From Nicotiana tabacum (taxonomy: Eukaryota > Streptophyta > Magnoliopsida > Solanales > Solanaceae), in contig NC_134082.1 of assembly GCF_000715075.1 (NCBI RefSeq), forward strand, positions 63,952,466 through 64,016,465: a DNA stretch of 64,000 nucleotides, written 5' to 3'. Below the pieces are notes generated by a model, which worked only from the letters and a program-made list of their open reading frames with translations, searched no databases and was not told where the DNA came from. Shown piece by piece: positions 1 through 64,000 of the stretch (the stretch's first letter is position 1; every line of letters begins with the position of its first letter). The position numbers and the translations under genes are program-made.

Positions 1-1
1 T

Positions 2-1095
2 GTTGATGATTCACCGTCCCTCCCTTCATTCTCTGAGGGGAGAATTCAGGATGCCCAGGGCATGGTGACCCCCGATGTGGGAACGGCCCACGAAGGGGAA
101 GACCTTTTCCATGGCTACCTCACGAGGTTCGAAGAGGCTTCCGATCTGGGTGATGCATCGAGTATCTTCGATGAAGCCCATTGACTTCTAAGTCAGGTAA
201 GCCTTAGCTCTCTTTGCTAATATTATCTTTGTCTTTTATTTCTTCTTGTCTTATTTCCTTTCTTTCTTCATAGGCTTTGATGCTTCATCTGGAAGCGTTT
301 TCTAAATCCCAAGTAGAGATGGACCGGTGTGAGGCCGATATTAAAAAGCTTACAAAGGAGAGAGATGACCTAAAACTCCTCATTGAGCAAAAAGAAGAGG
401 AGGTCAAGGGCCTTAGAGCTGAATTGGCAATAGCTCATAAAGGGCAAACCGACTTGATTGAGCAGGTAATGCGATTTTTGGAAGCTCGTTTTATTAATCT
501 GAAGACGAAGACTAACACTTCAATCTTGCAGGTTCAGCAGAAGGCCGAAAAGATCGAGCAACTTCGTGAGGAGGCCAAGATGAAGGAGGCAGAGACCTTG
601 GGGTGGAAATAAAACATGGACCGCCTTACCTCGGAGAAAGACACTGCTCGGGCCCAACTATCTTTGGCCGAACGTCAACTCTAAGGCATGAAGGAAGAGA
701 GCTTGGCCTGAGCCAAGAAAATTGAGGAGCTCGAGGTTCTGTTGGATGCTAAGCTTGCGAAGGCTACATCTGAAGCAGAAAGAGTAAAGGCTGACGCGAA
801 GGCGGTCGTGGCCGTCTACCGAGCTGATGATGAAGCCGCTCACGCCGGAGCAAAGGAAATTTCCGATGCTGCTCAAGTTCAATCATTCTACGTTGCCAAG
901 CATGCCAAATGCCAGTCTCGGAGAGAGACTCTCGAAGAAACTCATGTTCGTGGTTTTGACCTTATTGCCGATATCGAGAATGCGAAAGTGCTAGAGGCCG
1001 AAGCCAAAACTTTGCTCTCTGATGATGATGACTCCAAAAGCGCAAGCGGATCCGAGAGCGGAGAAGATGAAGATGAATCTCCCGGGGAAGATTAG
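2..1095 (+). pseudogene. Antisense accessory gene of element A, coiled-coil C-terminal part
   Basis: This gene runs opposite to the gag-pol of element A and its start is off-window. Three exons are visible: 2-196, 274-465 and 532-1095. The introns (197-273 and 466-531) have clean ends, CAG/GTAAGC to CATAG and GAGCAG/GTAATG to TTGCAG. The exons encode a Glu/Lys/Ala-rich coiled coil, then the motif QSRRETLEETHVRGFDL, then an acidic Ser/Asp/Glu tail ending at TAG 1093-1095. The motif recurs in the antisense genes of elements B and E, which is the main evidence of common origin. Stops at about 182, 610, 682 and 709 show decay. It is unlike gag or pol. Function unknown; a nuclear, DNA- or chromatin-related role would be a guess. 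Confidence 0.7.
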
Positions 1096-1444
1096 GCACT
1101 TATAATTTTTTCTTCTTTTTTGGATTTTTTGTGCAAGACGCTGAGTGGTCTTTGTAAATACTTTTGTATATATAAAAGGCCCCTTTTCTTTTCGATTTGT
1201 CTCTGATTTCTATTTTGTGAAAACTCTGTTTTGCTTTCGCCTTATGATAATTCTGATATACTTTAGATCTTGTGAGAATATTGACTTACTTCGTTGCCTT
1301 GCAAATGTTTTGTTGAAATCGGATTGCTATAGTCTCTATAATTGAGTGAGTACTTGCTCGAACTCAGAGTAGAAAAAACCCTTAGGTTTCGGTTAAGCGA
1401 GAGCGGGTCCTCGAACTCAACAATATAATGTCCAAAATAGAACA
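1096..1444 (+). other. 3' flank of the accessory gene of element A
   Basis: T-rich DNA directly after the accessory gene stop, with a TATATATAAAAGG string near 1168. It could hold the polyadenylation region of the antisense gene. No coding signal was seen. Confidence 0.4.
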
Positions 1445-2570
1445 TGCTCTACCCCTTCCTTCGATTGCTTTCATTTTTGGCCCGATGAGGCTTCATCTTC
1501 TTATCAGGATAGCCATTTAGCTTGGTTTCTTGGGACTAGCCTTGAATACTATGAACAATTGACAGCTAATGATTTCTACTTTACTAAGTAAGTTCGCTAA
1601 GTTAAGGTCCATGCATGAAACGAAAAAAAGAGGAAGGGGAAGGGGTCGCCCAAGCCCTTTAATTGCTTAGGGGAATCAGCCTTCTTTAGTTAAAGCTTTT
1701 TATTGCTTGCTGCTTTCTCCTCTTTCGCCGTCAAAGTGCCTATGGTACCAGTTCATATTTGGTTACCCAAAGCTCATGTAGGGCACCTACGGCAGGATCC
1801 GTCATCTTGGCAGGAATTACTTTAAAATTGGGAACCTATGATTTGAGGGCATTTAGCTAGCCTATATCTCCATCTCCGCTCTTCTTGCTCCACCAATAAG
1901 CTCCCGTAGCAATAGTAGACCCTGTGTTAGCATCTTAGGAAGCCAACACGCAGGCAGCTGGTACCTTCCTAGCGTCTTCATCAGGTAACCTGCCAATTCA
2001 ACACATTGTCAGCGGCATTTTGCTTGTAAAAATTCATTAATGAAAATCATCAACCTTGATTTCGCTACGCTCAATAAGAACCTGGAATAGCGGAAATAGG
2101 TTCATGTTCCGCTTCCAAAGTTAGTCGTCTTTGCCCAAGTATACAAAAGCTCCCGAAGAGAAAGAGGTCTTTGCTACTTTCTCTTAAAAATAATCACTAA
2201 AGGCCTGGTGAAGCTCCACCTTTCTCTCCAATTCCATCCGCTGTCTCTCTTCTCGCTACCATGGGATATTTTAATTCCTTGTCCACTCTTTCCAGTATTT
2301 TCCGAAAAACATGCAAATTGCACACTGAGCTTTTGGCATAGGTGCCCCGGGGCTAATAATCTACAAAGAAAGGAGGGGAAAGGGCAGATCAACCAAAGAT
2401 CCTACTCCTAGTTCCTTAAAGTTCCTCTTAATGTCAATGGGGGTGTGTGATTCATCAGGTGAAATCAACAATGCCCCTACTCCGTACCCATTTTGATTAA
2501 TCATGCCAGGGACGCTTAACAGTATTTATGCTAAGACGATCACTAAGCTCCCGACGCCTCTGTTTGTCCT
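1445..2570. other. Mitochondrial-like insert (candidate NUMT)
   Basis: Base composition and style change sharply here from the retrotransposon spacer on both sides. The stretch contains a recognisable piece of mitochondrial nad4 (1697-1840), and the rest has the look of plant mitochondrial non-coding DNA. The nad4 match stops abruptly at 1840, so the segment may be a mosaic of several mitochondrial pieces, as NUMTs often are. Both borders are approximate. Only the nad4 part is supported by protein similarity. Confidence 0.55.
1697..1840 (+). pseudogene. nad4: nad4 exon fragment of mitochondrial origin
   Basis: The translation contains [17 protein letters not shown], then after a one-base deletion near 1782 the continuation [18 protein letters not shown]. 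This is the conserved core of NADH dehydrogenase subunit 4, a proton-pumping membrane subunit of complex I encoded in plant mitochondria. About 48 codons remain. The residues just before the core (SSFAVKVPM) also fit nad4. The frame breaks at the deletion and similarity ends at 1840, so nothing functional can be made. In a nuclear retrotransposon context this is transferred organelle DNA. Confidence 0.8.
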
Positions 2571-3690
2571 TCTGTAACGGATAAATCATAGGACAATGTT
2601 TGCGACGTGAATCGCCTTAGGCTCTTGAATCGGGCCGATATGGACTTAAAAGAGTGGCTTTTTCCCTTTTTCGGCTTAAAAAGTTTTAATCATATAGAAA
2701 GTTGTTATGCCTTAGCATAAGTCACATAGAAAGTTGTTATGCCTTAGTATAAGTTTGTTCGAATAGTTTGGTACCTCTTAAGGTTTTTGAGGGTTGATGT
2801 TATCGAAACCCTTTGTAACTTTGGCGAGGGTAGCCTTTTCTAACCGGTTTTATGAAAATATTTGAAGGCCTGTTGGATTATAGAATTCAGACGTCTCCGA
2901 ACCGTGTTAGTTTGGCCGTACCTTTTAACTTGATATTTTCCCATTGGGCTTGTTTTTCAATTATACTTCAAGCTTGTTCGAAGTATCAGTCCCCGAGTGG
3001 GGTAGCCGTGACCTTTAAAATCAAGGATTGCCTTTCTAATGTTTTAAGATTTCGAAGTTTAATAATTCGAGCATGTCGATTTTTGAACGGCAGTCCTAAA
3101 GTACGGGGTTAATTGCTCGAGCTTTAGTTGCGATTGTCTCTTGAGCCGGTTTTCGTAGCATATCGTAAGTACAAAATTATAAAGTAGAAATTTTACTAAG
3201 GCATGGAACATCTGATAAGGAAACAGTACTTCTTTCAATAGATCATTCATGCGTACATATTTTGTCATTAGGGCTCGGGCAATCTACATGGGCATGGTTC
3301 ATTTGACCGTTTGGCCCTTTACAAAATTTTCCTGTTGAGACCTTGTTGACACGTAGTATCTTCCTTGAAAACATAACATCCGAGGGTGATGCCCCCCAGT
3401 ATTCGAGTTTGATTGTAAAGAAGCCTCGAATACTGTTGAATTGTCCCCAGGTAACACAAATAATTGTTGCCTCATTAAAAATCTCGCCAGAAAAACCCAT
3501 TTGGGACAAAAATCGATCTAAGTGAAAAAGAGTGCAACACATGCTTTAAATCCTGAGGTCTTTGTGTTGAAGAATTTCCCGATGTCTTCGATCTAACACT
3601 TGTAATAAGTTAGTATCAAATATAAAGGTAAAAAGGGAGAAAGTCATACGTTAGCAATAGTATCGTGTGAGGAGTGATATACTCCAATTA
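2571..3690. other. Non-coding spacer of element A between integrase and accessory gene
   Basis: No convincing coding region. On the minus strand it contains a CTGGGGGGCATC-type string near 3393, close to the CGGGGGGCATCC string just after pol in element B (18759). This suggests the same spacer type follows pol in both elements. A direct repeat of AGAAAGTTGTTATGCCTTAG occurs at about 2696 and 2729. Confidence 0.45.
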
Positions 3691-4787
3691 TTTGGCAATT
3701 GTTCGCCGTTCATCATGCCAAGTTTGTAAGATCCCTTTCCAATGACACCGAAGACCTGATATGGTCTTTCCCAATTTAGGGCGAGTTTTCCCTCGTTTGG
3801 ATCTCGAGTGTTGAGGATGACTTTTCTCAGAACTAAGTCTCCTACTTTAAAGTGTCGAAGATTGGCTCTTCGATTGTAATATATTTCGATTCATTGTTTC
3901 TGGGAGGCCATTGGAACGAGGGCAGCCTCCCGATTTTCGTCTAGCAATTCGAGGCTTGTGTTCATAGCCTCATGATTTAATTCTTCTGTTTTGTATTGTA
4001 ACCCGATGCTTGGTTCCCCAACTTCAACCGGGTTAAGAGCTTCGGTGCCATATACTAAGGAGAACGGCGTTGCCCCCGTACTGGATTTTTTCGTTGTCCG
4101 ATATGCCCAAAGGACTTCAAGCAAAATTTGTCTCTATTTCCCCTTAGCGTCGTTCAACCTTTTCTTTAGATTCTGAATGATGGTCTTGTTCGTTGATTCG
4201 GCATGTCCGTTCCCACTAGGATGATACGGCGTCAACAATATCCTTTTCTATTTTGTGATCTTCGAGGAACTTCGTTACTTTGCTGCCGATAAATTATTTT
4301 CCATTATCGCACACTAACTCGGCAGGTATCCCGAATCGGCATACGATGTGATACCAGATGAAGTCTATAACTCCTTTCTCTCTGACTTTCTCGAAAGCCT
4401 ATGCTTCAGCCCATTTAGAGAAATAACCAGTCATAAATAAAATGAACTTAGCTTTAACTGGGGCCGATGGCAGAGGGCCGACGATATCCATTTCATGAAC
4501 GACCATGGGGATAGGACTGAATGAAGCTGCTCTCTGGGCTGATAGATCATCGGTGCATGTCTTTAGCATTTGTCGCATTTTTGAACGAACTCCTTAGTAT
4601 TTTTTTCCATACTATCCCAATAATACCCTGCTCTGATGACTTTGTGAACCGGTGATTCGTCACCAGAATGGTTCTCGTAAGTACTCTCATGAATTTCTCG
4701 TAGGACATAGTCGATGTCTCCCGGACCCAAGCACATTGCCAATGGCCCATCAAACATCCTCTTGTACAATGTTCCATCTTCGGTCAA
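3691..4787 (-). pseudogene. Integrase of element A
   Basis: Integrase joins the cDNA ends to chromosomal DNA. The N-terminal zinc-binding region is at 4563-4787, with VLREIHE as the first His and VQKCDKC as the Cys pair. The catalytic core follows between about 4500 and 4150, broken by stops and frame changes. A well-kept C-terminal piece is at 3891-4124 (WAYRTTKKSSTGATPFSLVYG), and the tail with LRHFKVGDLVLRKV and NWERPYQV is at about 3700-3880. These are hallmarks of plant gypsy integrases. I could not trace the full DDE triad because of frame damage. No chromodomain was seen, which fits a non-chromovirus (Tat) element. Confidence 0.85.
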
Positions 4788-4808
4788 TGTGAATCGTGCG
4801 ACTTTCGT

Positions 4809-5335
4809 TCATAGAGCCCTCGACTCCTTAGGGTCCGACAGAAGTTTCCCATTTTTCAGATAATCGATATATTTGTTCCTCCAATCCCAAGTTAGGCTTC
4901 CGGAGTTTATTTCGACGTGACCTTCTTCTACTACTAACTTTGAAAGCTGTACGATAGTCCTCGAGCTAATTTCATCATCTTCGATTAATGACCCCAAATT
5001 TGCAAGGGCATCGGCCTCACCATTCTGTTCTCGAGGTACATGATGTAGGATCCATTCTTTGAACCAATATAAGGATACCTGCAATTTTTCCAAGTACCTC
5101 TGTATTCGATCTTCTTGAACCTAGAAGGTTTTGTTAACTTGGTTAACCACGAGTTGGGAATCACACTGGCCTCGATGACCTCTGCTCCCAAACTTTTAGC
5201 CAGCTCGAGACCTGCAATCATAGCCTCATACTTGGCCTCATTGTTAGTCAACTTAGGGTTTTTTATAGATTGTCTAATTGTATCGCCTGTGGGTGGCTTC
5301 AAAACGATGCCTAGCGGACCCCTTCCATTTTAAGA
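4809..5335 (-). pseudogene. Second RNase H (archaeal-type) region of element A
   Basis: The stretch contains LTNNEAKYEAMIAGLELAKS, the signature around the second acidic catalytic residue of the extra RNase H of Tat-type elements. Later frames give WILHHVPREQNGEADALANLG, where the final Asp of the active site lies. The domain would degrade RNA in RNA/DNA hybrids during reverse transcription. It is split over two frames near 5100. Having this domain as well as the ordinary gypsy RNase H just upstream is a known mark of the Tat/Ogre lineage. Confidence 0.75.
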
Positions 5336-5930
5336 ACCATCTGTAAAAAGGGTTCACACCCCCGAAGATGTACCCGATTTTAGCAATAGTTCCTTTTTGA
5401 CCTCAGGTAAGAGGGCTGGTGTAAAGTTGTCCACGAAGTCTGCTAAGATTTGAGACTTGATGTCCGTTCGAGGTTGATACTCGATATCGTACCCACTGAT
5501 TTCGATGACCCATTTGACCAGTCAGCCCAAGGGTTTGGGCTTGTGCAAAACGTTGCGAAGGGGATAAGTGGTTACAACACAAATTGGGTGACATTGAAAA
5601 TACGGTTTTAATTTCGTAGAGGCGCTTATTAGAGAAAGCGCTAATTTTTCTAAGTGTAGGTACCGGGTCTCTACTTCACCCAAAGTTCGGTTAACATAGT
5701 AAATAGGAAATTGCGTACCTTGATCTTCTCGAACTAGGACACCACTTACCGCGACCTCTGAGACTGCAAATATATAAGTAGAGTTTCTCGTCCGCTTTCG
5801 GAGTATAAAGCAATGGTGGACTTGAAAGATACCGCTTTAAATCTTCCAATGCCCATTGGCATTCCGGGGTCCAAATGAAATTGTTCTTCGTTTTGAGTAG
5901 TGAGAAGAACCTGTGACTTCAATCTGAAGA
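5336..5930 (-). pseudogene. RT connection and gypsy-type RNase H region of element A
   Basis: Frames here give pieces such as VAVSGVLVRED, GTQFPIYYVNRTLGE and LALSLISASTK, which match the RNase H-like domain directly after gypsy reverse transcriptase. Stops and shifts occur throughout (for example near 5745 and 5595), so no long frame survives. It continues from the RT without a gap. Confidence 0.65.
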
Positions 5931-6804
5931 CCTCGAGATGAATCGGCCTAAAACGGCTACCCACCTTGTTAACCTTTGTATGGCATTAACGATGTCCACG
6001 ATTGTGATGTCTTCAATTGCCTTGATTTTATCGGGGTTGATCTCGATTCCGCGATTTGACACCATAAAGCTGAAGAACTTTCCTGAACTGACCCCAAATG
6101 CGCATTTCTCAGGGTTAAGCTTCATGTTGTATTTTCTCAATATGTCGAAGGTTTCCTGTAAATGTGTCAAACGGTCCTCTGCGCGCAGGGAATTAACTAG
6201 CATGTCATCAATATAAACCTCCATTGATTTACCTATTAGTTCTTCGAACATTCGATTTACTAGGTGTTGATAAGTAGCACCAGCAGTTTTTAGCCCAAAC
6301 AACATTACTGTATAGAAATAAGTACCGTACTTAGTGATAATTGAAGTCTTTTCTTGATCCTCCGGGTTCATTTGTATTTTATTGTACCTGGAGTAGGCAT
6401 AGTAGGCATCAAGAATACTAAGGATCTCGTGGCCAATTGTGGCATCGATCATGCGATTGATAGTCGGCAGAGCAAAGGAGTCCTTAGGACATGCTTTATT
6501 CAAGTCTTTGTAGTCTACGCACATTTTAAGTTTATTCCCCTTCTTGGGGACTAAAACTATGTTTGCTACCATTCAGGATATTTTACCTCCCGGATGGATC
6601 CTATTTTGAGAAGTTTGGTTACCTCGTGCTTATGAATGCATATTTTACCTCAGACTGGGGCCTTCTCTTTAGCTTCACTGGTATGAACTTTGGATCCAAG
6701 CTCAATTGATGAGTGGTAATCTCCGGTGAGATCCCTATCATGTCAAGGTGGGACCAAGCAAAACAATCCATATTTTTTAATAAGGAATTTAATGAGTTTT
6801 CCAT
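5919..6804 (-). pseudogene. Reverse transcriptase of element A
   Basis: The best-preserved part of the element: 217 codons stay open at 5919-6572. It copies element RNA into DNA. Visible motifs in order are PKKGNKLKMCVDYKDLNKAC (fingers/palm), LDAYYAYSRYNKIQMNPED (motif around the first catalytic Asp), FGLKTAGATYQ and the catalytic YIDDMLV near 6215. The region upstream, to 6804, keeps CFAWSHLDM and EITTHQLSLDPKF, the normal lead-in to Tat-lineage RT. There, LKRRPQSEVKYAF is followed by a stop or shift that separates it from the long frame. SGYNQIQM is the usual consensus, so YAYSRYNKIQM shows substitutions or a small insertion near the active site. Confidence 0.92.
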
Positions 6805-7070
6805 AAGCTCGGGAGTTAACCCCGTGCCCAGGTATACCTTCCGGTCGGGCAGATGTTCGATCAGTATGACTTACTCCAACTCTTCGACCGTTTACTTTGT
6901 GGAGTCGGAATCATCGGGGATTATGAAGGTTCTAGGTATCATACAATCTTCATCCTCGATAACTTCTTGCTGTTCCGATCTGGTCGAATTTGACGACTAT
7001 GGTTGCTATTTGACTTCCTGTTTTTCCTTTGATTCTTGTTCTTTTGTTGATGCTAGAGTCAATACTGGTA

Positions 7071-7660
7071 TTACCTCATCAATTGCAAACATCTCTTTGG
7101 TTGCTGGTTATTCGCTGTACACCATTTTGACTCCTTCCGGTGTTGGGAATACATGACTTGATAAAACGTTGAAGGTATTGCCCTTATATTATGGGTCCAA
7201 GGTCTCCAGAGCAGTGCGTTGTATCTCATGTAATATCTCATATAACCTTCAATTACATGGAACTTTGTTTCTTGGATAGTTTCGGTCATATTCACTGGCA
7301 ACATAATTTCCCCTTTGGTGGTTTGGCTTGCCATATTGAAACCGTTTAGCACTCGAGTTGCAGGCACGATTTGATCATGAAGGCCTAGCTACTCCACGAC
7401 CCTCAATAGAATGATATTTGCCGAGATACCTGGATCAACCAACACACGTTTAACTTGAATTTTATTCACAAGGATAGATATTACTAGTGCGTCGTTGTGA
7501 GACTATTCGATCCCTTTTACATCTTCATCGTTGAAAGATAAGGTATCTTCTGGTAAGTAGTCCCAGGTATGCTTCTCCCTTGTGATTGTAACTTTGGTAC
7601 GTTTAAATGTCGAACCCTGAGGAATATCGACCCCACCAACAATCATATGAATCACGTGCT
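7071..7660 (-). pseudogene. Aspartic protease region of element A
   Basis: The frame reads NDALVISILVNKIQVKRVLVDPGISANII, with DPG where a working retropepsin has DTG or DSG, so the active site is damaged. It continues with LGLHDQIVPATRVLNGFNMA and FHVIEGYMRYYMRYNALL, both typical of Tat-lineage protease and its linker. MRYYMRYN looks like a small duplication of MRYN. The protease would cut the gag-pol polyprotein. The region lies directly downstream of the gag zinc-finger region. Confidence 0.8.
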
Positions 7661-8467
7661 GCGGTTCCTCCTATTCTTTTTTCCTGTTTGCATCCCTGTC
7701 TCTGAAGTGATTTTTTGCTCGGTCACTCAAGAACTCTCGAAGATGACCTTCGTTGAATAAACTAGCTACCTCCTCCCTTAATTGTCTGCAATCTTTGGTT
7801 TTATGACCATGAGTCCATGGTACTTGCACATTTGATTTGGATTCCTTTGAGTTAGATCGGTCTGCAGGTGTCTGGGCCACTTAGTATCTTTGATTCGTCC
7901 AATGGCTGACACAATACCCAAAGAATCGACGCTGAAGTTGTATTCCGATAACCGTGGTGCTTCCTTAGGCTTGACATGTTTCTCGAAGCTACTCTTACTT
8001 ATAAGCCCTCTAGAATTTTGACCTTGATATTCCTTCAATCATTTCGAACGGTATTACGTTCCGGTCCATTGTTTCTACGATCTGTGCTATATGGTTGGTA
8101 CCGATCTCTGTTCGATTGGGGCTCTCTGTCTATGTCTCTTTGAATCCTACCTTCGGATCCATTTGGGTAAACGGAACCGGACGGGACTTCCAACTGATCA
8201 TCCTCGACTCTGATCGTTGATTGGTGTTGATTATGCATATCGACCCTGGTCATCACTGGATATTCAATCAAATTCTACTTTAGTTGACGTGACGCTACCG
8301 AACTCCACTCGTTAAAACCCTGAGTAAAGGCTTGGTCAGCCTAATCATCGGTGACCGAGGGTAGGTCTATGCGTTCTATACAAAATCGAGATATGAATCC
8401 CCTTAGCATTTCATTGTACTTTTGTCTCACTTTGAAGAGGTCTAACTTCCTAGTCGCGACCTTTATC
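7661..8467 (-). pseudogene. gag of element A, C-terminal part
   Basis: Gag forms the particle and binds RNA. Reading down from 8467 the frame begins with KVATRKLDLFKVRQ and continues to LPSVTDD, then a stop near 8345, then AFTQGFNEWSS, the usual end of the gag core. Further down are an Arg/Asn/Gln-rich linker (8035-8271) and a zinc-finger-like block with CKYHG and GHKTKDCRQLREEVASLFNE (7671-7840). The sequence at 8467 picks up exactly where the N-terminal part stops at 13199, across the inserted element. Multiple stops separate the blocks. Confidence 0.82.
8463..8467. repeat. Target-site duplication TTATC, left copy
   Basis: Direct 5 bp duplicate of 13199-13203. Together they mark integration of the inverted-repeat element into the gag codons GAI-K of element A. 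Confidence 0.85.
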
Positions 8468-9504
8468 TGTCATGCCCCAAATATGAAGAGGCGTGGCTGG
8501 CACTCGGTTCCACACTCAGCCCGAGCGTACCACTCTATAACTGTGAACTTTGGAGGGGTAACCCTCAACTTAGTCCGATGAGGCCATATTCTGAATCATC
8601 TTAGAATAATGTCTCTCTCATATGTGGGGTAAACATACCCAAAATGTGATATATATAACTGTGTAGGCCGATAAAGCCGCCATGAACATCTACTAATATA
8701 AAAATATACAAGACTTGTCTACAAACCTCTAGAGATAACTGAACTATACCATGGTCGGGACAGGGCCTCGACCTACCTATCAAACTTGCATATATAAAAT
8801 GGACTCCAAGGTCTAGACCTGGTAACTCCAAGGAAGTGGAGCTTACCAACCAAGCTAATGTTTGACTCTGTCTGCTGGGAGGGTCTGTCCAACTGTCAAT
8901 GAGGACATGCAAGCATGAAATGCAGCGTCCCTAGAAAAAGGGACGTCAGTAAGAAAACAATGTACCGAGTATGTAAGGTAACAGAATAATTGAAAGCTGA
9001 AACTGAACTGATAACTGAAAGTAACTGAGAGTCAAAGATAATCTGAAGATATGCTTACTTGCTGATACTGACTCGACTCTCTCAATATAGTAAGTAAAAT
9101 AGCTTTTCGGCCTTATAAAGCTTGGTATGTATAACGCTCAGCCGTAGTAGGCTCTCTCATAGGCGCTCGACCATACTAGGCTCCATATCTCGGCCATTCT
9201 GGGCTCATTCGTAGGCGCTCAGCCACAGTAGGCTCGGTATATAACTCACCATTTGATAAGAGGTTGCCTAATAGGGACCTGCCCATCGATTATAACTCGA
9301 TGGTGGTAAGAATACTGTAACACTACTCTCTGCTCTCTTGGCTGACAGAAGACAAAACTAAACCAAATATGAAGTCCGATAAGGGAGAATGTTGTAACTT
9401 ATGAGACTAAGAAAATGTAAATAAATTCAGGAATATGAACTTCTCTTTATGTCTCGTTATCAAACACATGCAGTTACTGGATCATGCCAAAATGAAGGAA
9501 AGGA
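8468..9504 (+). repeat. Left inverted arm
   Basis: About 1.04 kb that reads as the inverse of 12117-13198. Strong landmarks shared by both arms are the CCCGAGCGTACCACTCT block near the end, the GGTCTAGACCT/AGGTCTAGACC block, and the CTTCTCTTTATGTCTCGTTATC block at the inner edge. Apparent ORFs in the arms are mirror images of each other and show no known domain. Confidence 0.85.
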
Positions 9505-12116
9505 TTAGCCTTAACATACCTTAACCTCATTGAGTCCTTAATAGCTTCCAAGAAACTCTTCAAACAACCCAACTCAGTCTACTATAGCATAATGAGATTC
9601 AAAATCAGTGCTGGGTAAAGGCTAAGTCTGTAACTTAAGCTAGTAACTTGTTTATGTAAATTTAGGCAGCATCTCCCCGGTAATAAGAGCCTCGTCTAAT
9701 ACCATATACCAATAACAATGACCAGAGAAATTCATCAATACAAAATTATCAATAACAAGACACCATAAAACAATTAGAAGTCACAACTACTTCACGGCGA
9801 GTTGCAAACTCCAATTGGAATTCGTATACCGCATATAACCCCTTAAAAACTTCTTACTTTAACATAATTGTATCATTAACATAATAATGAATTCATTTAT
9901 CAATGATTCCAACCTTATACCATATGTTTATAACAAAGAAAATACAACTCCAATTATCCTCAATTAGCAATTGTATTCACTAGTTCATGTCTAGTCCATC
10001 CATTTAACTTAATCAATGTCAAGATAACCTTAATCACATGAAAGAACACAATATAATTACCTCCTACATTGGATGCAAGTCGAAATCCATATTATATTTA
10101 TCTTACAATAGCCCAACACACTCCAATCACTTCATACCCAAAACAACAACTATAGTAGTGTCAAACACCCCGAAAATGTTACAAAGAAAGATTAATCTAC
10201 CATTTCACCATTATGTGATATTTCTCCACACCATTTATCCTTCAAAACTCAATTAAACAACATCAAAATAGATAGACCAAAAGCAACACGAAACAACCTA
10301 CAAAACAGTCCACTACAAGTCAAATAACTCGAACTCATGGCTTCCAATCACCGTCCGGTGAGTTCTAACTATGAGAAAATGAATTTATCAACATTCCTTG
10401 ATATTTAAATCTCAGAAAGTAGACGTTTTCTTAACTATAAAGTACCTTCCAAAACTCAAAGTACAAAAAAAGAGACGATATAGCGATACTTACGTCGTAG
10501 GGATCGTTTTAGTGTTACCGCTTCTTGATTTCGTACACGGGATGTTAATCCTATCTGAAACCCTTGAAGAGAGCTTAAGTTAAGTTTAGGGGTGTTCTAT
10601 AGTTGTTTTCCATGGATAAATGAAGAGAAAAAACCACATAGGGATTATATATCAACTTTGGAAAAGTCAAAGAGGTGCTAGCTTGGCACTCTCTCATTGG
10701 CCCATCTTTAAATACTTATATCTTTTTATCCTGATGTCGTGTGAATGAACGGTTAAGATATTTGGAAATTATATTCCAAGACCTTCAATTTGGTAAATTA
10801 AAATGTCCAAAAAATACCTCATATAACACACGAAATATATTGCTCAAAAAGCTTTAGTAACTCACCTACTTGTCACCTATGCAGTCTGCACGGTCTTGTA
10901 AAACTACAAATATCTCTTTACTCTGATGTCGTATCGATAAATGGTTTAATGCGTTAGAAACTAGACTCGTAGATCTTCAATTTTATACATGGTTTATCCC
11001 ATAATTCCAAGTATATTGGGAGAATCATTCCGCTATATTTGACCTAATTTTGAGCACATTTATGAATGTAACTTGTGATGACCTTTGTCAACTTTTGTTC
11101 CACAACTCACTTGACTTTAAAACGTAACACAAAGATATCATAGGGCTTACATAACCTCCTTATAATGTTAATAACCCTAGTATCACCCCCACAATGCATG
11201 TTATAACATTCCAAACATATCAACTTTCAACGAAACTTATTTTTCGTCAATTATTTTTTTTTCTTCTAAGCCTTTCAACCCTCTTGGTACTTGTTATCAA
11301 TGATATTAAATATTTGTAACTCACAAGGTAACATGGCTAACTTACTTTATATACTTTCAAGGATGATCTCATTTCTGATCTTACATCAATTGACTTACGA
11401 CATATTTTTACGTACGAAAACATAGGTTGTAACATCACTCGCCCCTTTGGAATATTCGTCCTCGAATGTTGACTGATGCGCTTATCAGTCTCATAATTTA
11501 TAGCTCTTAGAAAAATGTTACTGCCTACTTTGCTTTCCATCTAGTCAACTGTTCTGTGAATAAATCCAAAGGCTAGGGCATTCCCTCCTTTAGGCCTCTT
11601 TATCACACCGCGAATTGTTTTTGGAATTCTTCTAATCTACTAACTCTTACGACCTTCTATCATGCAGCCCGCACGTCTTTGTACTTTTATGTGCGCCTAT
11701 GCGACTCTTCCGTCCTTCTACCTCCAGCTTTTAGCCAATCTCTAGGCCTCACTTTGGGAACATATACAAAACTATGACAAGTTACCCCTATAGGCATCCA
11801 TAGGTGTACTGAAGTTCTTAGCTCCGTACTTATCAAAATTACGACTATTGCTATATCTTGTTTCGTAGCCTCGGTTAGATATGCTTATGGATTTATTACA
11901 TCTAGGTAGGTCATACTATACAATAACACTTCATTTTATTATTACAGAGGTTTGCTACCCAACTCCAGGTTACTCTCTCAGTGCTTATTCTATATGTATA
12001 AATCTAGTTCTTCCTAATTACTGTTCATCTTAAGATTCAGCCTAATCTCATCTCATACTTTGTAACATTCATCCATCTATTGTTGATTCACCTTAATGTT
12101 GATCTATAATCTACAC
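9505..12116. other. Middle of the inverted-repeat element, no coding sequence recognised
   Basis: AT-rich DNA of 2.6 kb without any ORF resembling a transposase, gag or pol. It is therefore non-autonomous if it is a transposon. Confidence 0.6.
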
Positions 12117-12286
12117 CTTTCCTTCATTTTGGCATGATTCAGTAACTACATGTGTTTGATAACGAGACATAAAGAGAAGTTCATATTCCTGAATTTATTT
12201 ACCTAGTCTCATAAGTTACTGCATTCTCCCTTATCAGACTTCATATTCAGTTTAGTTTTGTCTTCTGTCATCCAAGAGAGCAGAGA

Positions 12287-12340
<54 letters not shown>

Positions 12341-13198
12341 TTCAATTATTTTCACCACCATCGAGATATAATCGATGGGCAGGCCCCTATTGGGCAACCT
12401 CTGATCATATGGTGAATTATATCCGAGCTACTATGGTCGATCACCTATGAGCGAGCCCAAAATGGCCGAGATATAGAGCCTAGTATAGCCGAGTGCCTAA
12501 GAACGAGCCTAACGACTGAACAGTTACACATACCGAGCCTTATAAGGCCGGATAACTATTTTACTTACTATATTGAGAAAGTCGAGTCAGTATCAACAAG
12601 TAAGCATATCTTCAGATTATGTTTGACTCCTAGTTACTTTTAGTTATTATATTATCAGTTTAGTTTCAGCTTTCAGTTATTCTGTTGCCTTACATACTCA
12701 GTACATTATTTCGTACTAACGTCCCTTTTGCGGGGGATGTTGTATTTTATGCATGCAGGTCCTCATTGACAGTTGGACAGACCCTCCTAGCAAACAGAGT
12801 CAAACATTAGCTTGGTTGGTAAGCTCCACTTCCTCGAAGTTACCAGGTCTAGACCTTGGAGTCCATTTTATATATACAAGTTTGATGGGTAGGTCGAGGC
12901 CTTGTCCCGACCATGGTACAGTTCAGTTATCTCTAGAGGCTTGTAGACGAGTCCTGTATATTTTTTCTATCAGTAGATGTTCATGGCGGCTTTATCGGCC
13001 TTTATAGTTATATATATCAACTTGTGGGTATGTTTACCCCACAAATGAGAAAGACGTTATTTTAAAACAATTCAGAATATGGCCGCATCGGCCTAAGTTG
13101 AGGGTTACCCCTCCAGAGTTTACAGCTACAGAGTGGTACGCTCGGGTCGAGTATGGCACTGAGTGCCAGCCATGCCTCTTCAAGTTTGGGGAATGACA
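12117..13198 (-). repeat. Right inverted arm
   Basis: Inverse counterpart of 8468-9504, slightly longer because a TA microsatellite has grown in this arm only. Confidence 0.85.
12289..12336. repeat. (TA)n microsatellite in the right arm
   Basis: About 23 TA units. The left arm has no such run at the matching place, so it expanded after the arms separated. Confidence 0.9.
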
Positions 13199-13203
13199 TT
13201 ATC

Positions 13204-14076
13204 GCTCCTGCGTGTGCCTTTATGAATGAATCGGTAAGCATGGCAAAAAAAATCGATGGAATTCGGCGGCAAATTGTGATACCATATTATTGGCCCCTTT
13301 GATAAAGTTTCTCAAAATTTCTTCAACAGAACAGATTCAATCTCATTATCTTCTAAGTCATTTTCCTTTATAGCGCATGTATATGAAGTGACATGCTCAT
13401 TGGGATCAGTTGTTTCATTGTACTTGGGAATTTCTAGCATGCGAAATTTCTTCGAAATGGGCTTCAGAGCTATACTTGGTGAGAAAGGCTTCTGTACGAA
13501 TTTTTTCAAATCCAAGCCCTTCAAAATCAGGGGTGCCCCCGGTATTTGATCAGCCCGTGAGTGGTATGTTTCTAACTTTTTATCATTAGCCTCAATTTTC
13601 TTTTCTCCTAATTCAATCCATTTAGTGAGCTTCTCGAGAATCTTCATGATGGCGGGGTCAGTTCCCGAACCATTATTGTTCAACTTTTCCTGTACAGGTT
13701 CGACCCTATGAACAACTTCCTGAGATATATCAAGTTCGATTCTGCTTGGTGCTCGATTCCGATTTTGGACTTGCGCTATCACAGCCTACTGAGTTTGTAA
13801 CATGTCAAATATCATTCGAAGGCTAATCTCACCTTTTTCACCACTCTATGCATTCTGATCGGCTGCCCGGGCATCTCTGCAGATGCTATTCTTTGTGTTG
13901 GCACCTAAATCTCCACGAATGGCGACTCGAGAACTAACATCGACTGGATCTACGGCCTGTGGTATATCACGATTGATTGGAGGTGCTCCATTTCCCGGGG
14001 TGGCCACATTCTCCTTTTCACCATGAAGACCAAGGCCAGTATCTGTGTGAGTGGGTACTGCTTGAGAGTTCGACAT
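13204..14076 (-). pseudogene. gag of element A, N-terminal part
   Basis: The ATG at 14074-14076 follows an acceptor-like TTTTGATTTCAGG string that also precedes gag in B and E. The protein starts MSNSQAVPTHTDTGLGLHG and is broken near 13846 and 13790. It resumes with a long frame (13312-13782) holding LILKGLDLKKFVQKPFSPSI and KFRMLEIPKYNETTDPNEHV, the conserved entry into the Tat gag core. The core continues with WYHNLPPNSID and FIKAHAGAI up to the insertion point. The remainder lies on the other side of the inverted-repeat element, at 8467 and below. Confidence 0.82.
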
Positions 14077-14170
14077 ATTGATTCCTGAAATCAAAAATAC
14101 TTACGATAACAAACGTAAAAGCAGTGTGTGTTATGAAGGTTAAAATATTAAGAAATCACTATTATCCTTA

Positions 14171-14188
14171 GCCCCACGATGGGCGCCA
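14171..14188 (-). promoter_or_regulatory. Primer-binding site of element A
   Basis: On the minus strand this reads TGGCGCCCATCGTGGGGC, just inside the 5' LTR. It begins with TGG, as needed to pair with the CCA end of a tRNA. The same site with one or two changes occurs in B (16501) and E (51226). I did not assign the tRNA. Confidence 0.75.
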
Positions 14189-14195
14189 AACTTTT

Positions 14196-14837
14196 TGCCT
14201 TAAAAATTGAGTAACAATTAAACTTATAATGTGGTTTTAAGGATACGTGATTTCACTTAATATCAATTGAGAAACGTGAAGATAAGTAGTGGAAATTGAG
14301 AATAATGTAAAGCGAACCAGTGTTTAAACAAAACCCTCGAGTTGGAATACCCTCGAGCTAGTAGAGCTAGAATAGTTAAAAAGCAGCAAACTAATGAACA
14401 AGATGACGTGAATTAAAAAGAGAATATGATATTCCTCTTATTTGTGTGAATGCAAGTAGGCTACAAAATGATTAGGACCCTTTTTATATAGTAGAAGAGT
14501 CCTAGTTATGGTACAATTCTATTATGGAAGTACATCCCATGATTGGTACGAATAACTGCCCTTGGTTTGATCTTTTCCAGGATTTTCGCCGTGATCTCCG
14601 ACCGGCTACGGATATCTCGCCTTTCCATTATTGTACTTCACTCGAAGTCGGTCATACTTAGTCTCGATCTCTGCTGGTCTCGATCTCGATGGGCACCTCG
14701 ATTCTTGAACTTGACACCCGTCATCGTACTCTGGCCCGATCCATTATGAGGCCGACCCCCGACGCGATCCCTGGTCTCAATTAAATAGCAAGATCGGGTA
14801 GCCCGATCTTAACCATATACAAAGAGATATCACTACA
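14196..14837 (-). repeat. 5' LTR of element A (outer border tentative)
   Basis: The inner border is set by the PBS; the LTR end reads ...GGCA on the minus strand. A promoter TATA box (TATATAAAAA on the minus strand) lies at 14481-14490. The outer end TGTAGTGATATC at 14837 is the best TG candidate but is unproven, because the 3' LTR is not in the window. Confidence 0.55.
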
Positions 14838-15276
14838 ACTCTCTATCTGTCTCTAAATGGTTCTAAGAACTTTTGACCATTTTTCCTAAGACCAAAACAA
14901 TTCCATTATCCAGAGGTTAATCGTAATCGGGCAACTTTATGTAAAGTAGAGTGTGACTTTTTCGAGGCGATAGTAAAAAAGTTGGCAGATAAGTCATTCT
15001 TATTGTCACTCTACAGAATCCTACCTCAGATATTCTCTCCAGCTCTTTTTGATCTTTTGTTCTTTATATTATACAAGAGCGTAACTAAAATGGTTTTTTA
15101 GATTTTGAATAGAGGAAACGTTGATTCTCTAATGTTATGGTCCTAAAAAATTTGAACTTATAAGATCTCCCAAATTAAATTACCATGGAGTTGTTAAACA
15201 AGATTCAATTAAGGAATCTTTGTTTTAACACGACGGGTTTGAGTATTTGTCACAAGTGTATCATTTGAAATTAATA
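14838..15276. other. Unassigned intergenic DNA
   Basis: No coding or repeat signature was recognised between element A and the MITE-like element. Confidence 0.4.
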
Positions 15277-15660
15277 ACCTATTTGGCCAAGCTTTTTCAA
15301 GGTCAAAAGTACTTTTTTTTAAGTTGAAGTATTTGGCTAAACTGTTAGAAGAAAAAAGTTTTTTTTGAGTAGAAGCAAAAGGAGTTTTAGAGAAGCAGAA
15401 AAAAAAATTAGTTTCTCCCACAAGCAAAAAAGTAGCTTCTCCCAAGAAGAACTTTTTTGAAAAACACTTTTTGGAAAAATACACTTAAAATTATTTTTTT
15501 TAAAGGTTGGACAAACACCAATTTCTTCTCAGACATATTTTTCAAATTAATTAATTAGTCAAACACAAACTGTTTCTAACCAAAAGTACTTTTGAGAAAA
15601 ATACTTTTGAAAAAATACTTCGCAAAATTAGTTGATTTTAGAAGCTAGGCCAAATAGGCT
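15277..15660. mobile_element. MITE-like element
   Basis: About 385 bp bounded by inverted ends: CCTATTTGGCCAAGCTT on the left (15278) and its inverse, with one mismatch, on the right (to 15658). The inner parts are also partly self-complementary (AAAAGTACTTTT-type blocks) and AT-rich. There is no coding capacity. A TA lies at both borders, but the TSD is ambiguous, so I do not assign a superfamily. Confidence 0.6.
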
Positions 15661-15766
15661 ATAAATTGTGTCGTGTATAACGCAATTCCTACGACGGCTT
15701 TTTCATTTTTGACATTCCGATTATGTAGTATCAAATGTTTAAAAGTGGAGTTTCATTGAACTATAC

Positions 15767-16497
15767 TGTATACGGTAAAATCAGAGGGTCCAATTTTCCG
15801 TTGTTATGGTGCCTCGTAAACATATTTCACAGGTTCGAGAATAGGGTCAAGGTTCACTCTCGAGGGCTATCGACGCTCGACCTCGGGGCGATGCAGACCA
15901 ATGGCTATGATGGAAAAGTGGAGAGCTCCCAAGGCACATAACTAGAGCTGACAAAGTCTAGTGAGCTAAATTCAGACCCGAATCATGACATCAACTAGCT
16001 GTCCCATCTCCATATCTTTGTAATAAATGTATTTGTACTATTTGGGGATTTTCCCTCATATATAAAAGAGATCCTTGTCATTTTGTAGTCACATGTTGCT
16101 CAATAAAAAAATATACAAGAACATTCTCTCTGCTTTCTAACATATTCTCTTGATCTCATTACTTCATTTATTGCTCATATTTATTGTGTTCTACTTATTG
16201 TTTATTATTTATTGCTTATTATTGGCCATAAAGAGCCATCATTAATTTTATTATAATTGTTATTCGTCCATCGACTACCCTTGGCAAGCACCAGACTCGA
16301 CCCCGAGGCCCCGAATAAGCAAGCTCGAGGCCCCGATCGACAACCATTCAGCTCGGTTAACATCTCGTTTTTAAGATCTTTTCTTGATTCCAAGTACTTC
16401 ACTTATCTATTGTCCTAACAACTAGCATAAAAATAGATCACATATTTTTAGAACCACAAAATCAAATTTAATTGTTGTTACCATTTCACGGTAAACA
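15767..16497 (+). repeat. 5' LTR of element B
   Basis: A 731 bp TG...CA repeat matching 23487-24220. The TATA box TATATAAAAG at about 16058-16067 would start the sense transcript. Confidence 0.93.
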
Positions 16498-16616
16498 GTT
16501 TGGGGCCCACCGTGGGGCTAAAAATAATAGTGATTATTTTATTGCTGGTTTTACTACACAACGCAAGTTATCTTTCACACTTTTTCTTGTCCAAGATCTT
16601 TGATTTCAGGTGAAAA
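16498..16616 (+). promoter_or_regulatory. Conserved leader of element B
   Basis: From the PBS to the gag ATG this leader is close to identical with 51223-51339 of element E, including GCTAAAAATAATAGTGATTA, TTATCTTTCACACTTT, CTTGTCCAAGATCTTT and TGATTTCAGG. The leader seems better conserved than the LTRs, suggesting a function such as RNA packaging or splicing. Confidence 0.55.
16501..16518 (+). promoter_or_regulatory. Primer-binding site of element B
   Basis: TGGGGCCCACCGTGGGGC, three bases after the LTR. It is the same site as in E (TGGCGCCC...) with one C to G change. Confidence 0.75.
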
Positions 16617-16880
16617 TGCCTAAACCAATAAATGTACCTGAAAATAACAGCCTCAAAAACTATGAAAAAGGCGGTATGGTTATTCCAGGTATGGGTGTGC
16701 CACCGTGAAACCCTAAGAGCAAACTGGAGCCGATTCCCAAAAGTACGACCTCCTACAACACCCAATGAATTAACGTCGGTCCTCACTTTAACTAAGGAGC
16801 ACGCCAAGAAATTCAGCGGGAAACTCGGAAAAATCCAACCTGGGCAAAAAGAGAGATTCCTCGGCATGTCGTTCATATGA
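16617..16880 (+). pseudogene. gag remnant of element B
   Basis: The ATG at 16617 begins MPKPINVPENNSLKNYEKGG, aligned in position with the gag start of E. After about 40 codons the gag core is missing, and the sequence jumps to the segment just before protease (RHV-HMIIGGTDI in another frame at about 16862). Roughly 1.5 kb expected for a Tat gag is absent, so B cannot make particles. Confidence 0.6.
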
Positions 16881-17683
16881 TTATTGGGGGGACCGACATT
16901 CTCTAAGGACCCATGATCAAACGGATAAAAATATTCGCTATAATAGAGGGGTCGATCCGAGACTGGATGACCGAAGGCACCCTTGCATTCAACGAGGAGG
17001 ATCTCAAGACCTTGGCAGAACTACACAACGACGCGCTGGTAATTTCATTTCTTTTAAGCAACATTCGAATTAAACGTGTGCTTGTGGATCTAGGCAGCTT
17101 GGCCAACATAATCAGATCAAAGGTAGAAGAATAGCTTGGGTTGCTCGATCAGATCGTACCCGCCTCCCGGGTCCTCCACGGCTTCAACATGGCCGACGAA
17201 GTAACGAAATGAGAGATCGCCCTCTTGGTTGACATGTACGGTACAGTTCAGAACACCAAGTTCCACATCATCGGCGGTGACATGAGGTACAATGCATTGC
17301 TTGGCAGGCTGTGGATACACAGCATGAGGGTAGTGCCGTCAACTCTGCATCGGATGATGAAATTTCCAACAAAGTATGGTATAGCAACCATATATGGAGA
17401 ACAACATGCGGAAAAAGAAATATTCGCGGTTTACCAGGAGGCATCGAATCCCATACACTCCACCTCGGATGAGTCTGGGAGCATACAGATCCCCGAGGAT
17501 GATGAACAAGATTTCCTTGCTCCTCAAACTTTCGTTGCCCCCAAAGAGTCGGATGCAACAAAATCGATAATTGAAGAACTGGAGCAAGCTGTTTTGATCG
17601 AGCATCTCCCGGATCGGAAGGTATATCTAGAAACGGGATTAACCCCCAAACTCAGGAAAAAAACTCATTCAATTCCTTGTTAA
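16881..17683 (+). pseudogene. Protease region and RT lead-in of element B
   Basis: Frames give NDALVISFLLSNIRIKRVLVD and DLGSLANII, the retropepsin region with DLG replacing the catalytic DTG. LGLLDQIVPASRVLHGFNMA and FHIIGGDMRYNALLGR then follow, as in element A. From 17225 to 17683 the frame is open for 152 codons and ends in a Glu/Asp-rich linker. Stops at about 17133 and 17210 and a frame change break it. Confidence 0.8.
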
Positions 17684-17689
17684 TAACAT

Positions 17690-18620
17690 TGACTGTTTCG
17701 CTTGGTCCCACTTAGATATGACAAGACTCCCGTAGGAAATAACCACCCACCGATTGAGTGTTGAACCCAGGTTCAAATTGGTGAAGCAAAAAAGAAGACC
17801 CTAGTTCGAAGTAAAACATGCATTCATCAAGGACGAGGTAACGAAACTCCTTAAAATAGGGTCTATTAGAGAGGTAAAGTACCCCAAATGGCTGGCCAAC
17901 ATAGTGGTAGTGCCCAAAAAGGGAAATAAATTAAGAATGTGTGTAGATTATAAAGATTTAAATAAGGCGTGCCCCAAGGATTCGTTCCCATTTACCTAAC
18001 ATCGATCATTTGATCGATGCTACGGCCGATCATGAGACCCTCACCTTTCTCGATGCCTAATCGGGGTATAATAAAATTCATATGAACCCCGAGGATAGGG
18101 AAAATACTTCGTTCATCACAAAGTATGGTACCTACTGTTACAATGTAATGCCCTTCGTGCTGAAAAACGCAGGGGCTACGTACCAACATCTAGTTAATAA
18201 AATATTCTAGCATCAAATAGGAAAATCCATGGAAGTTTTATATTGATGACATGCTAGTTAAGTCCCTGCGCACAGAGGACCATTTGACTCATTTGCAGAA
18301 AACATTCGACATCCTTAGAAGTTACAACATGAAGCTTAACCCCGAGAAATGTGCCTTCAGAGTGGGTTCGGGCAAATTCTTAAGCTTCATGGCATCGAAC
18401 AGGGGGATCGAGATCAACCCCAACAAAATCAAGGCCATTAAAGATATCACGATGATAAATAATGTAAAGGCCGTGCAATAGCTGACAGGGCGGATAACGG
18501 CTCTGGGCAGATTCATATCAAGGTCATCAGACAGGAGTCATCATTTCTTCTCTTTACTCAAAAAGAAAAACAACTTCGAGTGGACTCCAGAATGCCAGCA
18601 CACCTTAAAGGAATTGAATA
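17690..18620 (+). pseudogene. Reverse transcriptase remnant of element B
   Basis: Recognisable blocks over several frames: CFAWSHLDM (17697), EVKYPKWLANIVVVPKKGNK (17875), RMCVDYKDLNKACPKDSF (17935), NPEDR (18084) and the catalytic region with YIDDMLV split by a frame change near 18240. LTHLQKTFDILRSYNMKLNP, CAFRVGSGKFLSFMASNRGI and LGRFISRSSD follow, again over frame changes. The last RT-like words (NNFEWTPECQHTLK) end near 18620. RNase H and integrase do not follow. Confidence 0.85.
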
Positions 18621-20736
18621 TTTAACTAGTCCGCCTTTGGTCCACACGCCACCTAGAAGGGTTTTACCGGCAAGGTTTTTAATGAGGCAACATCCATATG
18701 CCACCTAAGGAAGACTCAACAACTATTCAAGGCTCCCTTTGCAATCAACCTTGAATACCGGGGGGCATCCCCCCGGAAAGTCACTTACTCGGAGAAGCCA
18801 AGATATGCCAAAAGGGGTATCGATAGGGCAATAATGTACCGGTCCAAACGGTCGAACGAACCGTGTTCGTATAGAACAATTGAGCCCTTAACAGCAAAGG
18901 CATGTATACCTGTACCAAATAATCAAAGTATACTTCCCAAAAGCATTTTGCGTTTCAAGAAAACTCGGTATTTCTTTGCAAAAAACGTCCCGAATACTTG
19001 GGGACTGGCGTCAACAACTCAAAATAGTACGACCCCCGGGTCGAAGCTTCAAACATGTAAGCCCTCAATAAGGCAACAAAAAGATCACAAAATAGCTCGA
19101 GAGCCAAAAACGTCCCGAACACTCGGGGATTGGCATCGAAAATTCAAGGCCACATGACCTCTGGGTCGGAAACTCTGAAATCATAAGCCCTCAATGAGGC
19201 AATACCAAGTTTACAAGTAATAGCTCCCGAGCCGAGAAATCCTTGGCGACTCGGGGACTGTCGTGAATCGCCACCTCCATCGACTTATCAAAACCCGAAG
19301 CCATAAGACCACATGAGGGCAACCTCGGTCTCATAACACCTATATAAGGCAACAACAATATCAGTAAGACCTCAAGCAAGGCATAAACCACACTTGCACC
19401 AAGTGACAATATCTGTAAGACCTCAAGCAAGGCATGAACAATACTTGTACCAAGTATCCAAAACTGTAAAACCTCAAAGGCATGTAAAACTTGTAAGACC
19501 TTATTAAAGGCATAAACCCGATCTCAAAGTTAAGGCTCTTTTGAACTTATAAGACCCTTAAAAAGGCATGCCCTCGATATAGACACCGAAACTACTTCAC
19601 TCAGGACTGAAAGGCTCCGGCCAAACACAAATGAGTATGGTCACAAGGCTGTACCAGCAAAACTAACGCGACTCGGGGACGCCAGACCGTTGCTATAAAA
19701 TCATAGGCCTTCAATTACCTCGAATATACTTCGAAAAGAACCAGTTAAACAGTCTACCCTCGACATAGGCAAAGAGCTTCGACCATGTTAGCTCCAACTA
19801 TAAGGCTTCGAGATACTCAGCCACCGAGCAAAACCTCCCGAGGTGCTCGATCATCGCCATATAACGGCTCACAATCGAGGTTCCTATCAAACCGTCGAAG
19901 AGTCAGGCAAACACAATTTTAAAAAGTCCTTAACGAGAGAAAAATAAAGCCTATAAAAGGTTGTACCGACCCAAAACATAAGAGCCAGTATCGCCAACAC
20001 TAAAATTAAAGGTTGTACTGACCCAAAGCGTAAGAGCCTTGTCGCCAGCCCATACAAAAGATCGTACTGACCCAATGCGTAAGAGCCTAAGGGCCAGCTT
20101 TAAATTCAAAAACTTGAGGGTCAAATGAGCTCAAGTCGAAACCCGATTCGGAGACTAAACCCAAAACAGTTAACTAAACATGCCTAAGAGCAAAATCATA
20201 AGAGCCATTGTCGTAGCCCATACAAAAGGTCGTACTGACCCAACGCGTAAAAGCCTAATGGCCTGCTTCAAATTCAAAAACTTGAGGGTCGAATGAGCTC
20301 GAGTCAAAACACTATTCGGGGACTGAACCCAAAACAGTCAGACTAATCATGACTACGAGCAAAATAGTAAGAGCCACTGTCGCCATCACTAAAATTGAAG
20401 GTCGTACCGACCGAACGTGTAAGAGCCACTGTCGCCAACGCTAAAATCGAATGTCACAGTGAACCAACGTATAAAAGCCAGGTCTAACCCGTGAACACTC
20501 GGGGACCGACTTTCGACCGTTATGGGCCGCTCAGCAATAGCAAAATCCCGAGGGTGTAACCCAAGGTCTAAGATCTCAAATCAATTATCAAAAGTATCAC
20601 ATATTATTCTCAAAGGCAAAGGAGAAAAGAAATGTTAGAAAACGAAAAGCATGTTATACATATGGGTCGCAGAGGTATATTTACAAGGCTTTTGAAAAAC
20701 CCTTACAAGGAAGGGGCTAAATAGAACCTTAATCTA
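18621..20736 (+). other. Repeat-rich spacer of element B
   Basis: No coding region. It begins with a CGGGGGGCATCCCCCC palindrome at about 18759. It then carries short diverged repeats: GTAAGACCTCAAGCAAGGCA units (19350-19510) and GTAAGAGCC-TGTCGCCA units alternating with GTCGTACTGACCCAA (about 19920-20460). The same two repeat words occur in the matching spacer of E, in the same orientation. Confidence 0.7.
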
Positions 20737-23200
20737 TCATCGAGCCTGCGTCTTTGACGGCTCCGCCGAAGGTTGTGACCCAATGGTTTCGGCTATAGTA
20801 CCAAGACCTTCAACGGCCTCTTCTCCTCGGGGGATTCCACCTTCATTCTCATCGTCTTCTAAGCCACTACCCGGCACACCTCCGAAAGCAAACAGGGCAG
20901 CATCTTTCTTCTCTAGGGTCTTCACCCTCTCGAGCTCGGCAGACAGATTGATATCCCCTGCACGCATGTCCTCAAGAGTCCGCCTCCGAGATTCTAACCG
21001 AGCATGCTCCACGGCTCAAGTCAATTTCAGTTCAGCCTCCTCAGGCACTCTCTTGGTTTGAGCGTTTATTCCAACAACACCCTCTTTGTGCACAGATATA
21101 AGCACCTCAGCTTCGATTTTGATCCCGGATAGTGCATTAACTAACTCAGAGTGGAAACCTCTATATTTGTCACTATCCTCCCTCGCATCTTGAAGCTGAC
21201 GCCTAACTAAGGCCATATTTTCCTAGAGGGTATCTCTCTCACAAGTTATCTCTCTGACGCGCCGTTTGAGTTCAAGGACTTCAGAGTCTCTGGCTCGGAG
21301 CTCCTCCCTCAGCAGGGAACCTTCCTTCTCAAACTGCATGAATCAGATCCAAGATGTCAAAACACTGGGATCTGACAAACATTCAGACTATAGCAAACGG
21401 AAACTAGTTAACCTGTTCAACAAGATAAGCCTTCTCACGCTCATGACGGGTCACCTCAGCCTGAAATCGGGCAAATGTGTAATTGTAAAGAACCTTGGCC
21501 TGAAGCCATGAAAAAGACAAGTTAGAAAGACAAAGATCAGAACGACAGACAGGACTTACAAGAACTACCTGCTCACAATGCCTGCTCATCTCGCCGAAGA
21601 CGAGTGAAGCATCGAGCTCAAGAATTCCCTCGGGAGAGGCTGAAGGCCTTTCAGGAACATCTCTGTCTCCGATAGGCACCCCCGCATCGGAAGATTCTTC
21701 ATTCGGGACATCTTACATTCCCTTAGGAGGTAAGATCATTCCCTGAGGGGAATCACTCACGACAACGACACCAGCAAGGTTAATTAGGGCCATCTCTTGT
21801 CCATGCAGGGCTCCAGAACTGGGCTCCTCCGAACCACCTACCGAATGCATCCCAGCTCGAAGGGTATTTTGGCCATCGGCCGGCTCAGGGATGCCACCCG
21901 ATGCTCCCTCAGTGGCCACTCCATTTCGAAGTTGGACTGCGACGACATCATGCTTCGGCTCAGGAGCCACTATCTCTACGGCATGAGGGTCGATCAGGTT
22001 TTCCTCTCCCTCGGACGGTATCAAGAAATTATTTTCCCCCTCACCTTCAACTCGGGGACTTTTTGCTGCTTCCGGAGTTAGGGCTGCCGGGTCAACCTTA
22101 GTTTCTTCCACCTTGATATTCTTGGATTGTAAAGGTTCATTCGACGGTTCCCTTTGTCTTTTCTTCCCTTCATCGGGTCCCAAAGTACCCTCTTCACCAA
22201 GTGATGTTCCCTTCATCAAGGGGACCTCCCCTAGACCTACACAAATGCAAGAGGTAAACACAGGGAGTGAGAGCGCTACCAGTAGCAATTCAGATTAAAA
22301 GGTACGACTGCAACAGGGGTAAAGGCTCACCATAGTCCTTAGCTTCTCATCGGGCTTAGGACAGATCACGCCACACTCCCTCAATATATGGGCAAATTAA
22401 GTCCAGCCGACCGACCCAACCGAGAGGTCCGTGACCGCGCCGGGGTAAATTGCTATGGCTGCATTAGCAGAAGAAATTAAGTTCGTGGAAAAATGTACCT
22501 AAAAAGAAGCAAGAAATGCTAAATAACATATCTACTTACATTCCATGTTCCACCTCTCGGGGAATGACATCCTTTCCACCGGGATCAGGTTTGAAGTCCT
22601 ATCTTGGACAAAACGGCTCATCCACCCTCTGTTCCCTACTTCTTCGATGCAAGCAAAAAGGGCCCTCGAAGCTTGGTAGTGGAGCTTAATCAGACCCCCA
22701 CGAAAGAGATGGGGGCTATACATCTTGATAAGGTGATCGAGGGTGAAGGGAATCCCCTCAATCATGTTCACATAGTACCTGATCATGTAGACAATGTGCC
22801 AGAATGAAGGGTGAATTTGGCCGAGGGTCACTTGATACCGTTGGCAGAAGTCGAGAATCACGGGATCAATCGGAGGCAAGGATGGCCCTACTGGCCCAAG
22901 GATAAATGGGTATGTATACTCACTGAGAAAATCGACTTTGTATGTCGTTATATCCTCCTCCCGAGTAGGGATCTCCACAATCACCGCGTCCCCCAGTGAC
23001 AATCAGTCCTCACCCTTTCGACGTTTGTTATTAAGCTAATATACTGAGACACATCTCTCGACCTTGAAATCGGAAGCCGTTGCAAAAAATCCTGGAACGC
23101 ATTCCTCAGCAAGAGGAGGCATTGCCGCTTTGCCTTTAGATGGAAGCGAAGAGGAGGAGGTCACGTTCTCCTGAGAAGCAGAGGCGGAAGTTTTCGCCAT
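20737..23200 (-). pseudogene. Antisense accessory gene of element B
   Basis: The gene runs opposite to gag-pol. The ATG at 23198-23200 starts MAKTSASASQENVTSSSS. After one break, a 156-codon frame (22532-23002) reads FCQRYQVTLGQIHPSFWHIV and YYVNMIEGIPFTLDHLIKMY, resembling the putative gypsy-type transposon domain (PF04195-like). Exons then seem to follow introns with GT/AG ends: ATGGAAT/GTAAGT to TGCAG, GTGAGCC to TGTGTAG, GAGCAG/GTAGTT to TTCAG, GAACAG/GTTAAC to ATGCAG. A charged, Pro/Glu-rich middle (21713-22240) leads to a coiled coil and ESRRRTLEDM near the C-terminus. Stop at 20737. In-frame stops near 23036, 21250 and 21016 indicate decay. Function unknown. Confidence 0.7.
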
Positions 23201-23275
23201 TCCTAAAAGATTTCAGAAGAGAAAGGGAAGTTGCGTTTCGAAGAAAGAACACACGTAAAGGTAAAGAACGAGAAT

Positions 23276-23302
23276 AGAAGTATTTATAGTATTTATAGAG
23301 GC
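23276..23302 (-). promoter_or_regulatory. Putative TATA boxes for the antisense gene of element B
   Basis: The minus strand reads CTCTATAAATACTATAAATAC, two TATA-like boxes about 80-100 bases before the ATG at 23200. The antisense gene may therefore have its own promoter, inside the element and next to the 3' LTR. Confidence 0.55.
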
Positions 23303-23486
23303 TCCACACGCACATTGAAGGAGGGCAAATGACAACCAACTGTCGTAATCAGTGCAAAGGTTTTCAAGGGCTATGTGTACGCCGTCTTTTGGCACCTTAT
23401 GAGTGACGTCGTTACGGAAGTACCATAGGGGCAGGAATTCAAGGTCGATTCTTATCACTTTCAGTCTAATAAACGTGAGGACTATC

Positions 23487-24220
23487 TGTATACGGTAAAA
23501 TCGGAGGGTTCAATATTCCGTTGTTGTGGTGCCTCGTAAGCATATTTCACAGGTTCGAGACTAGGGTGGAGGTTCTCCCTCGAGGGCTATCGACGCTCGA
23601 CCTTGGGGCGATGCAGCCCAACGGCTATGATGGAAAAGTGAGGAGTTCCCAAGGCCCATAACTAGAGCTGACAAAGTCTAGTGAGCTAAATTCAGACCCG
23701 AATCATGATATCAACTAGCTATCCCATCTCCATATCATTGTAATAAATGTATTTGTATTACGTTGGGATTTCCCCTCATATATAAAGGGGATCCTTATCA
23801 TTTTGTAGTCACCTGTTGCTCAATAAAAAATACACAAGAAAATTCTCTCTGCTTTCTAACATATTCTCTTGATCTCATTACTTCATTTATTGCTCATATT
23901 TACTGTGTTCTACTTATTGTTCATCATTTATTGCTTATTATTGGCCATACAGAGCCGTCATTGATTTGATTATAATTGTTAGTCGTCTATCGACTACCCT
24001 CGGCAAGCATCAGACTCGACCCCGAGGCCCCGAATAAGCAAGCTTGAGGCCCCGATCGACAGCCATTTGGCTCGGTTAACATCTCGTTTTTAAGCTCTTT
24101 TCTTGATTCCAAGTACTTCACTTAGCATCTATTGCCCTAACGACTAGTATAAAAATAGATCACGTATTTTTAGAACTACAAAATCAAATTTAATTGTTGT
24201 TATTATTTTCATGGTAAACA
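23487..24220 (+). repeat. 3' LTR of element B
   Basis: A 734 bp match to 15767-16497, with TATA box TATATAAAGG near 23779. The bases before it, CGTGAGGACTATC, match CGCGGAGACTATC before the 3' LTR of E, so this is the polypurine-tract position even though it is not purely purine. Confidence 0.93.
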
Positions 24221-24945
24221 TATATTAATATACATTGAAATCGAGTATCTTCGTGATTGACAAAATGTAATTGTAATATCTGAATCAAATACTTGTAACT
24301 CTAGTAGCTAAATTATCACCTCATGTCTACAAAAGACTGGCTCTTGTACAAACATTTCATAATAACTCAAACTGAGAGGAGTTTACTTTATTCCCATCTA
24401 ATGCTGGTGGACTTTTTATTAAAAACAATTTGTACTGAGGTGTGAAAAACAAGCTACTTTGCAAGGAGACATATATATGGACATGATTACAATCTCCAAC
24501 CCCCTCCCGGCCCTTTTAGATAGTAATGCTTACATATCATTTGAAAAGGATCTCGATATATTACTTTTCCAGACCTTAACATCTGACCCAAAAAACTTGA
24601 AGTTTAAGCACTTTTAGCCCATCAAGGATATGAATTGATAAAAGTTAACTGAAATTAGTTTTCAAGCTACTTGTCTTCAGAGGATATATGATTGACCATC
24701 ATGTTATATTACAGTGGATATCCGTGCGCAATTGATGGATCATCAAAGTTTATAAAACTGCCAAGTTAGCTGGTAGTGACTACTCGATCGATAACCATAC
24801 AGTTCTTCACAAATGGTTCATTCCTTAAAGAGTGCCAACAAATGTTGTCATATTTAAATTATTGGAATCAAAAGCCTAATTGGGTGAGGGTCTTAAGAAA
24901 ATGGACAGCAGACCTAATTAATTAAATCGTAAAAGTTAACTCATG
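24221..24945. other. Unassigned DNA between element B and the repeat fragment
   Basis: AT-rich sequence without a recognised gene or repeat. Confidence 0.4.
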
Positions 24946-25221
24946 AAATAACGATGGTACGGCATCATATATGGAAACAACACCCGTCAATCATTGGGTT
25001 CAATTTTATAATTTTTAACATTGAACCCATTATATTTTTAAAATTATGGGTTCAGATATATTATTTTTGCAATTTTAATAAATTTTTACATACAAATTTT
25101 TACTCCACGTCGAAAGTTATGGGTTAGGTTCCGCACTACATCCGCCTCTGATTGTCCAACATCATATACGAAAACAACACCCGTCAAGCAACATGGGACA
25201 CTGAACATTTCCTCTCTGACA
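24946..25221. repeat. Fragment of dispersed repeat R, split by a small insert
   Basis: CATCATATAYGAAAACAACA-type words at 24964 and 25162 flank about 160 bp of AT-rich DNA (GGGTTCA/GAACCC words) ending near 25152. The outer parts match 50085-50180, the same repeat family. The copia element starts immediately after GACA at 25221. Confidence 0.6.
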
Positions 25222-26033
25222 TGTTGGTATTATTTATAATGCAAAGTCAAAGATTTTATTGTGGTCCTTTTTCTTTCTTTACTTCTTTGTCTTTTGTGAA
25301 AGACAAAGTGTCCCTCATTGGTGGTGGAAAGTCTTTTCCTTCTCTTTATATTGAATTGCTTGTAAAGAGCTAGTAAACGGGAGTGGTCTCGCGCACAAGA
25401 GAAATTAGTCAAGAAGGCAAAATTGGTCGATTTGCCTCCCCTCCCCCTCCCCCCCCCCCGAGATATACTTGAGGCCTATTCCAAATATGGTTTTGCTAAA
25501 ATTATTTCTTCATTTTTTAACTTATCAGAATATGTCCAAATTCATTCTCTTTGAATTGAATTTTGTAACATTCCATTTATTTCCTTGTAACTATCATGCT
25601 TTAATTTCTATAAAAGTTTAATTCTTGTAATAGCTGTGATTAATTTTATAACAACTCCATCTTAATTTTTGTAACAACTACAGATTAATTCATTCATCTG
25701 TAACTGTCCAACAACTTTGCCTATAAAAAGGAAATCTTCTTTGTGAATTATCCAACCCAACAAATACCTTCATCTTCTCGTCATTCTGGGTGACTATTCT
25801 GTGCAAACTCTAAACTTTCAGCCACAAGTGCACGTGTTTGGAGGTTCTGTGGAACCTTGAGGAGCGATCGGTCTTAACGATTTGCACCCAGTCGAGCCGA
25901 AATCGCTTTCAAGGCAGTGGCTTGCCACGATGTAGTATTTTTGATAAGTTGTTCTTCTTTCCTTCTTGTTCTTAGTCAATATTATCTTAGTCAATATTAT
26001 CTTAGTCAATATTATCTACTCATTTTTCTTACA
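25222..26033 (+). repeat. 5' LTR of the copia element
   Basis: 812 bp, TG...CA, with TATA-like CCTATAAAAAGG at about 25720. Compared with the 3' LTR it has a pure C run at 25451-25461, an extra AGTCAATATTATCTT tandem unit near the end, and lacks a short CTTTGCTGGG segment. Confidence 0.92.
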
Positions 26034-26067
26034 ATTTGAAAGCGATTTTTACATATAATATTGACTA

Positions 26068-26333
26068 ATGGCCATCACTTTGAACAAAATACTTCCTAAT
26101 CTGTCAAAGCTTGAGCCTTTAGATGGAAACAATTATAATCATTAGTCCGATAAACTTCTAATTTTCTTTGAACAATTAGATGTTGATTATGTTTTGTTTA
26201 ACGATCCTCCTACTGATGTTGTTGCTGATAGTTCTAATTATGTTAATGTTGTTGTTGCTGATGATATTGCTAACAAGAAATTTGAAAAGGATAATAAAAT
26301 AGTGAGAGGGAATCTGCTTAACCATATGACTAA
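26068..26333 (+). pseudogene. gag of the copia element, N-terminal part
   Basis: The ATG at 26068 starts MAITLNKILPNLSKLEPLDG, then NNYNH, a stop where Trp is normal, and KLLIFFEQLDVDYVLF. This is the familiar N-terminus of plant copia gag. It continues to NLLNHMTN at 26333, where element D begins. The matching C-terminal part restarts at 44221, and about 25 codons expected between the two are missing. Confidence 0.85.
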
Positions 26334-29300
26334 TGTCACACCTCTTTTTTCGCCCGCGCCGCCTCAAAAGGGCGCGGAAGGGAGTTTTTTTCCAATTAAA
26401 GGACAATCGAAATGAGATTTATTATTTATTTTAGAGTCGCCACTTGGGAGATTTAGGGTGTCCCAAGTCACCAATTTTAATCCCGAATCGAGGAAAAGAA
26501 TGACTCTGTATTACAGTCCGCGAACCAGAAATCCGGATAAGGAATTCTGTTAACCCGGGAGAAGGTGTTAGGCATTCTCGAGTTTCGTGGTTCTAGCACG
26601 GTCGCTCAACTGTTATATTCGGCTTGATTATCTGATATAATACATATTATAAACTTATGTGCAAATTTTATCCTTTAACCGCTTTTATTATTTTTTATTT
26701 ATTGTTATTATTTTACGGAGAATTGCAACATTGTGAAAACGTATTTCAAACCACGTCGCAATCAATGCACCCGTGGTTATCGACATATTTCGACTCCGTT
26801 GAGATTTGGATTTGGGTTACATAAATGCACACCCATATTTAAGAAAATAATTTGTTAAAGACGCGCCTAGAGCGACTAGCGTATTGTTGTTTTGGGAAAG
26901 ACCGTAAAATTTCACTAGACGGACAACTCTGATGTTCAAAATAATTAATGCATACATTTGTGAGGGCCCCGCAATCTACATATTTTACTAGGCGAGGCTT
27001 GTCTCATTTATTTTAAATGGACAAATCTTAAAGCGACTACATTTTTCTATTAAAATTAGTCTCTAAAATAAAGAAAGAAAATCCTAACTAATTACGAGCT
27101 TTTTTTATTTATTTATTTATTTAAGAAAGCATGGCATACTAATTGCTAGATTAATACAAATATTGATGAAAAGGAATTTTACTCAAAAATTCGAAATTAT
27201 AAATAAAATAAAAATTCGACAACTAATATTCAAAAGAATCAAATATATCTACATTAAAACTCGCATTGTTATAAAAAAAACCATTGAGATTAATTATTCA
27301 CAACCATTTGAAACTATATTTAACCATAATTACTAATGTTTATTAGAAAGTTTATTAAACTTAAACATTCTTCTAATCTTATTTGAACTCAAATCGTGCC
27401 TTAATGCCTAATTCACGAAATTCAGTTTAAATTCATACCTTAGCTAAATTTAGCTACTTGTTCACGATTAACCTACTATTGATAATCTTGAAACCTTCAT
27501 AACTAGTGAATTAACCCGTTTTGCCAAACAAATTCATTACAGACTAACTTATGTTATTTTCTCTTATTCCAATTATTATTCAGTAATACATGAAATAGCC
27601 TAAATACAATCAATAAAAGGAACAAAGAAAAGCGACATTAAAACTTCAAAATTCAATTCTGCATATGTATTCATGCTTCCACATTATTAGCTTGCAACAG
27701 CTAGTATTAAAGTCGTGTACCTGATATTGGAAGCAAAAGAAAAGGGAGATCAGCAGAAATTCAGTAGCATACAACAACAGCAACCCCAACAATCAGTAAC
27801 AACCAGCAACGAGAAACCAGTGACAGATTTTAAAATCAAGATAAAAATCCAGAAACACCGACAACAATCAACGGACAGAAGCCAAGGGAATCTTTTTAGA
27901 TTTTGAATGACTAATTAATGTTCAACCCTTAATTTCTGAATCTGTATATCAAAGTATTTAGATTGTATATCAGGTGTATACTATTCTTATTTTGATTTTC
28001 CAGAATGTTTTTCTTTTTATTTTTGGAGTCTTAGTATTTTCGGAATTTTTCCCTCTCTTCAATATTCAGCTTTTTTTTTATCTTCCTTCTTCTCTCCTCT
28101 TTTTCTTCTCTCCTCCTTAAATCTGTCCAAGTCCCCTATTTATTACCATCTTTCAGCATTTTTTAAAAATTAATACCCACTATCTTCCACTCATCCCCTT
28201 TTAATCTCACTACCTAATGTTTTTTCCCCTATTATATTAAACAAATACATTATCCTCCCCCCATTATATCTTGTTCCCCATGCCTATATTAAACAATTGC
28301 ATTATTCCCCACCATTATGTCTTGTCCCCCACCATATACTATTTTAATATTATAAAAAAAATATTTAATCTTAATGGACAGAGCACTCAAAAATAAATAA
28401 TTGTTCAGATTTTTAATTCCAAAAATACCCCTTCGCCCTTACTAAAATTACCACTTTATCCCTGAACGTACTGCAATTTACCAATCTACCCCGTCATAAA
28501 CAATTCAGCTAATCAATTCTAACCAAAATATAGCAGCTATAATCAATTCCTAATCAAATTTTATGAACAAATTCAAACTAAATGATGAACAACAAAGAAA
28601 CAACTTGAATTATTTTGACTGAACAATGTTTTTTAAATAACAAACCTATTTTCAGATTCATCAACAATAACAAACAAATATATTCAAAGCATGAGCTCAA
28701 ATTCAAATTAAACTTAAACAAAATAAATAAACAGATTCAAATCTTTAAACTCAAAGAATCAATTGATCTTCAAATTAAATCCAACAAAATTATAACAAAG
28801 ATACATGATTCAAACTAAATCAAAAAATTAAAAAACCAAAACATAAACTCACATTAAATCACTAGATTAAAAACGAACTTCAAACAAAAAATGAACATGA
28901 ATTAAATCTATATTAAACAACAAACATGGATGATTCAAGCGATTAAACTGACATATTTCTATATTACAACTAAATTCTTTTAAACGAATAAAAACAACCG
29001 AAGAAGAAATAATTAATTGAATTTCAACTTGAATCTAACAACATTAAAAATTTCTAAAAAAAATACATAAAAATACATGAAACAAACTGAAGAAATAATT
29101 AATTAAATTTCAATTTGAATCTAATAACATTAAAATTAAACTAAAAATTTCTTTTAATAAATAAAACACATGAACAAACTAAAAAACTAATTAATTAAAT
29201 TTCAATTTGAATCTAATAACATTAAAATTAAACTAAAAATTTCTTTTAATAAATAAAACACATGAACAAACTGAAAAACTAATTAATTAAATTTCAATTT

Positions 29301-30872
29301 GAATCTAATAACATTAAAATTAAACTAACGATTTCTTTTAATAAAAACACATGAACAAACTGAAAAACTAATTAATTAAACGATGAACACGAACAAACAA
29401 GAATCAAACATTCACCGATTTTAGATCCGAGAATATCAAAACAAAATACGGACAAAATGAAACTCAAACCCACTAATCGGATCGAAATGACGAAGAACTT
29501 GAATGAAAGCAAATCTGTCCAGAGACAATTATTGCACCAAAATCACTCGAATCTTCCCGGAAACTTAAACAATAGACGAAGCTCGATGGAGGGGTGTTTG
29601 GCGACGACGAGAACTGAAGCAGCAGCAACAAAGCAGCCATGGCCGCGCAAAGCTGGAGAAGAAGAAGCATCGAGTAGCAGCAACAAAGCAGCCATGGCTG
29701 CGCGAAGCTGGAGAAGAAGAAGCATCGAGCAGCAGCAGTGATGGAGCAGCAGTAGCGACGAGCCTAGCAGGAGCGGAGCAGCAGCCATGGTGCGACGAGA
29801 TCTCGAGCTTGAAGATGCAGCCATGGCAGTGAGGATCTTGTCCATGGATGGACGTAGCAGGAGTAGTAGCGACAATGACGAAGAAGAAGAAGCATCAACA
29901 CAACCGTGAAGGAGGAGAAGCAGCAGCGTGCGACGGGGTGGAGAAGAAGACGCAGCAGCAGACATGAGTGTCGAGCTCAAGCTCGAGCTTGACGAAGAAG
30001 ATGAAGCAGTGGCAGCGAGGTCTTGTATGGACGAAGAACGAAGGAGGAGCAGCAGGGTCTGTTTGGACGAAGAACGAAGGAGGAAGCAACAACCATGAAC
30101 GTTGGTTGTTCATGGTGGAGCTGGTTTTGCACTATGTATGTGTGTGTATGTGTTGATGTGTGTGTGTGTGTGAGTGTGACGGGGTGAAGGGGAAGGGGGG
30201 GAGGGCAACAGCCATGGCTACTTGTAGTTTTTTGGGGTCTTTAGGATAGTGAAGGAGAAGAGAGAAAGAGAGGGGGCGAATGGGATTTTTTAGGGTTTTT
30301 CTTGTTTTTTGTTTTTGTCAAATGTAAGATAGGGGGGTGTTGGGTATTTGGGTTATGGTCCGGGTCGACCCGGTTTGAAATGAACCGGGTCATGGGGAAG
30401 GTTGGGTATTTTTTGGGCTTGTGGCCTGAATTTGAAGAAGAGCCCAATTCCGATTTTCTTTATATTTTTGCTCTCTTTTCTTCTTTTATTTTTCTAAAAC
30501 TAAATTCTAAAAATCCTTAAATTATTATTAAGTTATAAAAGCGCAAATTAACTCCCAATAACAATTAACGCACAATTAAGTAATAATTAAGCATAAAATT
30601 GTACATTTGGACATTAAATGCTAAAAATGCAACGTACATTATTTTTTTTTATGATTTTATCATTTTTGTAAAACAAACTTAAATAAATACTAAATGAAAA
30701 TGCGACATATTTTATATTTTTATTAATTTAAACAAATAAACATGCACAGACAAAAATACAAATAATTATACAAAAATACCACAAAAATACAAACATTGCA
30801 CACAAAGAAAAATTGTTTTATTTTGAATTTTTGGGAGTGATTCTCATATAGGGTTAAAATCACGTGCTCACA
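26334..30872 (-). repeat. 3' LTR of element D (low-coordinate copy)
   Basis: 4539 bp. It holds about three 92 bp AT-rich subrepeats (AATTAATTAAATTTCAATTT..., about 29096-29385) and a GAAGAAGAAGC/AGCAGCAG-rich block (29600-30000) that yields meaningless Leu/Ser-rich ORFs. The outer end joins copia gag at 26333/26334. Confidence 0.9.
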
Positions 30873-30888
30873 GCTGCCCCTCTTTGTC
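30873..30888 (-). promoter_or_regulatory. Polypurine tract of element D
   Basis: The minus strand reads GACAAAGAGGGGCAGC immediately before the LTR start TGTGAGCACG. It would prime plus-strand DNA synthesis. Confidence 0.8.
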
Positions 30889-31566
30889 CGAAAACATGAA
30901 GGGTTTTCATGCAAAGATAAAGTGAGCGGATACGAGCGATTTTTGCCCGTTCGAGTACTCCGTGTGAAGTATTTTTGAAAGATTTGACCGAACCTTTGCT
31001 TCAGAGGTTTCCTACATATCCTGGGCTAAACAAGAATCAGGTCAATGTAGTTCGGGAAGTTTTGGTAGCTGGGACTACCATGGGACTGCAATGTTACTGC
31101 TGTTATCACTGCTTACCGATCTCCTTGTTACACCGTGCTTAAAAGAAAACAAGAAGCTAGGCTAGACTACGGATCATAAGATCTCATCTATCTTCAACTT
31201 GTTCTTGTTGCCTTGCTTTATTGTCGGCTTGTGTTTCTTCCGGTGCTTTTTCTTCCGAGAACTTGGGGATGACACTGGCCTTTTGCTTTTCTTAATACCA
31301 GTTTTCATCATTTTGTTCGGTCTACTGGGGATATGGCTTCCTTCATTAAGATTTCGGTGGTTCCCCTGGGGATTAAGCTTCACAGGCCGCTTCTTTCAAG
31401 ACGCATCTTTTCTTTCTTTCTGATTTCTGAATTTGGACTTATGCTGGGACCTCTTGTTGCAACCTTCTGCTTCCCGGTGCTGGGGATTTTTATTGTTTCC
31501 TGCTGGGGATTCCTGTTGTAACCTTCTGCCTTCCGGAGGGGTTACTGATTTCAAGACCTGAAGTAT

Positions 31567-31780
31567 AAGACTGAAAAGTATTCCTCTCGTTATACAGGTG
31601 GGCGCCTGAAACATGAAATGTAAAGACTGAAAAGTATTCCTCTCGTTATACAGGTGGGCGCCTGAGACATAAAATGTAAAGACTGAAAAGTATTCCTCTT
31701 GTTATGTAGGTGGGCGCCTGAGACATGAAATGTAAAGACTGAAAAGTATTCCTCTCGTTATACAGGTGGGTGCCTGATTT
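31567..31780 (+). repeat. 56 bp tandem array, about 4 copies
   Basis: The unit starts AAGACTGAAAAGTATTCCTC and includes GGTGGGCGCCTGA. Copies begin at 31567, 31623, 31679 and 31735, an exact 56 bp period with a few substitutions. Confidence 0.9.
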
Positions 31781-32064
31781 TAACAACAACTTTGAAAAAT
31801 AAAATGCCATTCCTTTCTTTAGGCTGGCGAGATTTCAACAACTTTTAAAAATAAAACGCCTTTTCTCTCTTCAGGCGGGCTCCTGACTTCAACAACATTT
31901 TTGAAAATAAAATTTCATTCCTTTCTTTAGGCTGGCGAGATTTCAACAACAACTTTTAAAAATAGAACGCCTTTCCTCTCTTCAAGCGGGCTCCTGACTT
32001 CAACAACTTTGAAAAATAAACGCCTTTCCTCTCTTCAGGCGGGCTCCTAATTTCAACAACACAC
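31781..32064 (+). repeat. Alternating ~60 bp tandem array, about 5 copies
   Basis: Units pair AACAACTTTTAAAAATAAAA with CGCCTTTCCTCTCTTCAGGC or TTCCTTTCTTTAGGCTGGCG, so two variants alternate. Confidence 0.8.
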
Positions 32065-32070
32065 AATATC

Positions 32071-32245
32071 CTATTCGAGGGCGGATGAACCCAACATATC
32101 CTATTCGAGGGCGGATGAACCCAAAATATCCTATTCGAGGGCGGATGAACCCAAAATATCCTATTCGAGGGCGGATGAACCCAAAATATCCTATTCGAGG
32201 GCGGATGAACCCAAAATATCCTATTCAAGGGCGGATGAACCCAAC
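32071..32245 (+). repeat. 30 bp tandem array, 6 copies
   Basis: The unit is CTATTCGAGGGCGGATGAAC followed by CCAAAATATC. The spacing is exactly 30 bp. Because 30 is a multiple of three, it gives open frames on both strands that are only repeat artefacts. Confidence 0.95.
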
Positions 32246-32248
32246 TAG

Positions 32249-33200
32249 GAAGTGCGTCTCCTACGAGTAAAACTTGTATGAACCAAAATCAGGAAGTGCG
32301 TCTCCTAAAGCAAAATATAACCTGAAAGACCCAGCCTAGGAAGTGCGTCTCCTAGGGGTGAAACTTCAATGATTCAAACTAGGAAGTGCGTCTCCTACAA
32401 ATGAACTTAAATGAACCAGACTAGGAAGTACGTCTCCTAGGGGTGAAACTTAAATGATTCAAACTAGGAAGCGTGTCTCCTACAAATGATCTTAAATGAA
32501 CCAGACTAAGAAGTGCGTCTCCTAGGGGTGAAAACTTCAATGATTCAAACTAGGAAGTGCGTCTCCTACAAACTTAATTTAGGAAGTGCGTCTCCTATGC
32601 ATGAAATTAAACTTAGGAAGTGCGTCTCCTATGCATGAAATAAAACTTAGGAAGTGCGTCTCCTATGCATGAAAATGAATTTAGGAAGTGCGTCTCATAT
32701 GGGGTAAAAGTAAACTTAGGAAGTGCGTCTCCTATGGGGTAAAAGTAAACTTAGGAAGTGCGTCTCCTATAGGGTAAAAGTAAACTTAGGAAGTGCGTCT
32801 CCTATGGGGTAAGATAAACTTAGGAAGTGCGTCTCCTATGGGTAAAACTTTAATGACTTTAAACTAGGAAGTGTGTCTCCTATGCATGAAATCTTAATTT
32901 AGGAAGTGCGTCTCCTATGCATGATATTAAACTTAGGAAGTGCGTCTCCTATGGGTAAAAATAAATCAGGAAGTGCGTCTCCTATGGGAAAAATAACTTA
33001 GGAAGTGCGTCTCCTAGGGTAAAAATAAACTTTTAGGAAGTGCGTCTCTTATGGGTGAAACCTTAATGATTTTGAACTAGGAAGTGCGTCTCCTATGCCT
33101 GAAAATAAACTTAGGAAGTGCGCCTCCTATTGGTAAAACTAAACTTAGGAAGTGCGTCTCCTATTGGTAAAACTAAACTTAGGAAGTGCGCCTCCTATGC
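32249..33200 (+). repeat. Tandem array with core AGGAAGTGCGTCTCCTA, 26 copies
   Basis: I counted 26 cores between 32251 and 33200. Spacing is about 30-43 bp, with variable linkers such as TGCATGAAATTAAACTT or TGGGGTAAAAGTAAACTT. The core ends are inverted (TAGGA...TCCTA), so each could fold. Neighbouring copies share linkers, showing local expansion. Confidence 0.95.
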
Positions 33201-35710
33201 GTGAACCATTTCCTTAAAAACTTGTGTTGTCTTCCCTCACAACTGCCAGGGATAACACTGTTGGGGAATTATTTACTTACCTGTTGGGGGATAAAATGTT
33301 ATCAGCTAGGGATAACGCTGTCGAGGATAACACTGCTGGGGGATTTTGATTCTTCAAAACTAGTGCTTCACTCTTCGGAAGGCTGCTGGGAATGGCACTG
33401 GCCGGCCTTTTGCTTCTTCGAGCATAAGTTTCATCCTTTTGTTCCGTCCGCTGGGGAACAACTTCCTTCATTAAAACTTGTTATGCTGGGGGTAACACTG
33501 GTTCAAAGACCACTTCCCTTGAAACTGGTGCTATCTTTTATTCTTCCCCAAATGGGTACCTGACTTCCAGAAAATTTTAAATGAAAGGAAAATTTTCTGC
33601 CCCAGTTTGATAATCTCTTGTGGCATGCATTTCCGTCATCATTGCCATTTCCTTTACCTGTTTCAAATCAAACAAAATTTGTTAGTTTAAAACGCGGTGG
33701 TTGGTTGTGATACTCCTACTGGGATGGCTTTTCCCTTTTTCCTTCCCTGCTCTGCGTTCCAAAACTTGTTGGGGATGATATTATTTGCTGGGGATAATCC
33801 CTTTCTGATGGGGATATCCCTCTTCTTTTGCAGCATAGCTCGGAAACTGGCATTTCCCCGACCTTTTAGTCTCGTATGAATTTCCCAAATCATGCTCATT
33901 GTTCTCCTTGCTTTGTTCTTTCTTGATTTAGACCATTTGGATGTTCTAATCGGATATGGTCTTGCATAATTGGAAAGCTGATGGCAGATTTTGAAGTCAT
34001 TTCTCACTTGTTCTGACCAAACAAACTCTACTGGGCAATGTTTCTATGAAAAGGGAACAGAATAAAAAGACAAAGAAAAAAGATGACTCTTTAACAAAAG
34101 AAACTATAAATAAAAACCTATCAAACGCAGATACCGACTCTAATAATCATGACATGCGCATGTGGTCTATCCTCTGCCGTCAATCGTTTTTCAAGATCTT
34201 CATTTGGCAATTCCCCATCTGATTCTCAATCTTATTCAACTTGTAGTGCCCGAAGGGTTTTCACTATCAAGCCTCTCTCATTTTTTTTTCTCTCAGCTTT
34301 CATCGCCTTATGGTGCCCGCGAAGGTTTTCACCGATAAGACTCTCTCATTTGTATCACTTTCCAGCTAGGGATTTGGAGTGTTGCCGATATGACTCTCTC
34401 TACTGGGGATTAGAGTCCTTTCTGCTGTGTAACAGAGTGTTATGTTCACCAATAAGACTCTCATTTGTCTGACTTGGCATCTTTTGAAGACTGATCAGAA
34501 GGTCTTTCTTTGGACCGTAATGTGGGTTTTGGATAGGCTAGAAAGAAATGGTATTAAAGGCTAAAAAACAAAATAAATTTGGGGTTTAAAATTACAACCT
34601 TCGGAACCATATTTGCTTACAACAAGCGCAACCCTTGCCCCCGTTTCTTGCTTGGGGATTTTTTTAATTTTTTTTACTATGCACACTCTGACCATTATGG
34701 CCATTATGCACCCTATGACCGAGCCGTGAAGCGCCTATGTATCCTCTTTGAGGAATCAGGTCAAACGTAGTTCCCAATTCCTCTGTTTTCTTCTGACTTT
34801 CTTTTGTTTTTGTTATCTTTTTTTTTTCTTATTTTCATTTTTCTTTTGTCGTTTTGTTGTTTTCTTTTCCTTTTTTTTCTTTTTCTTCCACATTTGTATT
34901 TCTAACCTTTGCTACTGATTCCGAATGAGGGGTATGAAAGAAAACAAATAAGGCTCAAAGGGTTAACGAAGGATAAATTGTTTAGATAGCAGAATAAAAT
35001 GCCTTCGCCATTCCGGTCTTCAAAACATGCCAAGTGCAAACATCATAATTTAAACAAAGATTTGTAGCCTCTTCTGATGGTGCTGGACTTGACAATTATA
35101 TTCACACATTTGCCTTTTCATTTGTCATCTCTAAAGCGTTGATGGGCAACACTCTCACTCTCATTATCATGAAAGACGAATCTTGCTTTTAACGGTTTTC
35201 TTTGTGTTTTACTTGCCCTAGTTCCGTATGACTCGAGCTCCGAATAATCTCAAACCGTCCTTATTTCCTTTAAATGTTCTGATCACATTTCCGGGGTTTT
35301 ATGATTAACTATTAGGATTAGGCCCAAACTATGTGCGCATGTCATGTCACTAGAATCGGCGCTGAACAAAATGATAAAAGAACTAAACGAAAAGAGGACG
35401 GGAAATAATAAAAGACCGGATTTTGCATTAGACTACCGGTGAAATGGTTTGAATAACAAAACAAACAAAAACAAACCAGAATAAAATCCTAAAATAACCT
35501 GGACAAAACTTAAACAAACCATTGTGGCAAAATGGAAGGATAAGAGGGTTTGACACAAGACAATATTCGAATTACAACCCTAAAAATAATCCAGACAACA
35601 GAAATGACAACAAAATAAGCCATCAAAGATCCTCTCCGGCTGACCCAAAAATGAAGTATCTTTCCAACTACCAAGCATAGCATTTTAACCATTGAGCTCT
35701 ATATCAACAT

Positions 35711-37514
35711 TGCCAAGACCATCACCAACTTAAGCATCATCAACATCAGTCAACGAGTTCTCAAGAGGATTCACGTGCTCCCTGTCACTGTCATTGATCA
35801 CAATTGCCCATTCCTGAATCATTCTTTCTATTTCCTTTTTCAAAGAACGATAGTCTTCAATGCTATGTCCTTGGACATTAGAGTGGTAAATGCATCATAC
35901 AGCAGGATCAAATCCTTTTGCATATGGGTCTGGAGTATAGCCAAGGAGCGGCTCAATCAGGCCAGAAATCTTTAACTTTTTAAACAAACTTGTGTAGGAC
36001 TCCCCAATCGGCATGAAACTATTTCTTTGCCTTTGTTCCCCTCCCTGCCCCTATTTTCTAGGGTCATTGGGTGCTCGAAAATGTTGTGAAGGCAAGAATA
36101 CATTATGTGGTGCTAGCGCTCGCCATAGGGGGTGACCTGATGGTTGGACATGTGACCGGACATTGTTCGGAGGATAATACTGAGGTGGATTATGTGGAGC
36201 TAGGGGATATGTTTGGGCATGATGGACAGAAAATTTTGGCTCTAGTGGGTAGTAAGGTTGTGGGGGTCTGGATTGGTAGTAGGGTGAAGGACCTCTAGAT
36301 CTGGACCAAGTACCCGCTTCGACTATTGCGACTTCTTCCCCCTTCTTCTTCCCGAGCACACCTCCCGTGCCGCTCTGAATGGCCTGAGTTGTTGCCTTAA
36401 TTGACGAATAGCTCAGGATTTTGTTGGACTTAAGTCCCTCTTCGATCATACTGCCCATTTTCACCACTTAATTGAAGGATTTGCCAACTGACGTCACCAA
36501 GTGACCGAAGTAAGTCGGCTCTAGAGTTTGTAGAAAGTAATCTACTATTTCTCCCTCTCTCATTGGGGGATCAACTCTGGCTGCCTGTTCTCTCCATCGG
36601 AACCCAAATTCCCGGAAGCTTTCCCCGGGTTTCTTCTCAATCTTTAACAATGTGAGACGGTCTGGGACTATCCCAAGGTTGTATTGGAAGTGTCTTGCGA
36701 AAGCTTGTGCCAGATCATCCCAGGTGTACCACCTGCTCGGATCTTGTCTTGTATACCACTCTAATGCCGACCCGCTCAAACTCTGGCCAAAGTAAGCTAT
36801 CAGTAGCTCATCTTTGCCCCCCGCTCCCCTCATTTTGCTACAAAAGCCCCGTAGATGTGTCATAGGATCGCCATGCCCTTCGTATAAATCGAATTTGGGC
36901 ATCTTTAACCCTGCTGGTAATTGGACGTCTAGGAAAGGGCATAGATCCTTGTAAGCCACGCTGACCTGGTTGCCTAACCCGTGCATGTTCCTGAAGGACT
37001 GCTCCAGGCTTTTAAATTTCCGCATCACCTCGTCCTGTTCTGGGCTCTTAGCCGGCTTTTCAATCTCCGCCGGGACCTCAAAGTGGGGATGATAGGTATG
37101 TGGCTCGGGTGCTTTGAATGTGAGTTTGGGGGGGTAATATTGTGTATCGTGATCCTGAAACAATGGCTCACTAGACGATCTGTGCAATGGGGCTGGGGCA
37201 GGCGCCACAAAGACGGGAACATTTGGTGGAGGAGGATTCTGATTGGGTGGTGGAGCTTGGGGATCATAGGCCTCTCTTCCCTGATAGTAGTGATGGCTTG
37301 GGAAACTCGTTGAAGGACCGGGAGAGGGGTATTCTGACGTGTGTCCTGGTTGGAGAGTAGGAGTAACAGGTAATTCATGCCCCTTTTGGGCTTTAGCTAA
37401 GGCTATCTGCATTTCATTCATTTCCAGCCTCATCTTTTCCATTTTTTCCATGGCTTCCTTCAACATCTGATTTGCCGTCTTTTCCGACTCAACACTGTTG
37501 TCTGAACCAGTCAT
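35711..37514 (-). pseudogene. gag of element D (Ogre-like), nearly intact
   Basis: The ATG at 37512-37514 opens a 348-codon frame: a coiled coil (MLKEAMEKMEKMRLEMNEMQ), a Pro-rich segment, then the capsid-like core with LPAGLKMPKFDLYEGHGDPM, ALEWYTRQDPSRW, AQAFARHFQYNLG and EKKPGESFREFGFRWREQAA. A stop replaces one codon at 36465-36467 (FN-stop-VVKMGSMIEEGLK). The same frame then stays open to 36051 and, after more breaks, ends with an H-x-x-x-x-GH-type block (YHSNVQGHSIED) near 35870 and IERMIQEW. The gag would form particles and bind RNA. It is antisense to the surrounding copia element. No protease follows. Confidence 0.9.
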
Positions 37515-38557
37515 GCTTTTTGGTATGGGCCCTTTTGATCTTGTTTGATAATGGTACGGTGCCAGTGCGCTTTAACAAACTAACTGATATTGATTGGAAA
37601 AACAACAAACTTGTCAGTGTTAGAGTCTTAACAGATATTGTAATTGCACCTTGGGGAATGCAATGTTCTTAGGCAAGTAACCATTTCTAATATGCTTTTG
37701 CTCTGACCGCGGGCATCATCCCGGCTTATTTATGACTCTTTTTATCGTTTTTCAAAATAGAAAACTCAATATTGCAAACACGGCCTTTTAACGCCTCGGG
37801 GACGAAGATTTTTAAGGCTGTGTGGGTCAACTGGACCAAATCTTAAACATGACCCAAAAAGTGGCTTGTTTATGCAAAGTCAGCCTTCCGGCGTCCCTTT
37901 CGGGAACATTCGACTATGTCTTGACAAAACAGCGTCACCCGACTTCTTTATGATGAAATTAAAATTTGACATATATTTATTTTTTTTGCTATTTTTTGCA
38001 AAAGGGGAGGTTCGACATCACCCGAAAAAATTTGACATGTTTTTTTTTGTTTTGTTTTATTATTTGTTTTTGGCTATTTTAGCAAAATGGGAGTTGGACC
38101 CGATGAGGGTTGCCTACGTATCTCACATCCGGTGAGAATCAAACCCGCGTAGTTCGGGATCATGAATAAAGTAAATAAACTAACCTCTTTTTTTTTTGAA
38201 GGAAAGACTTATAAAGAAGAAAGGGATCATTTTTGCAAAGAAAGATTTCTAACGATTTTTTTTTGAATTTCGAAAGAAAAACTTCTAAAGAAGAAAGAAA
38301 ATATTTTTGGAATTTTACTTAAATATTTTTTTTAGAATTTTCTTTTCAATTTTGAAAGACGAATGAAAATTTTTTCGGATTAAAAGAAAATATTTTTTAT
38401 TTTTATTATTTATTATTATTATTATTATTTTATTTTTTTTGTAAAAACAATTAAAAAGACTTTCTAAAGAAATCAATAATGGAAAATATTTTTGGATTTT
38501 TTTTTTGAAAATTGGGGGTCTAAAAAACTTTTCTAGAAAATAAATAAAGAAAAATAC

Positions 38558-38597
<40 letters not shown>

Positions 38598-39568
38598 TGG
38601 AAATAAAGAAAAACTTTTTGGATATATATATACACATATATATTTTGCAACAAATAACAAAACCATGTTCAATGCACGACTCTTTTAATTTTTAAATTTG
38701 GCATTTTTATAAACAAATAAATAAATAAAAAAATATTTTAAAAACAAGACTCTTTTTCATGGCAAGATAAATTATTTTCCTTTTCTATTTTTTTTCTTTT
38801 TTTAAAAAAAACAAGACAGAACAACGACTTTTTTTTTTCTATTTTTCTTTTGATTTTAATAAAATAAACAAGTAAGACATTTTTTTTTGATTTTCTCAAA
38901 ATTTCGGCAGAGTTTTGACAGTATTTGGGCATTGGTTTTTTTCAAAAATAAATAATTAATTCCCTAACCTCTATTTCTTTTCTTTTTTTTTTCGACGTTC
39001 CGAAATTCAAAAACCGGTCAACATGCGGGTTCGGAACAAATAAATGCACAACACAAATAGGATGCATCAGGATGGTCTTTTCATTTCGGTACACCTGTCC
39101 TAGACAGACCCAACCCCTGTGTTGAGCCTCCAAAGTCAAATGCACATGATGCAAACAAACGCTCCTACTAGGGATCCGACATGAAGCTGAGTTATTCTAG
39201 GTTCATAACCTGGGTATTTGTTCTAGACTGTGTACCCGAGCGGACAACTCTAGTCGAGGAGGGGGCTATGTACCGGGGACCCGCGGGATCGTCCGGTTTT
39301 GTAACTTGTCCGGCCTCTTTCTTATTTCAAGGTATGACACTAACAGAATAGGGAGTCTCGACCAGCGAGCTTCTCCCCGGAGGTAAGAAGAGAAGGGTTT
39401 CGACACAGTTTATATATACAGTCAAATAATGTCAAAGCGGTAACACACATCATTTTGCACATGAAGCACATGTCACATAAAAATATCAGATAATAAACAA
39501 AGCCAAATAGAACAGTTATTCTAAGCTCGAATTTCTAACCCAGAACCAGTGGTTCTGGGTTATGTAAT
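37515..39568 (-). other. Leader of element D between PBS and gag
   Basis: 2 kb of low-complexity A/T-rich DNA with no supported ORF. Autonomous Ogre elements often have an extra ORF here; none is visible. Confidence 0.5.
38561..38594. repeat. (TA)n microsatellite in the leader of D
   Basis: About 17 TA units in AT-rich DNA. Confidence 0.9.
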
Positions 39569-39586
39569 TCCCAAGCAAAGTCGCCA
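39569..39586 (-). promoter_or_regulatory. Primer-binding site of element D
   Basis: The minus strand reads TGGCGACTTTGCTTGGGA, four bases inside the LTR end ...GGTGTGACA. It closely resembles the PBS usual in Ogre elements, thought to pair with a tRNA-Arg. Confidence 0.75.
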
Positions 39587-39590
39587 GAGC

Positions 39591-42500
39591 TGTCACACCT
39601 CCTTTTTCGCCCGCGCCGCCTCAAAAGGGCGCGGAAGGGAGTTTTTTCCAATTAAAGGACAATCGAAACGGGATTTATTTATTTATTTCAGAGCCGCCAC
39701 TTGGGAGATTTAGGGTGTCCCAAGTCACCAATTTTAATCCCGAATCGAGGAAAAGAATGACTCTGTATTACAGTCCGCGAACCAGAAATCCGGATAAGGA
39801 ATTCTGTTAACCCGGGAGAAGGTGTTAGGCATTCCCGAGTTCCGTGGTTCTAGCGCGGTCGCTCAACTGTTATATTCGGCTTGATTATCTGATATAATAC
39901 ATATTATAAACTTATGTGCAAATTTTATCCTTTAACCGCTTTTATTATTTTTTTATTTATTGTTATTATTTTACGGAGAATTGCAACATTGTGAAAACGT
40001 ATTTCAAACCACGTCGCAATCAATGCACCCGTGGTTATCGACACATTTTGACTCCGTTGAGATTTGGATTTGGGTTACATAAATGCACACCCATATTTAA
40101 GAAAATAATTTGTTAAAGACGCACCTGGAGCGACTAGCGTATTGTTGTTTTGGGAAAGGCCGTAAAATTTTACTAGACGGATAACTCCGATGTTCTAAAT
40201 AATTAATGCATACATTTGTGAAGGCCCCGCAATCTACATATTTTACTAGGCGAGGCTGGCCACATTTATTTTAAATGGACAAATCTTAAAGCGACTACAT
40301 TTTTCTATTAAAATTAGTCTCTAAAATAAAGAAAGAAAATCCTAATTAATTACGAGCTTTTTTTTTATTTATTTATTTAAGAAAGCATGGCATACTAATT
40401 GCTAGATTAATACAAATATTGATGAAAAGGAATTTTACTCAAAAATTCGAAATTATAAATAAAATAAAAATTCGACAACTAATATTCAAAAGAATCAAAT
40501 ATAGCTAGATTAAAACTCGCATTGTTATAAAAAAAACTATTGAGATTAATTATTCACAACCATTTGAAACTATATTTAACCATAATTACTAATGCTTATT
40601 AGAAAGTTTATTAAACTTAAACGTTCTTCTAATCTTGTTTGAACTCAAATCGTGCCTTAATGCCTAATTCACGAAATTCAGTTTAAATTCATACCTTAGC
40701 TAAATTTAGCTACTTGTTCACGATTAACCTACTATTGATAATCTTGAAACCTTCATAACTAGTGAATTAACCCGTTTTGCCAAACAGATTCATTACAGAC
40801 TAACTTATGTTATTTTCTCTTATTCCAATTATTATTCAGTAATACATGAAATAGCCTAAATACAATCAATAAAAGGAACAAAGAAAAGCGACATTAAAAC
40901 TTCAAAATTCAATTCTTCATATGTATTCATGCTTCCACATTATTAGCTTGCAACAGCTAGTATTACAGTTGTGTACCTGATATTGAAAGCAAAAGAAAAG
41001 GGAGATCAGCAGAAATTCAGTAGCATACAACAACAACAACCCCAGCAACCGGTAACAACCAGCAACGAGAAACCAGTGACAGATTTTAAAATCAAGATAA
41101 AAATCCAGAAACACCGACAACAATCAACGGACAGAAGCCAAGGGGATCTTTTCAGATTTTGAAAGACTAATTAATGTTCAACCCTTAATTTCTGAATCCG
41201 TATATCAGAGTATTTAGATTGTATATCAGGTGTATACTATTCTTCCTTTGATTTTCCAGAATGTTTTTCTTTTTATTTTTGGAGTCTTAGTATTTTCGGA
41301 ATTTTTCTCTCTCTTCAATATTCAGTTTTTTTTATCTTCCTTCTTCTCTCCTCTTTTTCTTCTCTCCTCCTTAAATCTGTCCAAGTCCCCTATTTATTAC
41401 CATCTTTCAGCATTTTTTAAAAATTAAAACCCACTATCTTCCACTCATCCCCTTTTAATCCCACTACCTAATGTTTTGTCCCCCATTATATTAAACAAAT
41501 ACATTATCCTCCCCCCATTATATCTTGTTTCCCATGCCTATATTAAACAATTGCATTATTCCCCACCATTATGTCTTGTCCCCCACCATATACTATTTTA
41601 ATATTATAAAAAAAATATTTAATCTTAATGGACAGAGCACTCAAAAATAAATAATTGTTCAGATTTTTAATTCCAAAAATACCCCTCCGCCCTTACTGAA
41701 ATTACCACTTTACCCCTGAACGTACTGCAATTTACCAATCTACCCCGTCAGCTATAAACAATTCAGCTAATCAATTCTAACCAAAATATAGCAGCTATAA
41801 TCAATTCCTAATCAAATTTTATGAACAAATTCAAACTAAATGATGAACAACAAAGAAACAACTTGAATTATTTTGACTGAACAATGCTTTTTAAATAACA
41901 AACCTATTTTCAGATTCATCAACAATAACAAACAAATATATTCAAAGCATGAGCTCAAATTCAAATTAAACTTAAACAAAATAAATAAACACATTCAAAT
42001 CACTAAACTCAAAGAATCAATTGATCTTCAAATTAAATCCAACAAAATTATAGCAAAGATACATGATTCAAACTAAATCAAAAAATTTAAAAAACCAAAA
42101 CATAAACTCACATTAAATTACTAGATTAAAAACGAACTTCAAACAAAAAATGAACATGAATTAAATCTATATTAAACAACAAACATGGATGATTCAAGCG
42201 ATTAAACTGACATATTTCTATATTACAACTAAATTCTTTTAAACGAATAAAAACAACCGAAGAAGAAATAATTAATTGAATTTCAACTTGAATCTAACAA
42301 CATTAAAAATTTCTAAAAAAAGAAAATACATAAAAATACATGAAACAAACTGAAGAAATAATTAATTAAATTTCAATTTGAATCTAATAACATTAAAATT
42401 AAACTAACAATTTCTTTTAATAAATAAAACACATGAACAAACTGAAAAACTAATTAATTAAATTTCAATTTTAATCTAATAACATTAAAATTAAACTAAC

Positions 42501-44146
42501 AATTTCTTTTAATAAATAAAACACATGAACAAACTGAAAAACTAATTAATTAAATTTCAATTTGAATCTAATAACATTAAAATTAAACTAAGGATTTCTT
42601 TTAATAAAAACACATGAACAAACTGAAAAACTAATTAATTAAACGATGAACACGAACAAACAAGAATCAAACATTCACCGATTTTAGATCCGAGAATATC
42701 AAAACAAAATACGAACAAAATGAAACTCAAACCCACTAACCGGATCGAAATGACGAAGAACTTGAATGAAAGCAAATTTGTCCGGAGACAATTATTGCAC
42801 CAAAATCACTCGAATCTGCCCGGAAACTTAAACAATACACGAAGCTCGATGGAGGGGTGTTTGGCGACGACGAGAACTGAAGCAGCAGCAACAAAGCAGC
42901 CATGGCCGCGCGAAGCTGGAGAAGAAGAAGCATAGAGTAGCAGCAACAAAGAAGCCATGGCTGCGCGAAGCTGGAGAAGAAGAAGCATCGAGCAGCAGCA
43001 GTGACGGAGCAGCAGTAGCGACGAGCCTAGCAGGAGCGGAGCAGCAGTCATGGTGCGACGAGATCTCGAGCTTGAAGACGCAGCCATGGAAGTGAGGATC
43101 TTGTCCATGGCTGGACGTAGCAGGAGCAGCAACGACAATGACGAAGAAGAAGAAGCATCAACGCAGCCGTGAAAGAGGAGAAGCAGCAGCGTGCGACGGG
43201 GTGGAGAAGAAGACGCAGCAGCAACCATGAGTGTCGAGCTCAAGCTCGAGCTTGACGAAGAAGATGAAGCAGTGGCAGTGGGGTCTTGTTTGGACGAAGA
43301 ACGAAGGAGGAGCAGCAGGGTCTGTTTGGACGAAGAACGAAGGAGGAAGCAGCAGCCATGAACGTTGGTTGTTCATGGTGGAGCTGGTTTTGCACTGTGT
43401 ATGTGTGTGTATGTGTTGATGTGTGTGTGTGTGAGTGTGACGGGGTGAAGGGGGAGGGTGAGGCGTGAGGGGGAAAGGGCAGCAGCCATGGCTACTTGGA
43501 GTTTTTTGGGGTCTTTGGGATGGTGAAGGAGAAGAGAGAAAGAGAGGGGGCGAATGGGATTTTTTAGGGTTTTTCTTGTTTTTTGTTTTTGTCAAATGTA
43601 AGATAGGGGGGTGTTGGGTATTTAGGTTATGGTCCGGGTCGACCCGTTTTGAAATGGACCGGGTCATGGGGAATGTTTTGGGTATTTTTTGTGCTTGTGG
43701 CCTGAATTTGAAGAAGAGCCCAATTCCGATTTTCTTTATATTTTTGCTCTCTTTTCTTATTTTATTTTTCTAAAACTAAATTCTAAAAATCCTTAAATTA
43801 TTATTAAGTTATAAAAGCGCAAATTAACTCCCAATAACAATTAACGCACAATTAAGTAATAATTAAGCATAAAATTGTACATTTGGACATTAAATGCTAA
43901 AAATGCAACGTACATTATTTTTTTATGATTTTCTCATTTTTGTAAAACAAACTTAAATAAATACTAAATGAAAATGCGACATATTTTATATTTTTATTAA
44001 TTTAAACAAATAAACATGCACAGACAAAAATACAAATAATTATACAAAAATACCACAAAAATACAAACATTGCACACAAAGGAAAATTGTTTTATTTTGA
44101 ATTTTTGGGAGTGATTCTCATATAGGGCGAAAATCACGTGCTCACA
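39591..44146 (-). repeat. 5' LTR of element D (high-coordinate copy)
   Basis: 4556 bp direct repeat of 26334-30872, including the same 92 bp subrepeats (about 42360-42640) and CAG/GAAG-rich block (42860-43260). Confidence 0.92.
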
Positions 44147-44220
44147 GCTACCCCTCTTTGTCCGAAAACATGAAGGGTTTTCGTGCAAAGATAAAGTGAG
44201 CGGATACGAGCGATTTTTGC
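44147..44220 (-). repeat. Stray internal piece of element D outside its LTR
   Basis: These 74 bp repeat 30873-30946 (PPT and adjacent interior, GAGCGATTTTTGCCCG at the end) almost exactly, but lie upstream of the 5' LTR and abut copia gag. A simple insertion would not leave them there. They suggest a former tandem D array or an aberrant integration followed by deletion. Confidence 0.85.
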
Positions 44221-44530
44221 CCGAGAAAAAAGAAGTATGTCATTGGAAAATGGATTAAGTTTCAGATGCATTATGATAAGCCAATCATGGAGAAGGTTCA
44301 CGAGTATGAGAACTTGACTGCTGATGTTTTGAACGAGGGCATTAAGATGTGTGAGATTCTTCAGGCTAATGTTCTGCTTGAAAAGTTTTCCCCTTCCTGG
44401 AGTGATTACAGGAATCAACTGAAACACAAGAAGAAAAACTTAACTCTTCAAGAAGTGATCAGTCACATGATGACTAGGAAGCAAGCCCTCTCAAAGAGGA
44501 GGAGTCTGAACGGCTTTAGGATAAGATGAA
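44221..44530 (+). pseudogene. gag of the copia element, C-terminal part
   Basis: Starts as KKYVIGKWIKFQMHYDKPIM and continues VHEYENLTADVLNEGIKMCE, LPPSW-type SPSWSDYRNQLKHKKKNLT and LQEVISHM, all standard for copia gag. A frameshift near 44480 leads to a (TC)n run at 44531-44553. The missing codons between 26333 and 44221 were lost when D integrated or later. Confidence 0.88.
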
Positions 44531-44553
44531 ATCTCTCTCTCTCTCTCTCTCTT

Positions 44554-44835
44554 AATTATTCTAAAGCTAACCTTGTGGAATCTTCCAGTACTTTTGTAAA
44601 AGATAGGTTTAATGGAAAACAGAAGAAATGCCGGAAGAAAAGACATGTGAAGATGCAGAATTACTTCAATAAGTTGGAGGGCCATATTTAAAAGTCGAAA
44701 GGACCTTGCTATGTCTGCGGCAAAATTGGTCACAAGGCTTTTTAGTGCAACTAGAGACAAGGACAAAGATCAAAGAATGGAGGAATAGCTCCAGTCCAAG
44801 CTAACCTTACTGAGGGTGGTGATATCATTTTTGTT
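44554..44835 (+). pseudogene. gag zinc-knuckle region of the copia element
   Basis: KSKGPCYVCGKIGHKAF-stop-C at about 44695-44750 is the CCHC zinc knuckle C-x2-C-x4-H-x4-C with a stop just before the last Cys. A basic region with KKCRKK-type residues lies upstream. The knuckle binds genomic RNA. The stop would end gag here. Confidence 0.8.
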
Positions 44836-45483
44836 GTGGTTGTTGAGGCGAACATGGTGGCTAACAAAATTGACTGGATATTGGACACGTGCGCTTTAAT
44901 GAACCTTTGCGCCAACAAGGAGCTGTTTCATGACTTTGAGGAATCTGCTGATGGCGAGTGTATCTACACGGGTAACTCCACTATAGTTGGAGTTATGGGT
45001 AAAGGAAAAATTCTCCTTAAGTTAACTTCTGGAAAAATCTTAGCCTTGAACAATGTTCTGTATGTACCCTCCCTTCGTAGAAACTTAATTTTTGGTGCGC
45101 TTCTCAATAAAGCAGGTCTTAAACTTATTTTTGAATCTGATATAGTTGTTATTTCTCGTGGGGGAGACTTTGTTGGGAAGGATTACCTTAGTGGGGGTTT
45201 ATTTGTATTGAACATCGCTCAAGAGATTACTAATAATACTAGTACTTTCAATTCTACTTATATTGATGAGTGTATTAATTTGTGGCATGGTAGAATAAGT
45301 CATGTTAGTATTGCTTCCATTAAAAGACTTAGAAAAATCGAATTAATTCCTGCAGTTAATGTTGATAATTTTTCTAAGTGTCTTGTTTGTGTAGAAGTAA
45401 AACATACCAAAAAGCCTTTTAAGAATGTAACTAGTAGGAAAATAGAATTGCTTGAACTACTACATTCAGGCTTAGCATATTAA
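44836..45483 (+). pseudogene. Protease and GAG-pre-integrase region of the copia element
   Basis: A 215-codon open frame. WILDTCALMNLC stands where copia proteases have DSGA(S/T)xH, so Gly has become Cys and the active site is probably lost. ILALNNVLYVPSLRRNLI is the usual protease C-terminal block. INLWHGRISHVSIASIKRL with LVCVEVKHTKKPF is the pre-integrase zinc region (normally LWHxRLGH and C-x2-C). LWHGRIS lacks Gly in the first motif. The frame ends LHSGLAY and a stop at the border to the integrase core. Confidence 0.9.
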
Positions 45484-46480
45484 AAAAAACACTGTTAATA
45501 AGGGTGGAAAGAACTAGTACATCATCTTTGTAGGTGAATTTTCTAAATACACTAAGGTATATATTCTTAAGTCAAAACATGAGGTTGAAAGCATGTTTAT
45601 GAAATACAATGTAGAAGTAGAGAATCAATTAGATAGAAAAATCAAAAGGCTTAGGTCTGACAGAGATGTAGAATATAGTACTAATACTCTAGAAGCCTTG
45701 TGAGAAAAATAATATTATACATTAGGTTAGTAGTCCCTATACTCCCCAACAAAATGGTGTAGCCGAACGGAAAAATAGAACCCTTGAGGGAATGATGAAT
45801 TCTATACTTTTTGAGTTCGGGTTTATCTGATAATATGTGGGGAGGGGGTGCTGTTTTATCTGCATGCTATGTTCTTAATAAAGTCCCTTATAAAAAGTTT
45901 GATAAAATCCCGTTTGATTTATGGAAAGGGCTTGCCCCTAACTTGAAAATTCTAAAAGTGTAGGGGATGTTTGACTAAAATTGGTCTACCTGATTTTAAA
46001 CAAGTAACTATTGGATCCGAGACTTTTGATGCTATTTTCATTGGTTATGCTCAAAATAGTGCTACATATAGATTTATGTCTTTGAATGATAGTTCCATTT
46101 GTGAATCTAGAGATGCAAAAAATTTTGAGCATGTTTTTCCATTGAAAAATAATGTGCCTAATAATGCTTCTACATCTATGTCTGTTAATTCACATATTGT
46201 GCCTTCTTCTAGTGTTACTGCTAATGAGCATAAAAATGAACATAGAAGAAGTAAGAGGCGTAGAATTGAAGCTACCTTTGGTCCTGACTTTATTACTACT
46301 TTCTTGACTGAAAATATTGATCTTGATATTTTGAGTGATGAATTAATGTCAATCTATTTAATAGAAGAAGACCCTAAGACATACAGTGAAGCAATGAGGT
46401 CAATAGATGCTAGTTTTTGGAAAGAGGCCATTAAACGTGAATTAGACTCTATAGTTTCTAATCACACTTGAGACTTGTCT
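45484..46480 (+). pseudogene. Integrase core and tail of the copia element
   Basis: YIIFVGEFSKYTKVYILKSK (45515-45575) is the first integrase core block, with VGEFSKY for the usual DDFSRY, so the first catalytic Asp is lost. KIKRLRSDRDVEY follows (second Asp region), then YSPTKWCSRTEK in a shifted frame (QQNGVAERKNR type, 45738-45780). A 166-codon frame (45971-46471) holds SETFDAIFIGYAQNSATYRF, the start of the tail, then a Ser/Asn-rich and basic linker (RRSKRRRIE) and FWKEAIKRELDSI, the lead into RT. Confidence 0.87.
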
Positions 46481-47260
46481 GATTTGCCTAAAAGTGAATA
46501 TTTTAAGAAGAAATTGAGACCTGATGGTACAATTGAGAAATATAAATCTAGACTTATTAGGGATTAGCTGTTATTCATAATTTAGTGATACATCAAATGG
46601 ATGTTAAAATGACTTTTCTTAATGATGATTTAGAAGAAGAGATCTATATGTCTCAACTTGAGGGATTTGTGATCCAAGAACAGGAGAATAAAGTATGCAA
46701 ATTGAGAAAGTCTTTGTATGGTCTAAAGCAGACACCTAAGTAATGATACGAGAAATTTAATAGCACATTAGTGGGTAATGGTTTTGTTGTTAATGCATCT
46801 GATACTTGTGTTTATTCCAAGATGATAGGATCAGATTGTGTTATTATATGTCTCTATGTGGATGACATGTTAATCTTTGGCCCTAATGTGAATATTGTTA
46901 ATGAGACTAAGAACTTTTTTTCTTCTAAATTTAAAATGGAAGATCTTGAAGAAGCATATGTGATTTTAGGGGCTAAAATCAATAGATATTATAATGGCTT
47001 TTCATTGTCTCAGTCTCATTATATTGAAAAAATATTAAAAAGGTTTAATTGCTTTGATGTAGCACCCGTGAGAACTCCTTATGATCATAGCATACACTTG
47101 AAAAGAATGAGGAATCTAGTATTACTCAAACTAAGTATGCAAAGATAATTGGTAGTGTAATATTTCTCATGAATTATACACGACCTGATATTGCTTATGT
47201 TGTTAGTAGATTAAGTAGATATACTCACAACCCTAGTAGTACACACTGGAATGCTCTTCA
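46481..47260 (+). pseudogene. Reverse transcriptase of the copia element
   Basis: Blocks in order: HQMDVKMTFLNDDLEEEIYM (first catalytic Asp as QMDV), KVCKLRKSLYGLKQTPK-stop, and a 125-codon frame at 46771-47148 with DTCVYSKM, the catalytic CLYVDDMLIFG and SKFKMEDLEEAYVILGAKI. YARP-type [14 protein letters not shown] appears in another frame (47180-47220). Stops at about 46565, 46741 and 47146 break the protein. Confidence 0.93.
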
Positions 47261-47800
47261 TTGTTTGCTAAGGTACTTGAGAGGTACTATGGATTGGTAT
47301 TGTATTTTAATAAATTTTCTGCTATTTTAGAAGGATTTTGTGATGCAAACTGGGTTACTGACAATGATAAAGTTAGCTCAACTAGTGGCTATGTGTTTAC
47401 TTTGCGTGCAGGTGCTATTTCATGGAAGTCTTCAAAACAGAATTGTATAGCACGATCTACTATGGAGTCTGAATTCATTGCTCTTGAGTTGGCAGGGCAA
47501 GAAGCCAAGTGGTTGAAAAACTTATTGGCAGACATGCCTTTGTGGTGAAGACAAGCTTCACCAGTTTCTCTACATTGTGACTCATAAGAGGCAATTGGAT
47601 TGCCAAAATAGTGTGTACAATAAAAAAAAGACATATCTGCATTAGGCATGGTGCGGTAAAATAATTGTTGAAACATGATATTATTTTCTTGGAATATGTA
47701 TGATCCGAAAGAAATTTTGCAGATCCTTTAACCAAGAGTTTGGTAAGGAGAGTTATCCTTGAAACGTCGAGGGGGATGTGGCTAAAACCCATGGATTGAG
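47261..47800 (+). pseudogene. RNase H of the copia element
   Basis: GFCDANWVTDNDKVSSTSGY carries the first catalytic Asp, and AISWKSSKQNCIARSTMESE and FIALELAGQEAKWLKNLL carry the next acidic residues. This is a well-kept copia RNase H, open to 47548. Remnants of the tail (SLHCD, DPKEI, then TKSLV-like words) continue across stops to about 47770. Confidence 0.92.
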
Positions 47801-48293
47801 GAAGTATGATGAATACCCATTCGTGGTCCAACGAAGCCATATGAAACCTCAATATGCACTATCTTTCCTATCCCTATGGCGTGTGGTAGTGTTTTATAAG
47901 GTTGAGCTTATTTTGCTCTTAATTTCCATAGCCTTAAGATAGTCTATGTATAGATAGACTTGATGGAATCACCTACATGAGTGCAAAGGTGTGGTCGCCT
48001 ATTATGAAAGACTTGGGATGTCTTTCTAGAGCACTCATGAGACCCAAGGTATGTGCATGACCATAAAAGTACCTTGTTAGTATCGCGGAGTTTGCATAAA
48101 AATAAGGATATAGTATGTGTTATGGGGGTCTCATTTAATGTCCATTCAGTTCAAGAGTACTTCACTTTGTGGATGTTAGTTGTTGCCTCATTTCATTACG
48201 TGTCAATTCAAATCTAAAGATATTGACACTTAAGTACATGTTCCTTCTTTTGCCCAGAACTATTCTATTTTTGTCTTTTCATTAGTGGGAGAT
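47801..48293 (+). other. 3' untranslated region of the copia element with polypurine tract
   Basis: No coding signal. ATTAGTGGGAGAT at about 48281-48293, directly before TGTTGG, is the typical copia polypurine tract. Confidence 0.8.
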
Positions 48294-49075
48294 TGTTGGT
48301 ATTATTTATAATGCAAAGTCAAAGATTTCTTTGTGGTCCCTTTTCTTTCTTTACTTTTTTGTCTTTTGTGAAAGACAAAGTGTCCCTCATTGGTGGTGGA
48401 AAATCTTTTCCTTCTCTTTATATTGAATTGCTCTTTGCTGGGCTTGTAAAGAGCTAGCAAAAGGGTGTGGTCTCACGCACATGAGAAATCGGTTCTGAAG
48501 GCAAAATTGGTCGATTTGCTCCCCCTGCGTACGAGATATACGTGAGGCCTATTCCAAATCTGGTTTTGCTAAAATTATTTCTTCATTTTTTAGCTTACCA
48601 GAATATGTCCAAATTCATTCTCTTTGAATTGAATTTTATAATGTTTTACTTATTTCTTTGTAATTGTAATGCTTTAATTTCTGTAATAATTGTGTTTAAT
48701 TCTTGTAATAGTTGTGGTTAATTTTATAACAACTCTATTTAATTTATGTAACAACTAAAAATTAATTCATTCATATGTAACAGTCCAACAGCATTGCCTA
48801 TAAAATGGTAGTCTTCTTTGTGAGTTATCCAACACAGAAAATACATTTATCTTCTCTTCTTTCTGGGCAACTGTTTTGTGCAAATTCTAAATTTTCAGCC
48901 ACGAGTACACGTGTTTGGAGGTGCTGTTGAACCTTCGGGAGTGATCAGTCTTAACGATTTGTACATAGTCGGGCCGAAATTGCTTTCGAGGTAGTGACTT
49001 ACCACGACACATTATTTAAGTTTTTCTTCTTTCCTTCTTGTTCTTAGTCAATATTATCTACTCATTTTTCTTACA
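48294..49075 (+). repeat. 3' LTR of the copia element
   Basis: 782 bp match to 25222-26033, ending TTTTTCTTACA. Confidence 0.92.
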
Positions 49076-49080
49076 TGATA

Positions 49081-49498
49081 TGCCTAGAACTGAACATCTG
49101 GTGCACGGATAATGTAACAGAAGCCTATCATTGGATAAGATCGAAAACTAAGATGAGTATGGCTTTGATATTATGTTACGAAAATATACTTTCAATCTAA
49201 TTCAATCATATAATTAGTTAACTCATGAGATGAGAATTATCCAAAATTATATTTTAAAGATCATAATTCATTCTCTCAACTGAACATCTGGTGAGAGATG
49301 CCTAGAACTGAACATCTGGTGCACGGATAATGTAACAGAAGCCTATCATTGGATAAGATCGAAAACTAAGATGAGTATGGCTTTGATATTATGTTACGAA
49401 AATATACTTTCAATCTAATTCAATCATATAATTAGTTAACTCATGAGATGAGAATTATCCAAAATTATATTTTAAAGATCATAATTCATTCTCTCAAC
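49081..49498. repeat. Repeat R: perfect 218 bp tandem duplication
   Basis: Copy 1 starts TGCCTAGAACTGAACATCTG at 49081 and copy 2 at 49299. Base by base I saw no difference over the roughly 200 bp they share. A diverged third copy is at 50181-50398. The duplication is therefore much younger than the family. Confidence 0.92.
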
Positions 49499-50040
49499 TG
49501 AAGGAGCACTTTAATCTAAATATATTAGATTTAGCGCGTAAATCGTAAAACGAGAACTTACTCGTTCTTGTAGCGGAAGCGAAAGTAACGAACGAACTGC
49601 AGCTGAAATTACTCGTTGGTGGTGGTTATGACAGTGTATTGGATCAACCCCTAAGCCACAGTTTAAACCCTAGTATAATTGTAGGAGAAGACTAGGAGTA
49701 GGAAAAATATTGTGTATTATATGTTTTAGAAGTACACCGTATGTGTACTTATATAGAGATAGCTAGGATTACATTAATTACTAAAATTACTATATTTTGC
49801 CCTAGTGGTCCATTAGAGCACCCTTTATGGGTGGACCATATTTCCTACATCTCCCACTCACACATAATGGGAGTGCTCATCTAATCTAAGAAACATATTT
49901 TCATCTCATCTCGTCAATCATTCATATGGGGAAGTAGGCTATGCGACCAGCATACTGTAAGCGCTAAGTGTTATATATCTATTAGGAGTATACAACCTCT
50001 CATTGAGTACAAACCTGCAAGTAGATCATAAAGTATGTAG
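49499..50040 (-). mobile_element. Truncated second copia element: LTR plus 3' internal end
   Basis: On the minus strand GTGAGTGGGAGA (49850-49861) is a copia polypurine tract, followed by a TGTAGGAAATATGG... LTR that runs to 49499 and ends ...CTCCTTCA. The LTR has a TATA box (CTATATAAG near 49750). About 180 bp of interior lie upstream of the tract to about 50040, then repeat R resumes. The rest of the element and its other LTR are gone. Confidence 0.65.
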
Positions 50041-50398
50041 TACCCTACATCATATACGAAAATAGACCGTAGACCTAATTAAATCCTAAAAGCTAACTCA
50101 TGAAGTGAGGATTATCCAACATCATATACGAAAACAACACCAGTCAAGCAATGTGGGATACTGAACATTTCCTCTTTGACATGCCTAGAACTGAACATCT
50201 GGTGCACGAATAATGTAACGGAAGTCTAACATTGGATAAGATCGAAAATTGAAATGAGTGTGACTTTGATATCATGTTACAAAAATATACTTTTAATCTA
50301 ATTCAATCCTAAAATTAGTTAACTCATGAGATGAGAGTTATCCAAAATTATACAAAAAAAAAACATAATTCATTCTCTCAACTAATGTAAGACAAGGT
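50041..50398. repeat. Repeat R, third copy and empty copia site
   Basis: Contains ACATCATATACGAAAACAAC, GTGGGATACTGAACATTTCC and, uninterrupted, TTTGACATGCCTAGAACTG at 50176, the site where the copia element sits in the other copy. Related to 24946-25221 and 49081-49498. Confidence 0.8.
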
Positions 50399-50464
50399 TA
50401 AAATATCATTGTGAATATAGTGTTGGGTTTTATTAATTAAAATAAAATAGGTGTTAATGGAAAC
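50399..50464. other. Left flank of element E
   Basis: Short unique DNA ending in GAAAC, the TSD of element E. It continues the sequence at 60609. Confidence 0.6.
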
Positions 50465-51222
50465 TGTACACGATGAAATCAGAGGACTTAATTTGCCGCT
50501 GTCGAGACATTCCGGAAGCAGGCCTCGGGATTTCGGGGGTAGGAGGTCGCAACCTCGTTCTCAACCTCGGGGATTGTCAAAGCCCAACTCAGATGAAACA
50601 AAGGACGAAGCCAGGATAGAGGAAGAAACCCTCTAGGCATATGGCTACGCCTGATAAACACGGCCTACCAGGAGCCTACACGGAAGCATCACTTCAGGCC
50701 ATCCCATCGCCGTACTTTGTAGCTAACCCCCACATACTTGTAGTCGAGTCTCCCCCTCTATATAAAGGGGGCTCACTCCACTTTGTAAAGGGCTGATGTT
50801 GCTCCATTTCTCCACAAGTGCAATAATATCTTTATCCCTCTCTCTTTCTTCTAAGTCATTTGTTCTCATTGGCCCGAGGCCACCGCGCATTTATCGTTTT
50901 CTTACTTGTTCTTCGCCCATCTAGCTGTGCAATGGCCATAAAGAGCCTTACTTAACCGCATCTCTGTTTGTTATCCCTTTCCCGATTGTCCCAAATAGCT
51001 CGATCTCGGCTCAAGCCTCGACCCCGAGGCCTCCATCGACCTGCTCCGCTCTCAGGTAACAGGCCCTTTCAGTTTGCTTACTGCCTCGATTTAGCTCGTA
51101 TTCTATCACCATACTTAGTATTTTTAGCATCAACTGACCTAAAAACTAGCTCGGGAATAGATAACGTATTTTTAGAATCCCATTTACAAATTTAATTATT
51201 GTTACCATTTTCACGGTACACA
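50465..51222 (+). repeat. 5' LTR of element E
   Basis: 758 bp. TATA box TATATAAAGG at 50759-50768. Its end, ATTGTTACCATTTTCACGGT, is shared with the LTR of B, so the two families are related. Confidence 0.95.
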
Positions 51223-51225
51223 GTT

Positions 51226-51243
51226 TGGCGCCCACCGTGGGGC
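51226..51243 (+). promoter_or_regulatory. Primer-binding site of element E
   Basis: TGGCGCCCACCGTGGGGC, three bases after the LTR. Confidence 0.8.
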
Positions 51244-51339
51244 TAAAAATAATAGTGATTATTTTCTTGCTGGTTTCGTCACGCAAACACACGTTATCTT
51301 TCACACTTTTCTTGTCCAAGATCTTTTGATTTCAGGATA

Positions 51340-52137
51340 ATGTCTGGCTCGGTAAGCAAAATCTAGAACGACTACCCCGAGAACCACGACGGAAGCAGTA
51401 TGGCTATTCTAACGGTTGACGCGACACCACTGGACCCTGATGACGCATCTGGGTCGATTCAAGTGGATGCGGGCTTGCAAGGCGCGCAACAAGTCGACGA
51501 AGCCTTGCACACCGATGATAGCATACAACTCGCTGACCTACGGAAAGCTCAAAATATCCCGGCCCTAGAAGAACAAGAAGTCAATCTTCATGTTATCTTT
51601 GAAATGTTGCAGGCACGACAATCGGCTATCGCTCAGCTGCAAAGTCACCCGAGGACTCCCAACGCAATAGCAACGGAGACACCTCCTTACGATGAGCAGA
51701 TACCCCAGAGGTCAAGTAATGACGAGTCGGTGGCCGACCCAGGCACAACGAAGACGTTGGGGAATATCCTCAATGAGATCGAATCAGGCTCGTGGAAGCT
51801 CCTACAACAGCCAACTTCCAGGGGAACAACCCCAGAACTCGCTTTGCGGAAACCCAGAACGCCAGAACTCCCTAGGTGCGATAGGACCATGGATCCCTAC
51901 GGGCACACCACCGCTCGTGCATGCCGGTTCGGAGACAGCGGCGCTCGAGACAATATGTTCGAGCCCGTCTTGGACCGGTCGGATGCCCACACCCGGCATC
52001 GGTCCCCAAACGGGACCACAGACAACCCCCAGGAACCCCCTCGGGTTCGGTATACTCAAGCGGACCCACGACAAAAAAGCTGGTACAAAGAAGATAGAGG
52101 TATCATCTATGTGCGGCGAATGGAAAGAGTGACCTAA
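51340..52137 (+). pseudogene. gag N-terminal region of element E
   Basis: The ATG at 51340 follows TTTTGATTTCAGGATA and reads MSGSVSKI, then a stop, then NDYPENHDGSSMAILTVD. From 51400 it is open for 245 codons, with a helical part (LNEIESGSWKLLQQ, LEEQEVNLHVIFEMLQARQS) and a Pro/Arg-rich end, closing at 52137. The Tat capsid core (as in A near 13450 and F near 62950) is absent. It resembles only the variable N-terminal part of Tat gag by position and composition, so its gag identity rests mainly on location. Confidence 0.6.
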
Positions 52138-53540
52138 GATGCAGGCTACCTCACACCAGTAGGAAGATAAATTGGGGACAACATCCTCGAGGAACCTCCG
52201 ATGGAATGGGATTCAATAAAGCACAGCTGGTAAGGAAACCCCGCCCAGCTGGGCACGATTTCAACATCGCTACACCAAACATCGTGATCACCATAAGTGA
52301 AATCTAGAAGCGCCAGGCTTCTCAGACCTATTCGACCAAGACCCTTGCAAAATAAATATGGCTCGGCACAGGAAACGCATTGCACACGAGGTCGCTAACT
52401 CGAAAGAACGACAACTGCACTATTCAACGAAGATCGCCACCAAGTATCATCAAGAGTTCAAGCTCGGATCCGGCTCCAAGGGAGGAAGGATATCGGGAAA
52501 AATGAGGCTGACAAGCCACAATGTATTGTCGCGACAGCAGAAGGGAAGCGACACCCTTCAAAGACCCGCAGAATTTAGAGAGAAAGTGCTCATCGCCAGG
52601 AAAAGGCGGATCCAGGGAATATACCCGAAGGGTACCCTTACGTCTAGTGAAAGGGACGCCGAGACTTCGCCTCGACCTCATATTCATGCGCTGGTAACCC
52701 CTTCCCTTATTTAACCTGTTCCAAGTAAAGCATGTGTTCATAAGTGCAGGTGTTTCAACTAATTACGCCAACGACGTCGGGCCAAGGCTAATAGGGCAGT
52801 TTGGACCAACAAACCAAATCACTCCCATACTTCAAACCTTTGATGGACTCCAGACGCCAGTTGCCACAACAATCTGGAAAGCAACTCCCTCTATACAGCT
52901 CGCTTGAGCTCGGTCTAGAGCGCCGAGCCCACGAAGCGCGAACGTTTTATTCAAATGGCAGCAGGTACACCACCTAGAGGCAATTGCAACCCCACTTTGC
53001 CAAAATGATGAAATTCCCTGGCAAAGGTAGGACTAAGGAATTCGACAAAAGGCTACAGGCGACAGGAGGTAATCCCTCACCATACAACCAGCCGCCGGCA
53101 CCAGCACCAAACCTCAAAACATTGCCTACGTATCTCGCAGCAAGGCAGAAATATTCCACTCCTTCGATTGTCTTTTTTTCTTTTACTAACCTACATACAA
53201 GCAATGAGCCAAGACATTCATAAATCCTGAACTCCACTCGGAACTCCGAGGCCCCTGCAGGATCCACTGAGCTCTCTTTCCTCGACCGGGTTTTTCAACC
53301 TAAAGGTCTCGCCAGCAAGATTATTAGCAGAGCAGCATACCCCCCCCCAAACAGGGCTACGACGAGATCGCTGGCTTTCCTTCTATCGTCGGGCGACGTA
53401 CGACGATTTTCTCTTAAAGAGCACCATCTCCTCAGAAGGGACAATAAATGGCGGGCTAGGTCTCGAAACAGAACCATACAAGCAGATCAGATGATCGGAG
53501 GAGCCGAGCCCGTGCGGGTCGAGCTCGTGACAACGAGACG
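52138..53540 (+). other. Region of element E where pol is expected
   Basis: Open stretches exist (for example 52358-52714) but show none of the RT, RNase H or integrase motifs. Probably scrambled remnants of gag-pol or unrelated filler. Confidence 0.45.
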
Positions 53541-53542
53541 AC

Positions 53543-53705
53543 ATGTACTTACAACCTATATCTACATCGAGCAGTAAAGAATATATTTTCAGCATTTCAT
53601 CACAGCTTATATCTATGCCGAGCAGTAAAGAATATATTTTCAGGATTTCATCACAACCTATATCTACTCTAAGCAATAATGAATATCTTTTCGGTATTTC
53701 ATGTT
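53543..53705 (+). repeat. 54 bp tandem array, 3 copies
   Basis: Units contain TATATCTACATCGAGCAGTA and AAGAATATATTTTCAG. The 54 bp period keeps an open frame. Confidence 0.85.
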
Positions 53706-55805
53706 TAGAGAAAGATTATTTCGACATATTCGCGGCAAATGCTTCTCCATCAAATGGGTCCTGATACACTTGGAGACTTAATATAAGCAATTCGACAACA
53801 TGCACGACCCCATGGTCGGAAATCCGGGCTCATCAAGCCCCTGGAAGGCAACTCCAAGCTCACGAGAAGCTGGCTTCAAGCTTAAACAAATTCGATGACT
53901 CGGAGACTGCTATCAATCGCCATACAACTGGAAAAATCTGAAACTGTAAGACCCTAACGGGCAGCCTCGGCATAACCAGATCTACTCTACAAAACTATAA
54001 GACCTCAACAAGCATGACAAAACTGTAAGACCTCAACAGGCATGACAAAACTATAAGACCTCAATAGGCATGACAAAAACTATAAGACCTCAACATGCAT
54101 GAAAATCCTGATATTTAGGCTATACATCACATTTGTAAGAATCCCTAAAGGGCATACCCTCAATGCAGACGCCTAAACTATCAATAGGGATCGAAACTGG
54201 CTACAGCCAAATGCATACGACTACGGTTGAAATGGCTGATATAGCCCAAATAACGCGACTCGGGGATGCCCGACTGTTGCTAAAAAATCGCAGGCCATTA
54301 CTCCAATATACTTCAGAAAGAACCGGTTAAAATAGGCTTCCCTCCACAAGCAAAAAACGAGCTCCGACAATGTCGGCTCCAAAATGAAAGAGTGTTGATC
54401 TACTCGACCCACGAGCTATGAACCTTACGAGGTGCTCGAAACACCGCCGACAATGACTTGAAATCGAGGTTCTTCTGGAACCGACGACGAGTCAGGCAGA
54501 ACACTACAAAAAGACCTTAATGAGCAGATACAAAGCCTACACAAACAAACCTACGGGTAAAAATAGCGTAAGAGCCATTGTCGCCAGCTAAGCAAGCCCA
54601 TGGGCAAAAAACAGTGTAAGAGCCATTGTCGCCAGCTAAGCAATCCCACGGGCAAAAAATAGCATAAGAGCCATCGTCGCTAGCTAAAAAATCTTAACAA
54701 CTTGAGGATTAAAATGAGCTTGAATCGTAACCCGATTCGGAGACTGGATCCAAAATAGTAACCTATGCAAGCCTACGGGCCACATTTAAAAGGTCTCTAC
54801 GATCAAACAGCATAAGTGCTACTGTCGCTAGGATCTCCATGAAATTTAAGGGTCGATTACAGCTGGAATTGCAACGCGACTCGAAGACTGGACCCGAAAA
54901 ATGCAACGTGCCTAAGGGCACGACACAAGCGCCATTGTCTTCATCCGGATATTCAATAAAATCTAAGGGACTATTACAGCTCGAATTGCAATGCGATTCA
55001 GAGATTGGGCCCGAGAAGTGTAACATGCCTAAGGGCACGACGTAAGTACCACCATCGTCGGAAACTCAGTAAAATCTAAGGGTCGATTACAGCTTGAATC
55101 GCAACGCGACTCGGAGACTGGACCCAAAAATTGCAAAATGCCTAAGGGCGCAAAAGCCACTATTGCTAGCCAAAGAATCAGGAAAGCTGAAAGGGTCGAT
55201 TACAGCCCGAGTCGCAAAGCGACTTGGAGACTGGACGAATCAGGGAAGCTCAAAGGGTCGATTACAGCTCGAGTCGTGATGCGATTCGAAGACTGGGCTA
55301 CTAAATAGTTAAAATTGCAATATACCTAAGGGCATGGCTCGGATGATACCGTCATCAGCCGATTGAAATCTCCAGACCACGAGCCCGCAAAATCACTTCA
55401 ACCCAGAAGCACAAAGGGCCGTCATCATCCGCCCATGCAGGCAAGGAAAAAACCTATGGGTCAATTGAAGCTTGAGTCACAGTGTGACCCGTAGACTGGA
55501 CCCAAAGTGGTTGGAATAGCAATTGCCCAAGGGCAAAAGATAAAAGCAACTACCATCCGCTCGCAAGGGTACAAAAAATCCGAAGGCAGGAAGGCTCGAG
55601 CCGGAGCCCAATTCAAAACTAAGCCTAAACGGCCAGGCCGAGCATGGAGGCCATAGCACTAGCTCACGCCAAGGATCACACTTACGAGTCCCCGGACCGT
55701 CTAATCTGTTCCGGACTGAGAAGGACCTCGCCAAACGCCAAGATCAGCCTGCCTGATCGAAAGCAACAAAAAAAGGTACAGAAGAAATAAAACTTCAAAA
55801 CTTCT

Positions 55806-55807
<2 letters not shown>
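53706..55807 (+). other. Repeat-rich spacer of element E
   Basis: Three families of short repeats: a 28 bp unit AAAACTGTAAGACCTCAACA (53990-54105); a ~60 bp unit with GTAAGAGCCATTGTCGCCAG (54545-54690); and a ~115 bp unit with GGGTCGATTACAGCT and CGACTCGGAGACTGGACC (54835-55340). The first two words also occur in the spacer of B, in the same place and orientation. No ORF supported. Confidence 0.75.

Positions 55808-55861
<54 letters not shown>
55808..55861. repeat. (TA)n microsatellite in element E
   Basis: About 27 TA units just beyond the 3' end of the antisense gene. Confidence 0.92.
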
Positions 55862-55864
<3 letters not shown>

Positions 55865-55954
55865 ATGCGCAAGAAAAAGCGTATTCTCCATATACGGGCA
55901 TGCCCTACATATATCCGGAGCAAAACAACAGAACGACAAAATCTGCACTCTGCA

Positions 55955-58900
55955 CTAAAAGAACTCCAACTTGCCAAAATCTCCCTCCGCAACATCAACG
56001 AGAAGCAACCAAGCATTGCGCTCATCCGCCCATGCTCGAGCCAATTCCTCCGAATGAACGAAGCCCCTTGCACCAATCACTTCGAACACCTCTCTCCGGG
56101 ATTTACAACGAACGTATTCCTCGATTCTCCGCTCCGGGTCAAAGGTTTGCTTCAGCTCAGCTTGGGCGTCAGCGGCATCCTTCACACAATTCGCCATCTC
56201 ACAATCAGCCTTGGCTCGGTTTAGTGTCGCCTCTGTCCGAGCGTCAATTATTTCGGCTCTCACCTTCGAGAAATCAGATTCAAGTTTCTTGATCATATCC
56301 TCTTGAACTTTGGCGTTGTCATGAGTCAAGCGGAGTTGGACCTCGAGGGCAGGGACCTTGACAAAACATTCATCTCCTCCAAAGCTCAAGCCTGCGCTTG
56401 AGCCCTCAGCTCCCCGCAAGCAATTCTGACGCAGTTGACGTCGTCTTTGAGGTACTCCAGAACCTCCTACTTTTTCCGCAACTGATACAGCAAAAGGGAA
56501 GCAGCCTCAAGGTTAGAAAGGAGCAAAGAACACACTACAAGAAATTACCTGTTGCGCCAAATAGCTCTCATAGTTTGAGCTCTGGTGTGCCTCATATCGC
56601 CAGTGCTGCAGCTCGACTTCCTTCTCCTCTCTAAGGAGCCTATGGGACTCGCCCTCATCCCAAATTTTCTGAAGCTTGGCCCCTTGACGGAGCAGCTCAG
56701 ACCTGAGCCTATCACGGGCCTGCACAAGGAAGGATTAATAGAGGGAGGAGGACACGAGATACAAGTGAACTATGCATAAACTCACCACAAAATGAAGCCG
56801 ACGGACTTCCTCGAAGTCAAAACACACTCCTGTTGATTTTTCCCCTGTGGCCCTAGAAGAGCCAACCTCAAGCACGGCATGCTCACTCAAAGGAACCACC
56901 GGCCGGGAATCCGGCACTCCGGGAGCAGCAGACTCGGGTAGCACCCCCTATTAAAAAATATGAGCCCGATCAGCACTACTAAAAGCTCCATTACGTCGCA
57001 AGTTCCGATCCCCCTCGTTGCCATCATCCCTCGAACCAGAGGCCAACAACTCTTTCCCCTTTTCAGAGCAACATTGCCTCGTTCCAAGGAACCGCCCGAT
57101 ATTTGCAAATGCTGGATCCAGCACAAGTGAAAGGGAAAAGTGTTACCTTGGGTATGCGAAGGCAAAGCAAAGGCAACATATGCACATACCTCGGTGTTGC
57201 GTTCCCCGTCCGGTACAAAGCACGGCTCGCCACATGTGTTCATCACAAGATGAACATGTCACCAGCTCCCGGACCCAGCCGGGCAGATCATAAACTTCAC
57301 CCGGCATCCATGAAGTTGCTGCAACAGAAGAAACAACATTATTACTAAGCTGATTTTTGCTATAGACGAGATCTGAAAAATCGCCAAACGCCTCACTCAC
57401 GTGTGTGATTCCACCCTTCAGGAAACGGCAAGAACTCCGTAGGGATAATGTTAGTCGTCCGAACCCGGACAAACTAACATGCTCACTCTCGATCCCCACC
57501 TTCCTCATCATCAATGACAAAGGGCGTGGACGAGCGGCACCTCAAAGTTAGCAGGCCTCGATGATGAAATGGCCGATATAGCCTGACAAGATGATCAAAC
57601 ATAAATTCAAGCCCGACCTTCTCCATGAAGAACCTCATCATCAACACTGTTCGCCAAAACGATGGATGAATCTACGCCAGGGTGACCCGATACTTCAGAC
57701 AAAATTCAAGCACAATCTTATCAGGAGGGCCAAAGGCGAAAGAATATAAATACATGTTCAGGAATCCATTAGTAGAATCCGCAATACCCTCGTCGGGAGA
57801 GAGCACCTGCAGGGCTATCCCTTCGCGCCACCCACAGTATCTCCTCGCCATCTCCAGATGTTCTCCCTTTAGCAAAGACGCCGTCTCCAAAGCGAACTCC
57901 CCTGATTCTTGAGTACCGGGAGCAGCACCCCCGACCCCTTGATGGATTAGCCCTAGAGCAGTTTCCATGGCCATGCTGAAACTGATAGGCCAATACAAAG
58001 GTGCGCACCAATACTTCCGCGCCTAGAAAGATGCAGTACCCTGTACCAAAACGGGAAGGCGGCTATTTGAAAGTAGTAAAGTCTTGCGAAGAAGCCTAAG
58101 CCGCTCCATATATATGTGAGAAACAGCAGCGATTCACCTGCCCGAGGCAAGCCCCAGGAAGCCAACAACCTCGATAAAGATCGACAGGTCGATCTTCGAT
58201 CCCAGAAGCATCCTCCAACGAGGAATCATAACTCGACGAGTCGTTCGTAGTATCCCCATGCTCAAGGCAGCATTCTATGTCAAGAAACCCCGGCCCAAAG
58301 GAGTCGGGCCCCGATGAGCTCTCAACGACGGCACTCAATGCAAGGTAAGCAACTGATCTCACAACTCACTCTTTTTAAGAAGGAGGAGTAAACGCAGAAA
58401 GCTCCGATCGCAAAAGCTACAAAATGGTCCGAGGAGGCACCCAAATACATGCAAGCTCCTCAGCAGAAGTCTATCTTATACAGCCTAAAGGGGGCCATCT
58501 ACATCTAGACTAATGGGGACCCCTGGGTACCCGAAGATGACCTACATCCGGAGCAGCACCCCCGGACGCCCCGAAACTAAACGAATGATCTCCTAACAAC
58601 TCGGGGAACTTCGATAGCCTCGACCCATCCGATTGATCCAGAGTTGTCCCGAAGTATGACGATGGGATCGAAAAAGACCCATGTCGATCGGCAAAAGAAC
58701 GAAATAAATACTTGCGTCCAAAGCTAGATATCAGTGATCAACAACACAAAAGGAGACATTCAAAGAATCTTGAAGGGCATGAAAGAATACACAAACAAAG
58801 CAAATTCGAAAGTAGAAATCAACAAAGTTTATTTCTTATTCATGAAAGTTTGTGTACAAGCAGCCCTCGAGGGGTCATTACATACAATTACAAAAACCTG

Positions 58901-59580
58901 CTAGAGTCTACACCTAAAGCAGAGGAGCAGAAGGATGTACATTTGATCAAACCCGGGCGCCCGGTCCGCCCTCGAGGGTTCATCTCTGGTATCAGCATCC
59001 TCGGGTGCCACACCCTCATGCACATATTCTTGAGAGTGACTCCTTCGATCTCCACCTCCCATAAGTTCCCAGCTCAATCCACCGAGGGATTCCCGCTGGA
59101 GAAGATGAAGAAAGGGAAAAGGAGGGAATGCAGAGGAGGAAGAGAAAAGAGACATGGCCCGCCAAAGTCAAAGGTGAAGACCTGGCGAGCCCCAGCCTCA
59201 ATAGCCGGTGGTGCCACCTTATCCCTTGGGAAAAAGAGAACCCTAGGGATGAAGTGCCACACCAGGCCTGGGTAGAAGAGTGAGCAGTGGTGCATAGTCC
59301 GAGAAACTATCTCTATAAGGGAGGAACCGACTCTCCCTCCACTATCATCTCGGCCCGACAGTAACAATGACAAGGGCTAGCATGTCAACAACCGCAGTGA
59401 TAGCAGGATGATACGTCTGTGTTCGGCAAAAGGGAGCCCCCGACAGAAGGCCACAAGACAGTCCAAGGAAGCTCCTCCAAGCAGCTTTAAGACCATAAGC
59501 CATAGCATGATGTTCAGGGGGGAAAAGAAGGAGATAAGAAAAGGCAAGCAAGCCAACGGAAACTTTGAGATGGTGAAAAA
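55955..59580 (-). pseudogene. Antisense accessory gene of element E
   Basis: Opposite to gag. A TATA box at about 59597-59606 suggests transcription from about 59575. Pieces in order on the minus strand: a possible first exon at 58901-59155 (MSLFSSSSAF...), 58096-58362, then 57672-57998 with FGPPDKIVLEFCLKYRVTLA. A stop and IHPSFWRTVLMMRFFMEKVG follow, matching the domain in B. The exon ends GGAATCACACAC/GTGAGT. Further down YESYLAQQ/GTAATTTC (about 56530) keeps the splice position seen in A and B. The C-terminal exon (55955-56419) is coiled coil with CKSRREVFEVIGARGFVHSE, the shared motif. Several stops and frame changes; exon joins are approximate. Function unknown. Confidence 0.65.
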
Positions 59581-59596
59581 CAAGGCCAAGACATCC

Positions 59597-59606
59597 CCAT
59601 TTATAG
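59597..59606 (-). promoter_or_regulatory. Putative TATA box for the antisense gene of element E
   Basis: The minus strand reads CCCTATAAATGGGGATG. Its position, about 250 bases inside the 3' LTR and upstream of the antisense exons, matches the TATA boxes of B. Confidence 0.55.
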
Positions 59607-59851
59607 GGGATTACGACATGGTCATCCATACTTCGGAAGACTGACCGACGGGTGCAGTTAATGCACCTACGAAAACTGAACTGGCGGTAGTACTTACACC
59701 TTGAGAAATAAAAATCAGAGAATGCAATGAATGAGGTCGAAAAGCACGAGCCAGGGGTCGCATCATCGGTATGGCATCGTCAAAAGAAGCTCGAGGAGTC
59801 AAGTGTCAAAATCATTTCCCATCTCTTCATATGGGAAACGCGGAGACTATC

Positions 59852-60608
59852 TGTACACGGTGAAATCAGAGGACTTAATTTTCTGCTGTCGAGATATTCC
59901 AAAAGCATGCCTCGGGATTTTGGGGGTAGGAGGTCGCGACCTCATTCTCGACCTCGGGGCTCATCGAAGCCCAACTTAGAGGAAACAAAGGACGAAGCCA
60001 GGACAGAGGAAGAAGCCCTCTAGGCATATGGCTATGCCTGACAAACACGGCCTACCAGGAGCCTATGCGGAAGCATCACTTCATGACATCCCATCATTGT
60101 ACTTTGTAGCTAACCCCCACATACTTGGAGTCAAGTCTCTCCCTCTATATAAAGGGGCTCGCTCCACTTTGTAAAGGGATGATGTTGCCCCATTTCTCCA
60201 CAAGTGCAATAATATCTATATCCCTCTCTCTTTCTTCTAAGTCATTTGTTCTCATTGGCCCGGGTCCACCTCGTATTTATTGTTTTCTCACTTATTCTTC
60301 GCCCGTCTAGCTGTGCAATGGGCATAAAGAGCCTTACTTAATCGCATCTCTATTCGTTATCCCTTTCCCGACTGTCCTAGATAGCTCGATCTCGGCTCAA
60401 GCCTCGACCCCGAGGCCTCCAACGACCTGCTCTGCGCTCGGGCGACAAGCCCTTTCGGTTTGCTTACTGCCTCGATTTAGCTCGTACTCTATCACCAAAC
60501 TTGGCATTTTTAGCATCAACTGCCCTAAAAACTAGCTCGAGAATAGATTACGTATATTTAGAATCTCATTTACTAATTTAATTGTTGTTACCATTTTCAC
60601 GGTAAACA
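59852..60608 (+). repeat. 3' LTR of element E
   Basis: 757 bp match to 50465-51222, preceded by CGCGGAGACTATC, followed by the TSD GAAAC. TATA box TATATAAAGG at about 60147. Confidence 0.95.
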
Positions 60609-60705
60609 GAAACAAAAGATCAATGTTTCCTCCTTATCAAGCCTCATGATGTCGGTGTCGTCGCTCGGCTCAACTTTGTCTTTAACATCAAATTTGGATT
60701 TGGAA
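60609..60705 (-). pseudogene. Host gene exon remnant interrupted by element E
   Basis: The minus strand is open with a protein-like composition, including EFNPLTVSKSKFDVKDKVEP and DDTDIMRLDKEETLIFCF. It follows an acceptor-like TTGTGTGTTATTAAG at about 60706. Its GC content and codon pattern differ from the AT-rich DNA next to it. Element E sits at its downstream end, with GAAAC/GTTTC duplicated. Past E, at 50464 and below, the frame reaches a stop after two bases plus one codon. It could be a last exon or an exon piece. I do not recognise the protein. Confidence 0.4.
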
Positions 60706-61416
60706 ACCGTGAGGGGATTAAATTCCTTAATAACACACAAGAAACTTATGGACTCAGAATTTTTTATTTTTTATTTTCTTAAACTAACATCTTTTGATTT
60801 TTTGATTTTGAATACAAAATACTAACAGTTAGTACATTCTGGTGGCTTCATTTTCTTTTAACTTTTTTGTTTTGCGCAAGGAATGGGGGAAGTGGAACTG
60901 GAAAGAATAAGCATCATACCATATAAAATCTAGTAGTGAAGTATGTGGAAATAGGGGATCAGACAACTATTTAATCTAGAATGTTCAAGAAAGGTTTTTG
61001 CATTTAGATTGCTATATGTGAAGTTTAAATTTAGTGGGTGTGAGAATTATAGAGGAAGAAACGGAGAACAAACTTGATTCAAATTCATTTCAAGAGCAAG
61101 TGTCCAGCACTAAGTGTGGAATGGGAAAGTGGGCCATCACTGATTGAGAAAGAATTGATACTTCGAAGCCATGATGAGCTGGTTAATAACAGACGTGAAT
61201 TCAATTTTAAATTGTAGCTTTAAAGTCCATTAAACGTTATTTTTTATCGTAATAATTATTGGTATAGTATAATATATATTTGGAAAAAAATACCTCAAAA
61301 GTAGTAAATTATGTTGAATTTCCCGGCCTTGGATCCATCACTGAGTGAAAATTTGTTATTAAATAATCTTTTATTTGGACATTCGATACAATATTCTAGA
61401 CCACTAACCTGATTAT
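60706..61416. other. AT-rich DNA without recognised features
   Basis: No gene or repeat seen; possibly intron of the host remnant or plain intergenic DNA. Confidence 0.4.
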
Positions 61417-62154
61417 TGTATGGGTCAAAATCTGTCTATAGAATATTTAGGCCAAGATAATACTAAGGGAAGAGTCCCCGAATCGTCATTTGTCAAGATG
61501 GTCCAGGAAAGCATCATAGTCTGTGGTCGAAGAGTCGACAAGAGACATAGTCGAGGCGTAAACAAGGGTCGAGGTCGAGTAATGTTGATAGAGCTGTAGT
61601 GGCTAGTTTTCAAGATAGGATACTAAAGCGAATATTCTAGTGGATATTCTCTGAACTTGTACTATTAGGGTTTCCTAGTAATGTGTCCCATCTAAATGGA
61701 AAAAGACAATGATATGGGACATGTGAGATTCATTGCAAAGAATAGACTTTGACTAAAAGATTCGGTTCTCACTTACTAACATACAAACATCACCTTTTCT
61801 CTAAGACACTTGTCAATACTTTTCCATCAGATCCAAGAAAAACTCGAATATTCAAGAATCTATCTACCATTCACTATCAGGAGAAAGATCCACTTATTCC
61901 ATTCTTTATTGGGTGGTCATTCCTCTTATTTACTTGAATGCCATTTATTGTTGTTATTATTGAATGCTACATTATTGTTCCTAATTTCTAGAATATTTAT
62001 TGTACGATATTAATTACCATTGTTCGACTAGGTCTACACGATTGTTATCACTTCTTTAAAAACCTCATCTTAGGATATTATTGTTAGCTAAGATTAACTC
62101 ATATTCACATTAATTAAATTATTTGAACCAAGATTAATACTTTTTGGTCTAACA
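61417..62154 (+). repeat. 5' LTR of element F (left border tentative)
   Basis: It ends ...GGTCTAACA at 62154, before the PBS. The start TGTATGGGTCAAAATCTG at 61417 is the best TG candidate; the partner LTR is off-window. Confidence 0.55.
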
Positions 62155-62157
62155 ATT

Positions 62158-62175
62158 TGGCGCCGATTTTTAGTT
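62158..62175 (+). promoter_or_regulatory. Primer-binding site of element F
   Basis: TGGCGCCGATTTTTAGTT, three bases after the LTR. The first eight bases fit other plant gypsy elements; the rest has diverged. Confidence 0.6.
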
Positions 62176-62254
62176 TCGTCTAGATCTACAACTAATTCAT
62201 GTCACTAACGTCAAAAAACCTAAGATCTCCTTTCTTTGTGTATGCAAACCCCAC

Positions 62255-63933
62255 ATGGGAGGTAGCCGAGAAGAAAGGACGAGAGTAACAAGTGACTTTT
62301 CAACCAACCTCATGAATATCATCAACGAAAGCTGTGAAACGGCAGGCGAGGACACAATTCCCAATGCATCCCCTAGGCGAGATGGGCCATCGCCCCTACA
62401 CTACAATATAACAAAACCCCGTGGTAAAAGAGTCTCAACATCTACAGAGAACGGGATGCCCCCAGCTGTGAAAAAACTCCTCGAGGCGTGGCTAATTGAC
62501 ACGTTAACAAGCATCCTTAACAAACCGGCTCCAGGCACGAATGCAGAAACCACCAGAACTTGCACGATACAACAAATAGACAAGCAGTGCAACCAGCCCC
62601 TCCCTCAAATGACAAGTATAACTCATAATGTCATTGATAATGCATGTGACAATGCCCTTATTGCCATTCTAAAAAGGATGGAATAAATGGAGAATAAAAA
62701 TAAGGCGCTCCGAGATCAGATGAAAGAACACCAACAACAGGCTGATAAGATACTAGGCGCTCCTAAACTGCTGTCAGAAAGGGACGCCGACCTGTTCATA
62801 GAGCAGGCGTACAGTGATGATATAGCTCCTCATGCTATACCGAAAACCTTCAAAATGCTGGCCCACCTTAGGATAATAGAGCAGTCGTACAGTGATGATG
62901 TAGCCCCTCATTCCATACCAAAAACCTTCAAAATGCTTCCCTACCTTAGGATATACGATGGTACGACCGACCTTGAAGATCATGTGACTCATTATGTCAG
63001 CGCTGTGAACGGCAATGATCTCGCTAAAGAACAAGTGTCCTTCATTTTGCTGAAGAAGTTTTGTGAAACCCTCACATGAGAGGCCTTAACATGGTATTCG
63101 CAGCTACCAGCACACTCCACAGAAACTTTCGAAGAAATGGTCAACAAGTTCGTAACGGACCATGCCGAGCCAAGAAGGCCGAGGCAAGAGTGAACGACAT
63201 ATTTTCTATTAAAAAGTCCCTAAGAGAGGGGCTAGGGGACTTCCTCACCTGGTTTAACTGAGTAAGGATGACTCTGCCAAACGTATCTAAAGGGATGGCA
63301 GCCACAGCCTTTTAGAACGGGCTGAGTAGAGATGGTTCAAGAGCAACTAGGAAACTATTGAATTGGTTGATGAAGTATCCCCCAACCACTTGGGATGAAA
63401 TCCACAATGCCTATTCTATCGAGATCCAAGCATATGAGGACGACTCCAACGGGCCAACTCACTGACTGACCTCAGTACAAGTCGAATCCAGAAAAGACCG
63501 AAGAGACAACGCTAGAAGAGATCATGCAGTTTCGCGATCTAACAAGGAACGACATCAACCATATGTCAGAACAGTCGTTGCGCCCTCCCCTCACTATGAA
63601 GAAGGCCTGTCTAGACCAAGGACAAGAACTCATCAGAGCAAAAGAGGTATGACTCCCTTACTATCTGCTCACAATTTTTGTATGTCACCTACATAGATAG
63701 TCTATGCTCTGGAGAAACTCGGACCAAAAGTGAAGTGCCCGCCGAAGATGAGATCGGACCGGAACACTAGAAAGTTTGATTCCCTCTGTGAGTTCCACCA
63801 GGAACGAGGGCACAAAACTGAAGATTGCATCGCCCTAAGGCAGGAAGTCGTAAACATATTGCGACAAGGGCACCTCAAAGAGTTGCTAAGCAATATGGGA
63901 AGAACCAATTTTTCCAGAGGACGCGAACACTAG
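62255..63933 (+). pseudogene. gag of element F
   Basis: The ATG at 62255 starts MGGSREERTRVTSDFSTNLM. A single in-frame TAA (62684-62686) separates the first 143 codons from the next 130 in the same frame. The capsid entry IPKTFKMLPYLRIYDGTTDL is at about 62917-62975, and VSFILLKKFCETLT closes the frame at 63079. From 63080 to 63700 the core continues over several shifts and stops. A late frame (63730-63933) has CEFHQERGHKTEDCIALRQE and ILRQGHLKELLS, the C-terminal zinc-binding-like block before protease. It would form particles and bind RNA if intact. Confidence 0.85.
62798..62953 (+). repeat. In-frame 78 bp tandem duplication inside gag of F
   Basis: The stretch beginning ATAGAGCAGGCGTACAGTGA (62798) is repeated from 62876. 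The protein shows IEQAYSDDIAPHAIPKTFKM and then IEQSYSDDVAPHSIPKTFKM. The period is exactly 26 codons, so the frame was kept. The copies differ at about a dozen bases. Confidence 0.92.
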
Positions 63934-64000
63934 GGACCGCCAAAGCCTTCCTCACCATCTTGTACAATCTACATGATCAACGGCGACAGTGACGATGCCT

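What the first reader, a model, noticed from the sequence alone, without database searches (positions are those of the whole stretch)
20737..23302. Antisense, intron-bearing accessory gene with its own promoter in element B
Seen: a multi-exon gene on the strand opposite to gag-pol, with GT/AG introns, two TATA boxes about 80-100 bases before its ATG, a PF04195-like N-terminal domain, and a coiled-coil end. Known: extra ORFs, some antisense, occur in Tat-lineage elements, function unknown. Inferred: a separate transcription unit convergent with gag-pol, perhaps controlling the element or helping mobilise defective copies.
Basis: partly seen in the sequence, partly recalled or inferred. Interest (0 to 1): 0.75.

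Follow-up and report, generated by a model that had tools for sequence, protein, structure and literature searches.

The report
Spliced antisense gene in tobacco retrotransposon
This is a decayed copy of a tobacco retrotransposon accessory gene that runs backwards to the element's main genes, with its own promoter and introns; such backward genes are already known, but the conserved introns indicate one spliced gene rather than loose reading frames.

Summary
The observation largely holds. Element B (LTRs 15767-16497 and 23487-24220) carries a gene on the strand opposite to gag-pol: TATA 23280-23300, ATG 23200, stop 20737, five exons. Among 40 genomic copies (39 plus this one) the eight splice dinucleotides are kept in 31-40, the deduced frame has about six times fewer stops than the other sense frames, and 33 other copies have one TATA 123-130 nt before ATG. 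The window copy is dead (stops, frame changes, exon 1 30 nt short); its second TATA is a private 9-bp duplication. A younger sister family in the same tobacco genome has introns 1-3 at the same places and phases, and its domain evolves under constraint (dN/dS about 0.17); two elements looked at have gag, RT, RNase H and integrase on the other strand. The 156-codon block has no Pfam match, but relatives match PF04195 (Transposase_28) below its cut-off. This is the antisense TRP28-type accessory gene of Retand-like elements, already described in other plants; the conserved multi-exon architecture I did not find in the papers I could open. Most likely it makes a nuclear protein acting in trans on the element; that function is inferred. 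No RNA evidence was available.

The parts
15767..16497 (+). 5' LTR of element B; flank TATAC (15762-15766) against TATAT after the 3' LTR, 4 of 5 bases, likely target-site duplication
   Evidence: Self-BLAST 91.8% identity; global alignment, K80 0.080
16498..16518 (+). putative primer binding site next to the 5' LTR
   Evidence: Position directly after the LTR; assignment from recalled pattern, tRNA not matched by any search
16907..17683 (+). remnants of protease and protease-RT linker (two open stretches 16907-17134 and 17213-17683)
   Evidence: Read by eye; no Pfam match over cut-off, so recalled motif only
17805..18481 (+). reverse transcriptase remnants (17805-17999 and 18221-18481)
   Evidence: PF00078 E 0.039 (below cut-off) and 1.3e-10
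18646..18652 (+). junction at which copy L042 carries about 2.2 kb more (RNase H, second RNase H-like domain, integrase); absent here
   Evidence: BLAST of the window against L042, Pfam on L042 pieces
20020..20338 (.). tandem duplication (151-nt copies 168 bp apart) between pol and the antisense gene
   Evidence: family D19 (84%)
23280..23300 (-). TATA region of the antisense gene; second TATA is a private 9-bp duplication
22540..23200 (-). exon 1: start, low-complexity N-terminus, TRP28-like domain (156-codon open block 22532-23002); 661 nt here, 691 nt the commonest length (11 of 40); frame broken
22459..22539 (-). intron 1, phase 1 (81 nt here and in 14 others; 82 in 23 of 40)
   Evidence: GT 31/40, AG 32/40; lengths; same site and phase in sister family and in Nicotiana gene models P0006 and P0034
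22331..22458 (-). exon 2 (128 nt here, 129 in 32 of 40 copies)
22237..22330 (-). intron 2, phase 1 (94 nt in 37 of 40)
   Evidence: GT 34/40, AG 38/40; same site and phase in sister family
21560..22236 (-). exon 3: basic NLS-like patch KKRQR, acidic/Ser/Pro linker; in-frame TAA in this copy
21500..21559 (-). intron 3, phase 0 (60 nt in 31 of 40, open in frame: may be retained)
   Evidence: GT 36/40, AG 35/40; 1/713 in-frame stops; spliced in sister gene models P0060 and P0061, read into in P0053
21413..21499 (-). exon 4 (87 nt in 39 of 40 copies)
21334..21412 (-). intron 4 (79 nt in 33 of 40)
   Evidence: GT 40/40, AG 39/40; no sister counterpart examined
20737..21333 (-). exon 5: charged, possibly coiled-coil C-terminus, stop TGA 20739-20737; two in-frame stops in this copy
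23475..23486 (+). polypurine tract region before the 3' LTR (GTGAGGACTATC; sister family GTGGGGGGACTATC)
   Evidence: assignment by position and recalled pattern
23487..24220 (+). 3' LTR of element B, about 290 bp upstream of the antisense ATG

Best explanation
A decayed copy of the antisense accessory gene (TRP28/Transposase_28 type) of a Retand-like Tat element in tobacco. SHOWN by sequence comparison: one gene of five exons on the strand opposite to gag-pol, between pol and the 3' LTR, with a TATA element outside the LTR, constrained in its N-terminal domain in a younger sister family, and with the positions and phases of introns 1-3 shared between the two families. INFERRED: RNA polymerase II starts about 30 bp after the TATA, the transcript runs towards pol, introns 1, 2 and 4 (and perhaps 3) are removed, and the mRNA makes a protein of about 726 residues (sum of commonest exon lengths): TRP28-type domain, basic nuclear-signal-like patch, acidic linker, probable coiled coil. 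I think it is a nuclear, self-associating factor that acts in trans on element DNA or chromatin (transcription or anti-silencing; less likely nuclear import of the pre-integration complex). The antisense placement is what lets introns and promoter survive: the packaged RNA is the gag-pol strand, on which these introns are not recognised, so they are copied through each retrotransposition. Four introns then argue that the gene entered the element as genomic DNA, not as a captured spliced mRNA.
For: Splice sites, frame and TATA in 40 copies. Sister family, found with gene model P0053, 12 loci examined: ATG 12/12, intron 2 GT and AG 12/12, intron 1 GT 10/12 and AG 11/12, intron 3 GT 10/12 and AG 11/12; introns 1-3 at the same positions and phases as in the window. 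PPT/3' LTR start 335-340 nt from the antisense ATG in 11 of 12; the pattern missed L051. Two sister elements (L076, L077) have gag, RT, RNase H, RVT_3 and integrase on the opposite strand and a second LTR match, 98.4 and 98.6% over 513 and 558 bp. dN/dS 0.165 in the domain. The two branches' domains are homologous (hhalign probability 100, E 3.4e-46; rows under 60 residues dropped); 8 of 33 members match PF04195, best E 2.7e-4, below the curated cut-off in the 5 whose scores were shown. Nicotiana gene models P0006 and P0034 remove introns 1 and 2 as deduced here; P0060 and P0061 join the exons at intron 3. Basic patches within about 50 residues after intron 2 in 8 of 9 models checked. For maize Grande, the review PMC7264820 (parts 1-2 of 3 read) reports antisense transcription from its own promoter and nuclear localisation.
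Against: No RNA data; gene models are predictions. PF04195 searched over the whole genome gave nothing at E <= 0.001 (it also rang in none of 14 control genomes), and 6 of 6 first relatives had no Pfam match. Outside the domain the window family shows no third-position excess (exon 3: 66, 69, 65; exon 5: 46, 64, 56 shared variable sites at codon positions 1, 2, 3). In the domain the excess among transversions depends on the threshold: p 0.0067, 0.030 and 0.19 for sites shared by at least 2, 3 and 4 copies. Intron 3 is open in frame and intron 2 has few in-frame stops (2.3%). Gene models disagree at intron 3: P0053 reads into it and P0054 uses the acceptor with another donor. The predicted fold of the domain matches nothing in PDB or viral libraries, so no molecular activity can be read off. 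Coiled-coil periodicity is clear in some members only.
Confidence: 0.6

Rival explanations
1. The antisense transcript itself is the functional product: it pairs with gag-pol RNA and limits or tunes the element (dsRNA/siRNA, or copy-number control as in yeast Ty1), and the protein is incidental.
For: The unit is convergent with gag-pol, so overlap is possible; PMC7264820 (part 2 read) raises this for antisense ORFs, and PMC12786077 (passages read) describes Ty1 antisense RNA control.
Against: Coding constraint in the sister family, frame kept in every exon and commonest exon lengths that sum to a multiple of three, conserved splice sites: none is needed for an antisense RNA.
Confidence: 0.15
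2. The protein helps the pre-integration complex enter the nucleus or choose sites (an integration cofactor), not transcription or chromatin of the element.
For: Basic NLS-like patches; suggested for antisense ORFs in PMC7264820 (part 2 read).
Against: No evidence here of packaging or contact with Gag or integrase; a separate nuclear transcription unit does not itself put the protein into particles (inference).
Confidence: 0.2
3. Passenger: a gene captured long ago that is carried along because it sits between pol and the 3' LTR, without function now.
For: The 40 window-family copies are all broken; exons 3 and 5 show no codon-position signal there.
Against: dN/dS 0.165 in the domain among sister copies, 23 of 32 exon-1 copies without any in-frame stop; introns 1-3 and splice sites kept across two families.
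Confidence: 0.05
4. Not one spliced gene but two or three unspliced antisense ORFs (a TRP28 ORF and a coiled-coil ORF), as ORF-based surveys list them.
For: PMC11963269 (parts 1-3 of 5 read) lists 104 antisense ORFs without mention of introns; metagenome entries such as P0002 end just inside intron 1.
Against: Introns 1, 2 and 4 have commonest lengths (82, 94, 79) not divisible by three, although intron 1 is 81 in 15 of 40 including this copy, and carry in-frame stops (7.6, 2.3 and 9.1% of triplets); splice sites of introns 1-3 and their phases are shared across families; gene models splice there.
Confidence: 0.05

Closest known systems
Antisense TRP28 (Transposase_28, PF04195) ORF of Retand-lineage elements (Vicient 2025, PMC11963269, parts 1-3 of 5 read)
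   Same: Antisense to gag-pol, between pol and 3' LTR; TRP28-type domain; coiled-coil-like (Smc) antisense ORFs in some clusters; [quoted passage not shown] non-autonomous members occur
   Different: Here one gene with four introns, three of them conserved in place and phase between two families; domain diverged below PF04195 recognition; that paper's main text holds no 'intron', 'splicing', 'Solan' or 'Nicotiana', and 'spliced' only in a reference
[quoted passage not shown] 2013, not held; known here through PMC7264820, parts 1-2)
   Same: Antisense, own promoter upstream of the gene, nuclear protein
   Different: Sequence relation not tested; whether gene23 has introns could not be checked
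ORF4 of Silene Retand and antisense ORF of rice RIRE2 (through PMC7264820)
   Same: Antisense position; Retand ORF4 has Transposase_28
   Different: Not compared by sequence here
Plant mobile domain (PF10536) ORF of Ogre elements and MAIN/MAIL1 host proteins (PMC6317226 and PMC5418596, passages read)
   Same: Extra ORF of Tat-clade elements; related host proteins MAIN/MAIL1 act in silencing
   Different: Relation not tested: the PF10536 search did not complete (first tried, last)

Membership tests
Tat clade, Retand/Ogre type (Ty3/gypsy) | Second (archaeal-like) RNase H between RNase H and integrase | tested here: met
   Order RVT_1, RT_RNaseH, RVT_3 (RNase H-like), Integrase_H2C2, rve in window-family copy L042 and in sister elements L076, L077; that RVT_3 is the archaeal-like RNase H is my reading. 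Absent in element B itself. Rule from PMC6317226 (passages)
Tat clade, Retand/Ogre type (Ty3/gypsy) | RT phylogeny | not tested
   No reference RT set at hand; Retand rather than Ogre rests on the 3' antisense TRP28-type gene
Retand antisense TRP28 accessory gene | Gene between pol and 3' LTR, antisense to gag-pol | tested here: met
   Window; PPT/LTR start next to the gene start in 11 of 12 sister loci, opposite-strand gag-pol in the two examined
Retand antisense TRP28 accessory gene | PF04195 match over its cut-off | tested here: not met
   Window block: no match; best relative 21.6 bits against a cut-off of 26.2. Homology to those relatives is clear, so kinship with the wider superfamily is inferred, not formal
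Spliced protein-coding gene | Conserved GT/AG, frame across exons, constraint | tested here: met
   constraint clear in the domain, not in exons 2-5 of the window family
Spliced protein-coding gene | Spliced transcript | not testable with these tools
   No RNA reads available; public gene models agree with the splices at introns 1 and 2 and partly at 3

The most novel reading that the evidence does not exclude
The antisense accessory ORFs of Retand elements in general are exons of one ancient intron-bearing gene, preserved because an antisense intron is invisible to splicing of the genomic RNA; the gene was taken up as genomic DNA and makes a nuclear factor that counters host silencing of the element. 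Surveys that look for long single ORFs have split it into TRP28 and Smc-like pieces.
Probability: 0.25. Interest if true: 0.7.

Novelty: new variant of a known kind. Interest (0 to 1): 0.42.

Why it matters
Antisense accessory genes with TRP28 occur in 97% of the recently active Retand clusters surveyed (PMC11963269) and their origin and role are open. Conserved introns give a gene model that predicts which spliced cDNAs to look for, explain why the gene would have to lie antisense, argue against origin from a captured mRNA, and suggest that separate antisense ORFs in published maps may be one protein with an N-terminal domain and a coiled-coil tail.

Full report
WHERE. The window lies on contig C3 of a 4.0-Gb genome. 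Protein hits are Nicotiana, and the contig length recorded for N. tabacum protein P0034 (173,419,127) equals that of G000 contig C10, for P0053 (215,112,738) that of C3 and for P0058 (222,086,288) that of C1: the genome is tobacco. Element B has LTRs at 15767-16497 and 23487-24220 (55 differences in 729 columns, K80 0.080; about 3 to 6 million years at 1.3e-8 to 7e-9 per site and year, rates recalled). Between them on the + strand are reverse-transcriptase remnants and, by eye only, protease remnants; no gag, RNase H or integrase was recognised in the 8 stretches scanned. Copy L042 carries about 2.2 kb more at the point corresponding to 18646/18652, with RNase H, RVT_3 and integrase domains, so element B looks like a deletion derivative. 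Of three copies whose pol side was fetched (of 39), L042 and L043 gave matches and L041 none.

THE GENE. On the - strand the deduced model is TATA 23280-23300, ATG 23200, exons 23200-22540, 22458-22331, 22236-21560, 21499-21413, 21333-20737. I aligned 40 copies: the 39 best others and the window copy. Commonest exon lengths are 691 (11 of 40), 129 (32), 677 (23), 87 (39) and 597 nt (11; 593 counted to 20741 plus four), 2181 nt in all, divisible by three. Splice dinucleotides, stop counts and the TATA are given under the observation check. Six of 40 rows lack the TATA pattern: three have point changes in it and three (L032, L034, L036) have unrelated sequence there. Results against: exons 2-5 have no third-position excess; intron 3 is open in frame; intron 2 has few in-frame stops; 9 of 40 copies have lost the intron 1 donor.

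STATE OF THE WINDOW COPY. It is a pseudogene: exon 1 is 30 nt shorter than the commonest length and, set against relatives such as P0012, changes frame twice (read by eye); exon 2 is one base shorter than the commonest length; exon 3 has an in-frame TAA and exon 5 two in-frame stops. None of the 40 copies is free of stops; pairwise identity has a median of 82.5%.

SISTER FAMILY. The gene model P0053 (N. tabacum) gave 75 exon-1 matches in the listing (counted by hand), 88-97% identical but for one at 80% (a capped list). In the 12 loci fetched by that call, introns 1, 2 and 3 lie at the same places and in the same phases (1, 1, 0) as in the window family, with lengths 87-88, 83-93 and 68-88 (one outlier of 33 at intron 1); intron 4 was not looked for. 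A PPT followed by the LTR start lies 335-340 nt before the ATG on the opposite strand in 11 of 12. Two elements looked at on the other side have gag, RT, RNase H, RVT_3 and integrase antisense to the gene and a second LTR match 98.4 and 98.6% identical over the stretches compared. For selection I used exon 1 of 32 copies: the 12 loci and 20 that I picked from the lower-identity part of the listing. Shared variable sites by codon position are 33, 29, 62 of 266 each (p 9e-5), singletons 64, 70, 52 (p 0.26): constraint in shared changes and none seen in private ones, as expected for an element gene. Mean dN/dS is 0.241 for exon 1, 0.452 for the first 100 codons and 0.165 for the domain (496 non-independent pairs).

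WHAT THE PROTEIN IS. The 156-residue block has no Pfam match over a cut-off; the only weak one is another family at E 0.032. The profile search found 51 relatives, the broader one 280 of which 120 were listed; those named in the listings are Nicotiana. None of the first six relatives matched Pfam; five of ten others match PF04195 at E 2.7e-4 to 0.013, below its cut-off, and 8 of 33 in a further scan, over the stretch homologous to the window block; the branch with and the branch without such matches align with probability 100. So 'PF04195-like' is right as remote kinship and wrong as a direct match. The first predicted model was poor, the second moderate, and no fold search of the second found a known fold. 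A basic patch follows intron 2 in the window (KKRQR) and in 8 of 9 models checked (P0012 has none); that it is a nuclear signal is recalled pattern knowledge.

LITERATURE. [quoted passage not shown] PMC7264820 (parts 1-2 of 3): antisense transcription of Grande from its own promoter, nuclear protein, and a call to look for spliced antisense transcripts. PMC6317226 (passages): second RNase H between RNase H and integrase in Ogre and Retand; Transposase_28 in 23% of Retand elements, plant mobile domain in 57% of Ogre. PMC10817978 (passages): Retand covers 155 Mb (3.9%) of the N. tabacum genome. PMC5418596 (passages): MAIL1/MAIN plant mobile domain proteins act in silencing.

HOW IT PROBABLY WORKS. 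See best explanation. Shown: anatomy, constraint in the domain of the sister family, introns 1-3 shared between families. Inferred: transcription, splicing, nuclear site, action in trans. The orientation argument is logic from the retrotransposition cycle: an intron in the gag-pol sense would be removed at each cycle (the principle of intron reporters, passage in PMC12786077), an antisense one is not.

Noticed in passing
26422-30943 and 39679-44217: Long direct repeats about 13.25 kb apart, 92-99% identical in the blocks listed: either the long LTRs of another element or a segmental duplication.
   Followed up: no
31567-33233: Several short tandem arrays (56-, 30-, 34- and 85-bp units), the 34-bp one built on TAGGAAGTGCGTCTCCTA.
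   Followed up: no
8468-9508 and 12111-13198: Inverted arms of about 1 kb, 81-93% complementary, with 2.6 kb between them.
   Followed up: no
5857-6220: Inverted 77% match to the reverse-transcriptase region of element B (18234-18597), so probably a second related element on the other strand.
   Followed up: no
L045-L055: The sister family looks young: 23 of 32 exon-1 copies examined had no in-frame stop and LTR stretches of two elements are 98.4 and 98.6% identical.
   Followed up: partly
21500-21559: Intron 3 of the window family is 60 nt in 31 of 40 copies and open in frame (1 of 713 triplets a stop): possible optional splicing; sister gene models P0053 and P0060/P0061 differ at the same place.
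   Followed up: partly
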